A stretch of DNA of 64,000 nt, taken from the NCBI RefSeq assembly GCF_000956525.1, contig NZ_JYIW01000019.1, forward strand, positions 62,001 through 126,000, given 5' to 3'. Both the position numbers and the translations under genes were made by a program. Below, one piece after another: positions 1 through 64,000 of the stretch. The stretch's first letter is position 1. Each line of letters opens with the position of its first letter. The DNA comes from Microbacterium oxydans. Lineage in GTDB: Bacteria; Actinomycetota; Actinomycetes; Actinomycetales; Microbacteriaceae. Below the pieces are notes generated by a model. It was not told where the DNA came from. It did not search any database and saw only the letters and a list, made by a program, of their open reading frames with translations.

Positions 1-124
1 TGAAGCGGAAGCCGCCTGAGGTGTCCTCGTCGGTGCCGCCCGGCCCCTGCGCCACCCCGTCGAGCGAGGTGAAGAGATCGATCAGAATGCGACCGGAACC
101 TGTCCTGGATTCTGCAGTGCTCAT
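1..124 (-). CDS. RibD C-terminal/dihydrofolate reductase-like protein, 3' part outside window
   Basis: Only the first 41 codons are present; the rest lies left of the window. The N-terminus reads MSTAESRTGSGRILIDLFTS, then a LDGVAQGPGGTDED segment. This resembles the first strand and substrate loop of small actinobacterial proteins with a RibD C-terminal (dihydrofolate reductase-like) domain, which are probable NADPH-dependent reductases of unknown substrate. The ATG has an AGGAG ribosome site six bases upstream. It is the third gene of a leftward unit after the VOC and HxlR genes. Family assignment is moderately secure because only the N-terminus can be read. Confidence 0.7.
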   Translation of the reverse strand, partial: MSTAESRTGSGRILIDLFTSLDGVAQGPGGTDEDTSGGFRF

Positions 125-153
125 GTCGTGCTCCTTGCCTGAAGTACTTCTTC

Positions 154-187
154 GTGTTCAGTGCTGCGCCGTGTTCAGTGCTGTGCC
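154..187. repeat. 17-bp tandem duplication over the HxlR stop codon
   Basis: Bases 154-170 and 171-187 are two adjacent copies of GTGTTCAGTGCTGNGCC differing at one position. The right copy contains the stop codon of the HxlR gene, so the left copy is a duplicated 3' end lying between that gene and the next one. Confidence 0.8.
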
Positions 188-861
188 GCGACCAGCGCGG
201 CGATGTGGAAGGTCGCGGCGAACGAGTCGAGCCACGCCTCCTCTCCGCGGACGACCGCGACGACGTCCTGCTCCAGGGCCTCGGCTGGCGAGAGCTGCCC
301 GCCGATGAGCAGACGGATGCCGGGACCGGCGACGATCACGGCGTCAGGATCGCCCTCCGGCGGTGCGCCGCTGACCGGCGGGGCCGGCGGGGCGAGCTGC
401 ACGATCCGGAGCTCGCCGCCCCGCACCGAGGCGCGGAGGGCGACATCGCCGACGTGGAGTTCGTACTCGGCGTCAGCCGCGACATCCGGTTGGAAGGCCG
501 TCCGCAGTGCCATCGTGAGCGAATCGGGAGTGACGACGTCGCCCTCCTGCGGGTCGCCCATCGCCTGGAACCCCCAGCGCCCGAGCGCGAGCATGATCGG
601 CTCGAAGGAGCGACCGTAGGGGGTGAGCTCGTAGGCGAGACCACGCAGCAGTGGGATGCGGCGGATGACGCCGCCCTCCTGCAGTTCCTTCAGCCGCGTG
701 GAGAGGATGTTGGTCGGGATGCGCGGCAGGCCCTGCTTGAGGTCGGTGTATCGCCGCGGACCGACGAAGAGATCGCGCACGATGAGCAGCGCCCACCGCT
801 CCCCGATCAGGTCGACGGCCGCGGTGATCCCGCAGTACTGGCCGTAGCTGCGCGCCGCCAT
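175..861 (-). CDS. HxlR-family transcriptional regulator with C-terminal extension
   Basis: 228 residues. The N-terminal winged helix (about residues 5-100) carries the HxlR hallmarks: YGQYCGI with a cysteine at residue 10, then LIGERWALLIVRDL, GPRRYTDL and ILSTRLKEL. In characterised relatives (YodB, HypR, HxlR) an N-terminal cysteine senses quinones, aldehydes or disulfide stress. HxlR proteins are usually about 110 residues; here roughly 120 more follow, like the SCP2-type extension common in actinobacterial members. It starts one base after the stop of the VOC gene, so translation is probably coupled. A perfect HxlR-style operator lies upstream of the operon, so autorepression with release by an electrophile is the likely mode (inference). 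Confidence 0.9.
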   Translation of the reverse strand: MAARSYGQYCGITAAVDLIGERWALLIVRDLFVGPRRYTDLKQGLPRIPTNILSTRLKELQEGGVIRRIPLLRGLAYELTPYGRSFEPIMLALGRWGFQAMGDPQEGDVVTPDSLTMALRTAFQPDVAADAEYELHVGDVALRASVRGGELRIVQLAPPAPPVSGAPPEGDPDAVIVAGPGIRLLIGGQLSPAEALEQDVVAVVRGEEAWLDSFAATFHIAALVAAQH

Positions 862-862
862 G

Positions 863-1300
863 TCAGGATCCGGTGCTCTGCTCCCCGACGTGCTCCGGGC
901 CGTTCTCGACGGCGTCCTCGGTCATGTACAGGAAGCCGAGCGAGTTGCCGTCGGGATCGTCGAGATCGCGGGAGTACATGAAGCCGTAGTCCTGAGCCGG
1001 CTTCGGCTCGACGCCGCCGGCGGCCAGCCCCTTGGCGACGATCGCGTCGACGTCTTCGCGCGAGTCATGGCTGAACGACACCGAGACCTGCGCGACCTCG
1101 TTCGGATCGGCGATCGGCTTGTCGGTGAAGGTCGCGAAGAACTCGCGCTTGAGCACCATGAAGAACACGTCTTCGCTCCACACGACGCACGCGGCGTTCT
1201 CATCCGTGAAGAGCGGGTTGATCTCGCAGCCCAGGGCCGTGTAGAACGCCTTGCTGCGCTCGAGATCGGTGGTGGGCAGGTTGATGAAGACCTTGGTCAC
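863..1300 (-). CDS. VOC-family (glyoxalase/bleomycin-resistance-like) protein
   Basis: 145 residues from the GTG at 1298-1300, chosen because AAGGGAG stands six bases upstream and the protein then begins VTKVFINLPTTDLERSKAFY, the normal start of this family. The paired beta-alpha-beta-beta-beta modules end with DLDDPDGNSLGFLYM, the typical metal-site strand region. Members act as glyoxalases, dioxygenases or binding proteins; the substrate cannot be told from sequence. First gene of the leftward unit VOC-HxlR-RibD-like, which suggests handling of a reactive carbonyl or electrophile sensed by the HxlR protein. Confidence 0.88.
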   Translation of the reverse strand: MTKVFINLPTTDLERSKAFYTALGCEINPLFTDENAACVVWSEDVFFMVLKREFFATFTDKPIADPNEVAQVSVSFSHDSREDVDAIVAKGLAAGGVEPKPAQDYGFMYSRDLDDPDGNSLGFLYMTEDAVENGPEHVGEQSTGS

Positions 1301-1352
1301 GGTGACTCCCTTGTCGATGTGTGCGGCCGGTATCTGTCGGCTCCTGGATGCA

Positions 1353-1380
1353 TACTTGCAAAAAACAAGTAACACGTCAA
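1353..1380 (-). promoter_or_regulatory. HxlR-type operator in the promoter of the VOC-HxlR operon
   Basis: TACTTG (1353-1358), a 7-bp spacer, then CAAGTA (1366-1371) form a perfect inverted repeat, in shape and sequence like operators of the HxlR/YodB family. Read on the minus strand, TTGACG (complement of 1375-1380) is a good -35, so the operator fills the space between -35 and -10. A repressor bound here would block RNA polymerase. The partner regulator is encoded in the same operon. Confidence 0.8.
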
Positions 1381-1412
1381 CAGTCGGTTCCAGAGGAATC
1401 TCCCCCACACGA

Positions 1413-1445
1413 CGGATGCCGCGGCATCCGCCATCGCCCTACGGT
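1413..1445 (+). promoter_or_regulatory. 18-bp palindrome plus -10 upstream of the sensor kinase
   Basis: CGGATGCCGCGGCATCCG (1413-1430) is a perfect palindrome. TACGGT (1440-1445) is a -10 candidate that ends six bases before the ATG, so the transcript would be leaderless. The palindrome covers the -35 position. The same 16-bp core occurs upstream of the ABC exporter at 4706-4721, with its centre exactly the same distance (30.5 bases) from the start codon. Confidence 0.65.
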
Positions 1446-1451
1446 GGAAGG

Positions 1452-2717
1452 ATGCCGTTCACCCGCACGCCGACCGACCGCGAGCGGCGCAGCGATCTGC
1501 TGCTCGCCGTCGTGCTGTTCGCCGGCGCCGTCCTCAGCGCCGGGCTCTCGTCGCTCTCGCAGATCTACGGCGACGAGCAGGCGGAACTGTGGACCGCGCT
1601 CGTCTACGCCGTCGTCGTCACCGCCCCGCTCGCGTTCCGTCGGCGCTGGCCCGGCATCGTCGCCGTCATCACCGCGACGGCCTACTTCGTGGCCGTCACC
1701 GTGAAGATCCCAGAGCTCTACGTCGGCAACATCGCGATGTTCATCGGCCTGTACTCGGTCGGCGCGTGGATGAACGACCGCCGCCGCGCCATGATCGTGC
1801 GCATCGCGATCATCGTCGGCATGTTCGCGTGGCTGCTGATCACCATGTACTACGAGGCGATCAAGCAGGCCGACGACGCCGACGTCATGGCTGGCGCGTT
1901 CTCCCCGTACATCGCGTTCATGATGATCCAGATCCTGCTGAACGCGCTCTACTTCGGCGGGGCGTACTACATCGGCGATCGCGCCTGGAACGCCGCCGCC
2001 GAACGCGAGGTGCTCGAGCAGCGCACCCTGGAGCTGGAGCGCGAGCGCGAGGTGACCGCTGCGCAGGCCGTCGCCCTCGACCGGGTGCGCATCGCCAGGG
2101 AGCTGCACGACGTCGTCGCCCACCACGTGTCGGTCATGGGCGTGCAGGCAGGTGCCGCCAGGCTCGTGATCGACCAGGACCCGGCGCAGTCGACACGCAT
2201 CCTCACCAGCATCGAGTCGTCGGCGCGGGACGCGATCAGCGAGCTGCGGCAGCTGCTCGAAACCCTGCGCACGCCAGGCGGCGAGACGCTCGAGCCGGCG
2301 TCGACGGTGACCCTCGACGACATCGCCGAGCTCGCCGCCGCCTCGACGGATGCCGGCCTCCCCACCGACTACGCCGTGATCGGTGCACCGACGCCGGTGC
2401 CGTCGCTCGTCGCCGTGAACCTCTATCGGATCGCCCAGGAATCGCTCACGAACGCCCGCCGCCATGCAGGCGTGGGGGCCACCGCCGATGTGCGGGTGCG
2501 CTACGACGGAGCGGGCGTCGAGGTCGAGGTCGTGAACACCGGCCGCTCGGTCAGCCACCTCCGCCCCGGGCTCGGCCAGCTGGGCATGCGCGAGCGCGCG
2601 ATCGCCTCCGGCGGGACGATCGAGGTCACTCCCCGACCGCTCGGCGGGCTGCGGGTGCGGGCACGGGTGCCGCTTGCGACGCGTGAGCAGGAGACGACAG
2701 CGAAGGACCCAGCATGA
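1452..2717 (+). CDS. NarL/DesK-type sensor histidine kinase
   Basis: 421 residues. The N-terminal half is membrane-embedded (about five or six hydrophobic segments, residues 15-165) with hardly any extracellular domain, as in kinases that sense the membrane or envelope. A coiled stretch rich in Glu and Arg (about 175-205) leads to the HisKA_3 helix RIARELHDVVAHH, whose first His is the phosphorylation site. The ATPase domain shows the N box (YRIAQESLTNARRHA) and a late glycine box (GLGQLGMRER). The ATG at 1452 is preferred because a -10 element ends six bases upstream. It overlaps the response regulator gene by ATGA. Stimulus unknown; the shared palindrome suggests the adjacent ABC exporter is a target. 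Confidence 0.93.
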   Translation: MPFTRTPTDRERRSDLLLAVVLFAGAVLSAGLSSLSQIYGDEQAELWTALVYAVVVTAPLAFRRRWPGIVAVITATAYFVAVTVKIPELYVGNIAMFIGLYSVGAWMNDRRRAMIVRIAIIVGMFAWLLITMYYEAIKQADDADVMAGAFSPYIAFMMIQILLNALYFGGAYYIGDRAWNAAAEREVLEQRTLELEREREVTAAQAVALDRVRIARELHDVVAHHVSVMGVQAGAARLVIDQDPAQSTRILTSIESSARDAISELRQLLETLRTPGGETLEPASTVTLDDIAELAAASTDAGLPTDYAVIGAPTPVPSLVAVNLYRIAQESLTNARRHAGVGATADVRVRYDGAGVEVEVVNTGRSVSHLRPGLGQLGMRERAIASGGTIEVTPRPLGGLRVRARVPLATREQETTAKDPA

Positions 2718-3406
2718 CCGCCGCACCGATCCGCGTGCTCCTCGTCGACGACCACTCGATGCTGCGGGCGGGGTTCCGCACGATCCTCGAGAGCCAGCCC
2801 GACATCACGGTGGTCGGCGAGGCGGCGACCGGTGCGGATGCCGTGGCGCAGGCATCCGCGCTCCTGCCTGACGTGATCACGATGGACGTGCAGATGCCCG
2901 ACATGGACGGCATCGAGGCGACGAGACGGATCGTCGCCGACCCTGCGATCACCGCAGCCATCGCGATCGTCACGACCTTCGACCGCGACGACTACCTGCA
3001 CCACGCGCTCGAGGCCGGAGCGAGCGGTTTTCTGCTGAAGAACGCCGGCGCCGAAGACCTGATCGCCGCCGTGCGGGCACTCGCTGCCGGCGACGGCATC
3101 CTGGCTCCCGAGGTGACCCGCCGCGTGCTCGCCCGCTTCACGGCGGCTCCCGCCGCAGCCACCGCCACCGCCCCGGTCCGGACGACCCCGCCGGTGCCGG
3201 CGGCAGTGCTGCCGGAGCCGCTGACCGAGCGCGAGGCAGAGGTGCTGACGCTGCTCGCCGACGCCCGCAGCAACGCCGAGATCGCGAGCGCGCTCTTCAT
3301 CGGCGAGGCGACGGTGAAGACCCATGTCTCGCGCATCCTGCAGAAGCTCGGCGCCCGCGATCGGGTGCAGGCCGTCGTCCTGGCGCATCGCCTCGGACTC
3401 GCATAG
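2714..3406 (+). CDS. NarL/LuxR-family response regulator
   Basis: 230 residues. The receiver domain has the acidic pair DD at 12-13, phospho-acceptor Asp58 in ITMDVQMPDMDG, and the late Lys in GASGFLLKN. An Ala/Pro/Thr-rich linker (about 142-165) leads to a LuxR helix-turn-helix beginning LTEREAEVLTLLA and including EATVKTHVSRILQKL. Start ATG overlaps the kinase stop by four bases, so the pair is co-translated. Likely binds the palindromes at 1413 and 4706 (inference from their position). Confidence 0.95.
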   Translation: MTAAPIRVLLVDDHSMLRAGFRTILESQPDITVVGEAATGADAVAQASALLPDVITMDVQMPDMDGIEATRRIVADPAITAAIAIVTTFDRDDYLHHALEAGASGFLLKNAGAEDLIAAVRALAAGDGILAPEVTRRVLARFTAAPAAATATAPVRTTPPVPAAVLPEPLTEREAEVLTLLADARSNAEIASALFIGEATVKTHVSRILQKLGARDRVQAVVLAHRLGLA

Positions 3407-3450
3407 CCGCGGCGTGGCCGCTCACCCCCGCTGAGCGCTAGCCTCGGAGG

Positions 3451-4620
3451 ATGCCAGGCAACACCCCACTCTCCCGACCGATCCTGGCGGGGGTCGTGAC
3501 CGCGCTGGTCGGCTTCACGAGCTCCTTCGCCGTGGTGCTCACGGGGCTCGGCGCTGTCGGTGCGACGGCGGCACAGGCGGCGAGCGGGCTGCTCGCGGCG
3601 AGTCTCACGATGGGGCTCGCGTGCGTCGTGCTCGCCTGGCGGTATCGGATGCCGATCACGTCAGCGTGGTCGACGCCCGGCGCGGCACTGCTGGTGGCGA
3701 CCGGCACGGTCGAGGGTGGCTGGCCGGCAGCGGTCGGCGCCTTCCTGGTCGCTGCCGCACTCATCCTGCTCACGGCGCTCTGGCCGGCGCTCGGGGCGCT
3801 GATCGCCCGCATCCCGCCGTCGATCGCGCAGGCCATGCTCGCCGGCGTGCTGCTGCCGCTGTGCCTCGCGCCCATCACCGGCATCGTCGCGAATCCGTGG
3901 GGCGTGATCCCGGTCGTCGCGACGTGGCTCATCGTCACCAGGCTCGCCCCGCGCTGGGCAGTGCCGACCGCGTTCCTCGCGGCCGCCGTCGTCGTCGCAG
4001 TGTCGCTGGTCCAGGCCGGTGCCGCGGTCGATCCGGCGCTCCTGCTGCCGCGGTTCGAGCTCACCGCACCGACCTTCACGGTCGGCGCGCTCGTCGGCCT
4101 CGCGTTGCCGCTGTTCATCGTCACGATGGCCTCGCAGAACGTGCCGGGCATCGCGATCATGCGCAGCTTCGGCTATGAGGTGCCGTGGCGTCCTGCGATG
4201 CTCGTGACCGGACTCGGATCCGCGCTCGGCGCTCCTGCCGGCGGGCACACCATCAACCTCGCGGCGATCAGTGCAGCGCTCGCCGCCTCGCCCGACGCCG
4301 ATCCCGACCCGAAGCGCCGCTGGGTGGCCGGCGTCTCGACCGGGGCGTCGTATCTCATCCTCGGCGGATGCTCCGCCGCGTTCGCCACGCTCGTGCTGCT
4401 CGCGCCTGACGCCGTGATCCCCGCCGTGGCCGGGCTCGCCCTGTTCGCTGCCTTCGGCTCGGCAGTGCAGCAGGCCATCGATGACCCGGGCGAACGGCTG
4501 CCGGCCGTCGTGACGTTCCTGGTCGCGGCATCCGGCATCGCGGTGCTCGGCGTGAGCGCCGCGTTCTGGGCACTGGTCGCCGGACTTCTGGTGCGCTCAG
4601 TGCTGCACACCCGGCGCTGA
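3451..4620 (+). CDS. BenE-family benzoate/H+ symporter-like transporter
   Basis: 389 residues, almost entirely hydrophobic with about 12 membrane segments. The opening (LSRPILAGVVTALVGFTSSFAVVLTGL cut to its sense: SFAVVLTGL), the stretch YRMPITSAWSTPGAALL and the segment GAPAGGHTINLAAI are typical of BenE, which takes up benzoate with protons. No aromatic catabolic genes lie nearby, so the true substrate is open. TAGCCT at 3439-3444 ends six bases before the ATG, which points to its own leaderless transcript rather than read-through from the response regulator. Confidence 0.85.
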   Translation: MPGNTPLSRPILAGVVTALVGFTSSFAVVLTGLGAVGATAAQAASGLLAASLTMGLACVVLAWRYRMPITSAWSTPGAALLVATGTVEGGWPAAVGAFLVAAALILLTALWPALGALIARIPPSIAQAMLAGVLLPLCLAPITGIVANPWGVIPVVATWLIVTRLAPRWAVPTAFLAAAVVVAVSLVQAGAAVDPALLLPRFELTAPTFTVGALVGLALPLFIVTMASQNVPGIAIMRSFGYEVPWRPAMLVTGLGSALGAPAGGHTINLAAISAALAASPDADPDPKRRWVAGVSTGASYLILGGCSAAFATLVLLAPDAVIPAVAGLALFAAFGSAVQQAIDDPGERLPAVVTFLVAASGIAVLGVSAAFWALVAGLLVRSVLHTRR

Positions 4621-4623
4621 GCG

Positions 4624-4660
4624 CCCTTCGACAGGCTCAGGGACCCAGGCTCAGGGACCC
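4624..4660. repeat. dispersed repeat, one full and one partial copy
   Basis: CCCTTCGACAGGCTCAGGGA plus CCC (4624-4646) is followed directly by a truncated copy starting AGGCTCAGGGACCC (4647-4660). It lies just after the BenE stop codon. The same element recurs at 12597, 16652-16798, 35821 and 60251, with degenerate versions at 5636, 34395 and 36033. Confidence 0.85.
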
Positions 4661-4705
4661 AGGCCCTCCCCCGCCGGGATGACATCTCGCTATCCACCGT
4701 GCGGG

Positions 4706-4736
4706 GGATGCCGCGGCATCCGTCGTTCCATAGCGT
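4706..4736 (+). promoter_or_regulatory. 16-bp palindrome plus -10 upstream of the ABC exporter
   Basis: GGATGCCGCGGCATCC (4706-4721) is a perfect palindrome and repeats the core found at 1413-1430. TAGCGT (4731-4736) is a -10 candidate ending seven bases before the ATG at 4744. The matching geometry with the two-component promoter suggests one regulator for both. Confidence 0.65.
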
Positions 4737-4743
4737 TGAGGGC

Positions 4744-5637
4744 ATGACAGGACCTCTCGAACTGACCGGCATCACCAAGAGCTACGGCTCTCGGCTCGTG
4801 CTCGATGACGTCTCCTTCCGGGTGGAGCCCGGGAAGCTGACGGGATTCGTCGGCGGCAACGGCGCTGGCAAGACCACGACCATGCGCATCGTGCTCGGGC
4901 TGCTCTCCTCCGACGGCGGACGGGTCGATCTCGACGGCACGCCGCTCACGGCCGCAGACCGTCGACTCTTCGGCTACATGCCCGAGGAGCGCGGGCTGTA
5001 CCCGAAGATGAAGGTGCTCGAGCAGATCGTGTACCTCGCCCGGCTGCACGGCTTCGGCAAGGCCGAGGCCACCGCCAGGGCGACCGAGCTGCTCACCGAG
5101 CTCGGTCTCGGCGAGCGGCTGAACGACACGATCGAATCGCTGTCGCTCGGCAACCAGCAGCGCGCGCAGATCGCCGCGTCGCTCGTGCACGATCCAGAGG
5201 TGCTGATCCTCGACGAGCCGTTCTCCGGCCTCGACCCGCTCGCGGTCGACGTGGTCGCGAGCGTGCTGCAGTCGAGCGCGGCCAAGGGCGCGGCGATCCT
5301 GTTCTCCTCCCACCAGCTCGATGTGGTCGAGCGCCTCTGCGACGACCTGGTCATCCTCGCCGGCGGCACGATCCGCGCCTCCGGTTCGCGCGACGCACTC
5401 CGCGCCGAGCACGCCGGCAGCAGGTACGAACTCGTCTCAGCGGGCGACGCCGGATGGCTTCGGGCCGAACCCGGCGTCACGGTCGTCGACTTCGAGGGCG
5501 GCTACGCCCTGTTCGACGCCGACGGCCCTGACACGGCACAGCGAGTGCTGCGCGCCGCCGTCGAACGCGGCGACGTCGCGAGTTTCGCCCCCAAGCATCC
5601 GTCCCTCGCCCAGATCTTCAAGGAGGTCATCCAGTGA
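4744..5637 (+). CDS. ABC transporter ATPase (NatA-like, exporter type)
   Basis: 297 residues. Walker A is GGNGAGKTTT (about residues 35-44), the signature is LSLGNQQRAQIAAS, and Walker B is VLILDEPFSGLDP, followed by the H-loop FSSHQ. The C-terminal 80 residues form the DUF4162-type tail seen in NatA/YhaQ ATPases. ATG at 4744 is used because the -10 TAGCGT ends seven bases earlier (leaderless); a longer reading frame begins inside the palindrome. It overlaps the permease gene by GTGA and has an AGGAGG site for it near its end. Likely exports Na+, an antibiotic or a peptide; no direct evidence for which. Confidence 0.92.
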   Translation: MTGPLELTGITKSYGSRLVLDDVSFRVEPGKLTGFVGGNGAGKTTTMRIVLGLLSSDGGRVDLDGTPLTAADRRLFGYMPEERGLYPKMKVLEQIVYLARLHGFGKAEATARATELLTELGLGERLNDTIESLSLGNQQRAQIAASLVHDPEVLILDEPFSGLDPLAVDVVASVLQSSAAKGAAILFSSHQLDVVERLCDDLVILAGGTIRASGSRDALRAEHAGSRYELVSAGDAGWLRAEPGVTVVDFEGGYALFDADGPDTAQRVLRAAVERGDVASFAPKHPSLAQIFKEVIQ

Positions 5638-6764
5638 GCCCCTCGACACGCTCAGAGACCAGGTCGGTCCGCCCGCAGCCGAGCTCAGGGCCGCAGGCCT
5701 CGATGGTCTGGCTCGTCGCCGAGCGAGAGATCAGTTCGAAGCTGCGCAGCAAGGCGTTCCTGATCTCGACCGGCATCCTGCTGCTGATCGCCCTCGCGGG
5801 CATCGTGATCGGCGGGTTCGCGAGCAAGAACGCAGGCTCGGACGCCATGCCGGTCGCCGTGACCTCGCAGACCGCATCTGCCGTCTCGGCGCTGCCGGGC
5901 GTGAAGGTCACCCAGGTGGCCGATGAGGCGGCGGCCGAGGAGCTCGTGCGCTCCGAGAAGGTCGACGCGGCGGTGCTGCCGGGTGACAACCCGTCCGGGT
6001 ACACCGTGATCGCGCTGAAGGATGCCCCCGGCTCACTCGTCTCCGCGCTCTCGCAGGCACCGGACGTGCAGATCCTGGAGCCGGCGACGACGAACCCGCT
6101 GCTGCGCTACTTCATCGCGATCGGCTTCGGGCTGGTGTTCATGATGGCCGCCGCGACCTTCGGCGGGACGATCGCGCAGAGCGTCGTCGAGGAGAAGCAG
6201 ACCCGCGTGGTCGAGGTGCTGCTGTCGGCGATCCCGGCTCGCACCCTGCTCGCAGGCAAGGTGATCGGCAACACGGTGCTGGCGATGGGGCAGATCCTCG
6301 CCCTCGCCGCGATCGCGACGGTCGGCCTCATCGTCACCGGCCAGAACGCCGTGCTCTCGACGCTCGGAGCGCCCATCATCTGGTTCGCCGTGTTCTTCCT
6401 GTTCGGGTTCATCCTGCTCGCGGCGCTGTTCGCGGCAGCGGCGTCGATGGTCTCCCGTCAGGAGGACATCGGCTCGACCACGACCCCGATCACGATGCTC
6501 GTGATGGCGCCGTACGTGCTCGTGATCGTGTTCAACGACAACCCGCTGGTGCTGACGATCATGTCGTACGTGCCGTTCTCGGCCCCGGTCGGGATGCCGA
6601 TGCGCCTGTTCGTCGGGGAGGCGCAGTGGTGGGAGCCGCTGCTGAGCCTCGCGATCCTGCTCGCGAGCTGCGTCGCCGCGATCGTGATCGGCGCGAAGAT
6701 CTACGAGAACTCGCTGCTGCGCATGGGTTCGCGCGTGAAGCTGGCCGAGGCGTTGCGCGGCTGA
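5634..6764 (+). CDS. ABC-2 type permease (NatB-like)
   Basis: 376 residues starting at a GTG that overlaps the ATPase stop, with AGGAGG eight bases upstream. One N-terminal membrane segment (about 40-65), a large outside domain (about 65-165), then about five segments to the end: the NatB/YhaP arrangement. The motif SVVEEKQTRVVEVLLSAIPA is characteristic of this permease class. The first ~20 residues (SPSTRSETRSVRPQPSSG) correspond to bases that resemble a degenerate copy of the dispersed repeat (from 5636), so this N-terminal tail may be repeat-derived. Confidence 0.9.
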   Translation: MSPSTRSETRSVRPQPSSGPQASMVWLVAEREISSKLRSKAFLISTGILLLIALAGIVIGGFASKNAGSDAMPVAVTSQTASAVSALPGVKVTQVADEAAAEELVRSEKVDAAVLPGDNPSGYTVIALKDAPGSLVSALSQAPDVQILEPATTNPLLRYFIAIGFGLVFMMAAATFGGTIAQSVVEEKQTRVVEVLLSAIPARTLLAGKVIGNTVLAMGQILALAAIATVGLIVTGQNAVLSTLGAPIIWFAVFFLFGFILLAALFAAAASMVSRQEDIGSTTTPITMLVMAPYVLVIVFNDNPLVLTIMSYVPFSAPVGMPMRLFVGEAQWWEPLLSLAILLASCVAAIVIGAKIYENSLLRMGSRVKLAEALRG

Positions 6765-6823
6765 CCGCAGACGGTCGCTGTCCCGCTGTCGCACGAACCC
6801 GAGGCACCGTTTCGCACTCCCGC

Positions 6824-6842
6824 ACAGGTAAGGCTACCCTTA
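6824..6842 (+). promoter_or_regulatory. DtxR/IdeR iron box
   Basis: ACAGGTAAGGCTACCCTTA matches the DtxR-family consensus TTAGGTTAGGCTAACCTAA at 14 of 19 positions by hand alignment. It lies 26 bases upstream of the GTG of a siderophore-binding lipoprotein, where an iron-loaded repressor would block transcription. Confidence 0.82.
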
Positions 6843-6868
6843 TGAGGTTGTCTACCGAAGGAGTACCC

Positions 6869-7912
6869 GTGCGTCAGCGAGCCGTGATCGGCCTCACCCT
6901 TGCAGCGGTGTTCACAGTGGGGCTCGCAGGATGCGGAGCCTCGGAGGCGGTCGAGCCGACCGCGAGCGCGGCGCCCGGCCAAGGCGAGACCGCCTACCCG
7001 GTGACCATCGAGAACTGCGGCGTCGAGGTGACCGTCGACGCCGCACCCCAGCGCGTCGTCTCCCTCGATCAGAACTCGACCGAGATCCTGCTCTCGCTGG
7101 GGCTCGAGGATCGTATGGTGGGCACGGCCTCTTGGACCGATCCGGTGCTCGACTCCCTCGCGGAAGCGAATGCCGATGTGCCGAGATTGGCTGACAACGC
7201 GCCCACCTACGAGGTCGCACTGGGGGCGGATCCGGACTTCGTCACCGCCTCCTTCGGCCGCCACTTCGCGGAGGGCGGCGTCGCCTCCCGGGACCGGTTC
7301 GCCGAGACGGGCGTCTCCACCTACCTCTCGCCGACGGACTGCGACAACGGCACGAGCATCAACGGCGGCGGGACCCGAACGACACCGCTCACGATCGATG
7401 CGCTCTATGCGGAGATCGCGGAGCTGGGCGAGATCTTCGACGTCACGGATCGTGCGGATGCGCTCATCGCCGACCTGCGGTCCCGTGCCGAGGCGGCGAC
7501 CGCCGATGTCGATTTCGGGGGCGCGACGGTGGCCTTCTGGTTCGCGGACACCAAGACGCCGTACGTCGCGGGTGGTCTCGGTTCTGCTGCGCTGCTGGCG
7601 TCGACGACGGGGCTCGACAACGTGTTCACGGAACTCGACGACGACTGGCCCGCGACCACGTGGGAAGAGGTCGCCGATCGCGATCCGCAGATCTTCGTCC
7701 TCGGCGACCTTCAGCGCGACCGTTTTCCCGGAGACCGCCTGGACGACAAGGTGGCGTTCCTGGAATCGGATCCGCTGACGAAGACCATCGGCGCGGTCAG
7801 GGAGCAGCACTACATCGCCCTGCACGGTGCCGAGCTGAACCCGTCGATCAGGTTCGTCGACGGTCTCGAGAAGATCAGATCGTGGTGGCTCGAGCACGAG
7901 GGCGAGCTCTGA
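6869..7912 (+). CDS. Fe3+-siderophore ABC transporter, substrate-binding lipoprotein
   Basis: 347 residues from GTG 6869, picked because GAAGGAG stands six bases upstream and the product then begins with a compact signal peptide (RQRAVIGLTLAAVFTVGLAGC) with lipobox LAGC; an ATG at 6842 would add nine residues and overlaps the iron box. The mature part has the FhuD/FepB-type fold: PQRVVSLDQNSTEILLSLGLEDRMVG in the first lobe, a long linking helix, and the second lobe with GGLGSAALLAS. It should bind a ferric siderophore outside the membrane and pass it to the permease. First gene of a three-gene iron operon; iron repression is expected from the upstream box. Confidence 0.92.
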   Translation: MRQRAVIGLTLAAVFTVGLAGCGASEAVEPTASAAPGQGETAYPVTIENCGVEVTVDAAPQRVVSLDQNSTEILLSLGLEDRMVGTASWTDPVLDSLAEANADVPRLADNAPTYEVALGADPDFVTASFGRHFAEGGVASRDRFAETGVSTYLSPTDCDNGTSINGGGTRTTPLTIDALYAEIAELGEIFDVTDRADALIADLRSRAEAATADVDFGGATVAFWFADTKTPYVAGGLGSAALLASTTGLDNVFTELDDDWPATTWEEVADRDPQIFVLGDLQRDRFPGDRLDDKVAFLESDPLTKTIGAVREQHYIALHGAELNPSIRFVDGLEKIRSWWLEHEGEL

Positions 7913-8997
7913 CCCGCACCGCGCCGGCAGGCTCTCCCGCACACCCGTCGAGAGAAGCCTCCCCGCGCCCTCCGCGCAGCCTGCGCCTCGGAACGTCGAG
8001 CGCCCTCGTCGTCGCCGGACTCCTCCTCCTCGTCGTCTCGGTCGGGGTGGCGATCACCCTGGGGCCTGCCGACGTCCTGATCGTCAACGTCCGCGACATC
8101 GTGTCGAACCACCTCGGCCTCACCGACATCCCGGTGAAGGCGTCGAAGGACGCGATCGTGTGGGAGGAGCGGCTGCCGCGGGCACTGGTCGCCGCGGCCT
8201 GCGGCGCAGGGCTCGGGCTCTGCGGCGTCATCATGCAGTCACTCCTGCGCAACCCGCTCGCCGACCCGTTCATCCTTGGCATCTCGTCCGGCGCCTCGAC
8301 GGGCGCGGTCGCCATCGGGATCCTGGGGCTCGGCGGTGCGACCATCGGCCTCTCGGGCGGAGCCTTCATCGGCGCCCTCGTCGCCTTCGGGCTCGTCCTG
8401 CTGCTCGCGCGCCTGTCCGGCGGCGGCAACGACCGCGTCGTGCTCGCCGGCGTGGCCAGCACACAGCTGTTCTCGGCGCTGACCTCACTGATCATCTTCG
8501 CCTTCGCCGATTCGGATGAGACACGAGGGGTGATGTTCTGGCTGCTCGGCTCGCTGGAGGGGGTGCGCTGGGACGACGCGGCGCTGTCGGCGAGCGTGGT
8601 CGCCGCGGGCTCGCTGCTCTGCCTCCGCTACGCCCGCACGCTCGACGCCTTCACCTTCGGCGACGATGTCGCGGCGTCACTCGGCATCCATGTGACCCGC
8701 ACGCGGGCGGTGCTGCTCGTGACGACCGCCCTCATCACCGCGACGCTCGTGAGCATCGCCGGAGCGATCGGGTTCGTCGGCCTCGTGCTCCCGCACGCTG
8801 CTCGCCTGATCGCCGGCGCGCGCCACTCGCGTCTGATTCCGGCGACGGCGATCATCGGCGCCGTCTTCATGGTGTGGGTGGATGCCGGATCCCGGGTCGC
8901 GTTCTCCCCTACCCCGCTTCCGGTCGGTGTGGGGACGGCGCTCGTGGGCGTCCCGGTGTTCATCGCCCTGCTGGCACGGCGGAAGAGGCGCGCATGA
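7882..8997 (+). CDS. FecCD-family siderophore permease
   Basis: About 371 residues; GTG codons at 7882 and 7885 are both possible starts, overlapping the end of the binding-protein gene by about 30 bases. Nine to ten membrane segments follow. Hallmarks are RLPRALVAAACGAGLGLCGVIMQ, LRNPLADPFILGISSGAS, GGNDRVVLAGVA and GFVGLVLPHAARL, the last being the coupling helix that contacts the ATPase. Only one permease is encoded, so it presumably works as a homodimer. Overlaps the ATPase start by ATGA. Confidence 0.92.
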   Translation: MVARARGRALTRTAPAGSPAHPSREASPRPPRSLRLGTSSALVVAGLLLLVVSVGVAITLGPADVLIVNVRDIVSNHLGLTDIPVKASKDAIVWEERLPRALVAAACGAGLGLCGVIMQSLLRNPLADPFILGISSGASTGAVAIGILGLGGATIGLSGGAFIGALVAFGLVLLLARLSGGGNDRVVLAGVASTQLFSALTSLIIFAFADSDETRGVMFWLLGSLEGVRWDDAALSASVVAAGSLLCLRYARTLDAFTFGDDVAASLGIHVTRTRAVLLVTTALITATLVSIAGAIGFVGLVLPHAARLIAGARHSRLIPATAIIGAVFMVWVDAGSRVAFSPTPLPVGVGTALVGVPVFIALLARRKRRA

Positions 8998-9755
8998 CCC
9001 TCCGTGCCGAGAACGTGTCGTGGAACCGTGGCGGCTCCCTCGTCGTCGACGGGGTGACCCTGCATCCGCACCCCGGACAGACCGTCGGACTGCTCGGACC
9101 CAACGGCTCGGGCAAGTCGTCGCTGCTGCGGCTGCTGCACGGCCTCGCTCGACCGACCTCCGGGCTCGTCACCCTCGACGGGACCGACCTCACCGAGGTG
9201 CCGAGGCGACGCGTGGCCCGGTCGGTGGCGTCGGTGACGCAGCACGCCGACACCGACGTCGACATCACGGTGCGCGATGTCGCTCGGCTCGGCCGCATCC
9301 CGCATCGCTCAGCTCTGGGCAGCGCCACCGCCGCCGACGAGGCAGCGGTGGACCGAGCGCTCACCCACGTCGGGCTGCTGCACCAGGCCGACCGCCTCTG
9401 GCACACACTCTCGGGCGGCGAACGCCAGCGTGCGCAGATCGCCCGCGCCCTCGCGCAGGAACCACGAGAACTGCTCCTCGACGAACCGACCAACCACCTC
9501 GACATCCGCCACCAGCTCGAACTGCTCGACCTGGTGTCCGCCCTGCCGATGACCACGATCGTCGCCCTGCACGACCTCAACCTCGCGGCGATGTACTGCG
9601 ACGTCATCGTGGTGCTGCGTCAGGGCCGCGTGGTGGCCGCGGGCACCCCGGCCGCGGTGCTGACGGCCGAGCTGATCCGCACGGTCTACGAGGTGACGGC
9701 GGACGTCGACCTCGATCAGGGAGGACGCCCCGCCATCACCTACCGGCGCAGGTGA
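8994..9755 (+). CDS. Siderophore ABC transporter ATPase (FepC-like)
   Basis: 253 residues. Walker A GPNGSGKSS, Q-loop region SVTQHAD, signature LSGGERQRAQIARAL, Walker B ELLLDEPTNHLD and H-loop IVALHDLN are all present, with the GTPAAVLTAELI tail usual for FepC/BtuD ATPases. It completes the binding protein-permease-ATPase operon and starts by ATGA overlap with the permease. Its stop codon lies inside a 17-bp direct repeat. Confidence 0.95.
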   Translation: MTLRAENVSWNRGGSLVVDGVTLHPHPGQTVGLLGPNGSGKSSLLRLLHGLARPTSGLVTLDGTDLTEVPRRRVARSVASVTQHADTDVDITVRDVARLGRIPHRSALGSATAADEAAVDRALTHVGLLHQADRLWHTLSGGERQRAQIARALAQEPRELLLDEPTNHLDIRHQLELLDLVSALPMTTIVALHDLNLAAMYCDVIVVLRQGRVVAAGTPAAVLTAELIRTVYEVTADVDLDQGGRPAITYRRR

Positions 9756-9783
9756 GCGAGACCCGAGCAGGTGAGCGAGACCC
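9748..9783. repeat. 17-bp direct repeat at the convergent iron ATPase/putA 3' ends
   Basis: GCAGGTGAGCGAGACCC occurs at 9748-9764 and again at 9767-9783. The first copy contains the ATPase stop codon, and the second abuts the putA stop on the other strand. Confidence 0.85.
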
Positions 9784-12700
9784 TCAGATCACGCCGTCCG
9801 TCAGGCCCGTCGGGTTGCCGAAGCGGTGGTTCGTGATCGAGACGGCCTGCTCGTGCAGGAACGGCAGGATCTCGACGCGGCCGGCGCCGGTCACGGCATG
9901 CGACCACACGGCGACATCGGGCAGTCCGCCGAGCGCCTCGAACAGTGCAGAGGCGTCGCCGCCCACGAGACGGACCCGCGCCCAGCTGTGCGCTGCCTTC
10001 GACACGGACTTCGCGAAGCCCTTCGCCCATGCGGCATCCTTCTCGTGCGCGATCGAGACGCCCTGGGCGCGCAGGACCTTCTCGATGCCGGAGGGCAGCT
10101 TCGACGACGACACCGTGAACGGGCTGCCGCTGCGGAGGGCGGCCGCGAGCACGCGAACACCCTCGACCAGCGGTGCGCCCTCGGCGATGCGCACGTCGAC
10201 CGCGACCGGACGGTAGCGGAACAGGTTGCGCTCGACGCCCAGGCCCGACTTGTCGGTGATCGCACCGAACTCGTCGACCCATGCGCGCTCGTCGGATGCC
10301 GCCGCGCGCTGCAGCCACTCGGACTCGACCGCGTCGAGCTCACCGGCGGCTGCGCGCAGCAGCGCGTCGACCGCGGGGGTCACGGCAGCGTCCGGGGCGA
10401 CGGCCGGCAGCTCGGCCGGAGCCCACTCACCGAGGCCGAACAGGTAGTTCGGTCCGCCGGCCTTGGCGCCGGCACCGACTGCTGAGCGCTTCCAACCGCC
10501 GAACGGCTGACGCTGCACGATCGCGCCGGTGATGCCGCGGTTGACGTACAGGTTGCCCGCCTCGACGCGGTCGAGCCAGGTCGCGACCTCGGTGGAATCC
10601 AGCGAGTGGATGCCGGCGGTCAGACCGTAATCGACGGCGTTCTGCAGACGGATCGCCTCGTCCAGGTCCTTCGCGACCATGATGCCGAGCACCGGGCCGA
10701 AGAACTCGGTCATGTGGAAGTACGAGCCCGCACGGACGCCGGTCTTCACACCCGGGGTCCACTGCTTGCCCTCGTCGTCGAGCTGCTTCGGCTTCACGAG
10801 CCACGACTCGCCGGCACCGAGCTCGGTCAGGGCGGCGAGCAGCTTGCCGTCAGCCGGCTCGATGATCGGTCCCATCTGCGTCGCGGGATCGTCGGGGAGG
10901 CCGACGCGCATCGACGAGACGGCATCGACGAGCTGGCGCTGGAACCGCTTCGAGTCCGCGACGGAGCCGACGAGGATCGCGAGGGACGCGGCGGAGCACT
11001 TCTGGCCGGCGTGCCCGAAGGCGCTGCGCGCGACGTCGGCCGCTGCCAGGTCGAGGTCGGCCGATGGCGTCACGATGATCGCGTTCTTGCCGCTCGTCTC
11101 GCCGAGCAGCGGCAGGTCGGAGCGGAACGAGCGGAACAGCTGCGCGGTCTCGTACGCACCCGTGAGGATCACGCGGTCGACCGCTGGGCTCGACACCAGG
11201 CGGGTGCCGAGGTCGCGCGAAGCGAGGTCGACGAGCGCGAGCAGGTCGCGCGGCACACCGGCAGCCCACAGCGCCTCGATCATCACGGCGCCGCAGCGCT
11301 GGGTGAGCTTGGCGGGCTTGATGACGACACCCGAGCCCGAGGCGAGTGCGGCCAGCACACCGCCGGCGGGGATCGCGACCGGGAAGTTCCACGGCGGAGT
11401 GACGACCGTGACCTTCGACGGGATGAACGCCGCACCGGAGACCGTCTCGAGGTCCTTCGCGCGCTCGGCGTAGTAATGCGCGAAGTCGATCGCCTCGCTG
11501 ATCTCAGGGTCGGCCTCGGCGATCGTCTTGCCCGCCTCGTGCGCCATGATCTCGATCAGCTGACCGCGGCGCGCCGCGAGCTCATCGCCGGCGCGGTGCA
11601 GGATCTCGGCGCGCTCGGCTGCCGGACGCGCTGCCCACTGCGCTGCCGCGGCGGTGGCTGCGACGAAGATGCCGTCGAGCTGCTCGGTCGTCTCCACACG
11701 GGCAGCGGCGATCGCGTCGACGCCGAGCGTCGAATCGACCGAGCGCTGCAGGATCTCGCGACCCCAGGCGCGGTTCGCGTCGAGCGCGGGGTCGGTGTCG
11801 GGCTGATTGTGGAACGCGGTCGTCGGGGTCGCGGCATCCGCTTCCGTCGTCCGGTCCTGCACGCGGTTGGATGCCGGCACGGAGCGGTCCGCCTCGAGCG
11901 CTGCGAGCGAGCGTTCGAAGCGCTCGCGCTCACGGGTGAGCAGGGTCGGGTTCGAGGCGAGCTCGAACACCGCCGACATGAAGTTCTCCTGGCTCGCGTT
12001 CTCCTCGAGCCGACGGACGAGGTAGGCGATCGCCACGTCGAACTCCGCCGGGTTCACGACCGGCGTGTAGAGGAGGAGGCGTCCGACGTCCTTGCGGACG
12101 GCCTCGGCCTGACCGGTCGCCATGCCGAGCAGCATCTCGTACTCGACGAGCGAGCCGCCGTCGACCCCGCGGGCACGCGAGAGCAGCCACGTGTAGGCGA
12201 TGTCGAAGAGGTTGTGGCCGGCGACGCCGATGCGCACGGCGTCCAGACGCTCGGGCGTGAGGGCCCAGTCGAGCACGCGCTTGTAGTTCGTGTCGGAGTC
12301 CTGCTTGGTGCCGTAGGTCGCGAGCGGCCAGCCGTGCACCGCGGCATCGACGTGCTCCATCGCGAGGTTCGCACCCTTCACGACGCGCACCTTGATCGGA
12401 GCGCCGCCCTTCGCACGTCGGGCAGCGGCCCACTCCTGCAGGTGCTGCATCGCGCCGAGCGCGTCCGGCAGGTACGCCTGCAGCACGATTCCGGCCTCGA
12501 GGTTCTCGAGCCCCGGCTGGTCGAGGATCGCGGTGAACGCTGCGATCGTCAGGTCGAGGTCGCGGAACTCCTCCATGTCGAGGTTGATGAACTTCTGGGT
12601 CCCTGAGCCTGTCGAAGGGCCCTTCGCCTCCGCCTTCGCGGCGAGCTCGTAGAGCGGGGTGAGCTTCTCGACGACGTCGGCGACGGCCTCGTCGAACGAC

Positions 12701-13263
12701 CACATCGAGAGCTGGCTGACGACGCTCGACACCTTGATCGAGACGTAGTCGACGTCGTCGCGGGCGAGGAAGTCACGGGTTCCCTGCAGGCGGTGGCCGG
12801 CTTCGCGCTCACCGAGCACCGCCTCGCCGAGGAGGTTGAGGTTGAGGCGGTTGCCGCTCTTGCGCAGCTTCGCGATCGCGGGGCCGAGCTTCGACGGCGT
12901 GGCATCGAGCACGAGGTGGCCGACCATCGCCCGCAGCACGCGGCGCGAGATCGGCACGACGACGCCGGGGAGCTTCGGAGCGAAGAAGCCGCCGGTCTTG
13001 ATCGCGCTGCGCAGCACCCAGGGCAGCAGCGTCGGGGTGATCTCCGAGATCTCGGCGAGCTTGCGGCCGGCGACGCTGAGGTCCTCCGGGCGCATGACGC
13101 CGTCGACGAAGCCGACCGTGAAGTCGAGGCCGCGGGGGTCCTTCAGCACCTCGGCCAGGCGCTGGGCAGCGGGCTCGACGGGGTGGGTCTCGCTCTCGGT
13201 GAGCCAGCGCTGCACGACGGCGGCGACCTCGGAGGTGCGGGGGGTGGTGTCGACGGCGGTCAT
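9784..13263 (-). CDS. putA: Bifunctional proline dehydrogenase / L-glutamate-gamma-semialdehyde dehydrogenase
   Basis: 1159 residues from ATG 13263 (AGAGGA seven bases upstream; an ATG 21 bases further up lacks a site). Residues ~1-470 are the FAD proline dehydrogenase barrel, with VRVVKGANLAMEHVD and YEMLLGMATGQAEAVRKD. Residues ~530-1020 are the NAD aldehyde dehydrogenase, with VTPPWNFPVAIPAGG, catalytic-site Glu in LLGETSGKNAII and the nucleophile Cys in GHAGQKCSAASLA. Together they turn proline into glutamate. No DNA-binding N-terminal domain is present, so it is not an autorepressor. A dispersed repeat sits in frame near residue 215 (GPSTGSGTQ). The divergent LysR gene is the likely regulator. 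Confidence 0.96.
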   Translation of the reverse strand: MTAVDTTPRTSEVAAVVQRWLTESETHPVEPAAQRLAEVLKDPRGLDFTVGFVDGVMRPEDLSVAGRKLAEISEITPTLLPWVLRSAIKTGGFFAPKLPGVVVPISRRVLRAMVGHLVLDATPSKLGPAIAKLRKSGNRLNLNLLGEAVLGEREAGHRLQGTRDFLARDDVDYVSIKVSSVVSQLSMWSFDEAVADVVEKLTPLYELAAKAEAKGPSTGSGTQKFINLDMEEFRDLDLTIAAFTAILDQPGLENLEAGIVLQAYLPDALGAMQHLQEWAAARRAKGGAPIKVRVVKGANLAMEHVDAAVHGWPLATYGTKQDSDTNYKRVLDWALTPERLDAVRIGVAGHNLFDIAYTWLLSRARGVDGGSLVEYEMLLGMATGQAEAVRKDVGRLLLYTPVVNPAEFDVAIAYLVRRLEENASQENFMSAVFELASNPTLLTRERERFERSLAALEADRSVPASNRVQDRTTEADAATPTTAFHNQPDTDPALDANRAWGREILQRSVDSTLGVDAIAAARVETTEQLDGIFVAATAAAAQWAARPAAERAEILHRAGDELAARRGQLIEIMAHEAGKTIAEADPEISEAIDFAHYYAERAKDLETVSGAAFIPSKVTVVTPPWNFPVAIPAGGVLAALASGSGVVIKPAKLTQRCGAVMIEALWAAGVPRDLLALVDLASRDLGTRLVSSPAVDRVILTGAYETAQLFRSFRSDLPLLGETSGKNAIIVTPSADLDLAAADVARSAFGHAGQKCSAASLAILVGSVADSKRFQRQLVDAVSSMRVGLPDDPATQMGPIIEPADGKLLAALTELGAGESWLVKPKQLDDEGKQWTPGVKTGVRAGSYFHMTEFFGPVLGIMVAKDLDEAIRLQNAVDYGLTAGIHSLDSTEVATWLDRVEAGNLYVNRGITGAIVQRQPFGGWKRSAVGAGAKAGGPNYLFGLGEWAPAELPAVAPDAAVTPAVDALLRAAAGELDAVESEWLQRAAASDERAWVDEFGAITDKSGLGVERNLFRYRPVAVDVRIAEGAPLVEGVRVLAAALRSGSPFTVSSSKLPSGIEKVLRAQGVSIAHEKDAAWAKGFAKSVSKAAHSWARVRLVGGDASALFEALGGLPDVAVWSHAVTGAGRVEILPFLHEQAVSITNHRFGNPTGLTDGVI
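12597..12619. repeat. dispersed repeat inserted in frame in putA
   Basis: GGGTCCCTGAGCCTGTCGAA plus GGG is an exact inverse copy of the intergenic element at 4624. Read in the putA frame it gives GPSTGSGTQ, inserted between KAEAK and KFINLDMEEF, just before a conserved barrel strand. The reading frame is intact. Confidence 0.85.
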
Positions 13264-13365
13264 CGGCGGATCCTCTTCGTTCATGCTGGCACCCGGGTCG
13301 GGAGCGCACACGTTCGGGTCGTGTGCGGCTGGATCATTGTCAGCCCCGGCGCTAGGCTCCGTCTA

Positions 13366-13408
13366 TCAACCAATTCGGTTGAATTCTGTTCAGTCAGGCT
13401 GAACAGAA
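13366..13408. promoter_or_regulatory. two adjacent inverted repeats between putA and the LysR gene
   Basis: TCAACC-AATTC-GGTTGA (13366-13382) is a perfect 6-bp inverted repeat with 5-bp spacer. TTCTGTTCAG-TCAGG-CTGAACAGAA (13384-13408) is a perfect 10-bp inverted repeat with 5-bp spacer. They are separated by one base and lie in the 167-bp divergent gap, the usual place for a LysR-type activator to control both its own gene and its target. The second ends 22 bases before the LysR ATG, so binding there could repress the regulator gene itself. Confidence 0.75.
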
Positions 13409-13430
13409 GAATGATGGGACCGGATGCCGC

Positions 13431-14339
13431 ATGCTCGACGTGAATCGCCTGCGGATGCTGGTCGAGCTCAGCCGTCGCGGCACCCTGTCGGCAGTGGCCG
13501 ACGCCCTGTCGTACAGCAAGGCCTCGGTGTCGCAGCAGCTGAGCGCGCTCGAACGCGATGTCGGGGTGCCGCTGCTGCGCCGCGTCGGCCGAGGGGTGCA
13601 GTTCACCCCGCAGGGGAACGTGCTCGTCGCCGAGGCCATCGGCATCCTGGATCAGCTCGAGCATGCGCAGATCGCGGTCGCCGAATCGCTGACGGAGGTG
13701 ACCGGCACCGTGCACATCGCGGTGTTCCAGTCCGCAGCCCACTCGCTGCTCCCCCGCGCGCTGGCCTCCCTCAGAGACGACCACCCTGCGCTGCGCGTCG
13801 AAGTGACCGAGCGCGATCCGGAGACCGGTCTCGTCGGGGTCTCCAGCCGCGACTTCGACCTGATCCTCGCCGAGCAATATCCGGGTGTCACCCGACCGAT
13901 CCATGCCGACCTCGACCGGGTCGCACTCGCCCACGACGCGATCGCCCTGGCCCGCCACCCCGGCACCCCAGACACGACGGATGCCGTCGCCGCACTGTGG
14001 TCCACCCGGGATCAGCCCTGGGTGCTGGAGCCCGCCGGCACCGCATCCCGCGCCTGGGCGGAGCAGCTCTGCCGCACCGCCGGCTTCGAGCCCGATGTGC
14101 GGTTCGAGGTCGCCGACCTCACCGCGCACGTCCGACTCATCCGCGCGGGCCTCGCCACAGGACTGTTGCCCGAGCTGGTGTGGGCCGGCGAGACGCCGAC
14201 CGTCGCCCTGACTCCGCTTCCGGAGCAGCCCCGCCGAGAGATCTTCTCCTCCGCGCGACGGGTTTCAGCCGCTGCGCCGTCGATCCGTGCCGTGCGGCGC
14301 GCCCTGGCATCCGCCGCCTCGCACAACCTGCTCGACTGA
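13431..14339 (+). CDS. LysR-family transcriptional regulator, probable putA activator
   Basis: 302 residues. The N-terminal helix-turn-helix is MLDVNRLRMLVELSRRGTLS then ADALSYSKASVSQQLSALERDVG, followed by the linker helix and a periplasmic-binding-protein-like effector domain (about 90-295). It is divergent from putA with paired inverted repeats between them, so proline or P5C-responsive control of putA is likely (inference by analogy with actinobacterial PutR-type regulators). Start ATG is fixed by the conserved LysR N-terminus. Confidence 0.9.
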   Translation: MLDVNRLRMLVELSRRGTLSAVADALSYSKASVSQQLSALERDVGVPLLRRVGRGVQFTPQGNVLVAEAIGILDQLEHAQIAVAESLTEVTGTVHIAVFQSAAHSLLPRALASLRDDHPALRVEVTERDPETGLVGVSSRDFDLILAEQYPGVTRPIHADLDRVALAHDAIALARHPGTPDTTDAVAALWSTRDQPWVLEPAGTASRAWAEQLCRTAGFEPDVRFEVADLTAHVRLIRAGLATGLLPELVWAGETPTVALTPLPEQPRREIFSSARRVSAAAPSIRAVRRALASAASHNLLD

Positions 14340-14478
14340 GGCGGCGTCGCGACACGGGTCTGATCGCGTCATCCGGCGTCATCTCGGAACATCCCGGGAA
14401 TATGCGCGCGCATGAACCCGTTGGGTCCCCTGTAGCCGGACGAAGGAGTCCGATCCACTCCTTCTGAAAGGCACTTCC

Positions 14479-15066
14479 GTGAGCACTCCCGTGATCGACC
14501 GCACCGCCCCGACCGAGCACCCCGTCCTCGACGTCCTCGCCGGGCGCTGGAGCCCGCGCGCGTACGACGCGCAGAACACGATCGACGACGCCAAGCTGAA
14601 CGCGGCCCTCGAGGCCGCCCGCTGGTCGCCCTCGGCCTACAACATGCAGCCGTGGCGCTTCATCGTCGCCCACCGCGGCACCGCGCTGTTCTCGCAGGTC
14701 GTCGACTCGCTCGTCGAGTTCAACCAGCTCTGGGCCTCGAACGCCTCCGCCCTCGTCGTCGCCATCGCCGAGACGGAGTCCGAAGACGGCACGGCCATCA
14801 GCCACGCGGTCTACGACCTGGGTCAGGCCGTCGCCCACTTCTCGGTGCAGGCGCACCACGAGGGACTCGTCGTGCACCAGATGAGCGGCTTCGACCCCGA
14901 GGTCGTCCGCGAGTTCGCCGACCTCGACGCCCGCTTCACCGCCGTCACCGTCATCGCCGTCGGCGAGCTGGGTGACGCCGCAGCCCTGCCCGAGGGTCTG
15001 CAGCAGGGCGAGACCGCACCGCGCGTGCGCCGCCCGATCGCCGAGACGGTCATCCTCAGCGCCTGA
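14479..15066 (+). CDS. Nitroreductase-family FMN oxidoreductase
   Basis: 195 residues from GTG with GAAAGG about eight bases upstream. FMN-site motifs are visible: RWSPRAYD near residue 27 and AARWSPSAYNMQPWRF near 55, then the helical dimer core and the late VRRPIAETV segment. Such enzymes use NAD(P)H to reduce nitro compounds, quinones or flavin; the physiological substrate cannot be told. Single gene between the LysR gene and an amino-acid permease, with a GC-rich hairpin after its stop. Confidence 0.88.
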   Translation: MSTPVIDRTAPTEHPVLDVLAGRWSPRAYDAQNTIDDAKLNAALEAARWSPSAYNMQPWRFIVAHRGTALFSQVVDSLVEFNQLWASNASALVVAIAETESEDGTAISHAVYDLGQAVAHFSVQAHHEGLVVHQMSGFDPEVVREFADLDARFTAVTVIAVGELGDAAALPEGLQQGETAPRVRRPIAETVILSA

Positions 15067-15076
15067 TCCACTCCCT

Positions 15077-15114
15077 CGCGCCGCGCCCGTCGTTTTTGCG
15101 AGGGGCGTGGCGCG
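15077..15114 (+). terminator. GC-rich hairpin after the nitroreductase gene
   Basis: CGCGCCGCGCCC (15077-15088) pairs with GGGCGTGGCGCG (15103-15114): a 12-bp stem with one G-U pair and a 14-base loop. There is no T tract after it, as is common for actinobacterial terminators. It also sits just before the next gene's -10. Confidence 0.5.
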
Positions 15115-15126
15115 ACGTGCGCCACC

Positions 15127-15132
15127 TACAAT
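15127..15132 (+). promoter_or_regulatory. -10 element TACAAT, leaderless promoter
   Basis: TACAAT ends seven bases before the ATG at 15140, and no ribosome-binding site is present, so transcription would begin at or next to the start codon. Confidence 0.65.
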
Positions 15133-15139
15133 CGAGCGC

Positions 15140-16651
15140 ATGGCGATGCAGCGCAGGATCAAATCCGTCGAACGGTCCATGGCCGAGACGCACGATGAGA
15201 AACGTTCGCTGAAGCGTTCGCTCGGCGTCTGGGACCTCGCGGTCATGGGCGTCGCGGTCGCGGTCGGCGCCGGCATCTTCTCGGTGGGCGCCGAGGCCTC
15301 CGCCCGGCATGCCGGCCCCGCGGTCATCATCTCCTTCATCATCGCCGCCTCCGTGTGCGGCCTCGCGATCCTCTGCTACGCCGAGTTCGCATCCTCGATC
15401 CCCGTCGCCGGATCCGCCTACACCTTCACGTACTCCACGCTCGGGGAGTTCCTGGCCTGGATCATCGGCTGGGATCTCATCCTCGAGATGCTCATGGCCT
15501 CGGCCGTGATCGCGAAGTACTGGGGCGTCTATCTGGGCGACGCCGTGTCGTTGTTCAACCTCGACATCCCGATGACGATCCCGATCGGCCCCCTCTCCTT
15601 CGCGTGGGGTCCCGTCGTCATCGTCGCGATCTTCACCGCGCTGCTGGCGCTCGGCACGCAGCTGTCGAGCCGCGTGAACAGCGTCTTCACGGTGATCAAG
15701 GTCGCGATCGTGCTGTTCGTGATCGTGGTCGGACTGTTCTTCATCAACGGCGCCAACTACACCCCGTTCGTCCCGCCGGCACAGCCCGGCGCCGCATCGG
15801 AGAGCGCCTGGACGCAGTCGCTCTTCTCCTTCATGACCGGGTCCGATCCGTCGATCTACGGCGTCTTCGGCATCCTCAGCGGCGCAGCCCTGGTGTTCTT
15901 CGCCTTCATCGGCTTCGACGTCGTGGCCACCAGCGCCGAGGAGACCAAGGATCCCAAGCGCACCGTGCCTCGCGGCATCATCCTCGGCCTCATCATCGTG
16001 ACCGTGCTCTATGTGCTGGTCGCGATCGTCATCACCGGCATGGTCTCGTACACGGAGCTCGCCAAGCTCGACGAACCGTCACTGGCCAGCGCATTCGAAC
16101 TCGTCGGTGCGACCTGGGCAGCGCAGGTGATCGCGATCGGCAGCCTCGTCGGCCTCACCACCGTCGTGATGGTGCTGCTGATGGGCCTGGCGCGCGTGGT
16201 GTTCGCGATGAGCCGCGACGGCCTGCTGCCACGCGCACTCAGCGTCACCGATGCCAAGCGCGGCACCCCCATCCGCATCCAGCTGATCGTCGGCGTGCTG
16301 ATCGCGATCATCGCCGGTTTCACCGACGTGCAGGTGCTCGGCGACATGATCAACATCGGCACGCTGTCGGCGTTCGTGCTCGTGAGCATCGGCGTGCCGA
16401 TCCTGCGCAAGAGCCGCCCCGACCTCGAGCGCCCGTTCACGGTGCCGCTGTCGCCGTGGCTGCCGTGGATCTCGGCGATCGCCTGCTTCTGGCTCATGCT
16501 GAACCTCAGCACCGAGACCTGGCTGCGGTTCGCGATCTGGCTGGCGCTCGGCCTCGTCATCTACTTCACGTACTCGCGCCGGCATTCGCTGATCGGCCGC
16601 GAGCTCGCCGGGGATGCGCTCGGCGGCATCCGGCAGAAGCCGCTGGGCTAG
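15140..16651 (+). CDS. APC-superfamily amino acid permease
   Basis: 503 residues, about 12 membrane segments. A charged cytoplasmic N-terminus (MAMQRRIKSVERSMAETHDEK without its tail) leads to the first helix with GVAVAVGAGIFSVGAEAS, the unwound glycine motif that binds the amino acid carboxylate in this family. YAEFASSIPVAGSAYTFTY and FAFIGFDVVATSAEE(T)KDPKRTVPRGI are further family signatures (YfnA/cationic amino-acid type). Substrate unknown; proximity to putA is suggestive only. The 3' end runs directly into a cluster of dispersed repeats. Confidence 0.92.
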   Translation: MAMQRRIKSVERSMAETHDEKRSLKRSLGVWDLAVMGVAVAVGAGIFSVGAEASARHAGPAVIISFIIAASVCGLAILCYAEFASSIPVAGSAYTFTYSTLGEFLAWIIGWDLILEMLMASAVIAKYWGVYLGDAVSLFNLDIPMTIPIGPLSFAWGPVVIVAIFTALLALGTQLSSRVNSVFTVIKVAIVLFVIVVGLFFINGANYTPFVPPAQPGAASESAWTQSLFSFMTGSDPSIYGVFGILSGAALVFFAFIGFDVVATSAEETKDPKRTVPRGIILGLIIVTVLYVLVAIVITGMVSYTELAKLDEPSLASAFELVGATWAAQVIAIGSLVGLTTVVMVLLMGLARVVFAMSRDGLLPRALSVTDAKRGTPIRIQLIVGVLIAIIAGFTDVQVLGDMINIGTLSAFVLVSIGVPILRKSRPDLERPFTVPLSPWLPWISAIACFWLMLNLSTETWLRFAIWLALGLVIYFTYSRRHSLIGRELAGDALGGIRQKPLG

Positions 16652-16798
16652 CCCTTCGACAAGCTCAGGGACCCAAAGGCCGACAGGCTCAGGGACCCAA
16701 GGGCGACAGGCTCAGGGACCCGAAGGCGACAAGCTCAGGGAGCCAAAAGCCGACAGGCCCAGGGACCCAGGCTGGGTCGCTGAGCCTGTCGAAGCGCC
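16652..16798. repeat. cluster of five direct and one inverted dispersed repeats
   Basis: Between the convergent permease and clpB stops there are five degenerate direct copies of the element (cores at about 16653, 16682, 16704, 16727 and 16751, each reading CGACARGCYCAGGGANCC) and one inverted copy (GGGTCGCTGAGCCTGTCGAA, 16774-16793). Direct and inverted copies can pair into a strong hairpin from either strand, so this may terminate both genes. This stretch codes for nothing recognisable. Confidence 0.85.
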
Positions 16799-16804
16799 GT
16801 GGGA

Positions 16805-19012
16805 TCAGTCGTCGATGAGCTCGGCCTCGATCACGTCGTCAGGGTCGGTGTCGGGCTCCGGGGTGACACTGGTGAGCACCAGTCCTGAGCCGTCCGCGGC
16901 CATGTCGACCCGCACGGTGTCGCCATCGTGCACGCCACCCGAGAGCAACGCGGTCGCCAGCTTGTTCTGCACCTCGGACTGGATCAGTCGCCGCAGCGGA
17001 CGCGCTCCGAACATCGGGTCGTACCCGCGCTCGGCCAGCCACGACCGGGCATCCGGTGTGACCGCGAGCGTGAGCCGACGGTCGCGCAGGCGCTCATGCA
17101 GCTGATCGACCGACAGTTCGACGATCTGCGCGAGGTCGTCCTCGGTGAGCGCGGAGAACATCACGATGTCGTCGAGACGGTTCAGGAATTCCGGACGGAA
17201 CGCCTGACGCACGAGGGCCATGACCTGCTCCCGCTTGTCGTCTGGCGACAGCACCGGGTCGATGAGGATCGGCGAGCCGAGGTTCGAGGTCAGGATCAGG
17301 ATCACGTTCGTGAAGTCGACCGTGCGCCCCTGGCCATCGGTGAGCCGGCCGTCGTCGAGCACCTGCAGCAGCACGTCGAAGACCTCGGGATGCGCCTTCT
17401 CGACCTCGTCGAGCAGGATCACGCTGTACGGGCGACGCCGCACGGCTTCGGTCAGCTGACCGCCCTGCTCGTAGCCGATGTATCCGGGAGGGGCGCCGAC
17501 GAGCCGTGAGACCGAGTGCTTCTCGCCGTACTCCGACATGTCGATGCGCACCATGGCGTGCTCGTCGTCGAAGAGGAACTCCGCGAGCGCCTTGGCGAGC
17601 TCGGTCTTGCCGACACCGGTGGGCCCGAGGAACAGGAACGAACCGGTCGGGCGACCGGGGTCGCTGATGCCTGCGCGGGATCGGCGCACGGCATCCGACA
17701 CGGCCTTCACGGCATCCTTCTGCCCGATCAGGCGCTTGCCGAGCTCGTTCTCCAGGTGCAGCAGCTTCTCGCTCTCGCCCTGCAGCAGCCGGCCGACGGG
17801 GATGCCGGTCCAGGCGGCGATCACCGCGGCGATGTCCTCCTCGGTGACCTGCTCGTTGACCATGCGCGGTTCGTCGCGCGTCGCGGCTTCGGCTTCCTCG
17901 GCCTCGGCGATGTCGCGCTCCAGCCGCTTGATGGTCTCGTATTCCAGCTTCGAGGCCTTCGTGTAGTCCGCATTGCGCATCGCCTGGTCACGCTGGGTGA
18001 TCGCGTCGTCGAGCTGCTTCTTCAGGTCGCCGACCCGGTTCAGACCCTGGCGCTCGCGCGCCCAGCGGGCCTCGAGTTCGGCGAGCTGCTGCTCCATGCC
18101 GACGAGCTGCTCGCGCAGCGCGCCGAGCCGCTCCTTCGAGGCGGCATCCTTCTCACGCTTCAGCGCGAGCTCTTCGAGCTTCATGCGGTCGACCTGGCGC
18201 TTGAGCTGATCGATCTCGACCGGCGATGAGTCGATCTCCATCTTCAACCGCGACATCGATTCGTCGATCAGGTCGATCGCCTTGTCCGGCAACTGGCGCG
18301 AGGGGAGATAGCGGCTCGACAGTGCCGCCGCCGCGACGAGGGCGCTGTCCGAGATGGTGACACCGTGGTGCGCCTCGTAACGTCCCTTGAGTCCGCGGAG
18401 GATCGCGATCGTGTCCTCGACCGTGGGCTCGCCGACGTAGACCTGCTGGAAACGGCGTTCGAGCGCGGCGTCCTTCTCGATGAACTCGCGGTACTCGTTG
18501 AGCGTGGTCGCGCCGATCAGTCGCAGCTCGCCGCGGGCCAGCATCGGCTTCAGCATGTTGGAGGCCGCGACCGAGCCCTCACCGCCGCCGGCACCCATCA
18601 GCACGTGCAGCTCGTCGATGAACGTGATGACCTGCCCGTCGGACTCGGTGATCTCCTTGAGGACCTGCTTCAGCCGCTCCTCGAACTGGCCGCGGTACAT
18701 GGCACCGGCCACGAGGGCGGAGATGTCGAGCGTGATCAGCTCCTTGTCCTTCAGCGACTCGGCGACGTCGCCGGCGACGATGCGCTGGGCGAGGCCCTCG
18801 ACGACGGCGGTCTTGCCGACGCCGGGCTCACCGATCAGCACCGGATTGTTCTTCGTGCGGCGGGTGAGCACTTGACTGACACGGCGGATCTCGCTGTCAC
18901 GGCCGATCACGGGGTCGAGCTTGCCCTGCCGTGCTCGGTCGGTGAGATTGATGCCGAACTGCTCGAGGGCGGACTGCTGGTCGTTCTGAGAACTGGTCTG
19001 CGGGCTGGTCAT
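16805..19012 (-). CDS. clpB: ClpB disaggregase lacking the N-terminal domain
   Basis: 735 residues; classical ClpB is about 860. The usual N domain is missing and the protein begins just before [23 protein letters not shown]1 has [11 protein letters not shown] and VITFIDELH; the coiled-coil middle domain (about residues 275-390) is intact; NBD2 has [12 protein letters not shown] and [17 protein letters not shown] precedes the ATG, and a HAIR box lies upstream, so the short form is a genuine start, not a fragment. It should rescue aggregated proteins with DnaK, whose operon is also in this window; both carry HAIR boxes. Confidence 0.95.
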
Positions 19013-19066
19013 CTGTTCCTCCTGGGGAGACTCCTTCTGTTGCGGTCTCGGTCTCTGCCGCTCAAA

Positions 19067-19087
19067 GTTGAGTGGACTTGACTCAAG
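19067..19087 (-). promoter_or_regulatory. HAIR operator (HspR site) upstream of clpB
   Basis: On the minus strand this reads CTTGAGT-N7-ACTCAAC, matching 13 of 14 fixed positions of the HAIR consensus CTTGAGT-N7-ACTCAAG. It lies 55 bases upstream of the clpB start and one base after the coaBC stop. HspR bound with DnaK would repress clpB until heat shock. Confidence 0.9.
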
Positions 19088-19088
19088 T

Positions 19089-20303
19089 TTAGCGCATATC
19101 GATCACCGCCCGCCAGATGGCCCTCGCCACCTCGCGCTTGGCCCCAGACGCCTCGCCGACGACGCCGCCGCCGTCTCCGATGATCTCGACGGCGTTGTCG
19201 GCCTGCTCGAAGCCGTGCTCGGCGTCGGCGAGGTTCACGGCGAGCAGGTCCACACCCTTGCGCTCACGCTTGCGGCGAGCGCGCTCACGCCGCTCCCCGG
19301 CATCCGTCAGCGTCTCGGCGGCGAACGCGACGATGATCTGCCCCTCCGGCGCCCGACCGCCCGCGCGAGCTGCGGCGAGCGCTGCGACCACGTCTTCGTT
19401 CTCGACGAGGTCGATGCGCGTGAGCACACCCTGCTCCTTCGTGAGCTTGTGCTCGGCGACCTCAGCCGGCCGATAATCGGCCACGGCCGCCGCCATGATC
19501 ACCGCGTCCGCGGTGGCGGCGGCATCCTTCATCGCGGTCGACAGCTCCGCCGCGGTCCCGACGCGACGCACGCGGATCGACGAATGCTCCGCCGCGGCGA
19601 GCACCTCGGCATCGACGTGCGCGGCGACCAGCACGACGTCGGCGCCGCGAGCTGCGGCTTCCGCGGCGAGGGCTGCGCCCTGGCGTCCGCTCGAGCGGTT
19701 GCCGAGGAAGCGCACCGGGTCGATCGGCTCACGGGTGCCGCCGGCCGAGATCGCGACCCGGAGACCGGCGAGGTCCTGCGGGGCGAGGACGGCGAGCGCC
19801 TGCTCGACGATCTCCTCCGGCTCCGACATCCGCCCAGGTCCGGTGTCGCCGCCGGCGAGCTCGCCCTCAGCCGGACCGACCAGGTGCACGCCACGCGAGC
19901 GGAGGGTCGCGATGTTCGCCTGCGTCGCGGGATGCCGCCACATCTCGGTGTGCATCGCCGGAGCGATCACGACAGGGGCAAGCGTCGCCAGCAGCGTCGT
20001 GCCGAGCAGATCGCTCGCAAGTCCCGCGGCCATCGACGCGATCGTGTTCGCGGTCGCCGGTGCCACGATCACCAGGTCGGCGGCCTGTCCGAGGGCGACG
20101 TGACGCACCTTCGCGACGTCGTCGTGCACGCTCGTCGTCACAGGATGGCGGCTGATCGCCTCCCAGGTCGGCGTTCCGACGAAGCGCAACGCGTCCTCCG
20201 TCGGCACCACGGTCACGTCGTGACCCGCCTTCGTGAGCAGGCGCACCAGGTGCACGGACTTGTAGGCGGCGATACCGCCCGTGACTCCGACGACGATGTT
20301 CAC
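19089..20303 (-). CDS. coaBC: Bifunctional phosphopantothenoylcysteine decarboxylase/phosphopantothenate-cysteine ligase
   Basis: 404 residues from GTG 20303; the product begins VNIVVGVTGGIAAYKS, the standard CoaBC start. The N-terminal flavoprotein half (CoaC) shows ADLVIVAPATANTIASMAAG and APAMHTEMW. The C-terminal ligase half (CoaB) shows ISAGGTREPIDPVRFLGNRSSGRQG and the late Lys-rich RRKRERKGVDLLAVN. These steps give 4'-phosphopantetheine for coenzyme A. No usable ribosome site precedes the GTG, but CAGAAT (minus strand, complement of 20311-20316) is seven bases upstream, suggesting a leaderless message. Confidence 0.95.
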   Translation of the reverse strand: MNIVVGVTGGIAAYKSVHLVRLLTKAGHDVTVVPTEDALRFVGTPTWEAISRHPVTTSVHDDVAKVRHVALGQAADLVIVAPATANTIASMAAGLASDLLGTTLLATLAPVVIAPAMHTEMWRHPATQANIATLRSRGVHLVGPAEGELAGGDTGPGRMSEPEEIVEQALAVLAPQDLAGLRVAISAGGTREPIDPVRFLGNRSSGRQGAALAAEAAARGADVVLVAAHVDAEVLAAAEHSSIRVRRVGTAAELSTAMKDAAATADAVIMAAAVADYRPAEVAEHKLTKEQGVLTRIDLVENEDVVAALAAARAGGRAPEGQIIVAFAAETLTDAGERRERARRKRERKGVDLLAVNLADAEHGFEQADNAVEIIGDGGGVVGEASGAKREVARAIWRAVIDMR

Positions 20304-20409
20304 CCTCTCGATTCTGCCGCAGGGAGGGCGCGAGCGGGCCGGAAGCTTTTGCAGCGACGGACACCGCAGCACGGATCCCCGGCGGGGTGGGCGACCTAGG
20401 ATTGCGAGT

Positions 20410-21120
20410 GTGTGCACAGTCGTGATCGATGTCGAGGATGCTGCGTCCGCACGACTGCTGGCGGTGCGCGATGAGGACCCGGAGCGCGAGTGGGACGGCC
20501 TCGGCCCGTGGTGGCCCGAGCAGTACCCAGGCGTGATCGGCATCCGCGACCGCCGGGCGGGCGGCGCGTGGCTCGCGGTGAACCCGGCGGAGCGGCGGCT
20601 GGCCGTGCTCCTCAACCGCGCGGATGTGCGCGACCTGCCGGAGGAGCGGGCGGTGTCGCGCGGCTCCCTCGCTCTCGAGTCCGTCAGTGGGCGCTCCCCC
20701 GTCGGCGCGCTGCCGATGCACGGCTTCAACCTGCTCGAGGTCGGCCCCGACGGCGCCCGCGTCCTGTCGTGGGACGGCGTGACCCTGCGTGAGACGCCGG
20801 TCGCCCCCGGCACCCACATGATCGCGCACGATGACCTCGACGATGCGGTCACCCCGCGCATCCAGGCGTGGCTGCCGCGGTTCCGCGCGCTGGCGCCGGC
20901 CGCAGAACGCGCGGACTGGGCGCATGACTGGATCACCCTGCTCGCGGAGAGCGCCGAGCTCGCCCCGGAGGACGACCGCGCGATCATCCGCGACAACCGG
21001 CCGCACGGGTATCCCACGCAGTCGCTGCTGTACGCCACCGCATCCGTGACGCCCTCCGGGGTCGACGTGCACGATCACGCGCTTCCGTCGCCGGCGCACT
21101 GGGATCACGCGACTGCGTAG
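20410..21120 (+). CDS. NRDE/TANGO2-family protein
   Basis: 236 residues from GTG 20410. The conserved N-terminal VCTVVID (Cys2) and NPAERRLAVLLNRAD correspond to the NRDE motif region of TANGO2-like proteins, in which Cys2 becomes N-terminal and may act as nucleophile. The tail has the RPHGYPTQSLLYATASVTP segment, also family-typical. Biochemical role in bacteria is unsettled; eukaryotic relatives are linked to lipid and heme handling. TAGGAT (20397-20402) ends seven bases before the GTG, so the message is probably leaderless. Confidence 0.82.
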   Translation: MCTVVIDVEDAASARLLAVRDEDPEREWDGLGPWWPEQYPGVIGIRDRRAGGAWLAVNPAERRLAVLLNRADVRDLPEERAVSRGSLALESVSGRSPVGALPMHGFNLLEVGPDGARVLSWDGVTLRETPVAPGTHMIAHDDLDDAVTPRIQAWLPRFRALAPAAERADWAHDWITLLAESAELAPEDDRAIIRDNRPHGYPTQSLLYATASVTPSGVDVHDHALPSPAHWDHATA

Positions 21121-21176
21121 TCATCCGCGGGATCATCGCCGTTACGATGAGAATCCCGGCCGGAAGAGGAGCGACC

Positions 21177-22184
21177 ATGCCGCCCAAGTCACGCGGAGTG
21201 ACGAGCATCGATGTCGCGAAGGCGGCAGGCGTGTCGCAGACGACCGTGTCGAGGATCGTCAACGGCCATGCAGGCGTGTCCGATCGCATCCGCGCCAAGG
21301 TCGAGGCGGCGATCGAACAGCTCGGGTACCGCCCGAACCTCAGTGCGCGGAGCCTCGTCACGAGCCGCACGCAGACGATCGGCGTCGTGCTCGGCGATCC
21401 GCGCAACAGCTACTACGCCGAACTGCTGCACACGATCAGCGACGAGCTCTCCCTGGCCGGGTATCGGGCGCTCATCCTCAGCGGTCGCGCCGACACCACG
21501 GAAGACCTCGCGAGGACGCTCTGGGAGACCAACGTCGACGCGGTCATCCTCACCACGACGCTGCTGCCGGCGGATGACGAAGGACGCATCGTCTCGCTCG
21601 GCGTCCCCTCGGTCACGATGGGACCGGGAACCGCCCCTGAGACGGCCACGATCTCGCCCGACAACCTCGAGGGCGGGCGGATCGCCGGCCGCCACCTCGT
21701 CTCACTCGGGCACCGCCGCATCGGGGTGATCGCCGGGCCGCTGGGGGCGGCATCCGTCGCAGATCGTCACGACGGCTTCCTGCAGGAGCTGGATGCCGCC
21801 GGCGTGACGTTCGACGACGATCTGCTCGAAGTCGCCGACCTCGACTACACCCGCGCCTTCCAGGCGGCGACGCGGCTGCTGCAGCTGGCGACGCCGCCGA
21901 CCGCGCTGTTCTGCCACAACGACCTCGTCGCCTTCGGAGCGCTCAACGCCGCGAAGGCGCTCGGCGTCTCGGTGCCGGAGGACGTGTCGATCCTCGGCTT
22001 CGACGACGTCGCGATGTCGTCCTGGGAGGCGTTCGACCTGACCACGGTCCGTCAGCCCATCACCGAGATGGCGCGCGGCGCGGTCGAGCTGACGCTCTCG
22101 CTGCTCGACGACCCGACGCAGGAGCGGGCGCACCTGGTGCTGCCGTGCACGCTGGTCGAGCGCTCGACGACCCGCCGGCTCTGA
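21177..22184 (+). CDS. LacI-family transcriptional regulator
   Basis: 335 residues; ATG with AAGAGGA six bases upstream. The DNA-binding head is TSIDVAKAAGVSQTTVSRIVNGHAG cut at the hinge NLSARSLVTSRTQTIGVV; the sugar-binding core follows, with CHNDLVAFGALNAAKALG and ILGFDDVAMSSWEAFDLTTV. No sugar genes adjoin it, so its targets lie elsewhere or its cluster has been lost. Different from the two other LacI proteins in the window. Confidence 0.93.
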   Translation: MPPKSRGVTSIDVAKAAGVSQTTVSRIVNGHAGVSDRIRAKVEAAIEQLGYRPNLSARSLVTSRTQTIGVVLGDPRNSYYAELLHTISDELSLAGYRALILSGRADTTEDLARTLWETNVDAVILTTTLLPADDEGRIVSLGVPSVTMGPGTAPETATISPDNLEGGRIAGRHLVSLGHRRIGVIAGPLGAASVADRHDGFLQELDAAGVTFDDDLLEVADLDYTRAFQAATRLLQLATPPTALFCHNDLVAFGALNAAKALGVSVPEDVSILGFDDVAMSSWEAFDLTTVRQPITEMARGAVELTLSLLDDPTQERAHLVLPCTLVERSTTRRL

Positions 22185-22215
22185 GCGGCCGACCCGACCG
22201 TCGGTGACCCGGTCG

Positions 22216-23196
22216 TCAGGCTGCGGACTCCGCACCAGCCGCGTCATCGGCGCAGGAGAACCGCGAGCGGTAGGCGGTCGGGGTGAGGCCGAGCACGCGC
22301 GCGAAGTTCTGCCGCAGCACGGCCGCCGAGCCGAAACCGCATTCATCGGCGATCTGCTCGAGCGGCAGGTCGGTGCGCTCGAGCAGCCGCTGCGCCTGGA
22401 TGATGCGCTGCCTGGCGAGCCACGCGGCGGGCGTCGCGCCGTACTCCGCCTTGAAGCGCCGAGCGAACGTGCGAGGCGACATCAGGGCACGCGCCGCGAG
22501 CTGTTCGACACCGAGGTCGTCGCGCAGGTGCTCGACCGCCCAGTCGGCGACGGCGGAGAGCAGGTCGTTCGGCACCACCGGCAGCGGGCGGTCGATGAAC
22601 TGCGCCTGCCCGCCATCGCGCTGCGGCGGAACCACCATGCGACGAGCGATGCGGTTCGTGAGCTCCGCGCCGAGTTCCTGACGCAGCAGGTGCAGGCAGG
22701 CGTCGATGCCGGCTGCGGTGCCCGCACTCGTGATGATCTTGCCGTCTTGCACGAAGAGCACATCGGGGTCGATGTCGATCTGCGGGTACATCTCCGCCAT
22801 CACCTCCGAGTACATCCAGTGGGTCGTCGCCCGGCGTCCGTCGAGCACGCCCGCGGCGCCCAGGATGAATGATCCGCTGCACACGCTCATGACCCAGGCG
22901 TCACGGGCGACCGCATCGCGGGCCACGTCGAGCACGAGCGGGTCGATCCGGTCCCAGTGCGAGCGCGGCAGCGGGCAGAACACGACCAGGTCGGCCTCGT
23001 AGGCGAAGGAGAGGTCGTGCTCGACGTTGACCGAGAAGCCGATCTTCGAGGGCACGACGCCGATGCGCGGAGCCACGACTCGGAAGTCGAAGTTCGGCAC
23101 GCCGTCATCCGAGCGATCGAGACCGAAGGCCTCGCAGGCGACGCCGAACTCGAACGGGGCGAATCCGTCCTGGATGATGCACGCGACCGTCTTCAT
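22216..23196 (-). CDS. GlxA-type regulator: DJ-1/PfpI domain plus AraC helix-turn-helix
   Basis: 326 residues. Residues ~1-185 form a DJ-1/PfpI-like domain with the elbow VMSVCSGSFILGAAGVLDGRRATTHW read around Cys, where the Cys-Ser-Gly pattern corresponds to the nucleophile position of active relatives. Residues ~215-315 are a double AraC helix-turn-helix (VEQLAARALMSPRTFARRFK and IADECGFGSAAVLRQNFARVLGLTP). Such proteins usually activate catabolic genes for small nitrogen compounds; the target is not identifiable here. Divergent from a 44-residue membrane peptide. Confidence 0.9.
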   Translation of the reverse strand: MKTVACIIQDGFAPFEFGVACEAFGLDRSDDGVPNFDFRVVAPRIGVVPSKIGFSVNVEHDLSFAYEADLVVFCPLPRSHWDRIDPLVLDVARDAVARDAWVMSVCSGSFILGAAGVLDGRRATTHWMYSEVMAEMYPQIDIDPDVLFVQDGKIITSAGTAAGIDACLHLLRQELGAELTNRIARRMVVPPQRDGGQAQFIDRPLPVVPNDLLSAVADWAVEHLRDDLGVEQLAARALMSPRTFARRFKAEYGATPAAWLARQRIIQAQRLLERTDLPLEQIADECGFGSAAVLRQNFARVLGLTPTAYRSRFSCADDAAGAESAA

Positions 23197-23281
23197 GTGG
23201 ACTCCCGGTTGGCAGTTTTCCTTCGACCAGCGTCTATTCTGCCACTCGTGGCCGTTCGACGTCGATCGTAGTGTTTCTGCC

Positions 23282-23416
23282 ATGCTACTCCTCATCGCCC
23301 TCGCCGCCCTGGTCCTCTGGGCCACCATCGCCACCGTGGTCGAGCTGCGCCGCGACGGCTATCGGCAGCAGCCCACCGACTGGAACCGCGTCGGGGGCCA
23401 CGACCCGCGGGTGTAG
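23282..23416 (+). CDS. 44-residue single-span membrane peptide
   Basis: MLLLIALAALVLWATIATVV is a single hydrophobic span, followed by the basic cytoplasmic tail ELRRDGYRQQPTDWNRVGGH. TAGTGT at 23269-23274 ends seven bases before the ATG, matching the leaderless pattern seen for neighbours. Similar one-span peptides with an RDGYR-type tail are familiar from Microbacterium genomes, so it is probably real. Function unknown. Its stop codon TAG is also part of the -10 element (TAGCGT) for the next gene. Confidence 0.65.
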   Translation: MLLLIALAALVLWATIATVVELRRDGYRQQPTDWNRVGGHDPRV

Positions 23417-23425
23417 CGTCGGCTC

Positions 23426-24058
23426 ATGCTCCCCCTCGACACCCTGATCGCCTTCGTCGTCACCTCCGTCGTGATCATCGTCATCCCCGGGCCCAGCGTG
23501 CTGTTCGTGATCGGCCGGTCACTCTCGCTCGGGCGTCGCGCGGGAGTGCTGAGCGTCGTCGGCAACGCCCTTGGCACCGTGCCGGCAGTGCTCGCGGTGG
23601 CCTTCGGCGTCGGAGCGATCGTCGCCTCATCCGTCGCCGCCTTCACCGTCATCAAGCTCGCCGGCGCCGCGTACCTCGTGTGGCTCGGCATCCAGGCCAT
23701 CCGACACCGCCACGATCACCGCACCGATGCGACGCAGACGCCCGCGTCCACCGGGAAGCTCCTGCGCCAGGGGTTCATCGTGGGCATCACCAACCCCAAG
23801 ACCATCGCATTCTTCGTCGCAGTGCTCCCCCAGTTCGTCGCCCCCTCGGCCGGTCCCGTCTGGATGCAGCTCCTGCTGCTCGGCCTGATCTTCCAGACCC
23901 TCGCGCTGGTGTGCGACAGCGTATGGGCACTCGCGGCCGGCACCGCCCGCGCCTGGTTCGCACGTTCGCCGCGCCGCATGTCGGGGCTGTCCGCGACCGG
24001 TGGGGCCATGATGATCGGGCTCGGCGGCACGCTCGCGTTCACCGGCGCGAAGAGCTGA
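23426..24058 (+). CDS. LysE/RhtB-family amino acid exporter
   Basis: 210 residues with six hydrophobic segments. IPGPSVLFVIGRSLSLGRRAG near the N-terminus and LRQGFIVGITNPKTIAFFVAVLPQFV in the middle are the LysE/RhtB signatures. It should export amino acids or a homoserine-lactone-like compound; the substrate is not clear. TAGCGT (23414-23419) ends six bases before the ATG, so it likely has its own leaderless transcript. Confidence 0.92.
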   Translation: MLPLDTLIAFVVTSVVIIVIPGPSVLFVIGRSLSLGRRAGVLSVVGNALGTVPAVLAVAFGVGAIVASSVAAFTVIKLAGAAYLVWLGIQAIRHRHDHRTDATQTPASTGKLLRQGFIVGITNPKTIAFFVAVLPQFVAPSAGPVWMQLLLLGLIFQTLALVCDSVWALAAGTARAWFARSPRRMSGLSATGGAMMIGLGGTLAFTGAKS

Positions 24059-24099
24059 ACGCACCGCCGCTCCAACGACCCAGGACTACGCTCGTCGTC

Positions 24100-24609
24100 A
24101 TGAGCGAGCCGCAGCAGCATCCTGTTCCGCCGTGGGCACAGCAGAGCGCCCCACCCGCGCCGCCGTCTGCCTCGCCCCTTCCGGCGGCGCCGCAGTACCC
24201 GGCGGCGCCCCAGTACCCGACAGCACCCCAGAACCCGGCAACCGCACAGTACCCGCCGGCCGCGCAGCATCCCGGAGCCGCTCCCGCCGCACCGCGGCAG
24301 GGCAACGTCCTCGGCCGTGTGGCCTTCATCGTGGCGCTCGTCACCCTCGCGATCGGGATGCTGTTCTCCCTGGCGCGACCGTTGATCTACTCCGTCGCCC
24401 AGTACACGGCATCCGCGATCGGCGGCCTCGAGGCACTGGTGGGTGTGGTGCCGCTCATCGGAGCGGTCGTCGCGCTCGTGCTCGGTCTCGTGGCGCTCCG
24501 GCGTCCGGCGCCGCACCTGCTCGCGGGAATCGCGATCGGCATCGCCGGCTCGCACATCCTGAGCGCCATGGCCGGGTGGGCGGGGGCGCTCCTCTCCCGC
24601 TTCTACTGA
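24100..24609 (+). CDS. Proline-rich membrane protein with PQYP repeats
   Basis: 169 residues. Residues ~1-65 are low complexity, with repeats of the type APQYPAAPQYPTAPQNP and AQYPPAAQHP. The rest has three to four hydrophobic segments (about 69-165) spaced like DUF4190-type proteins: cytoplasmic Pro/Gln-rich tail plus a small membrane domain. Function unknown; proline-rich tails of this kind often recruit partner proteins at the membrane. TACGCT (24087-24092) ends seven bases before the ATG, supporting a leaderless start. Confidence 0.8.
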   Translation: MSEPQQHPVPPWAQQSAPPAPPSASPLPAAPQYPAAPQYPTAPQNPATAQYPPAAQHPGAAPAAPRQGNVLGRVAFIVALVTLAIGMLFSLARPLIYSVAQYTASAIGGLEALVGVVPLIGAVVALVLGLVALRRPAPHLLAGIAIGIAGSHILSAMAGWAGALLSRFY

Positions 24610-24634
24610 ACCCGGGCGCTGCCACCGCGACGAC

Positions 24635-25870
24635 TCAGCGGGTGGGCGCGAGTACCCGCTCGTAGACCTCGATCATCGCCGCCGTGCGCGACGACTGACG
24701 GAACCCCTCGACCACGGCTGGAACAGGCACTGGCGCGGTCCCTGCGGCGATGTCGCCGGCAGCGTCGCGCAGCGTGCGGGCGAGCGCCGAGATGCGCTCC
24801 GCCTCCTGCTCGCGAGAACCGGGTGCAGCCGATGACCCCGGCACCGCCCACAGGCCGCCTTCGAGTTCGGCGGCGATGTCGGGATCGCAGATGACCGAGG
24901 GCGTGCCGAGCGTCGCAGCCTCGAACGGGGTCATCCCCTGCGTCTCGAAGCCGATCGAGGTCTGCACGAGCGCGTCGGCGGCCGCGATGCGCGCCAGCGT
25001 CTGCGGGTAGGTGAGGCGACCGGAGAACCGCACGTGCGGGTGTCCGGCGACGATCTTCTCGGCCGCGGCGCGCTGCGCTCCCCCACCGATGATCTCCAGC
25101 TCGGCGTCGACCCCGGAGGCGATGAACGCGTCCAGGAACGGGAGCAGTCGCTTCTCCGGACTCATCCGCCCGAGCCACACGAACCGAGGGCGTCCCGGCT
25201 CGCGCTCGGCGGGAGCCGTCGCGAGCGTCGCGGCACGCACGTCGTCGTCGATGCCGTTCCAGATCACGTCGACCGGGGCGAACACGTCATGCTGCTCGAG
25301 ACGACGCGCGAAATGCGTCGATGGCGCGGTGACCGCCGATGCACCGGCCGCGAGCCCGCGCAGGAACGCCCAGCCGTCGCTCCCCGCGACCGGCGCACCG
25401 ATGCCGCGCAGCGCGGCACGCCGCCAGATGTTGAGCACGCCGAGCACCGGCCGGTGCAATGGCGTGACCGCGGCGATGCCGACGTCGACGCGGTTGTGCA
25501 TCGTGTGGACCACGGGGATGCCGTGGCGGGCGGCGTAGCGGTGGCCGATGAACGCACCCCAGAAGTCCGCCTGCACGTGCACGATGTCGACTGGCGGACG
25601 CCGCGACATCGCGCGGTCGAGGATGCGGTCGGTCGCGCGGCCCGGCCAGCTCATCGAGTACTCACGGTCGGTGGTGACCGGCATCGACGGCAGATCGACG
25701 TCGTCGGTCGGGCGCGCAGACGGCGCTGCCGCACGCGGCCCGTGCATGCGCGGAGCGACGACGGTCACGGTGTGGCCTGCGCGCTCGAGGAACTCCCGCT
25801 GCAGTCGCATCGAGACCTGGGCACCGCCGAGCGAATCGAGGTGCTGATCGCCGAAGAAGACGATGTGCAT
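24635..25870 (-). CDS. Group 1 (GT4-like) glycosyltransferase
   Basis: 411 residues. N-terminal domain opens MHIVFFGDQHLDSLGGAQVS, with the glycine loop facing the acceptor; the C-terminal GT-B domain has PRFVWLGRMSPEKRLLPFLDAF and EAATLGTPSVICDPDI, the nucleotide-sugar site. Second gene of a two-gene leftward operon, 13 bases after another glycosyltransferase. The pair probably adds two sugars to a lipid (glycolipid or lipomannan-type synthesis), by analogy with actinobacterial pairs; neither substrate is proven. Confidence 0.88.
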   Translation of the reverse strand: MHIVFFGDQHLDSLGGAQVSMRLQREFLERAGHTVTVVAPRMHGPRAAAPSARPTDDVDLPSMPVTTDREYSMSWPGRATDRILDRAMSRRPPVDIVHVQADFWGAFIGHRYAARHGIPVVHTMHNRVDVGIAAVTPLHRPVLGVLNIWRRAALRGIGAPVAGSDGWAFLRGLAAGASAVTAPSTHFARRLEQHDVFAPVDVIWNGIDDDVRAATLATAPAEREPGRPRFVWLGRMSPEKRLLPFLDAFIASGVDAELEIIGGGAQRAAAEKIVAGHPHVRFSGRLTYPQTLARIAAADALVQTSIGFETQGMTPFEAATLGTPSVICDPDIAAELEGGLWAVPGSSAAPGSREQEAERISALARTLRDAAGDIAAGTAPVPVPAVVEGFRQSSRTAAMIEVYERVLAPTR

Positions 25871-25883
25871 GCGGGCGCCTCGA

Positions 25884-27089
25884 CTACTCGGGCAGGGGCT
25901 GGTCGCGGTACAGCGCCTCGAACGTGTCGAGCGTGCGGTTGATGTCGTGGATGGCCACGCCGTCGACGGATGCCTGCTGCATCCGCGCGTACTCTGCGGG
26001 CTCCGCCGTCAGCACATCGGTCAACCGGGCGGCGAGCTGGTCGACATCACCGGGCGGGAACAGGTAGCCGTTCTCGCCGTCGTGCACGAGGTGCGGGAGG
26101 GCGACGGCATCCGCCGCGACGATCGGGAGCGCCGAGGCCATGGCCTCCATGGTCGCGATCGACTGCAGCTCGGCGATCGAGGCGATCACGAACAGGCTGG
26201 CCTGCGACAGCAGCGCCCGCAGCTCCTCATCGGAGGTGCGTCCGTGGAAGGTCACGCGGTCGGCGAGCCCGAGCTTCGCCGCGAGCGACTCGAGCTGCTT
26301 GCGCTGGTCGCCGCCGCCGACGATGTCGAACGTGGTGCCGAGCGCCGGGTCGAGCTTGGTCATCGCATGCAGGATGACCTCGACCTGCTTCTCGGCGGTG
26401 AGGCGGCCGACGAAGATGATGCGGTTCTGCTCGCGCGGTGCGATCACGGGGGTGTACTGCGATGCGTCGATGCCGCAGCTGACCGGGATGACTCCGGAGA
26501 CGTCGATCGAGCCCTCGAGGAAGTCCGCGGCGCGACGCGTCGGTGTCGTGATCGCTCTGGTGCGGTCGAAGGTGCGCTTCGCGTCGCCCCAGGCCCACTT
26601 CAGGATCGCGTTGTCGACGAATGTCGGCAGCATGCTGTGGTCGAGGATGTTCTCGGCCATCACGTGGTTCGTGGCGATCACGGGGATGCCTCGTTCCTCC
26701 GCGATGGATGCCAGGCCGCGACCGATCACGATGTGCGACTGGATGTGCACCACGTCGGGCTTGACCTCGTCGAGGATCTTCCGCACATAGGGCTTCACAC
26801 GCCACGGCCACACGAAGCGCAGCCAATCGTGCGGGGGCCAGCGCACCGACGGCAGGCGGTGCAGCGTCATCGGCTCACCCTCGATCACCTCGGTGCGCGG
26901 CTTTGCACGGCGGTAGGCCACGTTCGGCGCCACCACGTGCACGTCATGGCCGCGCTGGACGAGTCCGGCGGCGAGACGTTCGGCGAAGCGCGCGGCTCCG
27001 TTGATGTCGGGGGCGAAGGTGTCGCAGCCGATCAGGATGCGCAACGGTCGCTCCGCGGGAGCACTCGGATCAGAGGGGGAAGAGGACAT
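25884..27089 (-). CDS. Group 1 (GT4-like) glycosyltransferase
   Basis: 401 residues. LRILIGCDTFAPDINGAARF is the N-terminal nucleotide-fold start, and the C-terminal GT-B domain contains IIFVGRLTAEKQVEVILHAM and SIATMEAMASALPIVAADA with its EX7E-like pattern. It resembles the actinobacterial mannosyl/glucosyl transferases that build membrane glycolipids. First gene of the two-gene operon; TACCGT (minus strand, complement of 27098-27103) is eight bases before the ATG. Confidence 0.88.
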   Translation of the reverse strand: MSSSPSDPSAPAERPLRILIGCDTFAPDINGAARFAERLAAGLVQRGHDVHVVAPNVAYRRAKPRTEVIEGEPMTLHRLPSVRWPPHDWLRFVWPWRVKPYVRKILDEVKPDVVHIQSHIVIGRGLASIAEERGIPVIATNHVMAENILDHSMLPTFVDNAILKWAWGDAKRTFDRTRAITTPTRRAADFLEGSIDVSGVIPVSCGIDASQYTPVIAPREQNRIIFVGRLTAEKQVEVILHAMTKLDPALGTTFDIVGGGDQRKQLESLAAKLGLADRVTFHGRTSDEELRALLSQASLFVIASIAELQSIATMEAMASALPIVAADAVALPHLVHDGENGYLFPPGDVDQLAARLTDVLTAEPAEYARMQQASVDGVAIHDINRTLDTFEALYRDQPLPE

Positions 27090-27261
27090 GCTGCCTTACG
27101 GTACGGCGGCCAAGGAAAGCCCTGGTCGGGGCGCTGCCACTCTACCCGAGCGCCCTGCGCGTCCGGCTGAGGCGTACCGACATCCCCAGCACCGCGACAC
27201 CACCGCGCGTCCGTCTGCCATCCGTACCGCCATCCCCAGCCGGAACCCGTACCGTTGAGTC

Positions 27262-27849
27262 ATGCGACTGACTGCCGACGCCGATCCAGCGCTGTGGATC
27301 CCCGTGACGGACTCGCTGGGCTGGCGAGGACGACGCCACCGCAAGGCCGCGATCCGGATGCTGCTGGGCCAGGCGAACACCGCGCTCGGTGCCACCGAGC
27401 GCCCCGGCTCGCGCTTCGGCGCGTGGGCGATGAGTCAGGCGGCGCCGTTCATGATGAAGCAGGCCGATGGCCGCGTACTCGTGTGGACGTGGAAGGCGGA
27501 GCCGGAGTTGATCGTGGCGATTGCGACCGCGCAGCAGCTCACGCCTGACATCCGGATCGCGCGGGCGTCGATGCCCATGGAGTACGACGACACGGTGTCG
27601 TTCCCGACGCGTCTCGGCGTCGGCGAGAAGCTGCTCGTACCGATGCCGTCAACGCCGACCGATCCCCCGTTCGCGACCTACACGTGGGACACCGGCACAC
27701 ATCTCGTGACGCTCACCGCGATGTGCAGCGACCGGGAGCGCTTCGGGGTGCTGACGGGCGCGCTCGACGATCTCGCCCGGAGCATCCGCATCGCCGATGA
27801 TCTCACCGGGGGCGAATCGCCTGACGTGCTGCGGTTGCCGCCCGCCTGA
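27262..27849 (+). CDS. Conserved hypothetical protein
   Basis: 195 residues, not recognised. It has no signal peptide or membrane span. It begins MRLTADADPALWIPVTDSLG and is a mixed alpha/beta protein with a strand-rich centre (VLVWTWKAEPELIVAIATAQ) and a C-terminal helix (GVLTGALDDLARSIRIADDL). Codon usage matches the neighbours. TACCGT (27250-27255) ends six bases before the ATG, which supports expression as a leaderless gene. Convergent with the MmcQ/YjbR-like gene. Confidence 0.75.
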   Translation: MRLTADADPALWIPVTDSLGWRGRRHRKAAIRMLLGQANTALGATERPGSRFGAWAMSQAAPFMMKQADGRVLVWTWKAEPELIVAIATAQQLTPDIRIARASMPMEYDDTVSFPTRLGVGEKLLVPMPSTPTDPPFATYTWDTGTHLVTLTAMCSDRERFGVLTGALDDLARSIRIADDLTGGESPDVLRLPPA

Positions 27850-27867
27850 ATCAGGAACGCACGCCAC

Positions 27868-28278
27868 TCATCGCAGCCCGCGTTCGGCGAGCCAGGCCTG
27901 CGCGACCTTCGGCGGCACCCGGGTCAGCCAGGCATCCGTGATGATCTCGGCGAGCCGGTCACGATCGACGGCATCCAGCCGCACGAGCAGCCCAGGGTAT
28001 CCGTCGAAGTGCGGGATCGAGAAGTAGACCTCCGGGGATGCCGCGAGCAGCTCGTCCTTCTCCTCCAGCGTCGCGACTCGCACTGCGATCACCGCACCGC
28101 CCGGCCACTCCCGCCCCAGGTCGGCGAGCTGTCGCAGGTCCGTCGCGCGCAGGCCCCGCACGCCCGCGAACTGCCCGCTCGCCACCCGCCACGCCGGGTC
28201 ACCCGTGTGCCCGTTCGCGCGCTCCTCGACACCGGGCAGGGCGAGGGCGATCGCACGCACCTCGTCGATGGTCGCCAT
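27868..28278 (-). CDS. MmcQ/YjbR-family protein
   Basis: 136 residues. The start MATIDEVRAIALALPGVEE, the middle VRVATLEEKDELLAASPEVYFSIPHF and the end LAEIITDAWLTRVPPKVAQAWL match MmcQ/YjbR-like proteins, which have a CyaY-like fold and are suspected to bind DNA. Role unknown. Divergent from the DUF2252 gene with only 42 bases between starts. Confidence 0.85.
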   Translation of the reverse strand: MATIDEVRAIALALPGVEERANGHTGDPAWRVASGQFAGVRGLRATDLRQLADLGREWPGGAVIAVRVATLEEKDELLAASPEVYFSIPHFDGYPGLLVRLDAVDRDRLAEIITDAWLTRVPPKVAQAWLAERGLR

Positions 28279-28320
28279 GCAGCCATCGTCTCGCCTGCGC
28301 GCGCCTGCCACAATGACCCC

Positions 28321-29670
28321 ATGCACGAGTGGACTCCGCCGGCCTCGCGCCGCGCCCTCCTCGACCACGGCGTCGCCGCCAGGAAGCGAACGCCCCGCGG
28401 CGCCCTCGCGGAGATCCCGACCGGTCCACGCGATCCGCTCGGCATCCTCGACGCGCAGAACCGCGACCGTATCGCCGAGCTGGTCCCGCTGCGCACCGAG
28501 CGCATGTCGGCGAGCCCCTTCGCGTTCTACCGGGGAACGGCGGCGCTGATGGCCGCCGACCTCGCGGATGCCCCGCACAGCGGCATCCTGGTCGCCTCGT
28601 GCGGCGACGCCCACGTGTCGAACTTCGGCTTCTACGCCTCGGCGCAACGCAGCCTCCTGTTCGACCTCAACGACTTCGACGAGGCCGCGTGGGCTCCCTG
28701 GGAGTGGGACGTCAAGCGGCTGGTCGCCAGCATCGTGGTCGGTGGGCAGGCATCGGGGAGGACGGACGCCGTGATCGACGAGGCCGTGCTCGCAGCGGTC
28801 GCCGCCTACGCACGGGGCATCGAGCGGGCCACGGCCCTCAGCCCGACCGCACGCTACTTCACGCACTTCGACGTGGAGTCGTCGCGGAGCATGCTCGACA
28901 AGGCATCGCAGAAGGCGACCCGCAGCGCGATCCGTCAGGCGCAGCGTCGAACCGGTGAACGCGCGGTGCTGAGACTGACGGAGGAGGACGCCGACGGTCG
29001 CCGCCGGTTCCGCCACGACGCGCCGACCATGACCATGGCCGGCGCCGAGGTGCTCGACCGCGTGCACGACCTGGTCGCGCAGTACCGGCGCACCGCGAGT
29101 CCGGACATCGCGCTGCTCTTCGAGCACTTCTCGGTGAGCGACGTCGCCCGCCGCGTGGTCGGCGTCGGCAGCGTGGGCACTCGCTGCTACCTGGTGCTCT
29201 TCCAGGACGGCGAGGGCAGCACCGTGCTGATGCAGCCCAAGCAGGCGTCACGCAGCGTGCTGGTCGAGTACGGCGGCATCGAGCAGCCGGCGTCGCTGCA
29301 GGAGATGATCGAGACCTCAGGAGAGGGTGCGCGGGTCGTCTCGATGCAGCGCATCCTGCAGGCGCTCTCGGATCCGTTCCTCGGCCATCTGCGCGGACCG
29401 GAGGCCGACTACTACGTGCGGCAGTTCCACGACATGAAGGGGAGCATCGAGGTCGAGGAGCTCGACGACGGCCCCTTCGTCACCTATGCCCAGGCCTGCG
29501 CCGCGACGATCGCCCGCGCGCACAGCCAGTCCGTCTCGGCATCCGTCGTCGCCGGCTACCTCGGCAGCGGACGCGTCGTCGGTCAGGCGTTGCTCGAGTG
29601 GGCGCACGCGTACGCCGCGATCTCACTCGCCGATTTCCAGGCGTTCCGCGCGCGAACTAAACCGGTATAG
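28321..29670 (+). CDS. DUF2252-family protein (kinase-like fold)
   Basis: 449 residues. Family hallmarks: [62 protein letters not shown], and near the end [14 protein letters not shown]. The [10 protein letters not shown] and FDLNDFDEA segments resemble the catalytic HGDxxxxN and DxD loops of aminoglycoside-kinase-like proteins, so an ATP-dependent phosphotransferase is plausible but unproven. CACAAT ends six bases before the ATG (leaderless). Its last codons and stop overlap the operator and -10 of the next gene. Confidence 0.88.
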
Positions 29671-29671
29671 T
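29656..29671 (+). promoter_or_regulatory. LacI-type operator overlapping the -10 of the GH-A hydrolase gene
   Basis: ACTAAACCGGTATAGT is a 16-bp near-palindrome (only one symmetric pair differs) with the central CG typical of LacI-family operators. TATAGT (29666-29671) inside it is an excellent -10 for the hydrolase gene starting at 29701. The site covers the final codons and TAG of the DUF2252 gene. The LacI gene at 31097-32110 is the obvious candidate to bind it. Confidence 0.72.
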
Positions 29672-29700
29672 GGGCGCAATCCGCCGGAAGGAACCACCGA

Positions 29701-30998
29701 TGCACACCCCCGCCCCGCTGCGCTTCGGCGCCAACTACACGCCGCGCGCGCAGTGGATGCACGCGTGGATGAAGCTCGACCTCGACGAGGTGCGCCGCGA
29801 CTTCGCCGCACTCGCCGAACTCGGCCTCGACCACCTGCGCATCTTCCCGCTGTGGACGGTGCTGCAGCCGAACCGCACACTGATCCGCCCGGAAGCCGTC
29901 GACGACGTGCGCGCCGTGGTCGATGTCGCAGCGGAGTTCGGACTCGACGCGAGCGTCGACGTGATCCAGGGACACCTGTCGAGCTTCGACTTCATCCCCT
30001 CCTGGCTGTTCACCTGGCACGACAAGAACATGTTCACGCACCCGGACGCCCTGAGCGGTCAGGCCGAGCTGGTCACCCGCCTCGGCGAGCGCCTGGGCGA
30101 CGCCTCGAACTTCCTCGGCTTCACGCTGGGCAACGAGACGAACCAGTTCTCGGCGCAGACGCATCCCTCCCCCTGGCCGGTCACCGAAGCGGAAGCCGCG
30201 AACTGGATCACCACACTGCTGGATGCCGCGCACGCCTCCGCCCCGGCGCAGCAGCATGTGCACAGCGAGTACGACGCCGCCTGGTACATGGACGGCCACG
30301 GGTTCACCCCGGCGCTGGCCTCGCGCCTCGGCGACATCACGACGGTGCACTCCTGGATCTTCAACGGCACGGCGCAGAGGTACGGCGGGCGCTCCGTGGC
30401 ATCCGATCGCCATGCCGAGTACATGATCGAGCTGGCGCGGGCATTCGCGACCGACCCGACCAAGCCGATCTGGCTGCAGGAGGTCGGCGCCCCCTCGAAC
30501 TGCCTCACGCCGGAGCAGACCCCGGACTTCCTCGAGGCGACGCTGCGTTCGGTCGTCCGCACCGACGGCCTGTGGGGCGTGACCTGGTGGTGCTCGCACG
30601 ACGTGAGCCGCAGCCTGGCCGACTTCCCCGAGCTCGAGTACACGCTCGGCCTGGTCGATCAGCACGGCGAGGCCAAGCCGATCGGCCGCCGCTTCGCAGA
30701 GCTCATCCCCGAGCTGCGCGAGCGGCAGCCGGCACCTGCCCGCACGCTCGGCATCGTGGTCGAGGTCGACGAGGCGGAGACACCGCTCAGCCGAGGCGCG
30801 ATGAGCCCAGGCGGCACGATCTTCCAGGCCTGGGTCGACGCGTGCGAGGCGGGGGCGGATCCCGCCTTCGTGACGTCGAAGGATGCGGACGACCCTGCTG
30901 TGCTCGCTGCGCGCGGCATCACGCAACTGGTGCGCCCGGTGGTCGAGCCCTGGTCGTACGCCTCGCAGAACACGGTCGTCGAGCACCGGGCGGTGTAG
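29701..30998 (+). CDS. Clan GH-A glycoside hydrolase (GH5-like)
   Basis: 432 residues, no signal peptide, so cytoplasmic. The TIM-barrel opening is [19 protein letters not shown]; the acid/base Glu is in the NE pair of [10 protein letters not shown] (about residue 147) and the probable nucleophile Glu in IWLQEVGAP (about 262). The C-terminal ~80 residues form a small beta domain. GGAAGG precedes the ATG. Likely acts on imported oligosaccharides, beta-mannoside or beta-glucoside type, but linkage cannot be assigned. Under its own LacI operator, with the LacI gene convergent downstream. Confidence 0.82.
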
Positions 30999-31024
30999 GT
31001 GCGGCGCTCCGGTCGCACGGGGCG

Positions 31025-31083
31025 TTCCGGTCGCACTTCGTGCCGCCGGCGCGTGCGCGGGGCAGCAGCAACTGCGACCGGAA
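31025..31083. terminator. inverted repeat between convergent hydrolase and LacI genes
   Basis: TTCCGGTCGCA (31025-31035) and TGCGACCGGAA (31073-31083) form a perfect 11-bp stem around a GC-rich loop. A second partial copy of the left arm (CTCCGGTCGCA, 31007-31017) could pair instead. Position between two convergent genes suggests a two-way terminator. Confidence 0.55.
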
Positions 31084-31096
31084 GCGGGTATCCGGG

Positions 31097-32110
31097 CTAG
31101 CGCGGCGGGGCCGTGCTGTCGCGTACCGTCAGTCGCGGCACGGCGGCGGCTCGGTCAGGAAGCACGTCGGGGGCATCGATCTGCTCGAGCAGGAACGCCG
31201 CGGCATCAGCGCCGAGACCGAAGGTGTCTCGCGTCATGCAGGTGATCGACGGGTGCACGAGGGCAGCGACCACGGAGTCGTCGAACGATGCGATCGACAG
31301 GGCGGCCGGCACCGAGATGCCTCGCTCCTGCGCCGCGCGGAGTCCGGCGATCGCCATCACGTCGTTGTCGAACACGACGGCGGTCGGTGGCGCAGGACGG
31401 TCGAGCAGTTCATGCAATGCTGCGGATGCCGCAGCCGGCGAGGAGTCCGTCGCGATGACGTGGGCGTGGTCGGCCGTGGCCGCGAGCACCTCGGCGCGCA
31501 GCTTCGTGTGCTGGAACTCCGCCGGCCCTGCGACGTAGGCGATGTCGCCGTGCCCGAGCTCGACCAGGTGTGCGAACAGCGTCGCAGCGACGCGGCGGTC
31601 GTCGACCCAGAGCGTGGCCGGGTCGCCGGGCCGGGAGGCGACGCTGCCGATCACGATCGCGGGCAGTCCCAGCGCTCGCAGCGCCGGGAGCCGAGGGTCG
31701 TCGTCGCGCGGGTCGATCACGATGACGCCGTCGACCTGATGCGCGCTGCGCCACCGACGGTGGGTGGCGAGCTCATCGTCGACCGAGGCGACGATGGCGG
31801 TCTGCAGCGCGGTGCGATGCGGCGCGAGGGCGGACTGCACTCCGGCGACGAGGTCGGTGAAGAACGCCTCGGCGCCGAGCGTGCGGGCAGGGCGGTTCAC
31901 GGCGAAGCCGATCACGCCGGCGCGCGCACCCGTCAGCGCCCTGGCCGTCGAGCTCGGCAGCCAGTCGTGCTCGGCGGCGACCGCGAGGATTCGCTGCCGG
32001 GTCTCGTCACTCACTCCCGGTCGACCGTTCAGCGCGAACGACACGGCACCGGGTGAGACGCCTGCGAGGCGCGCGATGTCGGTGATCGTCACGCGCTTGG
32101 CCGGGGGCAT
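31097..32110 (-). CDS. LacI-family regulator of the GH-A hydrolase gene
   Basis: 337 residues from ATG 32110, supported by a TACAGT -10 (complement of 32117-32122) six bases upstream. Head: TITDIARLAGVSPGAVSFALNGRPGV, with hinge helix SSTARALTGARAGVIGFAV. The effector core carries FDNDVMAIAGLRAAQERG and SIASFDDSVVAALVHPSITCM. Ser-Phe in place of the usual Ser-Arg in the recognition helix implies an unusual operator half-site, consistent with the ACCGGT-centred site at 29656. Confidence 0.9.
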   Translation of the reverse strand: MPPAKRVTITDIARLAGVSPGAVSFALNGRPGVSDETRQRILAVAAEHDWLPSSTARALTGARAGVIGFAVNRPARTLGAEAFFTDLVAGVQSALAPHRTALQTAIVASVDDELATHRRWRSAHQVDGVIVIDPRDDDPRLPALRALGLPAIVIGSVASRPGDPATLWVDDRRVAATLFAHLVELGHGDIAYVAGPAEFQHTKLRAEVLAATADHAHVIATDSSPAAASAALHELLDRPAPPTAVVFDNDVMAIAGLRAAQERGISVPAALSIASFDDSVVAALVHPSITCMTRDTFGLGADAAAFLLEQIDAPDVLPDRAAAVPRLTVRDSTAPPR

Positions 32111-32250
32111 CCCCTCACTGTAGCGATCCATTCGAACGACTCCTGCTGCACCGGCAGCGCACTGAGCGAGTTGTCCACCGCTCCTGCGCCAGCGGCCCAG
32201 GAGCACCGGAATACCGTGACAGCCTGGCCGTCCGGACGCACACTGGAGGC

Positions 32251-32475
32251 ATGCGATTGAACGACCCACAGGTATGGACACTCATCGGGGTGTTCGCTGC
32301 GGTCATGCTGGGCGGCATGACGCTCATGACCACGCAACTGAGCCGCATCATCCGCGCCGAGGTCGGCCGCGTCGAGGGGGTGCTCTCGGCACGAATCGAA
32401 TCCATCGATCGCCGTCTGGAAGAACTCGACACGGAGCTGACGAACCTCGCGACGCGCTTCTGGCGCTCGCAGTAG
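32251..32475 (+). CDS. Small membrane-anchored coiled-coil protein
   Basis: 74 residues: an N-terminal span (WTLIGVFAAVMLGGMTLM, about 9-26) followed by a heptad-rich helix (VLSARIESIDRRLEELDTEL), so a short membrane-anchored coiled coil. GGAGGC lies directly before the ATG. Function unknown; no link to the neighbouring regulators is visible. Similar one-span coiled-coil peptides are common conserved unknowns in actinobacteria. Confidence 0.65.
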   Translation: MRLNDPQVWTLIGVFAAVMLGGMTLMTTQLSRIIRAEVGRVEGVLSARIESIDRRLEELDTELTNLATRFWRSQ

Positions 32476-32562
32476 CGGCGGCCAGCAGAGGGGCCCCAGA
32501 CGTGAACCCAGCGGGGACGGACGCCACCGGCATCCGTCCCCGCATTCAGCCAGCCAGCCAAC

Positions 32563-34197
32563 TCAGATCGCGACGTCTCCGACCAGGTTGACCTTGATGC
32601 CCATGCCTGCGAACATCGCCGCCTTGGCGATCAGCGCCTTGTCGGCCGTCTCGGCGTCCGGCGCGTAGACGGTCTGGGCGTGGTTGGCCTTGTGCCGGGC
32701 CATGAACTGGTCGCGCGAGATGCCGTGCAGCACGACATGCGCGATCGGCCACTCGGGATTCGTGGCGTCCTTGCGGCGCGTGGTCTCCTCGGCCGGCAGC
32801 TCGACGACGGATGCGCGGAAGATGTCGGCCTGCAGGATGCCGTCGGCGATGAACACCCGCGACAGCACGAGCTCGCCCGGCTTCGATACGCCGTTGATCG
32901 TCGCGCCGCCCGCCGGGAAGAACACGTGACCCTGACGCCAGCCCTCGGCGTTCTGCCATCCGCCGAGGTGCGAGGCCGGCACCGACCCCGAGATCTCGTA
33001 GACCCACACGAACTGGCCGTCGTAGTCCTCGCCCCAGCGCACATCGTGCAGCGTGTTGTCGGGCACCAGGCCCATCGCGCGCCACACACGATCGGTCACG
33101 AGCGCGTCGACCGCGACGCCCTCGTCGGCCTCGTTGAAGTGCGGGAACGCGCGTCCTTCATGCAGCACGCGCGAGCCGTCGCGCGAGGTCACCGGCGGGC
33201 GCTCGGTGGAGTTCAGGATGCCCTCGGCGAGGTCGGACGCCGGCACGAGGTCCTTCAGGCCCTGCTGGTACTGGATGCCCACCGCGTCGAGCCCGAAATC
33301 GTCGGCGATGCGGAGCGCAGCGATGTACATCTTCAGCTGCCACTGCACCTGCTCGCGGGTGAGTTCGGTCGCTGCGTCCTCGCCGTAGATGAAGGTCATC
33401 CCCGCCTCGATCAGCCAGTCGTAGGCGGCATCCGCCTCGCCTTCGGTGACGTTCAGCATCTCGGCGTACAGGGCCGACTGCGACAGGCGCTCCTTGTAGA
33501 TGCCGGTCCTGTTGAGCAGCTCGTCGTCGAAGATCGCGTTGTACATGCCCATGCAGCCCTCGTCGAAGACGCCGATGATGGCCTTCTCGGCGAGCAGTTC
33601 GGCGGCGAGCGCCTCGCCGAGCGCCTTCTCCGGGCTGTCCGGCAGCTCGGGCAGCGCGCGCACGTGCGAGGCATCGTGCGTGATCGACCCGGTCTCGGTC
33701 CACTCCTTGATGCCGTTCTTGAACCAGTCGTCGCTGAAGTCGACCGACCAGATCGAGGCGTACGGCTTGTCCATCTTGGTGAGGCCGGCGTTCAGGCCGA
33801 GGAGTCCGACGAGTCCCGGCCAGTCACCCGCGAAGTTCGCGACCGTCAGGATCGGGCCCTCGTGCGTGCGGAGCCCTGCGAGCACGTGGTGCGAGTACTG
33901 CCAGACGGCCTCGGCGACGATGAGCGGAGCATCCGTTGGGATGTTCTTGAAGACCTCGAGTCCCATGCGCTGGCTCGAGATGAAGCCGTGGCCCGTCGCC
34001 GGGTCGACCTCGTTGGCGCGGATGACGGTCCAGCCGAGATCCTTGAACACGCCGGTGACGCCCGCTTCGAGTTCGACCTGGACCGGCCAGCCGCCGGTGT
34101 TGGCGGCTTCGCGCAGGTCGCCGGAGGCGATCAGGTACGCGGTCTTGGGCGCGGATGCCGGACGGGATGCCGGGGTCGGCAGGGTGTAGGTGGTCAT
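32563..34197 (-). CDS. L-fucose/D-arabinose isomerase-family protein
   Basis: 544 residues, cytoplasmic. FucI-like segments: VFDEGCMGMYNAIFD (about 211), the active-site stretch AVGIQYQQGLKDLVPASDLAEGILN (about 305-330, read in parts), and the C-terminal His-bearing ARHKANHAQTVYA (about 499). L-fucose isomerases also convert D-arabinose to D-ribulose, because the sugars share configuration at the reacting carbons. Last gene of a tightly overlapped operon kinase-GH116-isomerase, start overlapping the GH116 stop by ATGA, with GGAGG upstream. In this context D-arabinose is the best substrate guess. Divergent enough from classical FucI that the assay is needed. Confidence 0.75.
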   Translation of the reverse strand: MTTYTLPTPASRPASAPKTAYLIASGDLREAANTGGWPVQVELEAGVTGVFKDLGWTVIRANEVDPATGHGFISSQRMGLEVFKNIPTDAPLIVAEAVWQYSHHVLAGLRTHEGPILTVANFAGDWPGLVGLLGLNAGLTKMDKPYASIWSVDFSDDWFKNGIKEWTETGSITHDASHVRALPELPDSPEKALGEALAAELLAEKAIIGVFDEGCMGMYNAIFDDELLNRTGIYKERLSQSALYAEMLNVTEGEADAAYDWLIEAGMTFIYGEDAATELTREQVQWQLKMYIAALRIADDFGLDAVGIQYQQGLKDLVPASDLAEGILNSTERPPVTSRDGSRVLHEGRAFPHFNEADEGVAVDALVTDRVWRAMGLVPDNTLHDVRWGEDYDGQFVWVYEISGSVPASHLGGWQNAEGWRQGHVFFPAGGATINGVSKPGELVLSRVFIADGILQADIFRASVVELPAEETTRRKDATNPEWPIAHVVLHGISRDQFMARHKANHAQTVYAPDAETADKALIAKAAMFAGMGIKVNLVGDVAI

Positions 34198-36875
34198 GAT
34201 GCCTCCGGGGTTGGGGTCTGGGTGAGCGGTGCGCGATGGGCCGCGCCCGCTCGGAGTCGGATGCCGCGGCCGATGGTCCGGTCGCGGAGCTGCAGTTCGG
34301 CGAGGTCGAGCGTGCCACCGTCGAGATGCAGGGTGAGGGACTCGTCGTCGATCTCGACGCGCCCCCAGCCCGTGCCGGTCGTGAACAGGAACTTCTGGGT
34401 CGCTGAGCCCACACCCTGGGTCGCTGAGCCCACACCCTGGGTCGCTGAGCCCACACCCTGGGTCGCTGAGGTTGCCGAAGCGCTCGGCGCGAAGGACAGC
34501 ACCCGGCTCTGCGCGTCCCACTGCGCGCCGCTCGCACCGAGCAGCAGCGCCCAGGATGCGAGCGAGCGGGCGTAGTGGTTGCCGCATTCGATCTCGTTCC
34601 AGGGGCTGCGGTGCGTGCCGTCGTAGCGGGCGCGCAGCGCGGTCTCGACGCGGAGCGCGTCGTCGTGGCGGCCGGCGAACAGCAACGAGGCCGCGACCTG
34701 GTGCTCGATCCCCGTCCACACCTCGTCGGAGTAGACGAAGGGGATCGCCGGACGCCCGCCGCGCGGCCAGGACGCCAGCAGCAGCCCGCCCTCCTCGTTC
34801 AGGGCGTAGACGCGCTGCGTGCTCTCGTGCGCCGAGAGGTCGTCGCGGTGGTTGTGCGCCACGATCGCGGCGAGCGCCGAGTCGACGCGTTCCGCGGGAA
34901 GGATGTGGCCGAGGCCGTTGACGTAGGCGTGGAACTGACCGAGCAGCTGATCCGAGAGCACGCCGTCGCCGTACTGGTAGCGGTACGCATCGGCATCGTC
35001 GATCACCTGGCGGTAGTACTCGCCGTTCCAGAGCGTCTCGTCCATGGCGGCCGCGACGTGGTCGGCTCGAGCGGTCCAGTCCGCTGCGCGGGCGGGCTCG
35101 CCGAGGTGGGCGGCCATCCGAGCACCCGCACGGAGCGCGGCGAGGTACACGCCGTTCGCGAGCGGCTCCGCCCCGTGGAACTCGATGTCGTAGGTGTTGT
35201 GCATCTCGCCGTCGAGCAGGCCGTCGCCGTCGCGGTCCCACTCGCGGATCGCGTAGTCCAGCGTGCGGGATGCCGCGGGCCACAGTTCCCGAAGGAAGTC
35301 GTCGTCGCCGCTGAACCGCCACTCGCGGTGCAGTCGCAGCAGGGTGCCGAGTTGTCCGTCGACGGCGGGGCCCATGAACCAGGAGGGTCCGCCGAAGATG
35401 CGGTTCCCGCGGAACTTCTGGGCGCCGGAGTCGTCGGTCTCGAGCAGGTACTCTGCGCGACGCGCGCTGCGCTCCAGCGAGGGGAACAGCCAGGCGAGGG
35501 TCTGCGCGTAGGACCAGACGTGCGTGCAGGTGCCCTCGCACGAGCCGCCGTGGTCGAACGACCCCTCCCATGCTGCGAACACCGGCCCCTCCCCCAGCTC
35601 GGGGTTCGGCGACGCCAGCACGAAGCCTGTCGTGGAGCGGGCGGCGGCGATGTTGGCGCCGATCGCGTCGATCAGCACCGGGTCGAGGGTGCCGCCGTAG
35701 AGCGCCTCGACGAAGGCATCCGTCGTGGCCTCCAGCTGCGGCAGTCCGGCGTGCAGGTGTCTGGCCGCTGCCCAGGCGTCGGGCCAGAGGGTCGCGTAGT
35801 GGTTCTGCACGACTTCCCCGCCCTTCGACAAGCTCAGGGACCCATCGGGGGAGCCCAGGGACCCGTCCTGGATGATGTGCCCGTGCCAGCCGCGACGGCG
35901 GTTCGGGAAGCTCCACGCCAGCACGAACTCGAAGTCGCGGCTCTCACCGGGAGCGAGCGTGTGCACGATGCCGAGCGAGCCGGTGCGCAGCCGCGGGAGC
36001 TTGGCGAGCATCTCGGCCTCGGTGAGCGGTTCGCCCTTCGACGAGCTCGGCGCCCCGCTCTCGTCGAGCTCGGCGAACAGCCCGCGCGGGCGATCCTCCA
36101 GGGTGAGCCGCGGTTCGGCCGCCAGCAGCCCGTCGTCGGTCAGGTCGTTCCAGAACAGGCGAGCACCGTCGGGCCAGTAGCTCGTGACCCACTGCGGTTT
36201 CGCGGTGGTCGAGGCATCCGTCGTCGTCAGGCTGAGCGTGCCGTGACCGGGGTCGTCCGTCGGCAGATCGATGCCGAAGTCGAGTCCGCGCACATCGCCG
36301 TCGTCGCGCCAGCGAACGGTCTGGGTGGCTCGCATCCCCCACGGCGCATCCGGTCCCGGCGTGCCGCGTCCGGCGGTGTGCGAGACGCTGCCGACGACGG
36401 TCACGGCGACCGGCACGGCGCCTGGGTTCGTCACCCGGTACCTGAGCACGGCTGCCGGGATGCCGGATGCGTCGGCGTCGAGCGGCACGAGCGGCGTGAA
36501 GGCGTGCAGCGACACCTCGACCGGCAGCACCGAGTCGGTGAAGTCGACATCGACGACGGGGTACTCGCCGTGCAGTGTGGCGCCATCGAGTCGAGGGAGC
36601 CCTGCGAGCTGCTCGAAGGGGTAGCCGGCATCCGCATCGTGGCGGCCGGTGAGCCGGGCTTCCAGCACCCGGGTGACTGCGTCGCCGCCCTCTGGCGCTG
36701 CGTGGATCGCGAAGAAGGAGTGCGGGTTGCGTCGCCCCTTGTCCGGGAGGTTCTCGAACTCCCAGTCGCGCAGCTCGCCGCGGGCGCCGATCGATACGTT
36801 GCCCGTGCCGATGCCGCCGAGCGGGAAGGCGGTCACCTGCGAGGTGTGCGGGATGCCCCTGGCACGGCGCGTCAT
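34194..36875 (-). CDS. GH116 glycosidase, candidate exo-beta-D-arabinofuranosidase
   Basis: 893 residues, no signal peptide. N-terminal beta domain starts GIPHTSQVTAFPLGGIGTGN, the signature of GH116 (GBA2-like). The helical barrel carries CEGTCTHVWSYAQ (about 443) and HNTYDIEFHG (about 557), the latter holding the family acid/base Asp. Known GH116 activities are beta-glucosidase, glucosylceramidase and, in Microbacterium arabinogalactanolyticum, exo-beta-D-arabinofuranosidase. Operon with the isomerase and kinase makes the last most likely (inference). It contains two in-frame repeat-derived insertions: DGSLGSPDGSLSLSKGGE near residue 337 and a GSATQGV tandem near 802-827. Confidence 0.87.
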   Translation of the reverse strand: MTRRARGIPHTSQVTAFPLGGIGTGNVSIGARGELRDWEFENLPDKGRRNPHSFFAIHAAPEGGDAVTRVLEARLTGRHDADAGYPFEQLAGLPRLDGATLHGEYPVVDVDFTDSVLPVEVSLHAFTPLVPLDADASGIPAAVLRYRVTNPGAVPVAVTVVGSVSHTAGRGTPGPDAPWGMRATQTVRWRDDGDVRGLDFGIDLPTDDPGHGTLSLTTTDASTTAKPQWVTSYWPDGARLFWNDLTDDGLLAAEPRLTLEDRPRGLFAELDESGAPSSSKGEPLTEAEMLAKLPRLRTGSLGIVHTLAPGESRDFEFVLAWSFPNRRRGWHGHIIQDGSLGSPDGSLSLSKGGEVVQNHYATLWPDAWAAARHLHAGLPQLEATTDAFVEALYGGTLDPVLIDAIGANIAAARSTTGFVLASPNPELGEGPVFAAWEGSFDHGGSCEGTCTHVWSYAQTLAWLFPSLERSARRAEYLLETDDSGAQKFRGNRIFGGPSWFMGPAVDGQLGTLLRLHREWRFSGDDDFLRELWPAASRTLDYAIREWDRDGDGLLDGEMHNTYDIEFHGAEPLANGVYLAALRAGARMAAHLGEPARAADWTARADHVAAAMDETLWNGEYYRQVIDDADAYRYQYGDGVLSDQLLGQFHAYVNGLGHILPAERVDSALAAIVAHNHRDDLSAHESTQRVYALNEEGGLLLASWPRGGRPAIPFVYSDEVWTGIEHQVAASLLFAGRHDDALRVETALRARYDGTHRSPWNEIECGNHYARSLASWALLLGASGAQWDAQSRVLSFAPSASATSATQGVGSATQGVGSATQGVGSATQKFLFTTGTGWGRVEIDDESLTLHLDGGTLDLAELQLRDRTIGRGIRLRAGAAHRAPLTQTPTPEAS
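34395..34482. repeat. 21-bp tandem repeat, 3.6 copies, in the GH116 gene
   Basis: Three exact 21-bp units starting CTGGGTCGCTGAGCCCAC (34395, 34416, 34437) and a fourth partial unit continuing GTTGCCGAAGCG to 34482. Translated they give GSATQGV repeated. The last unit resembles the inverted dispersed repeat at 16774-16793, so the array looks like an expanded copy of that element. Confidence 0.9.
35821..35864. repeat. dispersed repeat inserted in frame in the GH116 gene
   Basis: CCCTTCGACAAGCTCAGGGA plus CCC (35821-35843) then a partial copy GAGCCCAGGGACCC (35851-35864), the same full-plus-partial layout as at 4624-4660. It encodes GSLGSPDGSLSLSKG between HIIQD and the conserved NHYATLWPDAW. 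Confidence 0.85.
36033..36050. repeat. degenerate dispersed repeat in the GH116 gene
   Basis: GCCCTTCGACGAGCTCGG matches the first 15 bases of the element with two changes and gives the low-complexity peptide PSSSKGE. It is probably an old copy; chance similarity cannot be excluded. Confidence 0.45.
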
Positions 36876-38365
36876 GCCGACACCCCGCGCTGCGTCGCCG
36901 CGAGCTCGTGCACGACGTCTTCGGATCGCTCGTACAGGCGCACGTAGCGGTCGAAGAGTGCGTCGTAGCGGGGGCGCAGCGACTCGTCCGGTCGGATGCG
37001 CTGCGCGATCGGGTTCCAGTCGGTGATCGATGGTGCGGCATCCGATGCGGCAGTCGCGGTCGCGGCCAGGAATGCGGCACCGTAGCTCGCGCCGATCGTC
37101 GTCTCCGGCACCTCCTGCACGAGTCCGGTGACGTCGGACACGACCTGCAGCCAGAGCTGCCCCTGGGTGCCGCCGCCCACCGCGACGATGCGACGGATGT
37201 CCGCCCCGGCGGCCCGCATGGTCTCGACGTTGTGCCTGACGCCGAGCGCCGTGGCCTCGAGCGCCGCGCGATACAGGTCGCCTCGCGTGTGCTCGAGGGT
37301 GAGGCCGGCGATCACACCGCGGGCATCGGGATCCTGGATCGGGGTCCGCTCCCCGGCGAAGTACGGGAGCATGAGCAGCCCGTTGGCGCCGGGCCCCGAC
37401 TCTGCGGCTTCGGCGAGCAGCTGCGGGTAGTCCGCGCCGGTCAGCCCCTTCAACCAGGCGGTGAGCGCACCGGAGGTCGAGAGGCCGCCCGCGAGGTTGC
37501 GGGTGCCGGCGAACGCGCCGGCGGTCGTCCACATCGACGGGGTGCGCAGCGTCTCGTCGCCGGTCGTCACCAGGAACATGGTCGTGCCGTACATCAGCAT
37601 CAGGTCGCCGACCTCGTGCGCCCCGACGCTGACGGCCTCGGTCCAGGCGTCGATCGTGCCGGTGATGACAGGGGTCCCGATGGGGATGCCGGTGGCGGAT
37701 GCCGCCTCCGCCGTCACGCGTCCGGCGATGTCGCCGGCCCAGGCGAGCGGCGGTTGCTCGATGCGCTCGGCGTACCGCGTCCACCACGGCTCGTGCCAGC
37801 GCTCCTGCTCGATGTCGTAGAGCGGCGAGACCTGGCTGGCCGACTGGTGGTCGAGCACGTAGGCGCCGGTGAGCTTGCGGGCGAGCCAGGAGGCGGGCAT
37901 GAACAGGCGGCGGGCGCGCGCCCAGGTATCCGGCTCCTCTTCGGCGATCCACGCGATCTTCGGGCCGCCAGCCTGCGAGGTGAGGGTCGAGCCGCCGACG
38001 CGGGTGATCTCGTCGATACCGAGCTCTTCGGTGATGCGCTGGATCTGGGCCGTCGAGCGGGTGTCGACGCCGTAGAGGATGGCCGGCCGCACGGGCTCGT
38101 CGCGCTCGTCCGCGAGCACGACGCACGGGCCCATGCCGCTGACTCCGACGCCGACGACCTCGGCGTCAGGCACTGCCGCGAGAAGCTCTCGTGCGATGTC
38201 GATGAACTCGTCCCACCAGATCCGGGCGTCCATCTCGACCCAGCCGCTGTGCGGACGATCAACGTCGTGCGCCCTGGTCGCGGAGTGCAGGATCGCGCCG
38301 TCGACATCGACCAGCACACCCTTGCTGCTGGATGTGCCGATATCCACCCCGAGGGTGCAGCGCAT
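36872..38365 (-). CDS. FGGY-family sugar kinase, candidate D-ribulokinase
   Basis: 497 residues; AAGGAGG precedes the ATG. Actin-like ATPase motifs of the FGGY family: DIGTSSSKGVLVD (phosphate 1), GTTMFLVTTGD (phosphate 2) and VAVGGGTQGQLWLQVVSD (adenosine). GWVEMDARIWWDE and the DHQSASQVSPLYD loop resemble xylulo/ribulokinases. First gene of the operon with GH116 and the isomerase. If the isomerase makes D-ribulose, this kinase would give D-ribulose 5-phosphate, entering the pentose phosphate pathway. Xylulokinase or fuculokinase activity remains possible from sequence alone. A GAAATCGATTTC operator lies in its promoter. Confidence 0.88.
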   Translation of the reverse strand: MRCTLGVDIGTSSSKGVLVDVDGAILHSATRAHDVDRPHSGWVEMDARIWWDEFIDIARELLAAVPDAEVVGVGVSGMGPCVVLADERDEPVRPAILYGVDTRSTAQIQRITEELGIDEITRVGGSTLTSQAGGPKIAWIAEEEPDTWARARRLFMPASWLARKLTGAYVLDHQSASQVSPLYDIEQERWHEPWWTRYAERIEQPPLAWAGDIAGRVTAEAASATGIPIGTPVITGTIDAWTEAVSVGAHEVGDLMLMYGTTMFLVTTGDETLRTPSMWTTAGAFAGTRNLAGGLSTSGALTAWLKGLTGADYPQLLAEAAESGPGANGLLMLPYFAGERTPIQDPDARGVIAGLTLEHTRGDLYRAALEATALGVRHNVETMRAAGADIRRIVAVGGGTQGQLWLQVVSDVTGLVQEVPETTIGASYGAAFLAATATAASDAAPSITDWNPIAQRIRPDESLRPRYDALFDRYVRLYERSEDVVHELAATQRGVSA

Positions 38366-38411
38366 GGTGTCCTCCTTGAAACCCGAGCCACAGAATCTGA
38401 AACCTGTCGTC

Positions 38412-38441
38412 ACTGTACGCGAAATCGATTTCATGACGCAA
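38412..38441 (-). promoter_or_regulatory. Promoter with operator 1 of the GAAATCGATTTC regulon
   Basis: On the minus strand: -35 TTGCGT, an 18-bp spacer containing GAAATCGATTTC (38421-38432), and -10 TACAGT (complement of 38412-38417). The operator fills the spacer, so a bound LacI protein would exclude RNA polymerase. Drives the kinase-GH116-isomerase operon. Confidence 0.88.
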
Positions 38442-38517
38442 GCGGCAGTGCCGTGCGTTGCATGAACACAGGCCGCGAATGCGGCGGCGAGGCGAGCGAG
38501 GCCTGCCGGAGGACGGC

Positions 38518-39501
38518 TCAGGCCCGCGGGCTCGCCGGCTGCACCTCGTTGCGCAGCACGACGGTGCGAGCCGGCTGATCGTCTCCGGCGATGCGCTCCA
38601 GCAGCATCCGAGCCGCGGTAACTCCCATGTGCCGAGCCGGCAGCCGCACGACGGTGACCGCGGTGGGCGACAGCGTCGTGAAGGGCAGCGAGCCGATCAC
38701 GGCGACGCCGACCTCGGGAGGCGTGAGCCCGTGCTCGGTCAGCACCTGGATCGCGCCGACGCCGATGAGGTTGTTTCCGGCGACCACCGCATCCGGGGGT
38801 TCCGGCAGCGCCAGCAGCTCCTCCATCGCGGCGCGGCCGCCGTCGACGCGGAAGGTCGCGAAGCGCGCCAGCTCGACGAGGTCGAGGTCGGGGTGCGCCG
38901 CGGAGAGCGCAGCCCGCCACCCGGCCGCACGCTCTGCCGCGGTATCGATGTGCTCCGGCCCACCGATGTAGGCGATACGGCGGTATCCCGCGTTGATCAG
39001 GTCGTTCGTCGCCGAGGTGCCGGCAGCGCGGTTGGCCATGACGACGCCGTCGATGTCGTAGGTCGTGCCGCGGTCGACTGCGACGACCGGTCGACCGGTC
39101 GCGAGGATGCTGCCGAGATCCGACTGCTCATCGGCCGTCGCGATGATGATGCCTGACATGTGCTCGGCGATCGCGATCCGCAGATACGTCGCCTCCTTCT
39201 CGAGCTGCGCATCCGTGTTGCACAGCACGACCGAGTACCCGGCCTCCGATGCGACATCCTCGACGCCGCGGGCCATCTCGGTGAAGTACGGATTCTCGAT
39301 GTCGGGGATGACGAGCGCGATGACCTCAGAGCTCTGACGGCGCAGGGTGCGGGCGGTGCGGTTCGGCGTGAAACTGAGCTTCTCCGCCGCGAGCCGCACG
39401 GCTGCGACCTTCTCCTCCGACACGCTCGTGCCGTTGAAGACGCGGGAGACCGTCGCCGGAGACACGCCGGCGAGCTCCGCGACGTCGTAGATCGTAGCCA
39501 T
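38518..39501 (-). CDS. LacI-family regulator of the D-arabinan island
   Basis: 327 residues. Head ATIYDVAELAGVSPATVSRVFNG; hinge NRTARTLRRQSSEVIALVIPDIENPY; effector core with VAGNNLIGVGAIQVLTEHG and late QPA(R)TVVLRNEVQ. The Ser-Arg-Val recognition helix is the type that binds AT-rich palindromes with central CG such as GAAATCGATTTC. Five such sites lie within 15 kb, one in its own divergent gap with the GH172 gene and one upstream of the adjacent kinase operon, so it is the natural regulator. The inducer is probably D-arabinose, D-ribulose or a D-arabino-oligosaccharide (inference). Confidence 0.9.
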   Translation of the reverse strand: MATIYDVAELAGVSPATVSRVFNGTSVSEEKVAAVRLAAEKLSFTPNRTARTLRRQSSEVIALVIPDIENPYFTEMARGVEDVASEAGYSVVLCNTDAQLEKEATYLRIAIAEHMSGIIIATADEQSDLGSILATGRPVVAVDRGTTYDIDGVVMANRAAGTSATNDLINAGYRRIAYIGGPEHIDTAAERAAGWRAALSAAHPDLDLVELARFATFRVDGGRAAMEELLALPEPPDAVVAGNNLIGVGAIQVLTEHGLTPPEVGVAVIGSLPFTTLSPTAVTVVRLPARHMGVTAARMLLERIAGDDQPARTVVLRNEVQPASPRA

Positions 39502-39581
39502 ACACCCTCACTGCCTCTCCGGCCTGACCGGAGGTGAAGCAACAGTATCGCGCACGCATCCGATGTCTAGAGATCTGATGT

Positions 39582-39596
39582 GAAATCGATTACATT
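39582..39596 (+). promoter_or_regulatory. Operator 2 overlapping the GH172 gene -10
   Basis: GAAATCGATTAC (39582-39593) differs from the other four sites only in its penultimate base, and that change creates -10 TACATT (39591-39596), which ends seven bases before the GH172 ATG. The mismatch is therefore explained by the overlap. Also lies 80 bases from the divergent LacI start, so may give autoregulation. Confidence 0.85.
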
Positions 39597-39603
39597 GGCG
39601 CCC

Positions 39604-40737
<1,134 letters not shown>

Positions 40738-40765
40738 CCAGCTGATCGCCCGATACTCTGCAGGG

Positions 40766-41608
40766 ATGCAACGCAGATTCCGGCAGGTCGACGTGTTCGG
40801 CGAGACCCCCGGCACCGGGAATCCGGTCGCCGTGGTGCTCGATGCAGAGGGCCTCGGCGACGACGACCTGCGCCGGTTCTCGGCCTGGACCAACCTCTCC
40901 GAATGCACCTTCGTGCTGCCCCCGACCGATCCTTCGGCGGACTACCGAGTGCGCATCTTCAGCCTGCACACCGAGCTTCCGTTCGCCGGGCATCCCACAC
41001 TGGGAACCGCCAGGGCATGGCTCGATGCCGGCGGCGTCCCCTCGGCCCCCGACATCGTGGTGCAGCAGTGCGAGGCGGGCCTGATCCCGGTGCGAGTCGA
41101 CGGCGATCGCCTCGCCTTCGCCTCACCGCCGCGGATCCGCTCCGGTGCAGTCGCACCCGAGCTCATCAGGACGCTGACCGAGATCCTCGGCATCGGTCAT
41201 GAGACGGTGCTGGCGGCCGAGTGGCTCGACAACGGGCCCGGATGGGTGGGGCTGCTGCTCGACGGCGCTGACACGGTGCTCGGCATCCGCCCTGATGCAT
41301 CAGCCCATCCCGGTCGGTGGGACATCGGTGTGATCGGCGCTCAGGAACCCGGCTCGGAGACCGCCTTCGAACTGCGCGCCTTCTTCACGGACGGCGACGA
41401 ACCGCTCAGGGAGGACCCGGTGACCGGCAGCCTGAACGCCGCGGCTGCGGAGTGGCTGATCGCGACGGGCCGCGCACACCCGCCGTATCTCACGGCTCAG
41501 GGCACGGCGATCGGACGCCGCGGCCGGGTGCTGATCGCCCACGATGCCGACCGGGTGTGGGTCGGCGGCCGCGCCGATGTGATCCTCTCCGGCCACGCCG
41601 AGCTCTGA
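40766..41608 (+). CDS. PhzF-family isomerase-like protein
   Basis: 280 residues. The two-fold diaminopimelate-epimerase-like fold shows RRFRQVDVFGETPGTGNPVAVV, the catalytic Glu in LSECTFVLPP, HTELPFAGHPTLGTA and DPVTGSLNAAAAEWL. PhzF proteins isomerise or epimerise small molecules; outside phenazine synthesis most have unknown substrates. TACTCT (40754-40759) ends six bases before the ATG (leaderless). No GAAATCGATTTC site, so probably unrelated to the surrounding island. Its stop lies in a 14-bp tandem repeat. Confidence 0.9.
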   Translation: MQRRFRQVDVFGETPGTGNPVAVVLDAEGLGDDDLRRFSAWTNLSECTFVLPPTDPSADYRVRIFSLHTELPFAGHPTLGTARAWLDAGGVPSAPDIVVQQCEAGLIPVRVDGDRLAFASPPRIRSGAVAPELIRTLTEILGIGHETVLAAEWLDNGPGWVGLLLDGADTVLGIRPDASAHPGRWDIGVIGAQEPGSETAFELRAFFTDGDEPLREDPVTGSLNAAAAEWLIATGRAHPPYLTAQGTAIGRRGRVLIAHDADRVWVGGRADVILSGHAEL

Positions 41609-41662
41609 CCGCCGCACTCTGACCGTCGCACTGTGACCGCCGCAGAGGGCGACGCTGCGGTC
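41603..41662. repeat. three 14-bp tandem repeats plus hairpin after the PhzF gene
   Basis: CTSTGACCGYCGCA is repeated three times head to tail (41603-41644); the first copy contains the PhzF stop codon. The last copy is the left arm of a hairpin, GACCGCCGCAG (41635-41645) with CTGCGGTC (41655-41662), between convergent genes, so it may be a terminator. Confidence 0.7.
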
Positions 41663-41667
41663 GGGTC

Positions 41668-42768
41668 TCAGACCAATCCCTGCACCCGGAACTGCTCGGA
41701 GTGGTAGACGCTGTTGTCGCTCGTCTTCCATTGGCTGACGCTGAGGTGCAGATCAGACAGCGTCGATCCGGGGATGATGTAGCCGCCGTACAGCTGTGCG
41801 ACGTGCGAGGCATCCTCCGTGTTCCACTCCGTGCCGGTGAGCAGCGTGGTCTTGGTCGCGGTGTAGAGGTTGTCGGTCGGCGTATTCAGCACCATCGCGT
41901 CGATCCGGTACCCCGGGCCGTTGAACCACGTGAGGATCCACTTGCCGCCGAGCGGCCGCAGGCACATCTCGCCGAAGCCGCCTGACAGCACCTCCGTGAC
42001 CGGTTTGCCCCAGCCCCATGAGCCGTTCGCGAAGCCCCACGGCTGATACGCCGAGAGCGTGGTCATGCTGTTCGACGGCACGCGGTAGAGCACGATGCCC
42101 TTGTCGCGCTGGAAGCCGGTGCCGTAGATGTACACGTAGCCGTCGTTGCCGAGCCCCCACGTGATGCACTGGAACTTCCCCCCTGCCATGTCGGCCGGGA
42201 ACTGCAGTCCGGTGTGCTGCCAGGTGGCGCCGTTGTCGTCGGACTTCCACAGCTCCGTCCAGCGGACGACCCCGAACTGCGGTCCGTTCACGATCGCATG
42301 CAGGTACATGCGCGATCCGATCGTGATCACGTCGGACGGGATCACGGTGGTGAAGTACGCGTCGTGCGGGTAGTACCAGAGCTGCGGCGCCGTGCCCTGC
42401 GTGTTCGCGCCCGCCCCGGCGCATCCGTTGAACGTGACGCCGGCATTGAGGTTCGTGGTCGACGAGTACAGTGCGACCGGCGAGCGCCAGTTCGTGCCGC
42501 CCACCCCGTCGGCCCAGGTGTCGCCGAACATGAACAGCATCCGCCCATCCGGGGTGCGCACCGGGATGCCGAGGTCGGTCGCACCGACCCCGTACTGCAC
42601 CGGACTCTGCGTGCCGGCGAGCACCTTGATGCGCGACACCGTGAGTCCTGCCGCGCTGGCGGGTGCCGGGACCGCGGTCGAGGCGAGGAACGCCGCTCCC
42701 ACCGCCACTGCTCCCTGCAGCACTCCCCTGCGACTGATCCGTGGTCCGTGCGTGTTGTCGGTCTCCAT
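41668..42768 (-). CDS. DUF4185/GH183 protein, candidate endo-D-arabinanase, Tat-secreted
   Basis: 366 residues from ATG 42768 (GGAGAGG upstream). The N-terminus ISRRGVLQGAVAVGAAFLA is a twin-arginine signal ending near PAPASA-A (about residue 39). The catalytic domain is a five-bladed-propeller-like DUF4185 with GATDLGIPV (Asp65) and FMFGDTW (Asp83), the conserved Asp pair expected to be catalytic, then LYSSTTNLNAGVTF, KSDDNGATWQHTG and WNTEDASHVAQLYGGYI. GH183 enzymes cut inside D-arabinan of mycobacterial cell walls. Last gene of the leftward operon with an importer (SBP, two permeases). Confidence 0.85.
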   Translation of the reverse strand: METDNTHGPRISRRGVLQGAVAVGAAFLASTAVPAPASAAGLTVSRIKVLAGTQSPVQYGVGATDLGIPVRTPDGRMLFMFGDTWADGVGGTNWRSPVALYSSTTNLNAGVTFNGCAGAGANTQGTAPQLWYYPHDAYFTTVIPSDVITIGSRMYLHAIVNGPQFGVVRWTELWKSDDNGATWQHTGLQFPADMAGGKFQCITWGLGNDGYVYIYGTGFQRDKGIVLYRVPSNSMTTLSAYQPWGFANGSWGWGKPVTEVLSGGFGEMCLRPLGGKWILTWFNGPGYRIDAMVLNTPTDNLYTATKTTLLTGTEWNTEDASHVAQLYGGYIIPGSTLSDLHLSVSQWKTSDNSVYHSEQFRVQGLV

Positions 42769-42798
42769 CGACCTCTCCTCTCGGTCCTGCAACTGGTG

Positions 42799-43692
42799 TT
42801 ACTTCAGACCCGCCATCTTGATGTTGCCGATGATCTGCCGCTGGAAGATCAGGAACAGGATGATCACGGGCGCCGCCGCGAGCACGGATCCCGCCATCAG
42901 CAGCCCGAGCTCGGTGCTGCGCTCGGAGCGGAACGTGGCCAGATACTGCTGGAGCACGAACTTGTCCGGCGAGGTGATCGTGAGGATCGGCCAGACGTAC
43001 GAGTTCCAGTAGGCGAGGAACGCCGTGATCCCCATGACGACGAACGGCGGCTTCGACAGCGGCAGGAAGATGCGCACGAAGATGCCGAATCTGCCGCATC
43101 CGTCGAGCATCGCCGCCTCCTCGAGGCTCTTCGGGATGTTCAGGTAGAACTGGCGGATGAAGAACACCATGCCGGCGCTCGCGAGCCCCGGGATCACGAG
43201 CACGCTCAGGGTGTCGAGCATCGAGAGTCGCGTGACGACGATGAAGCTGGTGAGCAGGATCGTCATCCCCGGGATGAACATCGTGGTGATCACGATCCCC
43301 CAGATCAGCCCTTTGAAGCGGAAGTCGAGGCGAGCGAATGCGTATGCGGCGAGCGAGTTGACCGCGAGACTTCCCACGGTGAACAGCACGGCACCGAAGA
43401 ACGTCCACAGCAGCGTCCGCAGGAAGGTGGGGTCGGCCAGGATCTGGGTATAGTTCTGCCAGAGCCAGACCTCGGGGAAGAACTGGAACGGCGTCTCGAC
43501 GACTTCCGTCTTCGACTTGAACCCGGCGATGATCATCCAGGCGAGCGGGAACAGCGATGCGATGACGAACATCGCCCCGACGATCACCTTGCCGAGGACG
43601 ATCAGCCAGCCTCCCGCGCTGCGAGGCGTGCGGGTCGAGCGCGGCTCCTTGCCGGCGAGCACGATACGGGTGGTCTCCTGCATGACGGCCAT
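42799..43692 (-). CDS. Sugar ABC importer permease, MalG-like (island importer 1)
   Basis: 297 residues, six membrane segments after a basic N-terminal tail. The EAA loop that docks the ATPase is EEAAMLDGCGRFGIFVRIFLP (read in parts, about residue 195). One base separates it from the preceding MalF-like gene. No ATPase gene is present in the operon, so a shared MsiK-type ATPase encoded elsewhere must energise it. Likely imports D-arabino-oligosaccharides. Confidence 0.92.
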   Translation of the reverse strand: MAVMQETTRIVLAGKEPRSTRTPRSAGGWLIVLGKVIVGAMFVIASLFPLAWMIIAGFKSKTEVVETPFQFFPEVWLWQNYTQILADPTFLRTLLWTFFGAVLFTVGSLAVNSLAAYAFARLDFRFKGLIWGIVITTMFIPGMTILLTSFIVVTRLSMLDTLSVLVIPGLASAGMVFFIRQFYLNIPKSLEEAAMLDGCGRFGIFVRIFLPLSKPPFVVMGITAFLAYWNSYVWPILTITSPDKFVLQQYLATFRSERSTELGLLMAGSVLAAAPVIILFLIFQRQIIGNIKMAGLK

Positions 43693-43693
43693 C

Positions 43694-44620
43694 TCAGTCG
43701 ACCAGCCTCTCGGAATTGACGAACTTGAACACCAGCGCCGAGATGGATCCCAGCACGACGAACAGCAGCAGTGCCGCCGCGATCGAGTAGCCGACGTTCA
43801 CGTCGTTGCGGAAGTGATTGAAGATGAACAGGTTCGGCAGCGTGGTGGAGTCCAGTGGCCCGCCCTGCGTCATCACGAGGGGCAGCTCGAACTGCTGGAT
43901 CGCCGCGACGAACCCGGTGATGAGCAGATAGAGCACGACGTTCTTCATCTGCGGGATCGTGATGTACGCCGTCTTCTGCCACCAGTTGGCGCCTTCCATC
44001 GCGGCCGCCTCGTAGTACTCGGCCGGGATGTCGACCATCGCGGCCACCATGATCAGCGAGGTCAGGCCCATGCCCAGCCAGATGGCAGGGACCGCGATGG
44101 CGATCAGCGCCCATTTCGGGTCACCGATCCATGCGATCGGCTCGATCCCGAACGTGCCGAGGAACGCGTTGAGCAGACCGCCGGAGTAGTTGTAGATCAG
44201 CACGAAGATGATCGATGCGATCACAGCCGAGATGATCGTCGGGATGTAGATGCTGACCTTCAGCACGCTGGCCGCTCTGCGCGAGACCGCCACGACGAGG
44301 CTGGCGAAGAGGAAGGCCAGCACCAGCATCACCGGAACCGTGAGGAGCACGAAGGCGAACCCTCGGCCGATCGTCGCCAGGAACAGCGGGTCCTTCAGCA
44401 CGTTCGCGTAGTTGCGGATGCCGACGAATTCCGGATCCTTGTAGAAGCTCCAGTCCTGGAAGGACAGGTAGCCGGCGTAGATCGCCGGCCAGAGCACGAA
44501 GATGCCCAGCAGCACCAGCACCGGCAGCAGGAACCAGTACGCGGTCTTGTTGTCCCGATATCGATAGCGATCCTGTCGCTGCCGGATCTCCCGGCGTTCC
44601 TGTACAGCCTGACTGGCCAT
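43694..44620 (-). CDS. Sugar ABC importer permease, MalF-like (island importer 1)
   Basis: 308 residues from ATG 44620; a GTG two codons upstream is also possible. Six membrane segments; WPAIYAGYLSFQDWSFYKDPEFVG is the usual MalF-type first loop, and EAAAMEGANWWQKTAYITIP is the EAA loop. Forms a heterodimer with the product of the next gene and receives sugar from the lipoprotein encoded just upstream. Confidence 0.92.
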   Translation of the reverse strand: MASQAVQERREIRQRQDRYRYRDNKTAYWFLLPVLVLLGIFVLWPAIYAGYLSFQDWSFYKDPEFVGIRNYANVLKDPLFLATIGRGFAFVLLTVPVMLVLAFLFASLVVAVSRRAASVLKVSIYIPTIISAVIASIIFVLIYNYSGGLLNAFLGTFGIEPIAWIGDPKWALIAIAVPAIWLGMGLTSLIMVAAMVDIPAEYYEAAAMEGANWWQKTAYITIPQMKNVVLYLLITGFVAAIQQFELPLVMTQGGPLDSTTLPNLFIFNHFRNDVNVGYSIAAALLLFVVLGSISALVFKFVNSERLVD

Positions 44621-44689
44621 TTCCACCTCGTCGTGATGTCGGATGCGGGCCGCGCGGGGCCGGCGGTGAGCCGACCCCGCACGAGCAGG

Positions 44690-46057
44690 TCAGTTCTTCG
44701 GCGCCTTGTCGGCCAGGCCGTCACGATCGATGACGGTCTGGATCGCGGCGTCGGCGGTCTTGATCGCGTCGTCCACGGATGCCGAGCCCTTCATGACCGA
44801 TTCCATCGCGGTGCCGACTGCGAGGTTCACGTCCCACGGGTAGGTGGGTCCGGCGATGGCGTCGGGCGCGATGTCGTCGACGATGATGCTCGACCACGGG
44901 GCGTCTGCTGCTTCCTCGCTCGCCGCGACGGCATCCTGCACCGACTGGCGAACCGGCACCTTCGTGAACTGCGTGTTCACGAAGAACGGCACGAGGTTCT
45001 CCGGGTCGCCCGCGATCGCCCAGGAGAGGAACTCGCCTGCGGCCTCGGGGCTCTTGCTCTTCGCGTCGACGACCCACGTGAAGTTGCCCATGGTGGTCGA
45101 GGTGCGTCCGTCGGCGTCGGAGGAACTCGGGAACTTGCCGACGCCGGTCTTCGCCAGCAGGTCGGCGTAGTCCGAGCCGATCTCCGACATCATCCACGAG
45201 CCGGAGACCTTGAAGGCGACCTTCTGCTGTCCGAAGTCCTCGCCGGCGACGTAGGCCGCGAGCGGCTGCTTGGGCATGTACCCCTTGTCCCACAGCACCT
45301 TGTACTGCTCCATCAACGCGCGGTAGCCGTCGTCATCGATGGAGGGAGCGGTCCAGTCATCCGTGAGTGCGAGGTGATCGGCGAAGTTGTACTGCTGGCC
45401 GACGGTCGACCAGGCCATGGTCACGGCATCCTGCGCCGGCGAGATGCAGTACTGGCCGTCCGACAGGGTCGGCTGGATCTTCGCGCACGCCGCGAGCAGA
45501 TCGTCCCAGGTCTCGGGAGCAGCCGAGGAGTCGACCCCGGCGGCGTCGAGCATGTCGGTGTTCCAGAACAGCACGGTCTGCGGCTCGAGCAGCAGCGGGT
45601 ACGCGTAGTGCTTGCCGTCGATCTCGGAGATCGAGGTCGCGTTGTCGAGGATCTCCCCGATCGCCTCCTTCGGGACGATCGAGTCGAGTTCGTGCACCGA
45701 CCCGGCATTCACGAGGTCCTGCAGGTTGGCGGAGCTCGTGTAGACGTCCGGCGCCTTGCCTGCCGCCTGGGCCGCCTTCATCTTCTGATCCCAGGCATCG
45801 GCCGGCACCTCGGTGTCGACGACCTTGATCTTGTCCTGCGATGCGTTGAACTTCTTCACGATGTCGGCGTACCACTCGTTCTCCACCGGCGTGAAGTTGC
45901 GGTGCCAGAACTGGATCGTGGTGACGCCGTCCGCCCCGGCGTCGCCGCCGGCGGATTCTCCCGGCGTGCCGGACCCGCAGGCTGCGAGCATCGTGCCGAC
46001 GGTGATCGCGCCGATGGCTGCGATCGTCGCCCTGCGCGTGCGAGTGGTCATTCTCAT
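44690..46057 (-). CDS. Sugar ABC importer substrate-binding lipoprotein (island importer 1)
   Basis: 455 residues; GAGGAGGAACC precedes the ATG. Lipoprotein signal with lipobox LAAC (Cys near residue 27). Mature part is a family 1 (MalE/UgpB-like) binding protein: TTIQFWHRNFTPVENEWYADIV, LVNAGSVHELDSIVPKEA, PLLLEPQTVLFWNTDML and KVAFKVSGSWMMSEIG. Expected to capture oligosaccharides released outside by the GH183 proteins. First gene of the operon SBP-permease-permease-GH183, with operator 3 in its promoter 115 bases upstream. Confidence 0.93.
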   Translation of the reverse strand: MRMTTRTRRATIAAIGAITVGTMLAACGSGTPGESAGGDAGADGVTTIQFWHRNFTPVENEWYADIVKKFNASQDKIKVVDTEVPADAWDQKMKAAQAAGKAPDVYTSSANLQDLVNAGSVHELDSIVPKEAIGEILDNATSISEIDGKHYAYPLLLEPQTVLFWNTDMLDAAGVDSSAAPETWDDLLAACAKIQPTLSDGQYCISPAQDAVTMAWSTVGQQYNFADHLALTDDWTAPSIDDDGYRALMEQYKVLWDKGYMPKQPLAAYVAGEDFGQQKVAFKVSGSWMMSEIGSDYADLLAKTGVGKFPSSSDADGRTSTTMGNFTWVVDAKSKSPEAAGEFLSWAIAGDPENLVPFFVNTQFTKVPVRQSVQDAVAASEEAADAPWSSIIVDDIAPDAIAGPTYPWDVNLAVGTAMESVMKGSASVDDAIKTADAAIQTVIDRDGLADKAPKN

Positions 46058-46162
46058 GGTTCCTCCTCAGGAACGGACTCCTCATCGAGTCGCTGCTGTG
46101 TGCTCGGCCTGCACCGAAGGACAACCGCCCTGCTGTCGGTCTTCGGCGACCGGGTATGCGCC

Positions 46163-46191
46163 AGAGTAAGCGAAATCGATTTCATGCGCAA
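46163..46191 (-). promoter_or_regulatory. Promoter with operator 3 of the regulon
   Basis: Minus strand: -35 TTGCGC, 17-bp spacer containing GAAATCGATTTC (46172-46183), -10 TACTCT (complement of 46163-46168). Same layout as operator 1. Drives importer 1 and the Tat-secreted GH183 gene. Confidence 0.88.
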
Positions 46192-46211
46192 GGGATCGAA
46201 CACCGCTTCTG

Positions 46212-47366
46212 TCAGTCGGCGCGTTGCAGGTCGGCGGAGAACCAGAACACGTTGTACGGGTTCCACAGCGACAGCGTGAAGTGGATGCGGCGCCCGTCCT
46301 CGGTCACGTAGCGGGGGTTGAGATAGGGCGAGTACAGCGACGGATACTCCGCGCCGGAGACGAGTTCGAGCGGTTCGCCCCACGGGCCCCACGGCGTGAT
46401 CCCCTCTCGGATGTACGCGTTCCCGCCATCCGAATACGTCATGATCCAGCGCTCGAGGTACGTCGACCACATCACCGAGAGCTCGCCGATCGTGCCATCG
46501 ACGATGGTCTCGGCATCCGCCATGTCGTCGCTCCACCGCGGGGTCTCGCCGTCGACCCCCGCGAAGTACGAGTAGGCCGACTGGTCCTCGACCGCGTCCT
46601 CGGTGGCCCGTACCCGCATGAGCTGCACGCCACCGAAACGACCGGACGGGATCGACCAGAAGTAGATCCAGTCCTCCCCGCCGTCCGTGACCTGCGCCGT
46701 CGCGACCTGCACGAAGTTCGAGTCGCCCGGCCACTCGACACCGTCGACCGGAGTCCAGGTCTCGCCGCCGTCGCGCGAGACGATCAGCGCCGCACGATTG
46801 GCATCCCAGGCGCCTGGCTCGCCCCAGAAACGCACCGACATGTACGAGACGTAGATCGTGTCGCCGACCGCGAAGCCGTAGGTCGGGATCTTCGTGACCT
46901 CGCCGCCGGCGCCGTTCGCATCATGATCGCCCTCGATCAGGGCGGCGGCGAGCCCGATGTCATCCTCGACCCAACCCTCGAAGTCGATGCCGTCGGTCGG
47001 ATCGTCGTCGGTCGTCCAGGCGGCGACGTTCGATCTCCAGAACCCGCCCTGCCCACCGATCGACTCTGGATCGCGCTCCCCGAAGGTGTCGCCGAACAGG
47101 AAGAACGTCCTGTCGCCGACGTTCACCATCGAGCCGAGGTCGGTACCTGCGACCGAGACGGCGGCCGTGTCGTTCATCGCGTCCGGGCCGGTGAGCTGCG
47201 CGATCTCGGTGAGGTCGGTCACCCCCTCGAGTACGAAGGGCTTGTCCGGATCCGGGTCGACGGTCACCGGGTCACCACCGCCGCATCCGGCGAGCGCGAG
47301 AGCGAGGGCGATGACGGATGCCGAGATGGCGGCGACGCGACGGTGCGCTGGTCTGACATGGTGCAT
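46212..47366 (-). CDS. DUF4185/GH183 protein, candidate endo-D-arabinanase, lipoprotein
   Basis: 384 residues; GAGGAGGATC precedes the ATG. Signal peptide with lipobox LAGC (Cys28), then an acidic Asp/Pro linker (about 32-43). The DUF4185 domain repeats the diagnostic pair: AGTDLGSMV (Asp76) and FFLFGDTF (Asp93), then GGFWRSNVAAWTTDDDPTDG, SRDGGETWTPVDG and YLNPRYVTEDGRRIHFTLS. Distinct in sequence from the Tat-secreted paralogue, so it probably differs in substrate or product size. Membrane anchoring would place it beside the binding lipoprotein. Operator 4 lies 42 bases upstream. Confidence 0.85.
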   Translation of the reverse strand: MHHVRPAHRRVAAISASVIALALALAGCGGGDPVTVDPDPDKPFVLEGVTDLTEIAQLTGPDAMNDTAAVSVAGTDLGSMVNVGDRTFFLFGDTFGERDPESIGGQGGFWRSNVAAWTTDDDPTDGIDFEGWVEDDIGLAAALIEGDHDANGAGGEVTKIPTYGFAVGDTIYVSYMSVRFWGEPGAWDANRAALIVSRDGGETWTPVDGVEWPGDSNFVQVATAQVTDGGEDWIYFWSIPSGRFGGVQLMRVRATEDAVEDQSAYSYFAGVDGETPRWSDDMADAETIVDGTIGELSVMWSTYLERWIMTYSDGGNAYIREGITPWGPWGEPLELVSGAEYPSLYSPYLNPRYVTEDGRRIHFTLSLWNPYNVFWFSADLQRAD

Positions 47367-47399
47367 GATCCTCCTCGATCAGCAGTGATGATGGAGCCG

Positions 47400-47419
47400 A
47401 ATCTAGCGAAATCGATTTC
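47400..47419 (-). promoter_or_regulatory. Operator 4 with -10 of the GH183 lipoprotein gene
   Basis: GAAATCGATTTC (47408-47419) sits directly upstream of -10 TAGATT (minus strand, complement of 47400-47405). The -35 position is weak (TAGTGC), hinting that this promoter is less active or needs help. Confidence 0.82.
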
Positions 47420-47485
47420 ATAGCACTAGAGTTTCTGCCATGTCCGACTCGGCTGCACAGGCACCGGATCTGCCATGCTGGAGAC

Positions 47486-48067
47486 ATGGAATCGGAGTCG
47501 CAGAGCACACACGGCGACGTCGAAGCACGGCTCTCGCGCGCGCAGGCCACGGTCACCTCCTCGGCGACGCAGATCAAGAACGCGCTGGGCAGCATCATCG
47601 CGCTCGCCGGCACGCCGACGCAGGCGAATCAGCCGCTCTGGCGGCGACTCGATGTGTTCGCCAGGACGGATCTCAAAGACGTCCTCGGTGCTGAGGCGCA
47701 GGCCGACATCGCCGACCGCCTCCGCCCGCTCGTCTCGCTGCACAATCGACTCACCGATGCCCGATGGGAGATCTCGACCGAAGACGAGTCGTCGACGGGA
47801 GATGTCCTCACCGGACACGGCAGTGGCAGCAGCACGGTGACCACGATCGGTGCGATCGAACTCCTCGCAGAGGTCTTCGCCACCGTCGCCGGCGCCATCG
47901 AATCCCTCGACACCCGCCTGACCGCGCAGCGCGTGTTCAGCGCGCCGATCCCGATCTCCGTGCCGGCGTACGTCCGGGAGATCCAGACGAGCATCGCCCG
48001 CATCTCAACCGCCCCTGAGGCAGCCTGGACCTGGGAGTCGCACCTCGACGGGCACCAGCAGAGCTGA
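47486..48067 (+). CDS. Hypothetical protein
   Basis: 193 residues, not recognised. No signal or membrane span. Mostly helical: an N-terminal helix with GDVEARLSRAQATVTSSATQ, a Ser/Thr/Gly-rich middle (STGDVLTGHGSGSSTVTT, about 105-122) and a helical C-terminus. GGAG is close to the ATG. Divergent from the GH183 lipoprotein gene across operator 4, which may or may not affect it. After its stop there is a simple (GATCGCTC)n-like run to about 48091. Confidence 0.65.
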   Translation: MESESQSTHGDVEARLSRAQATVTSSATQIKNALGSIIALAGTPTQANQPLWRRLDVFARTDLKDVLGAEAQADIADRLRPLVSLHNRLTDARWEISTEDESSTGDVLTGHGSGSSTVTTIGAIELLAEVFATVAGAIESLDTRLTAQRVFSAPIPISVPAYVREIQTSIARISTAPEAAWTWESHLDGHQQS

Positions 48068-48112
48068 CGATCGCTCGCTCGATCGCTCGATGCCGCGCCG
48101 AGGGAGCTGAGT

Positions 48113-49036
48113 TCAGACCGCGCGCGCGTCTTCCTCAGCGGTGATCGCGATGTGCGCCTGCAGCCGCGCGAACACCGCGTCCAGGCGTGCGCGGCCCGCG
48201 TCGTCGAGCGACGGCAGCGGTGCGCGGCAGTCGCCGAGCGGCACCGAGTTCTTGCCGCCGAGATATTTCGCGGCGCCGAACACACCGACCTCGACCATGC
48301 CCTCGACCGTGTCGTTGATGCGCACCTGCACGGCGCGCGCGCCCGCGAGGTCGCCGGCATCGAAGCGGCGGCGCAGCGACAGGAACAGCTCGATCTGCAG
48401 GCTGACGGTGGTGCCGATCGCGCCGCTCGCGCCGATCGACAGCGCAGGCAGGTAGAACTCGTCGAAGCCGTTCACGAGCGACAGGTGCGGGTAGCGGCTG
48501 AGGATGCGCTCGGCACCGTACAGGTTGCGCGAGGTGTGCTTCACGCCGATCACCTGCGGCAGGGCGAGCAGCTCGTCGAAGCCGCCCTCCGAGATGTCAC
48601 GGCCCGTGAACTGCGGGATGTTGTAGAGCACGAACGGCAGGTCGACCGCGTCGATCACGCTGCGGAAGTGCCGCACCACGTCAGGGGTCGAGTAGCCGTA
48701 GTACAGCGGCGGGATCATCGAGATCGCCGCGACACCGGCATCCTTCGCGGCCCCCGCGATGCGGATCGCCTCGCCGGTCGACATCGCACCGACGTGCGAC
48801 ACGACCGGCACGCGGCCGGCCGCTGCGGTCACCGCGGTCTCGGCGACGGCGATGCGCTCTGCCTCAGAGAGCAGCACGCCCTCGCCAGAGGAGCCGCACA
48901 CGTAGAGCCCTTCGACCCCGCGGCGGATGTCGCTGTCGAGCATCGCGCTGAGAGCCGAGTGGTCGATGCTCTCGTCGGCGTGCATCGGCGTGACGGCCGC
49001 CGTGAACAGTCGGTCGCCCAGCACCGCGTTCACCAT
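48113..49036 (-). CDS. DHDPS/N-acetylneuraminate lyase-family aldolase or dehydratase
   Basis: 307 residues from ATG 49036 (GGAGG nine bases upstream). TIM barrel with GSSGEG (about 48), the Tyr in FVLYNIPQFTGR (about 140) and the Schiff-base Lys in VIGVKHTSRN (about 165). Family members split 2-keto-3-deoxy sugar acids, sialic acid or make dihydrodipicolinate. Last gene of the leftward operon SBP-permease-permease-SDR-aldolase; overlaps the SDR stop. With a sugar importer and a dehydrogenase, a 2-keto-3-deoxy-sugar-acid aldolase is the likely role, but no sugar-acid dehydratase is encoded here. Confidence 0.85.
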   Translation of the reverse strand: MVNAVLGDRLFTAAVTPMHADESIDHSALSAMLDSDIRRGVEGLYVCGSSGEGVLLSEAERIAVAETAVTAAAGRVPVVSHVGAMSTGEAIRIAGAAKDAGVAAISMIPPLYYGYSTPDVVRHFRSVIDAVDLPFVLYNIPQFTGRDISEGGFDELLALPQVIGVKHTSRNLYGAERILSRYPHLSLVNGFDEFYLPALSIGASGAIGTTVSLQIELFLSLRRRFDAGDLAGARAVQVRINDTVEGMVEVGVFGAAKYLGGKNSVPLGDCRAPLPSLDDAGRARLDAVFARLQAHIAITAEEDARAV

Positions 49037-49863
49037 GCGGTCCACCCTCCGTCGACGACCACGTTCGAGCCGGTCATGTACGTCGAGGCGTCGGAGGCGA
49101 GGAACACCAGAGCGCCGTTGTACTCGTCGGCCTCGGCCATGCGGCCGATCGGCATCCGCTCGATGTAGTTCGCCTGGAACTTCGCATCCTGCGTGTCGCG
49201 GCGCACGCCCGACGGGGTGAGCGTGTTGACGCGGATACCGGCGCGACCCCAGTACGTCGCGCAGTAACGGGTGAGGTTGTACAGCCCCGACTTGGCGGCC
49301 GAGTACGCGACCGGCTTGATGAACGGGATGCCGGTGTCCTCGGCCTTGTACGCGTAGATGTCCTGTACCGGCGAGACCATGCCGTAGATCGAACCCACGT
49401 TCACGATCGAGCCGCCGAGTCCGGCATCCCGCATCCGTCGACCCGCCGCCTGGGTGACGAGGAAGGTGCCGACGAGGTTCGTGTCGACGACCTCGCGGAA
49501 CACGTCGACGGGGAACTCCTCGAAGGGGCCGGAGACCTCGGGCGGGGCGCTCGGCTGCGTGTCGATCCCGGCGTTGTTCACGACCACCGTCGGCACGCCC
49601 CAGGTCTCGACGACCCGGTCGAAGCCGGCGTCGACGCTCGCCTGGTCGGTGATGTCCATCTCGATCGCGAGCAGTCGTCCCTCCGGGTCATCGAGTCCGA
49701 GCCTCGCGGCCGGGTCGGCCACCTCGCTGCGGGAGGTGACGGCCACGCGGGCGCCCCGCTCGTGCAGCGAGCGGACGAACTCCGCGCCGATCTGGCCGAA
49801 GCCGCCGGTGACGACGACCACCTTGTCCCGCACCGAGAAGAGCGGGTCCTGTCCTTCAGACAT
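49030..49863 (-). CDS. Short-chain dehydrogenase/reductase
   Basis: 277 residues. Rossmann motif VVVVTGGFGQIGAEFV, NNAG (about 93), Ser in VNVGSIYGM and the catalytic YSAAKSG (about 188). Resembles the gluconate 5-dehydrogenase/2-keto-gluconate reductase-like SDRs found with sugar catabolic genes. An unusual insertion around 165-185 (QDIYAYKAEDTGIPFIKPV) lies before the catalytic Tyr. Probably oxidises a sugar or sugar acid imported by the neighbouring ABC system. Start ATG at 49863 follows the permease by 27 bases. Confidence 0.9.
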   Translation of the reverse strand: MSEGQDPLFSVRDKVVVVTGGFGQIGAEFVRSLHERGARVAVTSRSEVADPAARLGLDDPEGRLLAIEMDITDQASVDAGFDRVVETWGVPTVVVNNAGIDTQPSAPPEVSGPFEEFPVDVFREVVDTNLVGTFLVTQAAGRRMRDAGLGGSIVNVGSIYGMVSPVQDIYAYKAEDTGIPFIKPVAYSAAKSGLYNLTRYCATYWGRAGIRVNTLTPSGVRRDTQDAKFQANYIERMPIGRMAEADEYNGALVFLASDASTYMTGSNVVVDGGWTAW

Positions 49864-49890
49864 GTGTGAATACTCCAGATTGCAGGGCGC

Positions 49891-50763
49891 TCAGCCCTTG
49901 ACGGATCCTGCGGTGAGCCCCGAGACGATGCCTCGCTGCGCCCACAGGAAGAAGATGATCGCCGGGAGCGCGAACAGCAGCGCGCAGAACATCACGACGT
50001 TCATGGGGGTGTAGAACTGGCCGAGGAACGACGACAGTCCGACGGATGCCGGCCACAGATCGGACGACGAGATGAACGTGTTCGCGAACATGAACTCGTT
50101 CCAGCCGTCGAAGAACGCGATGACGGAGGCCGCCGCGATGCTCGGCATGATCAGGGGCAGCACGATCGTGGTGAGGATGCGCACCCGGGAGCATCCGTCG
50201 ATCCTGGCTGCCTCCTCGATCTCGTAGGGGATCTTGTCGATGCCGCTCTTGATGATGAACATCGCGACCGGCATCACGAACGCGGTGTCGGCGAGGATGA
50301 GTCCCCAGTGGCTGTTCAGCAGCCCGGCGCCGGCGAAGATCGCGTAGAGCGGCACGATGATGAGGGCCTCGGGCAGCATCTGCGTGCTGAAGAAGATGAA
50401 GCCCGCGACGCCGCGGCCGTGGAAGCGGTAGCGGCTGAGCGCGTAGGCGGCCATCGTCGCCAGCACCAGGCTGAGGACCGTGGTGCCCGCGGCGATCACG
50501 AAGGAGTTGCCGAGCCAGCGGAAGATCGGGATGTCGGAGAGGAATCCGCCCCACTGCCCGATGTTCTGGAACTCGGGGATCAGCGGCTGGCTGCCGCCGT
50601 ACAGCGAGGACTCGGTGCCGAGCGAGGTCGACAGCATCCAGTAGACGGGGAAGCCGGCGAAGACGACGAGCAGCGTGATGAGCACTGCCTTGCCGAGGCT
50701 GCCGACTCTGGCGCCGACGCCGCGACGACGCGGCAGATCGATGGTGATGCGTTCCGTGGTCAT
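49891..50763 (-). CDS. Sugar ABC importer permease, MalG-like (island importer 2)
   Basis: 290 residues, six membrane segments; EAA loop EEAARIDGCSRVRILTTIVLP (in parts, about 190). GSQPLIPEFQNIGQWGGFLS is the MalG-type first loop. Its start codon region lies inside a 56-bp tandem duplication: ATG 50763 overlaps the stop of a chimeric 19-codon frame. Confidence 0.92.
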   Translation of the reverse strand: MTTERITIDLPRRRGVGARVGSLGKAVLITLLVVFAGFPVYWMLSTSLGTESSLYGGSQPLIPEFQNIGQWGGFLSDIPIFRWLGNSFVIAAGTTVLSLVLATMAAYALSRYRFHGRGVAGFIFFSTQMLPEALIIVPLYAIFAGAGLLNSHWGLILADTAFVMPVAMFIIKSGIDKIPYEIEEAARIDGCSRVRILTTIVLPLIMPSIAAASVIAFFDGWNEFMFANTFISSSDLWPASVGLSSFLGQFYTPMNVVMFCALLFALPAIIFFLWAQRGIVSGLTAGSVKG

Positions 50764-50862
50764 CGCTGGCTCTCCTGACGTTCCTGGATCTGCTCGACGA
50801 TGAACTGTTCCGTGGTCATCGCTGGCTCTCCTGACGTTCCTGGATCTGCTCGACGATGAAGT
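50751..50862. repeat. 56-bp tandem duplication at the permease-permease junction
   Basis: Bases 50751-50804 and 50807-50860 are identical (54 of 54) with period 56. Each copy holds the last ~16 codons of the MalF-like gene joined by ATGA to the first codons of the MalG-like gene. Both full genes survive because the duplication spans their junction. Confidence 0.95.
50760..50819 (-). CDS. Chimeric 19-codon frame created by the duplication
   Basis: Reads MTTEQFIVEQIQERQESQR then TGA: the first four residues of the MalG-like permease fused to the last 15 of the MalF-like permease. It overlaps the stop of one gene and the start of the other by ATGA, keeping translational coupling. No function is expected; it may only act as a coupling spacer. 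Confidence 0.5.
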   Translation of the reverse strand: MTTEQFIVEQIQERQESQR

Positions 50863-51781
50863 ACACGACCGTGACGAGCAGCGACAGCACGAGCCCGAGG
50901 GCTCCGATCGCCGCGGCGCGGCCGAGGTTCTGGTCTTGGAAGGCGGTGCGGTACACGTTCACGACCAGGGTGTTCGTGACGTCGAGCGGACCACCGCCGG
51001 TGATGAGGAAGATGATCTCGAAGCGGCGGATCGACCAGATCGTCATGAGCAGGGTGATCACGCGGAGCGTGGGCATCAGGTGCGGCAGCGTGACGGCGAG
51101 GAACGACTGGAAGCGCGTCGCGCCGTCGACCCAGGTCGCCTCGCGGAGTTCCTGCGGCACGCTCTGCAGCGCGCTCAGCATGACGAGCATCACGAGTGGG
51201 GTGAGCTTCCACACGGTGGCGAGCGTCACCGCGAAGAGGCCGTACTGCGGGTCGACCAGCCAGCCGTGCTGCCCCATGCCGAGCGCCGAGGTGGTGCGGT
51301 TGAGGATGCCCTGCTCGTTGTTGTAGATCCACACGAAGATGAGCGCTGCGGCCACGGTCGGCACGGCCCACGGGATCGTCGCGATCGCGCGGATGATGCC
51401 GCGCCCCTTGAAGGCTGTGTTCAGCAGGAGGGCGCCCGCCGTGCCGATGCCGACCGAGAACACGACCGTGAACAGCGTGTAGAGCAGGGTCGTGACGACC
51501 GAGGTCCAGAACTTGTCGCTCGAGAGCAGGTACTCGTAGTTCTCGACGCCGACGCCTCGGCCGCCGGCCGGGTTGACCAGCTTGGTCGCGGTGAACGACA
51601 GCAGCAAGCCGCGGATCAGCGGGAACACCGTGAAGATCGCGAGGTACACGATGGCCGGGAACAGGAAGAGGTAGGCGCCGTTGCGCTCGACGAAGCGTCC
51701 GACGGCTCCGCTGCCTCGTGGCCGCTTCGGCGGTGCAGCGCGAGGCGTCGAGCGGGACGCCTCGAGGGTGCTGGTGGCCAT
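50816..51781 (-). CDS. Sugar ABC importer permease, MalF-like (island importer 2)
   Basis: 321 residues, six membrane segments after a basic Pro/Arg tail. EAA loop LREATWVDGATRFQSFLAVTLP. YLAIFTVFPLIRGLLLSF is the first span. Pairs with the MalG-like product encoded next. No ATPase gene accompanies it. Its 3' end is duplicated (see the 56-bp repeat). Confidence 0.92.
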   Translation of the reverse strand: MATSTLEASRSTPRAAPPKRPRGSGAVGRFVERNGAYLFLFPAIVYLAIFTVFPLIRGLLLSFTATKLVNPAGGRGVGVENYEYLLSSDKFWTSVVTTLLYTLFTVVFSVGIGTAGALLLNTAFKGRGIIRAIATIPWAVPTVAAALIFVWIYNNEQGILNRTTSALGMGQHGWLVDPQYGLFAVTLATVWKLTPLVMLVMLSALQSVPQELREATWVDGATRFQSFLAVTLPHLMPTLRVITLLMTIWSIRRFEIIFLITGGGPLDVTNTLVVNVYRTAFQDQNLGRAAAIGALGLVLSLLVTVVYFIVEQIQERQESQR

Positions 51782-51863
51782 GCTGAGGTCCTTTCGGGTG
51801 TGGGGGTCGAGGGGCGGGATGGGGGTGTCCCGCCCCTCCGGTGCGCAGTCGGGACTGCGCTGC

Positions 51864-53159
51864 TCAGCCGAGTTCGGCTTCGAGGGCCTGCTGCACCTCG
51901 GCGAGCCTGCTCTTGACGTCGCCGCCGTTGACCCTGAGGTCTTCGACCGCCGTGAGCACCTCGCGCCAGATCGGCTTGCTCTCGGTCTCGAAGCCCTCGA
52001 CGAGCGTCGACTTCGAGGTCTTGGCGGCCTCCAGGAACTGTGCAGCCCAGGGGTTCGCAGCCATGAACTCGGCGTCGGGCTCGACGTCGGTCGCCATGGC
52101 GGATGCCCCGAGGCCGGCGCGGATCGCGGTCTGCCCCTCGTCGCCGAGGATCCAGCGCACGAAGTCCTTCGCGGCCTCGACGTTGTCGCTGTTCGCGTTG
52201 ACGGCGATGATGAGCTGCGAGTTCGAGCCGGGGTTCGCGAGCGGCAGCGGGGCCGCTCCCATGTTCTCGCCGTTCACGACGTTGTCGGGGTTGCTCGTGA
52301 TGGTCGTCGCGACGCCGGAGTTCTCGAACAGCATGCCGACCTGACCCTGGCCGAACTTCGCGCGGAAGGTCGACGCGTCATCGCCGATGGGTGCGACACC
52401 CGATTCGAAGGTCTTGAGGAAGGCTTCCACCGCCTCGACGTTCTCGGCCTTGTCGATCGTCAGCTTCTTGCCGTCGCTGAGCTCGCCGCCGAATCCGTAG
52501 ATCCAGTTGGCCATCTCGAGCGTCCATCCGTCGATCTCGGCGGTCTGGTGGCGGCCCGCGAATCCGGCGATGCCGAGCTCCGACTTGATGGTCTCGGCCG
52601 TGGTGAGGAACTCGTCGAACGTGGTCGGCACCTCGAGCCCGAGCTGGGCGAAGATGTCCTTGTTGTAGATCACGGTGTTGTAGGTAGGCCGCTCCCAGTT
52701 GAAGCCGTACTGGCCGTCCTGGAAGAAGCCGGCCTCGTTGGTGGTGTTGAGGCTGTCGCCGAGTTCGTCGGCGATGTCGTCGAGGGGCTCGAGCACCCCG
52801 GCATCCACCAGCGAGGCGAACTGGCTGTCCTGGAGGACCATGACGTCGGGTCCGCCGCCGGCGCCGAGCTCGGTGCTGAGCTTGTCGGCGTAGTTGGCGA
52901 AGGGGATCTCGACCTTGGTCAGCTCGATGTCGTCGTTCGGGCCGGTGTATCCCTTGACGGCGTCCCAGATGATCGGGCCCTTGCCGTCTTCGAGGAACTG
53001 CCAGTTGGAGAACGTGAGCTCTCCGCCGGCCGCCTCTCCGTTGTCGCCCGAGTCGCTCCCACCGGAGCAGCCTGCGAGGGCGATCGCCGCGACGGCGGCG
53101 ATGCCGGTGATCCGCAGCGCTCGGGCACGGCGGGACGGGTGTGCGTGGTTCGACTTCAC
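51864..53159 (-). CDS. Sugar ABC importer substrate-binding lipoprotein (island importer 2)
   Basis: 431 residues from GTG 53159 with AAGGAGTG upstream. Lipobox LAGC (Cys near 31), then Ser/Gly/Asp-rich linker and a family 1 binding domain: ELTFSNWQFLEDGKGPIIWDAV, KLSTELGAGGGPDVMVLQDSQ, YNTVIYNKDIFAQLGLEVPTT and FGQGQVGMLFENSGVATT. Only distantly similar to importer 1's binding protein, so probably a different ligand (a monosaccharide or sugar acid?). First gene of the operon ending with SDR and aldolase; operator 5 lies just downstream of its promoter. Confidence 0.93.
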   Translation of the reverse strand: MKSNHAHPSRRARALRITGIAAVAAIALAGCSGGSDSGDNGEAAGGELTFSNWQFLEDGKGPIIWDAVKGYTGPNDDIELTKVEIPFANYADKLSTELGAGGGPDVMVLQDSQFASLVDAGVLEPLDDIADELGDSLNTTNEAGFFQDGQYGFNWERPTYNTVIYNKDIFAQLGLEVPTTFDEFLTTAETIKSELGIAGFAGRHQTAEIDGWTLEMANWIYGFGGELSDGKKLTIDKAENVEAVEAFLKTFESGVAPIGDDASTFRAKFGQGQVGMLFENSGVATTITSNPDNVVNGENMGAAPLPLANPGSNSQLIIAVNANSDNVEAAKDFVRWILGDEGQTAIRAGLGASAMATDVEPDAEFMAANPWAAQFLEAAKTSKSTLVEGFETESKPIWREVLTAVEDLRVNGGDVKSRLAEVQQALEAELG

Positions 53160-53222
53160 TGTTCACTCCTTTGGGCAGCAAGTTGATTGCGACGATGCAG
53201 TCGATTTCCGCCCGGGACGCGT

Positions 53223-53267
53223 GAAATCGATTTCGCTACCGTAACCCCGGAATTCAGCGGATGTCAA
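53223..53267 (-). promoter_or_regulatory. Promoter with operator 5 of the regulon
   Basis: Minus strand: -35 TTGACA (complement of 53262-53267), 18-bp spacer, -10 TACGGT (complement of 53238-53243), then GAAATCGATTTC (53223-53234) across the start point. Here the operator is downstream of the -10, unlike operators 1 and 3. A partial second site (GAAATCGACTGC) follows at about 53196-53207. Confidence 0.85.
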
Positions 53268-53378
53268 GGAAAATGGTTACGTAACTTTTCTGGAGATATG
53301 AAACCTCCTGCTCTCCACGCAGAAACACGGATGCCGTGACCCAGCGGGCCACGGCATCCGTGTTCGTGTGCGTGCTGC

Positions 53379-53819
53379 TCAGCTGAGCCAGGCAGGTGCG
53401 CGGCCGCGCAGGAAGGCGCCGTCGATCGAGAAGCGGCCAGCACCCGTGAGCGCGAGCGCGAGCGCCGCGACACCGAGCACGGCGACGAACTCGTACCCGC
53501 CCTCGCCGACCCAGAGGCCCGCGGGCAGGTGCACCAGGATCAGGGCCACGACCATGTCGATCGCCAGGATGATGCCGACCGGACGCGTGAGGAGTCCGAG
53601 GATCAGCAGGATGCCGCCGATGAGCTCGACGAACGCCACCACGGGAGCAGCGATCTCCGCCAACGGCACCCCCATGTCGGCGAAGCTGCCGATGGTGCCG
53701 GGAATCGTGTACTCGAAGATCTTCTGTGCGCCGTGCGCTGCGAAGATCGCGCCGACCACGAAGCGCAGGACGAGGAGTCCGAGCGAGGCGGCGGAGGAGG
53801 GGGCTTTGGTGTTCGTCAT
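53379..53819 (-). CDS. DoxX-family membrane protein
   Basis: 146 residues from ATG 53819. Four membrane segments with LVLRFVVGAIFAAHGAQKIF at the start, PVVAFVELIGGILLILGLLTRPVGIIL in the middle and GAGRFSIDGAF near the end, all DoxX hallmarks. DoxX-like proteins take part in thiol/redox balance or terminal oxidase complexes; the exact role is unknown. Stands alone between the sugar island and the tct operon, with about 220 gene-free bases upstream on the right side of the sugar operon's promoter. Confidence 0.9.
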   Translation of the reverse strand: MTNTKAPSSAASLGLLVLRFVVGAIFAAHGAQKIFEYTIPGTIGSFADMGVPLAEIAAPVVAFVELIGGILLILGLLTRPVGIILAIDMVVALILVHLPAGLWVGEGGYEFVAVLGVAALALALTGAGRFSIDGAFLRGRAPAWLS

Positions 53820-53909
53820 GAGGAGTTCTTCCTTCGTGGCAGGACACCCGCGCGCCAGGCGCGGAGCAGGGTCGTTCCCTGCGTCCACGCTAGGAAGAAG
53901 AGATATCCC

Positions 53910-54779
53910 TCAGCTGTGTGCGGCCACGACCTGCGCGACGGCGGCGCGCTCGGCATCCGTCGGCTCGGCGATCGCCATGCGGCAGTGGGTGTCGACCACG
54001 TCGAGCACGCGGTACGCCTCCTTCATGCGGGCCATGTCGCCGCCGATCAGCGAGACCACGTCATCGACGGCCGTCTGCGCTGCGGCGATGGCGTCGGCGT
54101 CGCCCGAGCGCCCTGCGTCGGCCAGCGCGCGGAACGGCTTCGGCGTCACCGAGGAGACGCCGGACACCACGCCCTGCGCTCCCACGCTGACCGCGGCGAT
54201 CAGGTCGCGATCGGCCCCGGTGTACAGGTCGAAGCTCTCCGGCACCACGGCGCGGTACGCGGCGATCTCGTCGAGCGACAGCTCGCTCACCTTCGCGCCG
54301 ACGATGTTCGGCAGCGCCGACAGCCGCACGAGCAGCTCCGGCGAGACCGTGTTGCCGCTGCGGGCCGGGTAGATGTACACGTAGAGGCGACCGTCGCCCA
54401 CGGCATCCGACACCGCGGTGAAGTACTCGAAGATCGCGTCCTCGGTCGACTTCAGGTAGTACGGCGTGAGGGCGGCGAACTCGGTCGCACCGAGCCCCTT
54501 CGCGATCTCGACGAGCCGCACGGCCTCGTACGTGCTGGGCTGGCCGACGTGCACGATCACGCGCATGCGGTCGGCGAGCTCGTCGATCGCGGCACCCACC
54601 AGTTCGGTGAACTCGGCGACGTCGACCGCCGGGAACTCCCCCGTCGTGCCGAGGATGAACGCACCCTCGTTGCCCGATCGCCCCACGAAGCGGAAGATGG
54701 CCCGCGAGCCCTCCAGGTCGAGGCTCCCGTCGCGGCGGAACGCGGTGGGGACGGCGGTCAGGATGTCGTAGCGGGTCAC
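53910..54779 (-). CDS. DHDPS-family aldolase/dehydratase of the tct operon
   Basis: 289 residues from GTG 54779, overlapping the tctA stop by GTGA. TIM barrel with GTTGEF (about 46), the Tyr in LYVYIYPARSGN (about 134) and the Schiff-base Lys in NIVGAKVSELS (about 163). Different from the aldolase at 48113. Located as the last gene of a tripartite tricarboxylate transporter operon, it probably acts on the imported acid, for example a 2-keto-3-deoxy acid such as 5-dehydro-4-deoxyglucarate or a 4-hydroxy-2-oxo acid (inference). Confidence 0.87.
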   Translation of the reverse strand: MTRYDILTAVPTAFRRDGSLDLEGSRAIFRFVGRSGNEGAFILGTTGEFPAVDVAEFTELVGAAIDELADRMRVIVHVGQPSTYEAVRLVEIAKGLGATEFAALTPYYLKSTEDAIFEYFTAVSDAVGDGRLYVYIYPARSGNTVSPELLVRLSALPNIVGAKVSELSLDEIAAYRAVVPESFDLYTGADRDLIAAVSVGAQGVVSGVSSVTPKPFRALADAGRSGDADAIAAAQTAVDDVVSLIGGDMARMKEAYRVLDVVDTHCRMAIAEPTDAERAAVAQVVAAHS

Positions 54780-56440
54780 TTCTGGTTCTCCTCGGAGTTC
54801 GTGCGGGACGAGCGTGCCTTGCGGGACGCCCGGGCTGAGGTGTCGACGTTGCGCACGGTCGACGTGAGCAGGTCGGGGTTCGCTGCGAGCTCGTCGTGCG
54901 CCTTCTCGATCTGCACGATGCTCTCGTCCTGCAGGATCGAGTCCTCGAGCGATGCCCGCTTGGCACGAGGCGTGCGGGCCGCGCGGATCGCCGGCATCAC
55001 GATCGACAGCACCGCGAGCGCGAGCAGCACGAGTGCGATCGGGCTGACGACCTCGAAGAACGGACGAGTGGGCAGGATCGCGAGCGTGCGGGCGAGGTTC
55101 TCCTCGGCGAGCGGCCCGAGGAGCAGGCCGAGCACGACCGGACCAGCGGGCACCTGCATGCGCTTGAGCAGCACGCCGACGACGCCGAAGACGAGCATCG
55201 TGAGCACCGTCGACAGGCTGTTCGAGGTGGCGTAGGTGCCGATGATGCAGAAGATCAGGATGCCGCTCCACAGATACGGCTGCGGCACGTCGAGCAGCTT
55301 CACCATGCCCTTCATGCGCACCAGGCTCAGCGCCAGCGACAGGATCGTCGCGACGAGCATGATCCCCACGATCGAGACGACGAGGTCCGGCCGGTTCGTG
55401 AAGAGCGTCGGGCCGGGGGTGATGCCCCAGATGATCATCGAGCCGATCATGACCGCCATGACGGAGTCGCCGGGGATGCCGAGCGCCATCGTCGTGGTGA
55501 GTGATCCGCCGAGCGTGGCGCTGGAGGCGGTGTCGGATGCCGCGACGCCCTCGATCGAGCCCTTGCCGAACAGCTCCGGATGCTTCGAGGCCTTGCGAGC
55601 CCGCTCCCAACCGATGAGTCCGGCGATGTCGCCGCCGGCTGCCGGGATGAGGCCGACGCCGAGCCCGACCGCTCCGCCGACCGCGGTGGCGCGTCCTGAC
55701 TGCTTGAGCTCTGCCCTGTTGGGCCACCAGCGGCCGAGGCTCGAGATGGGGCGCACGTTCGATTTGCGGTACGTGAGCAGCTGGTCGAACAGCTCAGCGA
55801 TGCCGAAGAGGCCGATGATGACGGCAATGAAGTTGACGCCCTCGACGAGCTCGAGCACGCCGAAGGTGAAGCGCTGATCGGCGGTGGCGGCATAGGTGCC
55901 GACGGTGCCGAGCGCGAGACCGAAGAGACCAGCCAGGATGCCCTTGAGCATCGACTTCGACGAGATGCCGATCATGATCGAGATGCCGAAGACCACGAGG
56001 GCGAAGAGCTCGGGCGACTTGAAGTAGTCGCGGGCGAAGCTGGCGATCGGCACGGCGGCCACCGCGAACAGCACGAGCGAGGCGAGGATGCCGACGGCCG
56101 AGACGATCGCCGAGATGGTCAGCGCGAGGCCGGCCCTGCCCTGCTTCGCCATCGGATAGCCGTCGAGGGTGGTCGCGATGGAGGCCGGGGTGCCTGGCGT
56201 GTTGATCAGGATGGAGGGCACCCGGTCGCCGAAGTTGGCGGCGACGTAGATCGTCAGCAGCACTGCCAGGCCCTGCACGGGCTCGAGGGTCATCGTGAAG
56301 CCGGCGGCGAGCGCGACCGCCATGGTCGCGGTGATGCCGGGGAAGGCTCCGACCATGAAGCCGAGCACGAGGCCGACGAGCATGTAGAGCAGGATCGAGA
56401 TGTCGAGGAGCGAGTTCAGCCCCTCCATGAGTGCGTTCAC
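54776..56440 (-). CDS. tctA: Tripartite tricarboxylate transporter large subunit TctA
   Basis: 554 residues from GTG 56440, overlapping the tctB stop. About 12 membrane segments. TctA signatures: GFMVGAFPGITATMAVALA, FGDRVPSILINTPGTPASIATTLDGYPMAKQGRAG (in parts) and GIPGDSVMAVMIGSMIIWGITPGP. About 45 hydrophilic residues at the C-terminus (ESIVQIEKAHDEL...) are longer than usual. Uses an ion gradient and the binding protein TctC to import a carboxylate. Confidence 0.94.
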   Translation of the reverse strand: MNALMEGLNSLLDISILLYMLVGLVLGFMVGAFPGITATMAVALAAGFTMTLEPVQGLAVLLTIYVAANFGDRVPSILINTPGTPASIATTLDGYPMAKQGRAGLALTISAIVSAVGILASLVLFAVAAVPIASFARDYFKSPELFALVVFGISIMIGISSKSMLKGILAGLFGLALGTVGTYAATADQRFTFGVLELVEGVNFIAVIIGLFGIAELFDQLLTYRKSNVRPISSLGRWWPNRAELKQSGRATAVGGAVGLGVGLIPAAGGDIAGLIGWERARKASKHPELFGKGSIEGVAASDTASSATLGGSLTTTMALGIPGDSVMAVMIGSMIIWGITPGPTLFTNRPDLVVSIVGIMLVATILSLALSLVRMKGMVKLLDVPQPYLWSGILIFCIIGTYATSNSLSTVLTMLVFGVVGVLLKRMQVPAGPVVLGLLLGPLAEENLARTLAILPTRPFFEVVSPIALVLLALAVLSIVMPAIRAARTPRAKRASLEDSILQDESIVQIEKAHDELAANPDLLTSTVRNVDTSARASRKARSSRTNSEENQK

Positions 56441-56973
56441 AGGGGGATCCTCAGGAGCATCCCGAACACGACGTAGACGAACGCCGTGACGGAGACCGAG
56501 TAGATGATCAGGCTGATCCAGCCGCGGTGGCCGTAGAGCAGCATGAGAGCGGCCATCAGCACGGCGGCGGCGATCGGGAAGACCTCGATGCGGTAACCGA
56601 ACAGGATGACGGTGCTCAGCGACCAGAGTGCGACGAAGGCGCAGGTGATCACGAGCGTGGCGATGACGCGGATGTAGCCGCCCGGCTGGATGCGCTCGAG
56701 GTCTTCGCGACCGGGAGCGGGACGCGTGAGCGCCATGGCCAGGATCGCGAGCGCGATGACGACGGCGGTGACGGCGATCACCGTCGGCCAGAACCGGGCG
56801 TCGATCTGGCCGGGCGCTGCCTCACGGCGCAGCGGGATCTGCGTGGTGAGGAAGAGATAGCCGGCTGAGAAGGCAAGCGCGACGATGCCGAAGACGATCT
56901 CGAGCGGCCGGGATGCCGGTGCACGCTGGGAGTCGTCGTCGGCGACGACGACTCCCGCTTCTGAAGGAGACAT
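56437..56973 (-). CDS. tctB: Tripartite tricarboxylate transporter small subunit TctB
   Basis: 178 residues with four membrane segments spaced as in TctB (about 29-47, 63-83, 108-128 and 135-170), and PGQIDARFWPTVIAV in the first loop. The first 25 residues are cytoplasmic and acidic. Partner of TctA; genes overlap by GTGA. Confidence 0.9.
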   Translation of the reverse strand: MSPSEAGVVVADDDSQRAPASRPLEIVFGIVALAFSAGYLFLTTQIPLRREAAPGQIDARFWPTVIAVTAVVIALAILAMALTRPAPGREDLERIQPGGYIRVIATLVITCAFVALWSLSTVILFGYRIEVFPIAAAVLMAALMLLYGHRGWISLIIYSVSVTAFVYVVFGMLLRIPL

Positions 56974-56992
56974 GCTGAGTGACCGGGCCTGC

Positions 56993-57961
56993 TCAGCCCA
57001 GGAGGTCCTTGAACAGCGTGAACTGCTCGTCGACGAAGGTGGTCCACTCGGCGGAGTCGCGGTAGACCACGAGGTTGCCCGCGTCCTTCTGGAACTGCGT
57101 GTAGGTGTCGGACTCGACGGCTTCCTTGACGGCGGCCTCGAGTGTCGACTTCACGTCGTCGGGCAGGCCCTTGGGCGCGTAGATGCCACCCCAGCCGCCG
57201 AACACGACGTCTTCGCCGATGGCCTCTTCGACCGTCTCGACGTCTTTCGCGTCGGGGTGACGCTCGTCGTTCATGACGGCGAGGATGCGCACGGCCTCGC
57301 CCTGCGCGAGCGCCTCGCCGAGGCCGGAGACGGCGGCGACGGTCTCACCCGATGCTGCTGCGGCGACGGCGGTCGCGCCACCGTCGTAGGGAACGGGCGT
57401 GAAGGTCGCGTCGGTGGCGTTGCCGAGGCCGATGGTCGCTGCCTCCCAGATCGAGCCTGCGCCGGAGTTGGCGACCGTGACCGCGCCGGATCCGGCCTGT
57501 GCGACGAGGTCTTCCAGGGTCTCGATGCCGCTGTTCGCGCCGACCGTGATGACGCCGGGGGCGAGCATGATCTGGCCGAGCAGGTCGAAGTCCTCGGGGA
57601 GCACGTTCGCGCTCTGCGTGGTGTTCAGCATCGCGATCTCGACCGGCGCGAAGCCGATGACGTAACCGTCGGGGTCCTGCGCGCCGACATACTCCATGGC
57701 GAGTGCGCCTGCTGCGCCCGGCATGTTCTCGGGGATGATGCTGACGCCGAGGATCTTCTCGAGCTCGGTCGCGAGGGCGCGCGACGAGAGGTCGGAGCCG
57801 CCACCGGGGTTGGCCTGGATGATCAGGCGGATGTCGTTCACGGGGAAGGCCGACGCTGCGTCTTCACCCTCCTCGACCTTGGTGCAGGCCGAGAGGACGA
57901 GTGCGGTGGCTGCGAGGGCGGCGATCGCTGCGGCCGCCCGGGTGATGCGCTTGCGGGGCAT
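56993..57961 (-). CDS. tctC: Tripartite tricarboxylate transporter binding lipoprotein TctC
   Basis: 322 residues. Lipoprotein signal with lipobox LSAC (Cys near 26). Mature part matches the Bug/TctC family: IRLIIQANPGGGSDLSSRALATELEK, the PGAAGALAMEYV loop that binds the carboxylate, and the late segment GGWGGIYAPKGLPDDV. First gene of the leftward tctC-tctB-tctA-aldolase operon, with a 26-bp palindrome 51 bases upstream as control site. Substrate is a di- or tricarboxylate or sugar acid. Confidence 0.94.
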   Translation of the reverse strand: MPRKRITRAAAAIAALAATALVLSACTKVEEGEDAASAFPVNDIRLIIQANPGGGSDLSSRALATELEKILGVSIIPENMPGAAGALAMEYVGAQDPDGYVIGFAPVEIAMLNTTQSANVLPEDFDLLGQIMLAPGVITVGANSGIETLEDLVAQAGSGAVTVANSGAGSIWEAATIGLGNATDATFTPVPYDGGATAVAAAASGETVAAVSGLGEALAQGEAVRILAVMNDERHPDAKDVETVEEAIGEDVVFGGWGGIYAPKGLPDDVKSTLEAAVKEAVESDTYTQFQKDAGNLVVYRDSAEWTTFVDEQFTLFKDLLG

Positions 57962-58011
57962 CTTTGCTCCTCTACGTGGGTCGACCGTGTTGTCGACGTC
58001 CCGAGGCTAGC

Positions 58012-58037
58012 AGTGTTGACTGTTAACAGTCAACACT
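58012..58037. promoter_or_regulatory. Perfect 26-bp palindrome, GntR operator
   Basis: The half site AGTGTTGACTGTT is followed immediately by its exact complement, centred on GTTAAC. It lies between the tctC start and the GntR stop, upstream of the tct operon. The same core CTGTTAACAG recurs upstream of the GntR gene at 58741. Confidence 0.9.
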
Positions 58038-58068
58038 CGAACGGCCGCCCGGGGGTCCGCGATAGAGG

Positions 58069-58731
58069 TCAGCGCCGCGCGGTGATCTCGCTGAGCATCC
58101 GGTCACGGGCGCCGTCGAGGTGCGAGGCGAGCACCTCCGCAGCCTTCTCCGGAGTGCCGGTGCGCATGACGTCGAGCAGTTTCATGTGGTCGCCGGACGA
58201 CTCGTGCAGGTCTTCGTCATGGTTGATCGTGACGTCGAGCAGCGCGGTGAACGTCGGAAGGTACTGGTTCCACGCCCCCTCGAGACGCGGATGATCGGCG
58301 AGCGCGTAGATCTGCGAGTGGAAGTCGAGGTCGGCGGTGACGAAGGCCGCGTGGTCGCCGTCGTCGGCCGCCGTGCCCATGCGCCCCACGGCGGCTGCCA
58401 TCGGCGCCCACCGAGCGGCATCCTCGACCCGCATGGCCCTGGAGAGCGCGAGCTGTTCGAGCGCCCCGCGCAGGCTGTAGAGCTGCTCGACGTCATCGGG
58501 CGAGAGGCCGACGATGTACACGCCGCGAGGGCGCTGCACCTCGACGAGCTTCTCGAAGCTGAGCTGCGTGAGTGCGTCGCGGATCGGACCGCGGCTCACG
58601 TCGAACTCCTCGGCGAGCGCCTCTTCGGTGATGCGGGCGCCCGGCGCGAGTTCGCCGCGCACGATGCGCTGTCTCAGCACCCGGGCCACTTGTGCCCCGA
58701 GGGATTCTCCACGCTTCACGCTCTGCGTCAC
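58069..58731 (-). CDS. GntR/FadR-family regulator of the tct operon
   Basis: 220 residues from GTG 58731 with AGGAGG five bases upstream. N-terminal winged helix (LRQRIVRGELAPGARITEEALAEEFDVSRGPIRDAL in parts), then the all-helical FCD effector domain with metal-site residues DLDFHSQIYALADHPRL. Its gene precedes tctC, and paired CTGTTAACAG sites flank it, so it should repress both itself and the tct operon and be released by the imported acid. Confidence 0.93.
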   Translation of the reverse strand: MTQSVKRGESLGAQVARVLRQRIVRGELAPGARITEEALAEEFDVSRGPIRDALTQLSFEKLVEVQRPRGVYIVGLSPDDVEQLYSLRGALEQLALSRAMRVEDAARWAPMAAAVGRMGTAADDGDHAAFVTADLDFHSQIYALADHPRLEGAWNQYLPTFTALLDVTINHDEDLHESSGDHMKLLDVMRTGTPEKAAEVLASHLDGARDRMLSEITARR

Positions 58732-58740
58732 GGCGACCTC

Positions 58741-58765
58741 CTGTTAACAGTTGACAGGATACACA
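58741..58765 (-). promoter_or_regulatory. GntR autoregulation site with -10
   Basis: CTGTTAACAG (58741-58750) followed by TTGACAG repeats most of the 26-bp palindrome's core. On the minus strand TATCCT (complement of 58756-58761) immediately precedes it as a -10, so binding would repress the GntR gene. Confidence 0.75.
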
Positions 58766-58778
58766 CCCGGTGCGGGGA

Positions 58779-59204
58779 TCAGTTCCCTCGCGGGTTCCAG
58801 AGCACGACGTCGGTCGAGCGGCGCAGACGGCGCCCGCTCGGCATCGGTACGACGCCCGCGGAACCGGCGGCGAAGACTCGCACGCCCGGTCGGTTCTCGC
58901 GCTCGGCGCGGATGGCGGCTTCGAGCTCGGAGATGCGGCGGCGCAGCATCCGATTCTCGTCCTCCAGGTCGAGCACGCGCGCGATCGCTGGCAGGCTCAT
59001 TCCCGCGGCAGAGAGTTGAGCGACCTCACGGAGCTGCTCGATGTTCCGAGGCGAGTAGCGGCGAGAGCCGCCGGAGGTGCGCCCGGGGACGACGAGCCCG
59101 ATGCGGTCGTACTGTCGCAGGGTCTGCGGATGCATGCCGGCGAGCTCGGCGGCGGCGGCGATCGCGAACACCGGGGTATCGGGGTCCGGGCGGAGGTCAG
59201 CCAT
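58779..59204 (-). CDS. hspR: HspR, MerR-family heat-shock repressor
   Basis: 141 residues. MerR-type helix-turn-helix VFAIAAAAELAGMHPQTLRQYDRIGLV with GSRRYSPRNIEQLREV, then the short dimer helix EDENRMLRRRISELEAAI. HspR binds HAIR sites together with DnaK as co-repressor, so DnaK titration by unfolded protein derepresses the regulon. Last gene of dnaK-grpE-dnaJ-hspR, giving feedback. Both HAIR sites seen here (dnaK, clpB) should be its targets. Confidence 0.95.
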   Translation of the reverse strand: MADLRPDPDTPVFAIAAAAELAGMHPQTLRQYDRIGLVVPGRTSGGSRRYSPRNIEQLREVAQLSAAGMSLPAIARVLDLEDENRMLRRRISELEAAIRAERENRPGVRVFAAGSAGVVPMPSGRRLRRSTDVVLWNPRGN

Positions 59205-59252
59205 TCCTGATCACCTCGCTCCCCGGTGTCGCGGTCATCGATGCTCCCATGC

Positions 59253-60239
59253 TCAGCGGCGGGCCTTCGCCATCAACTCGGCCCGAGGGTTCTCCGCGGG
59301 CTCGAGCGCCTGGAACTTCTCCAGCGCCTCTCGAGCGGCCTCGTCGAGGTGCGATGGCACAGCGACCTGCAGCTCGGCGAGCAGATCGCCGGTGCCCTTC
59401 GACGTGGCGACGCCACGACCCTTGACCCGGAGCACGCGCCCGGAGGGCGTGCCGGGGGCGACGCGGAGCTTGACGATGTCGCCGCTCAGCGTCGGCACCT
59501 CGATGGTGGCGCCGAGCGTCGCCTCGGTGAAGGTCACGGGGACCGTGAGGCGGAGGTTCAGGCCATCGCGGGTGAACACCGGGTGCGGCCGCACCGCGAT
59601 CTGCACCACGATGTCGCCGCTCTCGCCGCCGTCAGGAGAAGGACGACCACGGCCGCGGAGACGGATCTTCTGCCCGTCGGCGACCCCGGCGGGGATCTTC
59701 ACCTTGAACGGCTTGCCGTCCTCGCCCTGCAGGGTGATGGTCTCACCCTGCACGGCGGTGACGAAGTCGAGCGTCGTGCGGGCCGTGACGTCGGCGCCGC
59801 GCTGCGGCCCGCCGAAGCCACGGTATCCGCCGGACGTCTGACCGAAGCGGCCGTTGCCGAACGCTCCGCCCTGTCCCTGGTTGAACATCGCGAAGATGTC
59901 CTCGAAGTCGGCGGACTGACCGCCACGGCCCTGCTGGCCGTAGCGGCTGAAGACGTCTTCGAACCCGCCCGCACCCGAGCCGCCCGCCGTGAAGCGAGCG
60001 CCCGAGCCCATGGCGCGGATCTCGTCGTACTCCTTGCGCTGCTCGACGTCGGAGAGCACCGAGTAGGCCTCGCTGATCTCCTTGAACTTGGTCTCGGCCT
60101 TCGCATCGCCCTGATTGGAGTCAGGGTGATACTTGCGCGCGAGCTTGCGATACGTCTTCTTGAGATCGGCAGCAGTGACGTCCTTGGAGACCCCGAGCGT
60201 CTTGTAGAAGTCCTTGTCGAACCAGTCCTGGCTAGCCAT
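59253..60239 (-). CDS. dnaJ: DnaJ-type co-chaperone without zinc-finger domain
   Basis: 328 residues. J domain (about 10-75) with HPD in KYHPDSNQGD, then a Gly/Phe-rich linker (about 80-155: GGFEDVFSRYGQQGRGG and similar), then two C-terminal beta domains (from TARTTLDFVTAV). No CXXCXGXG repeats are present, so this is a type II (CbpA/DnaJB-like) protein although it occupies the position of dnaJ in the heat-shock operon. It stimulates DnaK ATPase and delivers clients. Confidence 0.95.
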   Translation of the reverse strand: MASQDWFDKDFYKTLGVSKDVTAADLKKTYRKLARKYHPDSNQGDAKAETKFKEISEAYSVLSDVEQRKEYDEIRAMGSGARFTAGGSGAGGFEDVFSRYGQQGRGGQSADFEDIFAMFNQGQGGAFGNGRFGQTSGGYRGFGGPQRGADVTARTTLDFVTAVQGETITLQGEDGKPFKVKIPAGVADGQKIRLRGRGRPSPDGGESGDIVVQIAVRPHPVFTRDGLNLRLTVPVTFTEATLGATIEVPTLSGDIVKLRVAPGTPSGRVLRVKGRGVATSKGTGDLLAELQVAVPSHLDEAAREALEKFQALEPAENPRAELMAKARR

Positions 60240-60245
60240 CTTCGA

Positions 60246-60926
60246 CTACTGGGTCCCTGAGCCTGTCGAAGGGTCGACCGGAACAGCGACGACGACCTTC
60301 GCGGGGCGCAGCTCGACATCTCCGAGGCGGTAGCCCACCTCGACGACCTCGAGCACTGTCGCCTTGGCCGCACCGGGGGTGGGCTGCTGGAAGATCGCCT
60401 CGTGGCGCTGCGGGTCGAAGTCCTCGCCCTGCTCACCGTACGAGACGACGCCGAGGCGCTCGACGACCGCCCGCACCTTGTCCGCGATGACCGCGAAGGG
60501 GGTGCCGTCGACCAGGTCACCGTGGGCTGCTGCGCGGTCGAGGTCGTCGAGCACGGGGATGAGGCCCTTGACTGCCTCGCCCTTCGCCCGCTCGTTCTCG
60601 ATCTGACGCTGCTCCTCGGTGCGGCGGCGGTAGTTGGCGTACTCGGCCTGCAGACGCTTGAGGTCGTTCAGCAGGGTCGACTCGAGGTCGGCGAGCACGG
60701 CGTCCTCCGCCGCGGCCTCACCGGTCTGCGGTGCGCCGAGGATGTCGTCGACCGTGAGCTCGTCAGCGGCGCCGTCGACCGGCGTCTCATCAGAGCCCTC
60801 GGCCGCCTGCGCCTCGCGGGAGTCCTGGTGGTGCGGCGCGGGGCCGGGCGCCTGAGCGTCCGACCCCTCGCTGCGACCTTCGGCGGACTCGGGAATCTCG
60901 TTCTCGTCGAAGTTCTTGTCCGTCAT
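60246..60926 (-). CDS. grpE: GrpE nucleotide exchange factor
   Basis: 226 residues. A long acidic N-terminal tail (about 1-70), the dimerising coiled coil (LLNDLKRLQAEYANYRRRTEEQ) and the C-terminal beta wing that ends GYRLGDVELRPAKVVVAVP. The last residues, DPSTGSGTQ, and the codons up to the stop come from a dispersed repeat copy, so the original C-terminus has been replaced or extended. Two bases separate it from the dnaK stop. Confidence 0.95.
   Translation of the reverse strand: MTDKNFDENEIPESAEGRSEGSDAQAPGPAPHHQDSREAQAAEGSDETPVDGAADELTVDDILGAPQTGEAAAEDAVLADLESTLLNDLKRLQAEYANYRRRTEEQRQIENERAKGEAVKGLIPVLDDLDRAAAHGDLVDGTPFAVIADKVRAVVERLGVVSYGEQGEDFDPQRHEAIFQQPTPGAAKATVLEVVEVGYRLGDVELRPAKVVVAVPVDPSTGSGTQ
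60251..60273. repeat. dispersed repeat forming the grpE C-terminus
   Basis: GGGTCCCTGAGCCTGTCGAA plus GGG, identical to the copy inside putA at 12597-12619 and read in the same frame (PSTGSGTQ). It lies across the grpE end just before the dnaJ start. Confidence 0.88.
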
Positions 60927-60928
60927 GG

Positions 60929-62907
<1,979 letters not shown>

Positions 62908-62983
62908 ACAAAGTTGATATGAACTGGCTCAACTTTTGGCGTGGGTCACTGCCGGCGCGGGGATCCGCGGCGCGGTTTGCGCG

Positions 62984-63580
62984 TCACCGCCCGCCGACGA
63001 GCGCGTCGATGCTTCGTGCCAACCTCGCTGCGGTCACGTCGGCCGTGAAGGTGGCGGGGTCGAGCAGGGCCTGCAGGGCGATGCCGTCGAGGGTGGCGTG
63101 CAGCGCATCGGTCGTCACGTCGAGGTCGGCGGCAGCGCCGTCGCGCAACTCGCCGGTTCGGACGAGCTCGTCGATCGCCGCGCGACAGACGGCGCGGACG
63201 TCGCTGGTGAGTGCTGCGCTCGCGGAGCGCAGATGCGGCTGGGTGATCGCGAGCGTCGCGAGCTGCAGTTGCGCGACCAGCTCAGCGCGCCGGTCGTCGT
63301 CGAGCGGGAGCAGTTGCTCGAGCAGCGAGAGGACGAACCCCCGCCCCTCCCCTGACAGGCCGCCGATCCTGGCCGCCACTCGATCGCGCACGAAGGTGAA
63401 GCACCAGGCCTGCAGCGCATCCTGCGTGGGGAATGCCCGGCGCAGCGATGCGGTGGCGATACCGGCCTCGTCGGCCACTTTGCGCACCGACAGGCTCGAG
63501 AGCCCCTCGGCCACGAGCACGCGCAGCACGGCCTCGCCGATCTGGCGCGCCCTCGAGTCGTGGTCGATGAGGCGCGGCAT
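62984..63580 (-). CDS. TetR-family regulator
   Basis: 198 residues. N-terminal helix-turn-helix LSSLSVRKVADEAGIATASLRRAF; the C-terminal domain resembles the TetR_C6 (BetI-like) group with QLATLAITQPHLRSASAA. Start ATG overlaps the stop of the upstream membrane-protein gene by ATGA, so the two are co-translated and the membrane protein is a likely partner or target. Confidence 0.9.
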   Translation of the reverse strand: MPRLIDHDSRARQIGEAVLRVLVAEGLSSLSVRKVADEAGIATASLRRAFPTQDALQAWCFTFVRDRVAARIGGLSGEGRGFVLSLLEQLLPLDDDRRAELVAQLQLATLAITQPHLRSASAALTSDVRAVCRAAIDELVRTGELRDGAAADLDVTTDALHATLDGIALQALLDPATFTADVTAARLARSIDALVGGR

Positions 63581-64000
63581 CACCGCACCTCGACCGGGTG
63601 CGGTCGCGCGGGCTTCGGCCAGATCGTGTAGCTCACAGCCCAGAGCGTATCGATGGCGACGATGACGCCCAAGATGGGGAAGAACCCGAGCAGCTCCTGC
63701 GTGCGCGCCGGCGCACCGACGATCAGGATCAATGCGCCGAGGATGGCTGCGGCGATCACGGCCGCGAGCAGTGTGCGCGCGGCATCCTTCCAACACGAGA
63801 TCGTGTATGCGGTGCCGGTCGGCTTCGGCGGCATCGCGGCACCGGAGATCCGCTGCTCGAATCGGCGGTCGACCCACGCCATCATCCTGTGTCCGTAGGC
63901 GACCGAGATGCCGATGTAGAGGGCGGCCAGCCCGTGATGCCAGGACGCCGTGCCGCCACCCAGCAGATCTGCCGCGACGAGCGCCAGCAGCACCAGATCG
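63580..64000 (-). CDS. Four-span membrane protein, 5' end outside window
   Basis: About 140 codons are visible, and the frame stays open to the window edge; the first codons seen (DLVLLALVAADLLG) already lie in a hydrophobic segment, so the true start is to the right. Four segments in two pairs, joined by a cytoplasmic loop with KPTGTAYTISCWKDAARTLL. Not recognised. The last residues PKPARPHPVEVR are cytoplasmic. Coupled to the TetR gene by ATGA. Confidence 0.7.
   Translation of the reverse strand, partial: DLVLLALVAADLLGGGTASWHHGLAALYIGISVAYGHRMMAWVDRRFEQRISGAAMPPKPTGTAYTISCWKDAARTLLAAVIAAAILGALILIVGAPARTQELLGFFPILGVIVAIDTLWAVSYTIWPKPARPHPVEVR

Follow-up and report, generated by a model that had tools for sequence, protein, structure and literature searches.

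In Microbacterium oxydans, a kinase gene (KIN) and an isomerase gene (ISO) enclose a GH116 glycoside hydrolase gene, which raises the question of which sugar this pair acts on. The locus was analyzed within a stretch of 64,000 nucleotides of contig NZ_JYIW01000019.1 (hereafter the window). Kinase, GH116, and isomerase are encoded by three complete minus-strand ORFs, reading in that order from 38365 to 32563 (Table 1). As the sequence-only reading had claimed, both the kinase/GH116 and the GH116/isomerase junction overlap by 4 bp (ATGA). It had also called the genes fused; since they are separate, overlapping ORFs, a gene fusion was rejected. All three ORFs show GC3 values of 0.90-0.93, and a ribosome-binding site judged good by eye (AAGGAGGACACC) precedes the kinase start. 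Their neighborhood in the window includes a GH172 gene, two GH183 genes, two ABC importers, and two LacI-type regulators. The D-arabinan PUL set is complete here, with GH183, GH172, GH116, importer, isomerase, and kinase all in one locus. The best reading of the pair is a D-arabinose isomerase and a D-ribulokinase, based on (i) the function of the locus, (ii) the FucI-type active site of the isomerase, and (iii) the DarK-type kinases that accompany some of its relatives. From sequence comparison, we put the probability at roughly 0.8 that the pair would convert D-arabinose via D-ribulose to D-ribulose-5-phosphate.

Table 1. Features of the D-arabinan locus in the window
Feature	Position	Strand	Remarks
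KIN, FGGY carbohydrate kinase, predicted D-ribulokinase, 497 aa	36872..38365	-	FGGY_N + FGGY_C
GH116 exo-beta-D-arabinofuranosidase, ExoMA2 ortholog, 893 aa	34194..36875	-	GH116N + DUF608
ISO, FucI/AraA-fold, predicted D-arabinose isomerase, 544 aa	32563..34197	-	predicted metal ligands E356, D385, H506
LacI-family regulator, putative palindrome binder	38518..39501	-	
GH172 (DUF2961), exo-alpha-D-arabinofuranosidase family	39580..40737	+	
GH183 (DUF4185), endo-D-arabinanase family	41668..42792	-	
ABC importer	42799..46057	-	permeases 42799-43692 and 43694-44626, SBP 44690-46057
Second GH183 (DUF4185)	46212..47366	-	
Second unit, behind the fifth palindrome	48113..53159	-	SBP, two permeases, SDR, DHDPS-family protein
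Operator-like palindrome	38420..38433		55 bp upstream of KIN
Operator-like palindrome	39581..39594		between the LacI gene and GH172
Operator-like palindrome	46171..46184		upstream of the first SBP gene
Operator-like palindrome	47407..47420		upstream of the second GH183 gene
Operator-like palindrome	53222..53235		upstream of the second SBP gene

The GH116 protein matches the exo-beta-D-arabinofuranosidase of PDB entries 8ic6 and 8ic7 (1512 bits to 8ic6). The residues used there in catalysis and recognition (E431, D557, H446, and R483) correspond to E437, D563, H452, and R489 of the window protein; in the alignment to the ortholog of M. arabinogalactanolyticum JCM 9171 (L011), all four ExoMA2 residues (two catalytic, two recognition) are identical. 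The window GH116 is an ortholog of ExoMA2, the solved exo-beta-D-arabinofuranosidase (GH116 subfamily 4). The window locus is the published D-arabinan utilization locus of the M. arabinogalactanolyticum type (PMC10509167). L011 shares the order KIN-GH116-ISO, the GH172 gene, and the regulator, with identities to the window in the best tblastn segment of 89% (isomerase), 81% (kinase), 77% (GH116), and 93% (GH172). Its first junction overlaps as in the window, but the second is a gap of 26 bp, and no close GH183 match was found in its flank, although four GH183 genes are reported in PMC10509167. That paper calls the isomerase and the kinase putative and draws a route from D-arabinose to D-ribulose-5-phosphate; for this sister strain, the role has thus been published as a proposal. 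The cloned genes it describes are GH and GH183 genes alone, and in its account the hydrolases are demonstrated and import only proposed. The literature searched yielded no other paper on this isomerase family and no characterized member of it. PUL42 of D. gadei (PMC10115798), from Bacteroidota, is also among the closest known systems. New here are the assignment of the isomerase to a divergent family, the exchange of the partner kinase between lineages, and the operator set.

For the isomerase, Fucose_iso_C (PF02952) was the sole Pfam match at E 1e-3 (32.9 bits, cut-off 29.3), and the protein is the single match to this model in the genome at E 0.01. Fucose_iso_N1 (PF07881) matched neither the isomerase nor anything else in the whole genome at E 1e-3, and Fucose_iso_N2 gave no match on the isomerase in the search of all Pfam at the same threshold. 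Sequence searches of the PDB retrieved no chain, either by phmmer (E<=10) or by hmmsearch with a 53-row profile (E<=1). FucI-type structures matched the AlphaFold model (pLDDT 90.7) over 334 residues, with a Z of at most 36.5 (that for FucI 1fui) and identities of 17-19%; B. pallidus D-arabinose isomerase reached Z 35.3 and L-arabinose isomerase (AraA) up to 31.7, and the first unrelated row of the fold search had a Z of only 9.9. The match to FucI is carried by residues 186-544. In the monomer model, the N-terminal domain seems to be positioned differently, given a full-length Foldseek rmsd of ~22. The isomerase thus has in common with classical FucI (E. coli 1FUI; B. pallidus 3A9R) the fold of this region and, by alignment, the Mn ligands and the equivalent of Q300, but differs in length (544 vs 591 residues), in its low sequence identity, and in coming from a genome without a match to the N1 model. 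It had been described as far from classical FucI, and the failed PDB sequence searches, the low identity, and the missing N1 match agree with that description. The genome's other relative of this fold is an ordinary L-arabinose isomerase encoded elsewhere.

Residue roles in FucI were taken from PMC6894278, where the Mn ligands Glu337, Asp361, and His528 as well as Gln300 are assigned. An hhalign comparison of a profile of 61 relatives with 17 FucI-type proteins aligned 473 columns (P 8e-24) and mapped E337 to E356, D361 to D385, H528 to H506, and Q300 to Q309. The 17 rows comprised three full-length classical FucI proteins (52.7-61.3% identical to, or the same as, that of K-12) and 14 relatives of about 470-507 aa with 21-25% identity and a Lys at the Q300 column. 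E356, D385, H506, and Q309 are invariant across the 53 aligned isomerase rows. A MAFFT alignment of the isomerase with FucI recovered just His528 and Gln300 and put the acids in the wrong columns. The 53-row profile, compared by hhalign with a single FucI sequence, gave a weak result, and the comparison with an AraA sequence was likewise unproductive.

FucI enzymes use L-fucose and D-arabinose alike (PMC6894278), and the active-site residues can therefore not tell the two substrates apart; the isomerase may accept L-fucose as well. Together with the FucI fold and residues, this dual activity would accommodate an isomerase family acting mainly on L-fucose, or on both sugars, that was recruited to the D-arabinan locus along with a kinase tolerating L-fuculose. 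The annotation "fucose isomerase", carried by 14 of 22 plasmid-encoded relatives, points the same way, as does a GH29 fucosidase gene 3.4 kb downstream of the isomerase in L029, a relative without nearby D-arabinan hydrolases. We nevertheless consider this explanation unlikely: D-arabinose is the product of the locus, KIN scores 110 against the NCBIfam L-fuculokinase model (cut-off 470.9), and the window holds no class II (FucA-type) aldolase. Of the two class II aldolase matches in the genome, one lies at C23 and the other at C16, next to AraA and the kinase that accompanies it. A 1-phosphate route would consequently have to operate without a local aldolase of that type.

The kinase remained under every NCBIfam cut-off listed. 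Its best match, and nearest family by profile, was TIGR01312 XylB (313.4 bits, cut-off 380.25), and the DarK/RbtK-type model TIGR01315 gave 130.5 (cut-off 408.7). The XylB rank is what would be expected of a D-xylulokinase acting after epimerization of D-ribulose to D-xylulose, and in L029 a gene for an AP_endonuc_2-type TIM-barrel protein lies 1.1 kb upstream of that for the isomerase, with a LacI-like gene in between. However, XylA and XylB adjoin each other elsewhere in the genome, each above its NCBIfam cut-off (XylB with 389 bits), and no epimerase family was matched among the 20 window ORFs scanned. The XylB-I signature begins with Met-His (PMC3245297), whereas Gly-Pro occupies the corresponding E. 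coli XylB columns, by our own column assignment, in 57 of 57 kinase rows of the KIN group; the pair is not strict, because the genome's own XylB has Gln-His there. The kinase tree is a quick one whose reference branches are long; in it, an unstarred branch with support 85 sets the 57 KIN rows apart. Taken together, we regard a D-xylulokinase as highly improbable. AraA also exceeds its cut-off elsewhere in the genome and adjoins another FGGY kinase, which we read as AraB.

The D-arabinose route is favored by the pattern of partner kinases: DarK-type in proteobacteria and XylB-side in actinobacteria and Deinococcus. In eight of the 22 plasmid loci, which were examined for neighbors, an FGGY kinase adjoins the isomerase seven times, the Chloroflexota locus being without one. 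A DarK-type kinase, 42.9-60.1% identical to that of E. coli BL21, adjoins the isomerase in all five proteobacterial loci examined, and the scanned kinases of L104, L106, L107, and BL21 all exceed the TIGR01315 pentulose kinase cut-off. Both Deinococcus loci have a KIN-type partner (48% identical to KIN), and in 56 of 80 actinobacterial loci the isomerase is adjoined by an XylB-side kinase below the XylB cut-off. The BL21 kinase, an FGGY protein of the fuc locus, is accompanied by genes for a LacI protein and an ABC importer. Given this position and the strain, which is a B strain, we infer that it is DarK. DarK is described as a D-ribulokinase needed for D-arabinose whose gene was inserted into the fuc locus of E. 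coli (PMC12307932). KIN resembles this E. coli B enzyme in being an FGGY kinase paired with the same isomerase family, but is only 29.6% identical to it over 530 columns and far below the TIGR01315 cut-off; identities between KIN and DarK-type kinases range from 25 to 32%. That a single isomerase family occurs with two dissimilar kinases, of which one belongs to a D-ribulokinase type, argues for D-ribulose as the shared intermediate, and we regard this as the best evidence for the route.

Relatives of the isomerase span several phyla. A scan of genome contigs yielded at least 594 encoding stretches, from which 80 loci were kept. Members of the family are present in 45 of 99 Microbacterium genomes, but a phylum-wide set of 396 genomes gave only four with a member at E 1e-20, one of them the genome studied here. 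The 22 relatives in the plasmid collection (40-59% identity) have hosts among Deinococcus, rhizobia, other alphaproteobacteria, Klebsiella, Proteus, and Chloroflexota. Thresholds for the PUL label were identities of at least 45% (GH116), 60% (GH172), and 40% (GH183), and weaker matches, e.g. GH116 at 31-39% in several loci, were scored as absent. At these thresholds, 36 of the 80 loci have GH116, GH172, or GH183 in their flank and 44 do not, some of the latter owing this status to a contig end. On the isomerase tree, from which eight short-flank loci were omitted (37 rows with the label, window included, and 36 without), the label changes 15 times, whereas 200 shuffles averaged 24.5 changes and never gave fewer than 18. 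The label is hence clustered yet scattered, with many gains or losses, and on these grounds we rejected a clade of isomerases confined to D-arabinan clusters. The suggestion of a new subgroup of D-arabinose isomerases holds in part: the protein is indeed far from classical FucI, but its family is large and multi-phylum, is often annotated as fucose isomerase, and does not track D-arabinan clusters.

As 44 of the 80 loci have no D-arabinan hydrolase, the KIN-ISO module may also serve other sugars. A stronger form of this idea, in which the pair acts on another pentose or a carboxylated sugar and the D-arabinan hydrolases are secondary neighbors, could also draw on relatives of the window TctA in 9 and of the window SDR in 14 of the 80 loci. 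Both the DarK-type partner kinases and the induction of the sister-strain GH116 gene by D-arabinose (PMC10509167) speak against it, and we judge it quite improbable compared with D-arabinose as the substrate.

The arrangement seen in the window is conserved just partly among relatives. KIN lies directly before ISO in 41 of the 80 loci, and 13 have the order KIN-GH116-ISO; the rest comprise four with GH116-ISO lacking KIN directly in front, two with ISO-KIN, and 20 with other arrangements. KIN and GH116 overlap by 4 bp in 8 of the 13 KIN-GH116-ISO loci; of the 17 loci with GH116 before ISO, 13 have such an overlap between these two genes. As the gene caller also returned antisense ORFs, neighbor clusters served just as leads. 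The kinase-isomerase pair is presumably the older unit. We would give even odds to a broader scenario, in which (i) the multi-phylum FucI-fold family is a general D-arabinose isomerase beyond classical FucI, (ii) its partners are non-orthologous kinases of two kinds, a DarK-type one in proteobacteria and, as a second, independently evolved D-ribulokinase, an XylB-side one in actinobacteria and Deinococcus, and (iii) GH116 was inserted into an older kinase-isomerase operon.

Exact copies of the LacI-type palindrome core GAAATCGATT number five in the 3.8 Mb genome and all lie in the window; its reversed control is absent from the genome. GH172 translation probably begins at the Met codon at 39604, in which case the neighboring palindrome would precede the gene. 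When up to two mismatches are allowed, at least 42 of 80 related loci have the palindrome no more than 250 bp from the start of the operon, a count that is low because L002, L003, L005, L017, and L049 have upstream sites and were counted as lacking them. None of up to 30 shuffled palindromes appeared near the operon start in related loci. Since the palindrome is also present at loci without D-arabinan hydrolases, the site appears to belong with the KIN-ISO module generally. The adjacent LacI protein would be the one to bind it. D-arabinose induces the GH116 and GH183 genes of the sister strain more than 10-fold and GH172 3.5-fold (PMC10509167), which fits the proposed regulation; the words LacI, regulator, and repressor are absent from the main text of that paper.

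In the proposed scheme, the kinase-GH116-isomerase operon would form the intracellular end of a D-arabinan utilization regulon. GH183 enzymes would cleave mycobacterial arabinan extracellularly, ABC importers would take up the oligosaccharides, and GH172 and GH116 would release D-arabinose. The isomerase, a putative Mn-type aldose-ketose isomerase, may then form D-ribulose by an ene-diol mechanism involving E356 and D385, with H506 as the third metal ligand, all as predicted from the alignment. Phosphorylation of D-ribulose at O5 by the FGGY kinase would deliver D-ribulose-5-phosphate to the pentose phosphate pathway. The LacI-family regulator encoded just upstream may couple the units via the five palindromes. 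Isomerase and kinase are exact and inexpensive enzyme targets for two steps of mycobacterial D-arabinan catabolism, and annotations as "fucose isomerase" and generic FGGY kinase in these lineages could be corrected. A candidate regulator and operator are also offered for a regulon known by qPCR in the sister strain (PMC10509167).

The second unit of the window (SBP, permeases, SDR, and DHDPS-family protein) could, as one possible reading, represent an oxidative D-arabinose route. SDR or DHDPS-type genes were also seen near the isomerase in seven of the eight plasmid loci examined, the Chloroflexota locus being the exception. They were checked in the Klebsiella plasmid locus, where an enolase-superfamily gene and a sugar transporter are present as well.

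The unit of substrate-binding protein, permease, SDR and DHDPS-family genes that carries the LacI-type operator-like palindrome in front possibly represents an oxidative pentose route. The other genes flanking the regulon are listed with it in the table. Relatives of the TctA family transporter were detected at 9 of the 80 isomerase loci, seven of which lack D-arabinan hydrolases. For the protein beside the second LacI-type regulator, no Pfam match was obtained at a threshold of 1e-3.

Features in and around the regulon, within the GH116 gene and at L090
Feature	Position	Strand	Context
TctA family transporter gene	54779-56440		close to regulon
SBP, permeases, SDR, DHDPS-family unit	48113-53159		same palindrome in front
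Protein without Pfam match (1e-3)	29670-30998	+	beside second LacI-type regulator; downstream of isomerase
Second LacI-type regulator	31097-32281		adjoins preceding gene; downstream of isomerase
Tandem repeat, 21-bp unit	34395-34470		in frame in GH116 gene
REP-like GGTCCCTGAGCTTGTCGAAGGG	35821-35842		in frame within GH116
Further FGGY kinase	within C16:14000-27000 (L090)		own genome; score above XylB cut-off

Two repeats were noted inside the GH116 gene. The tandem repeat comprises 3.6 identical copies, and the ortholog from the D-arabinan locus of M. arabinogalactanolyticum (L011) displays a gap at this position. The REP-like element was absent from the part of the L011 sequence that could be aligned; allowing at most two mismatches, the element's core occurs 17 times across the window, compared with an expectation of 1.1.

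FucI-like proteins of about 470 aa with an N1 domain also occur in genomes of the class (L114-L127), sharing 21-25% identity with E. coli FucI. At L090, the ORFs can be read as encoding a CUT2-type importer, and a phosphotriesterase-family gene lies close to the FGGY kinase.
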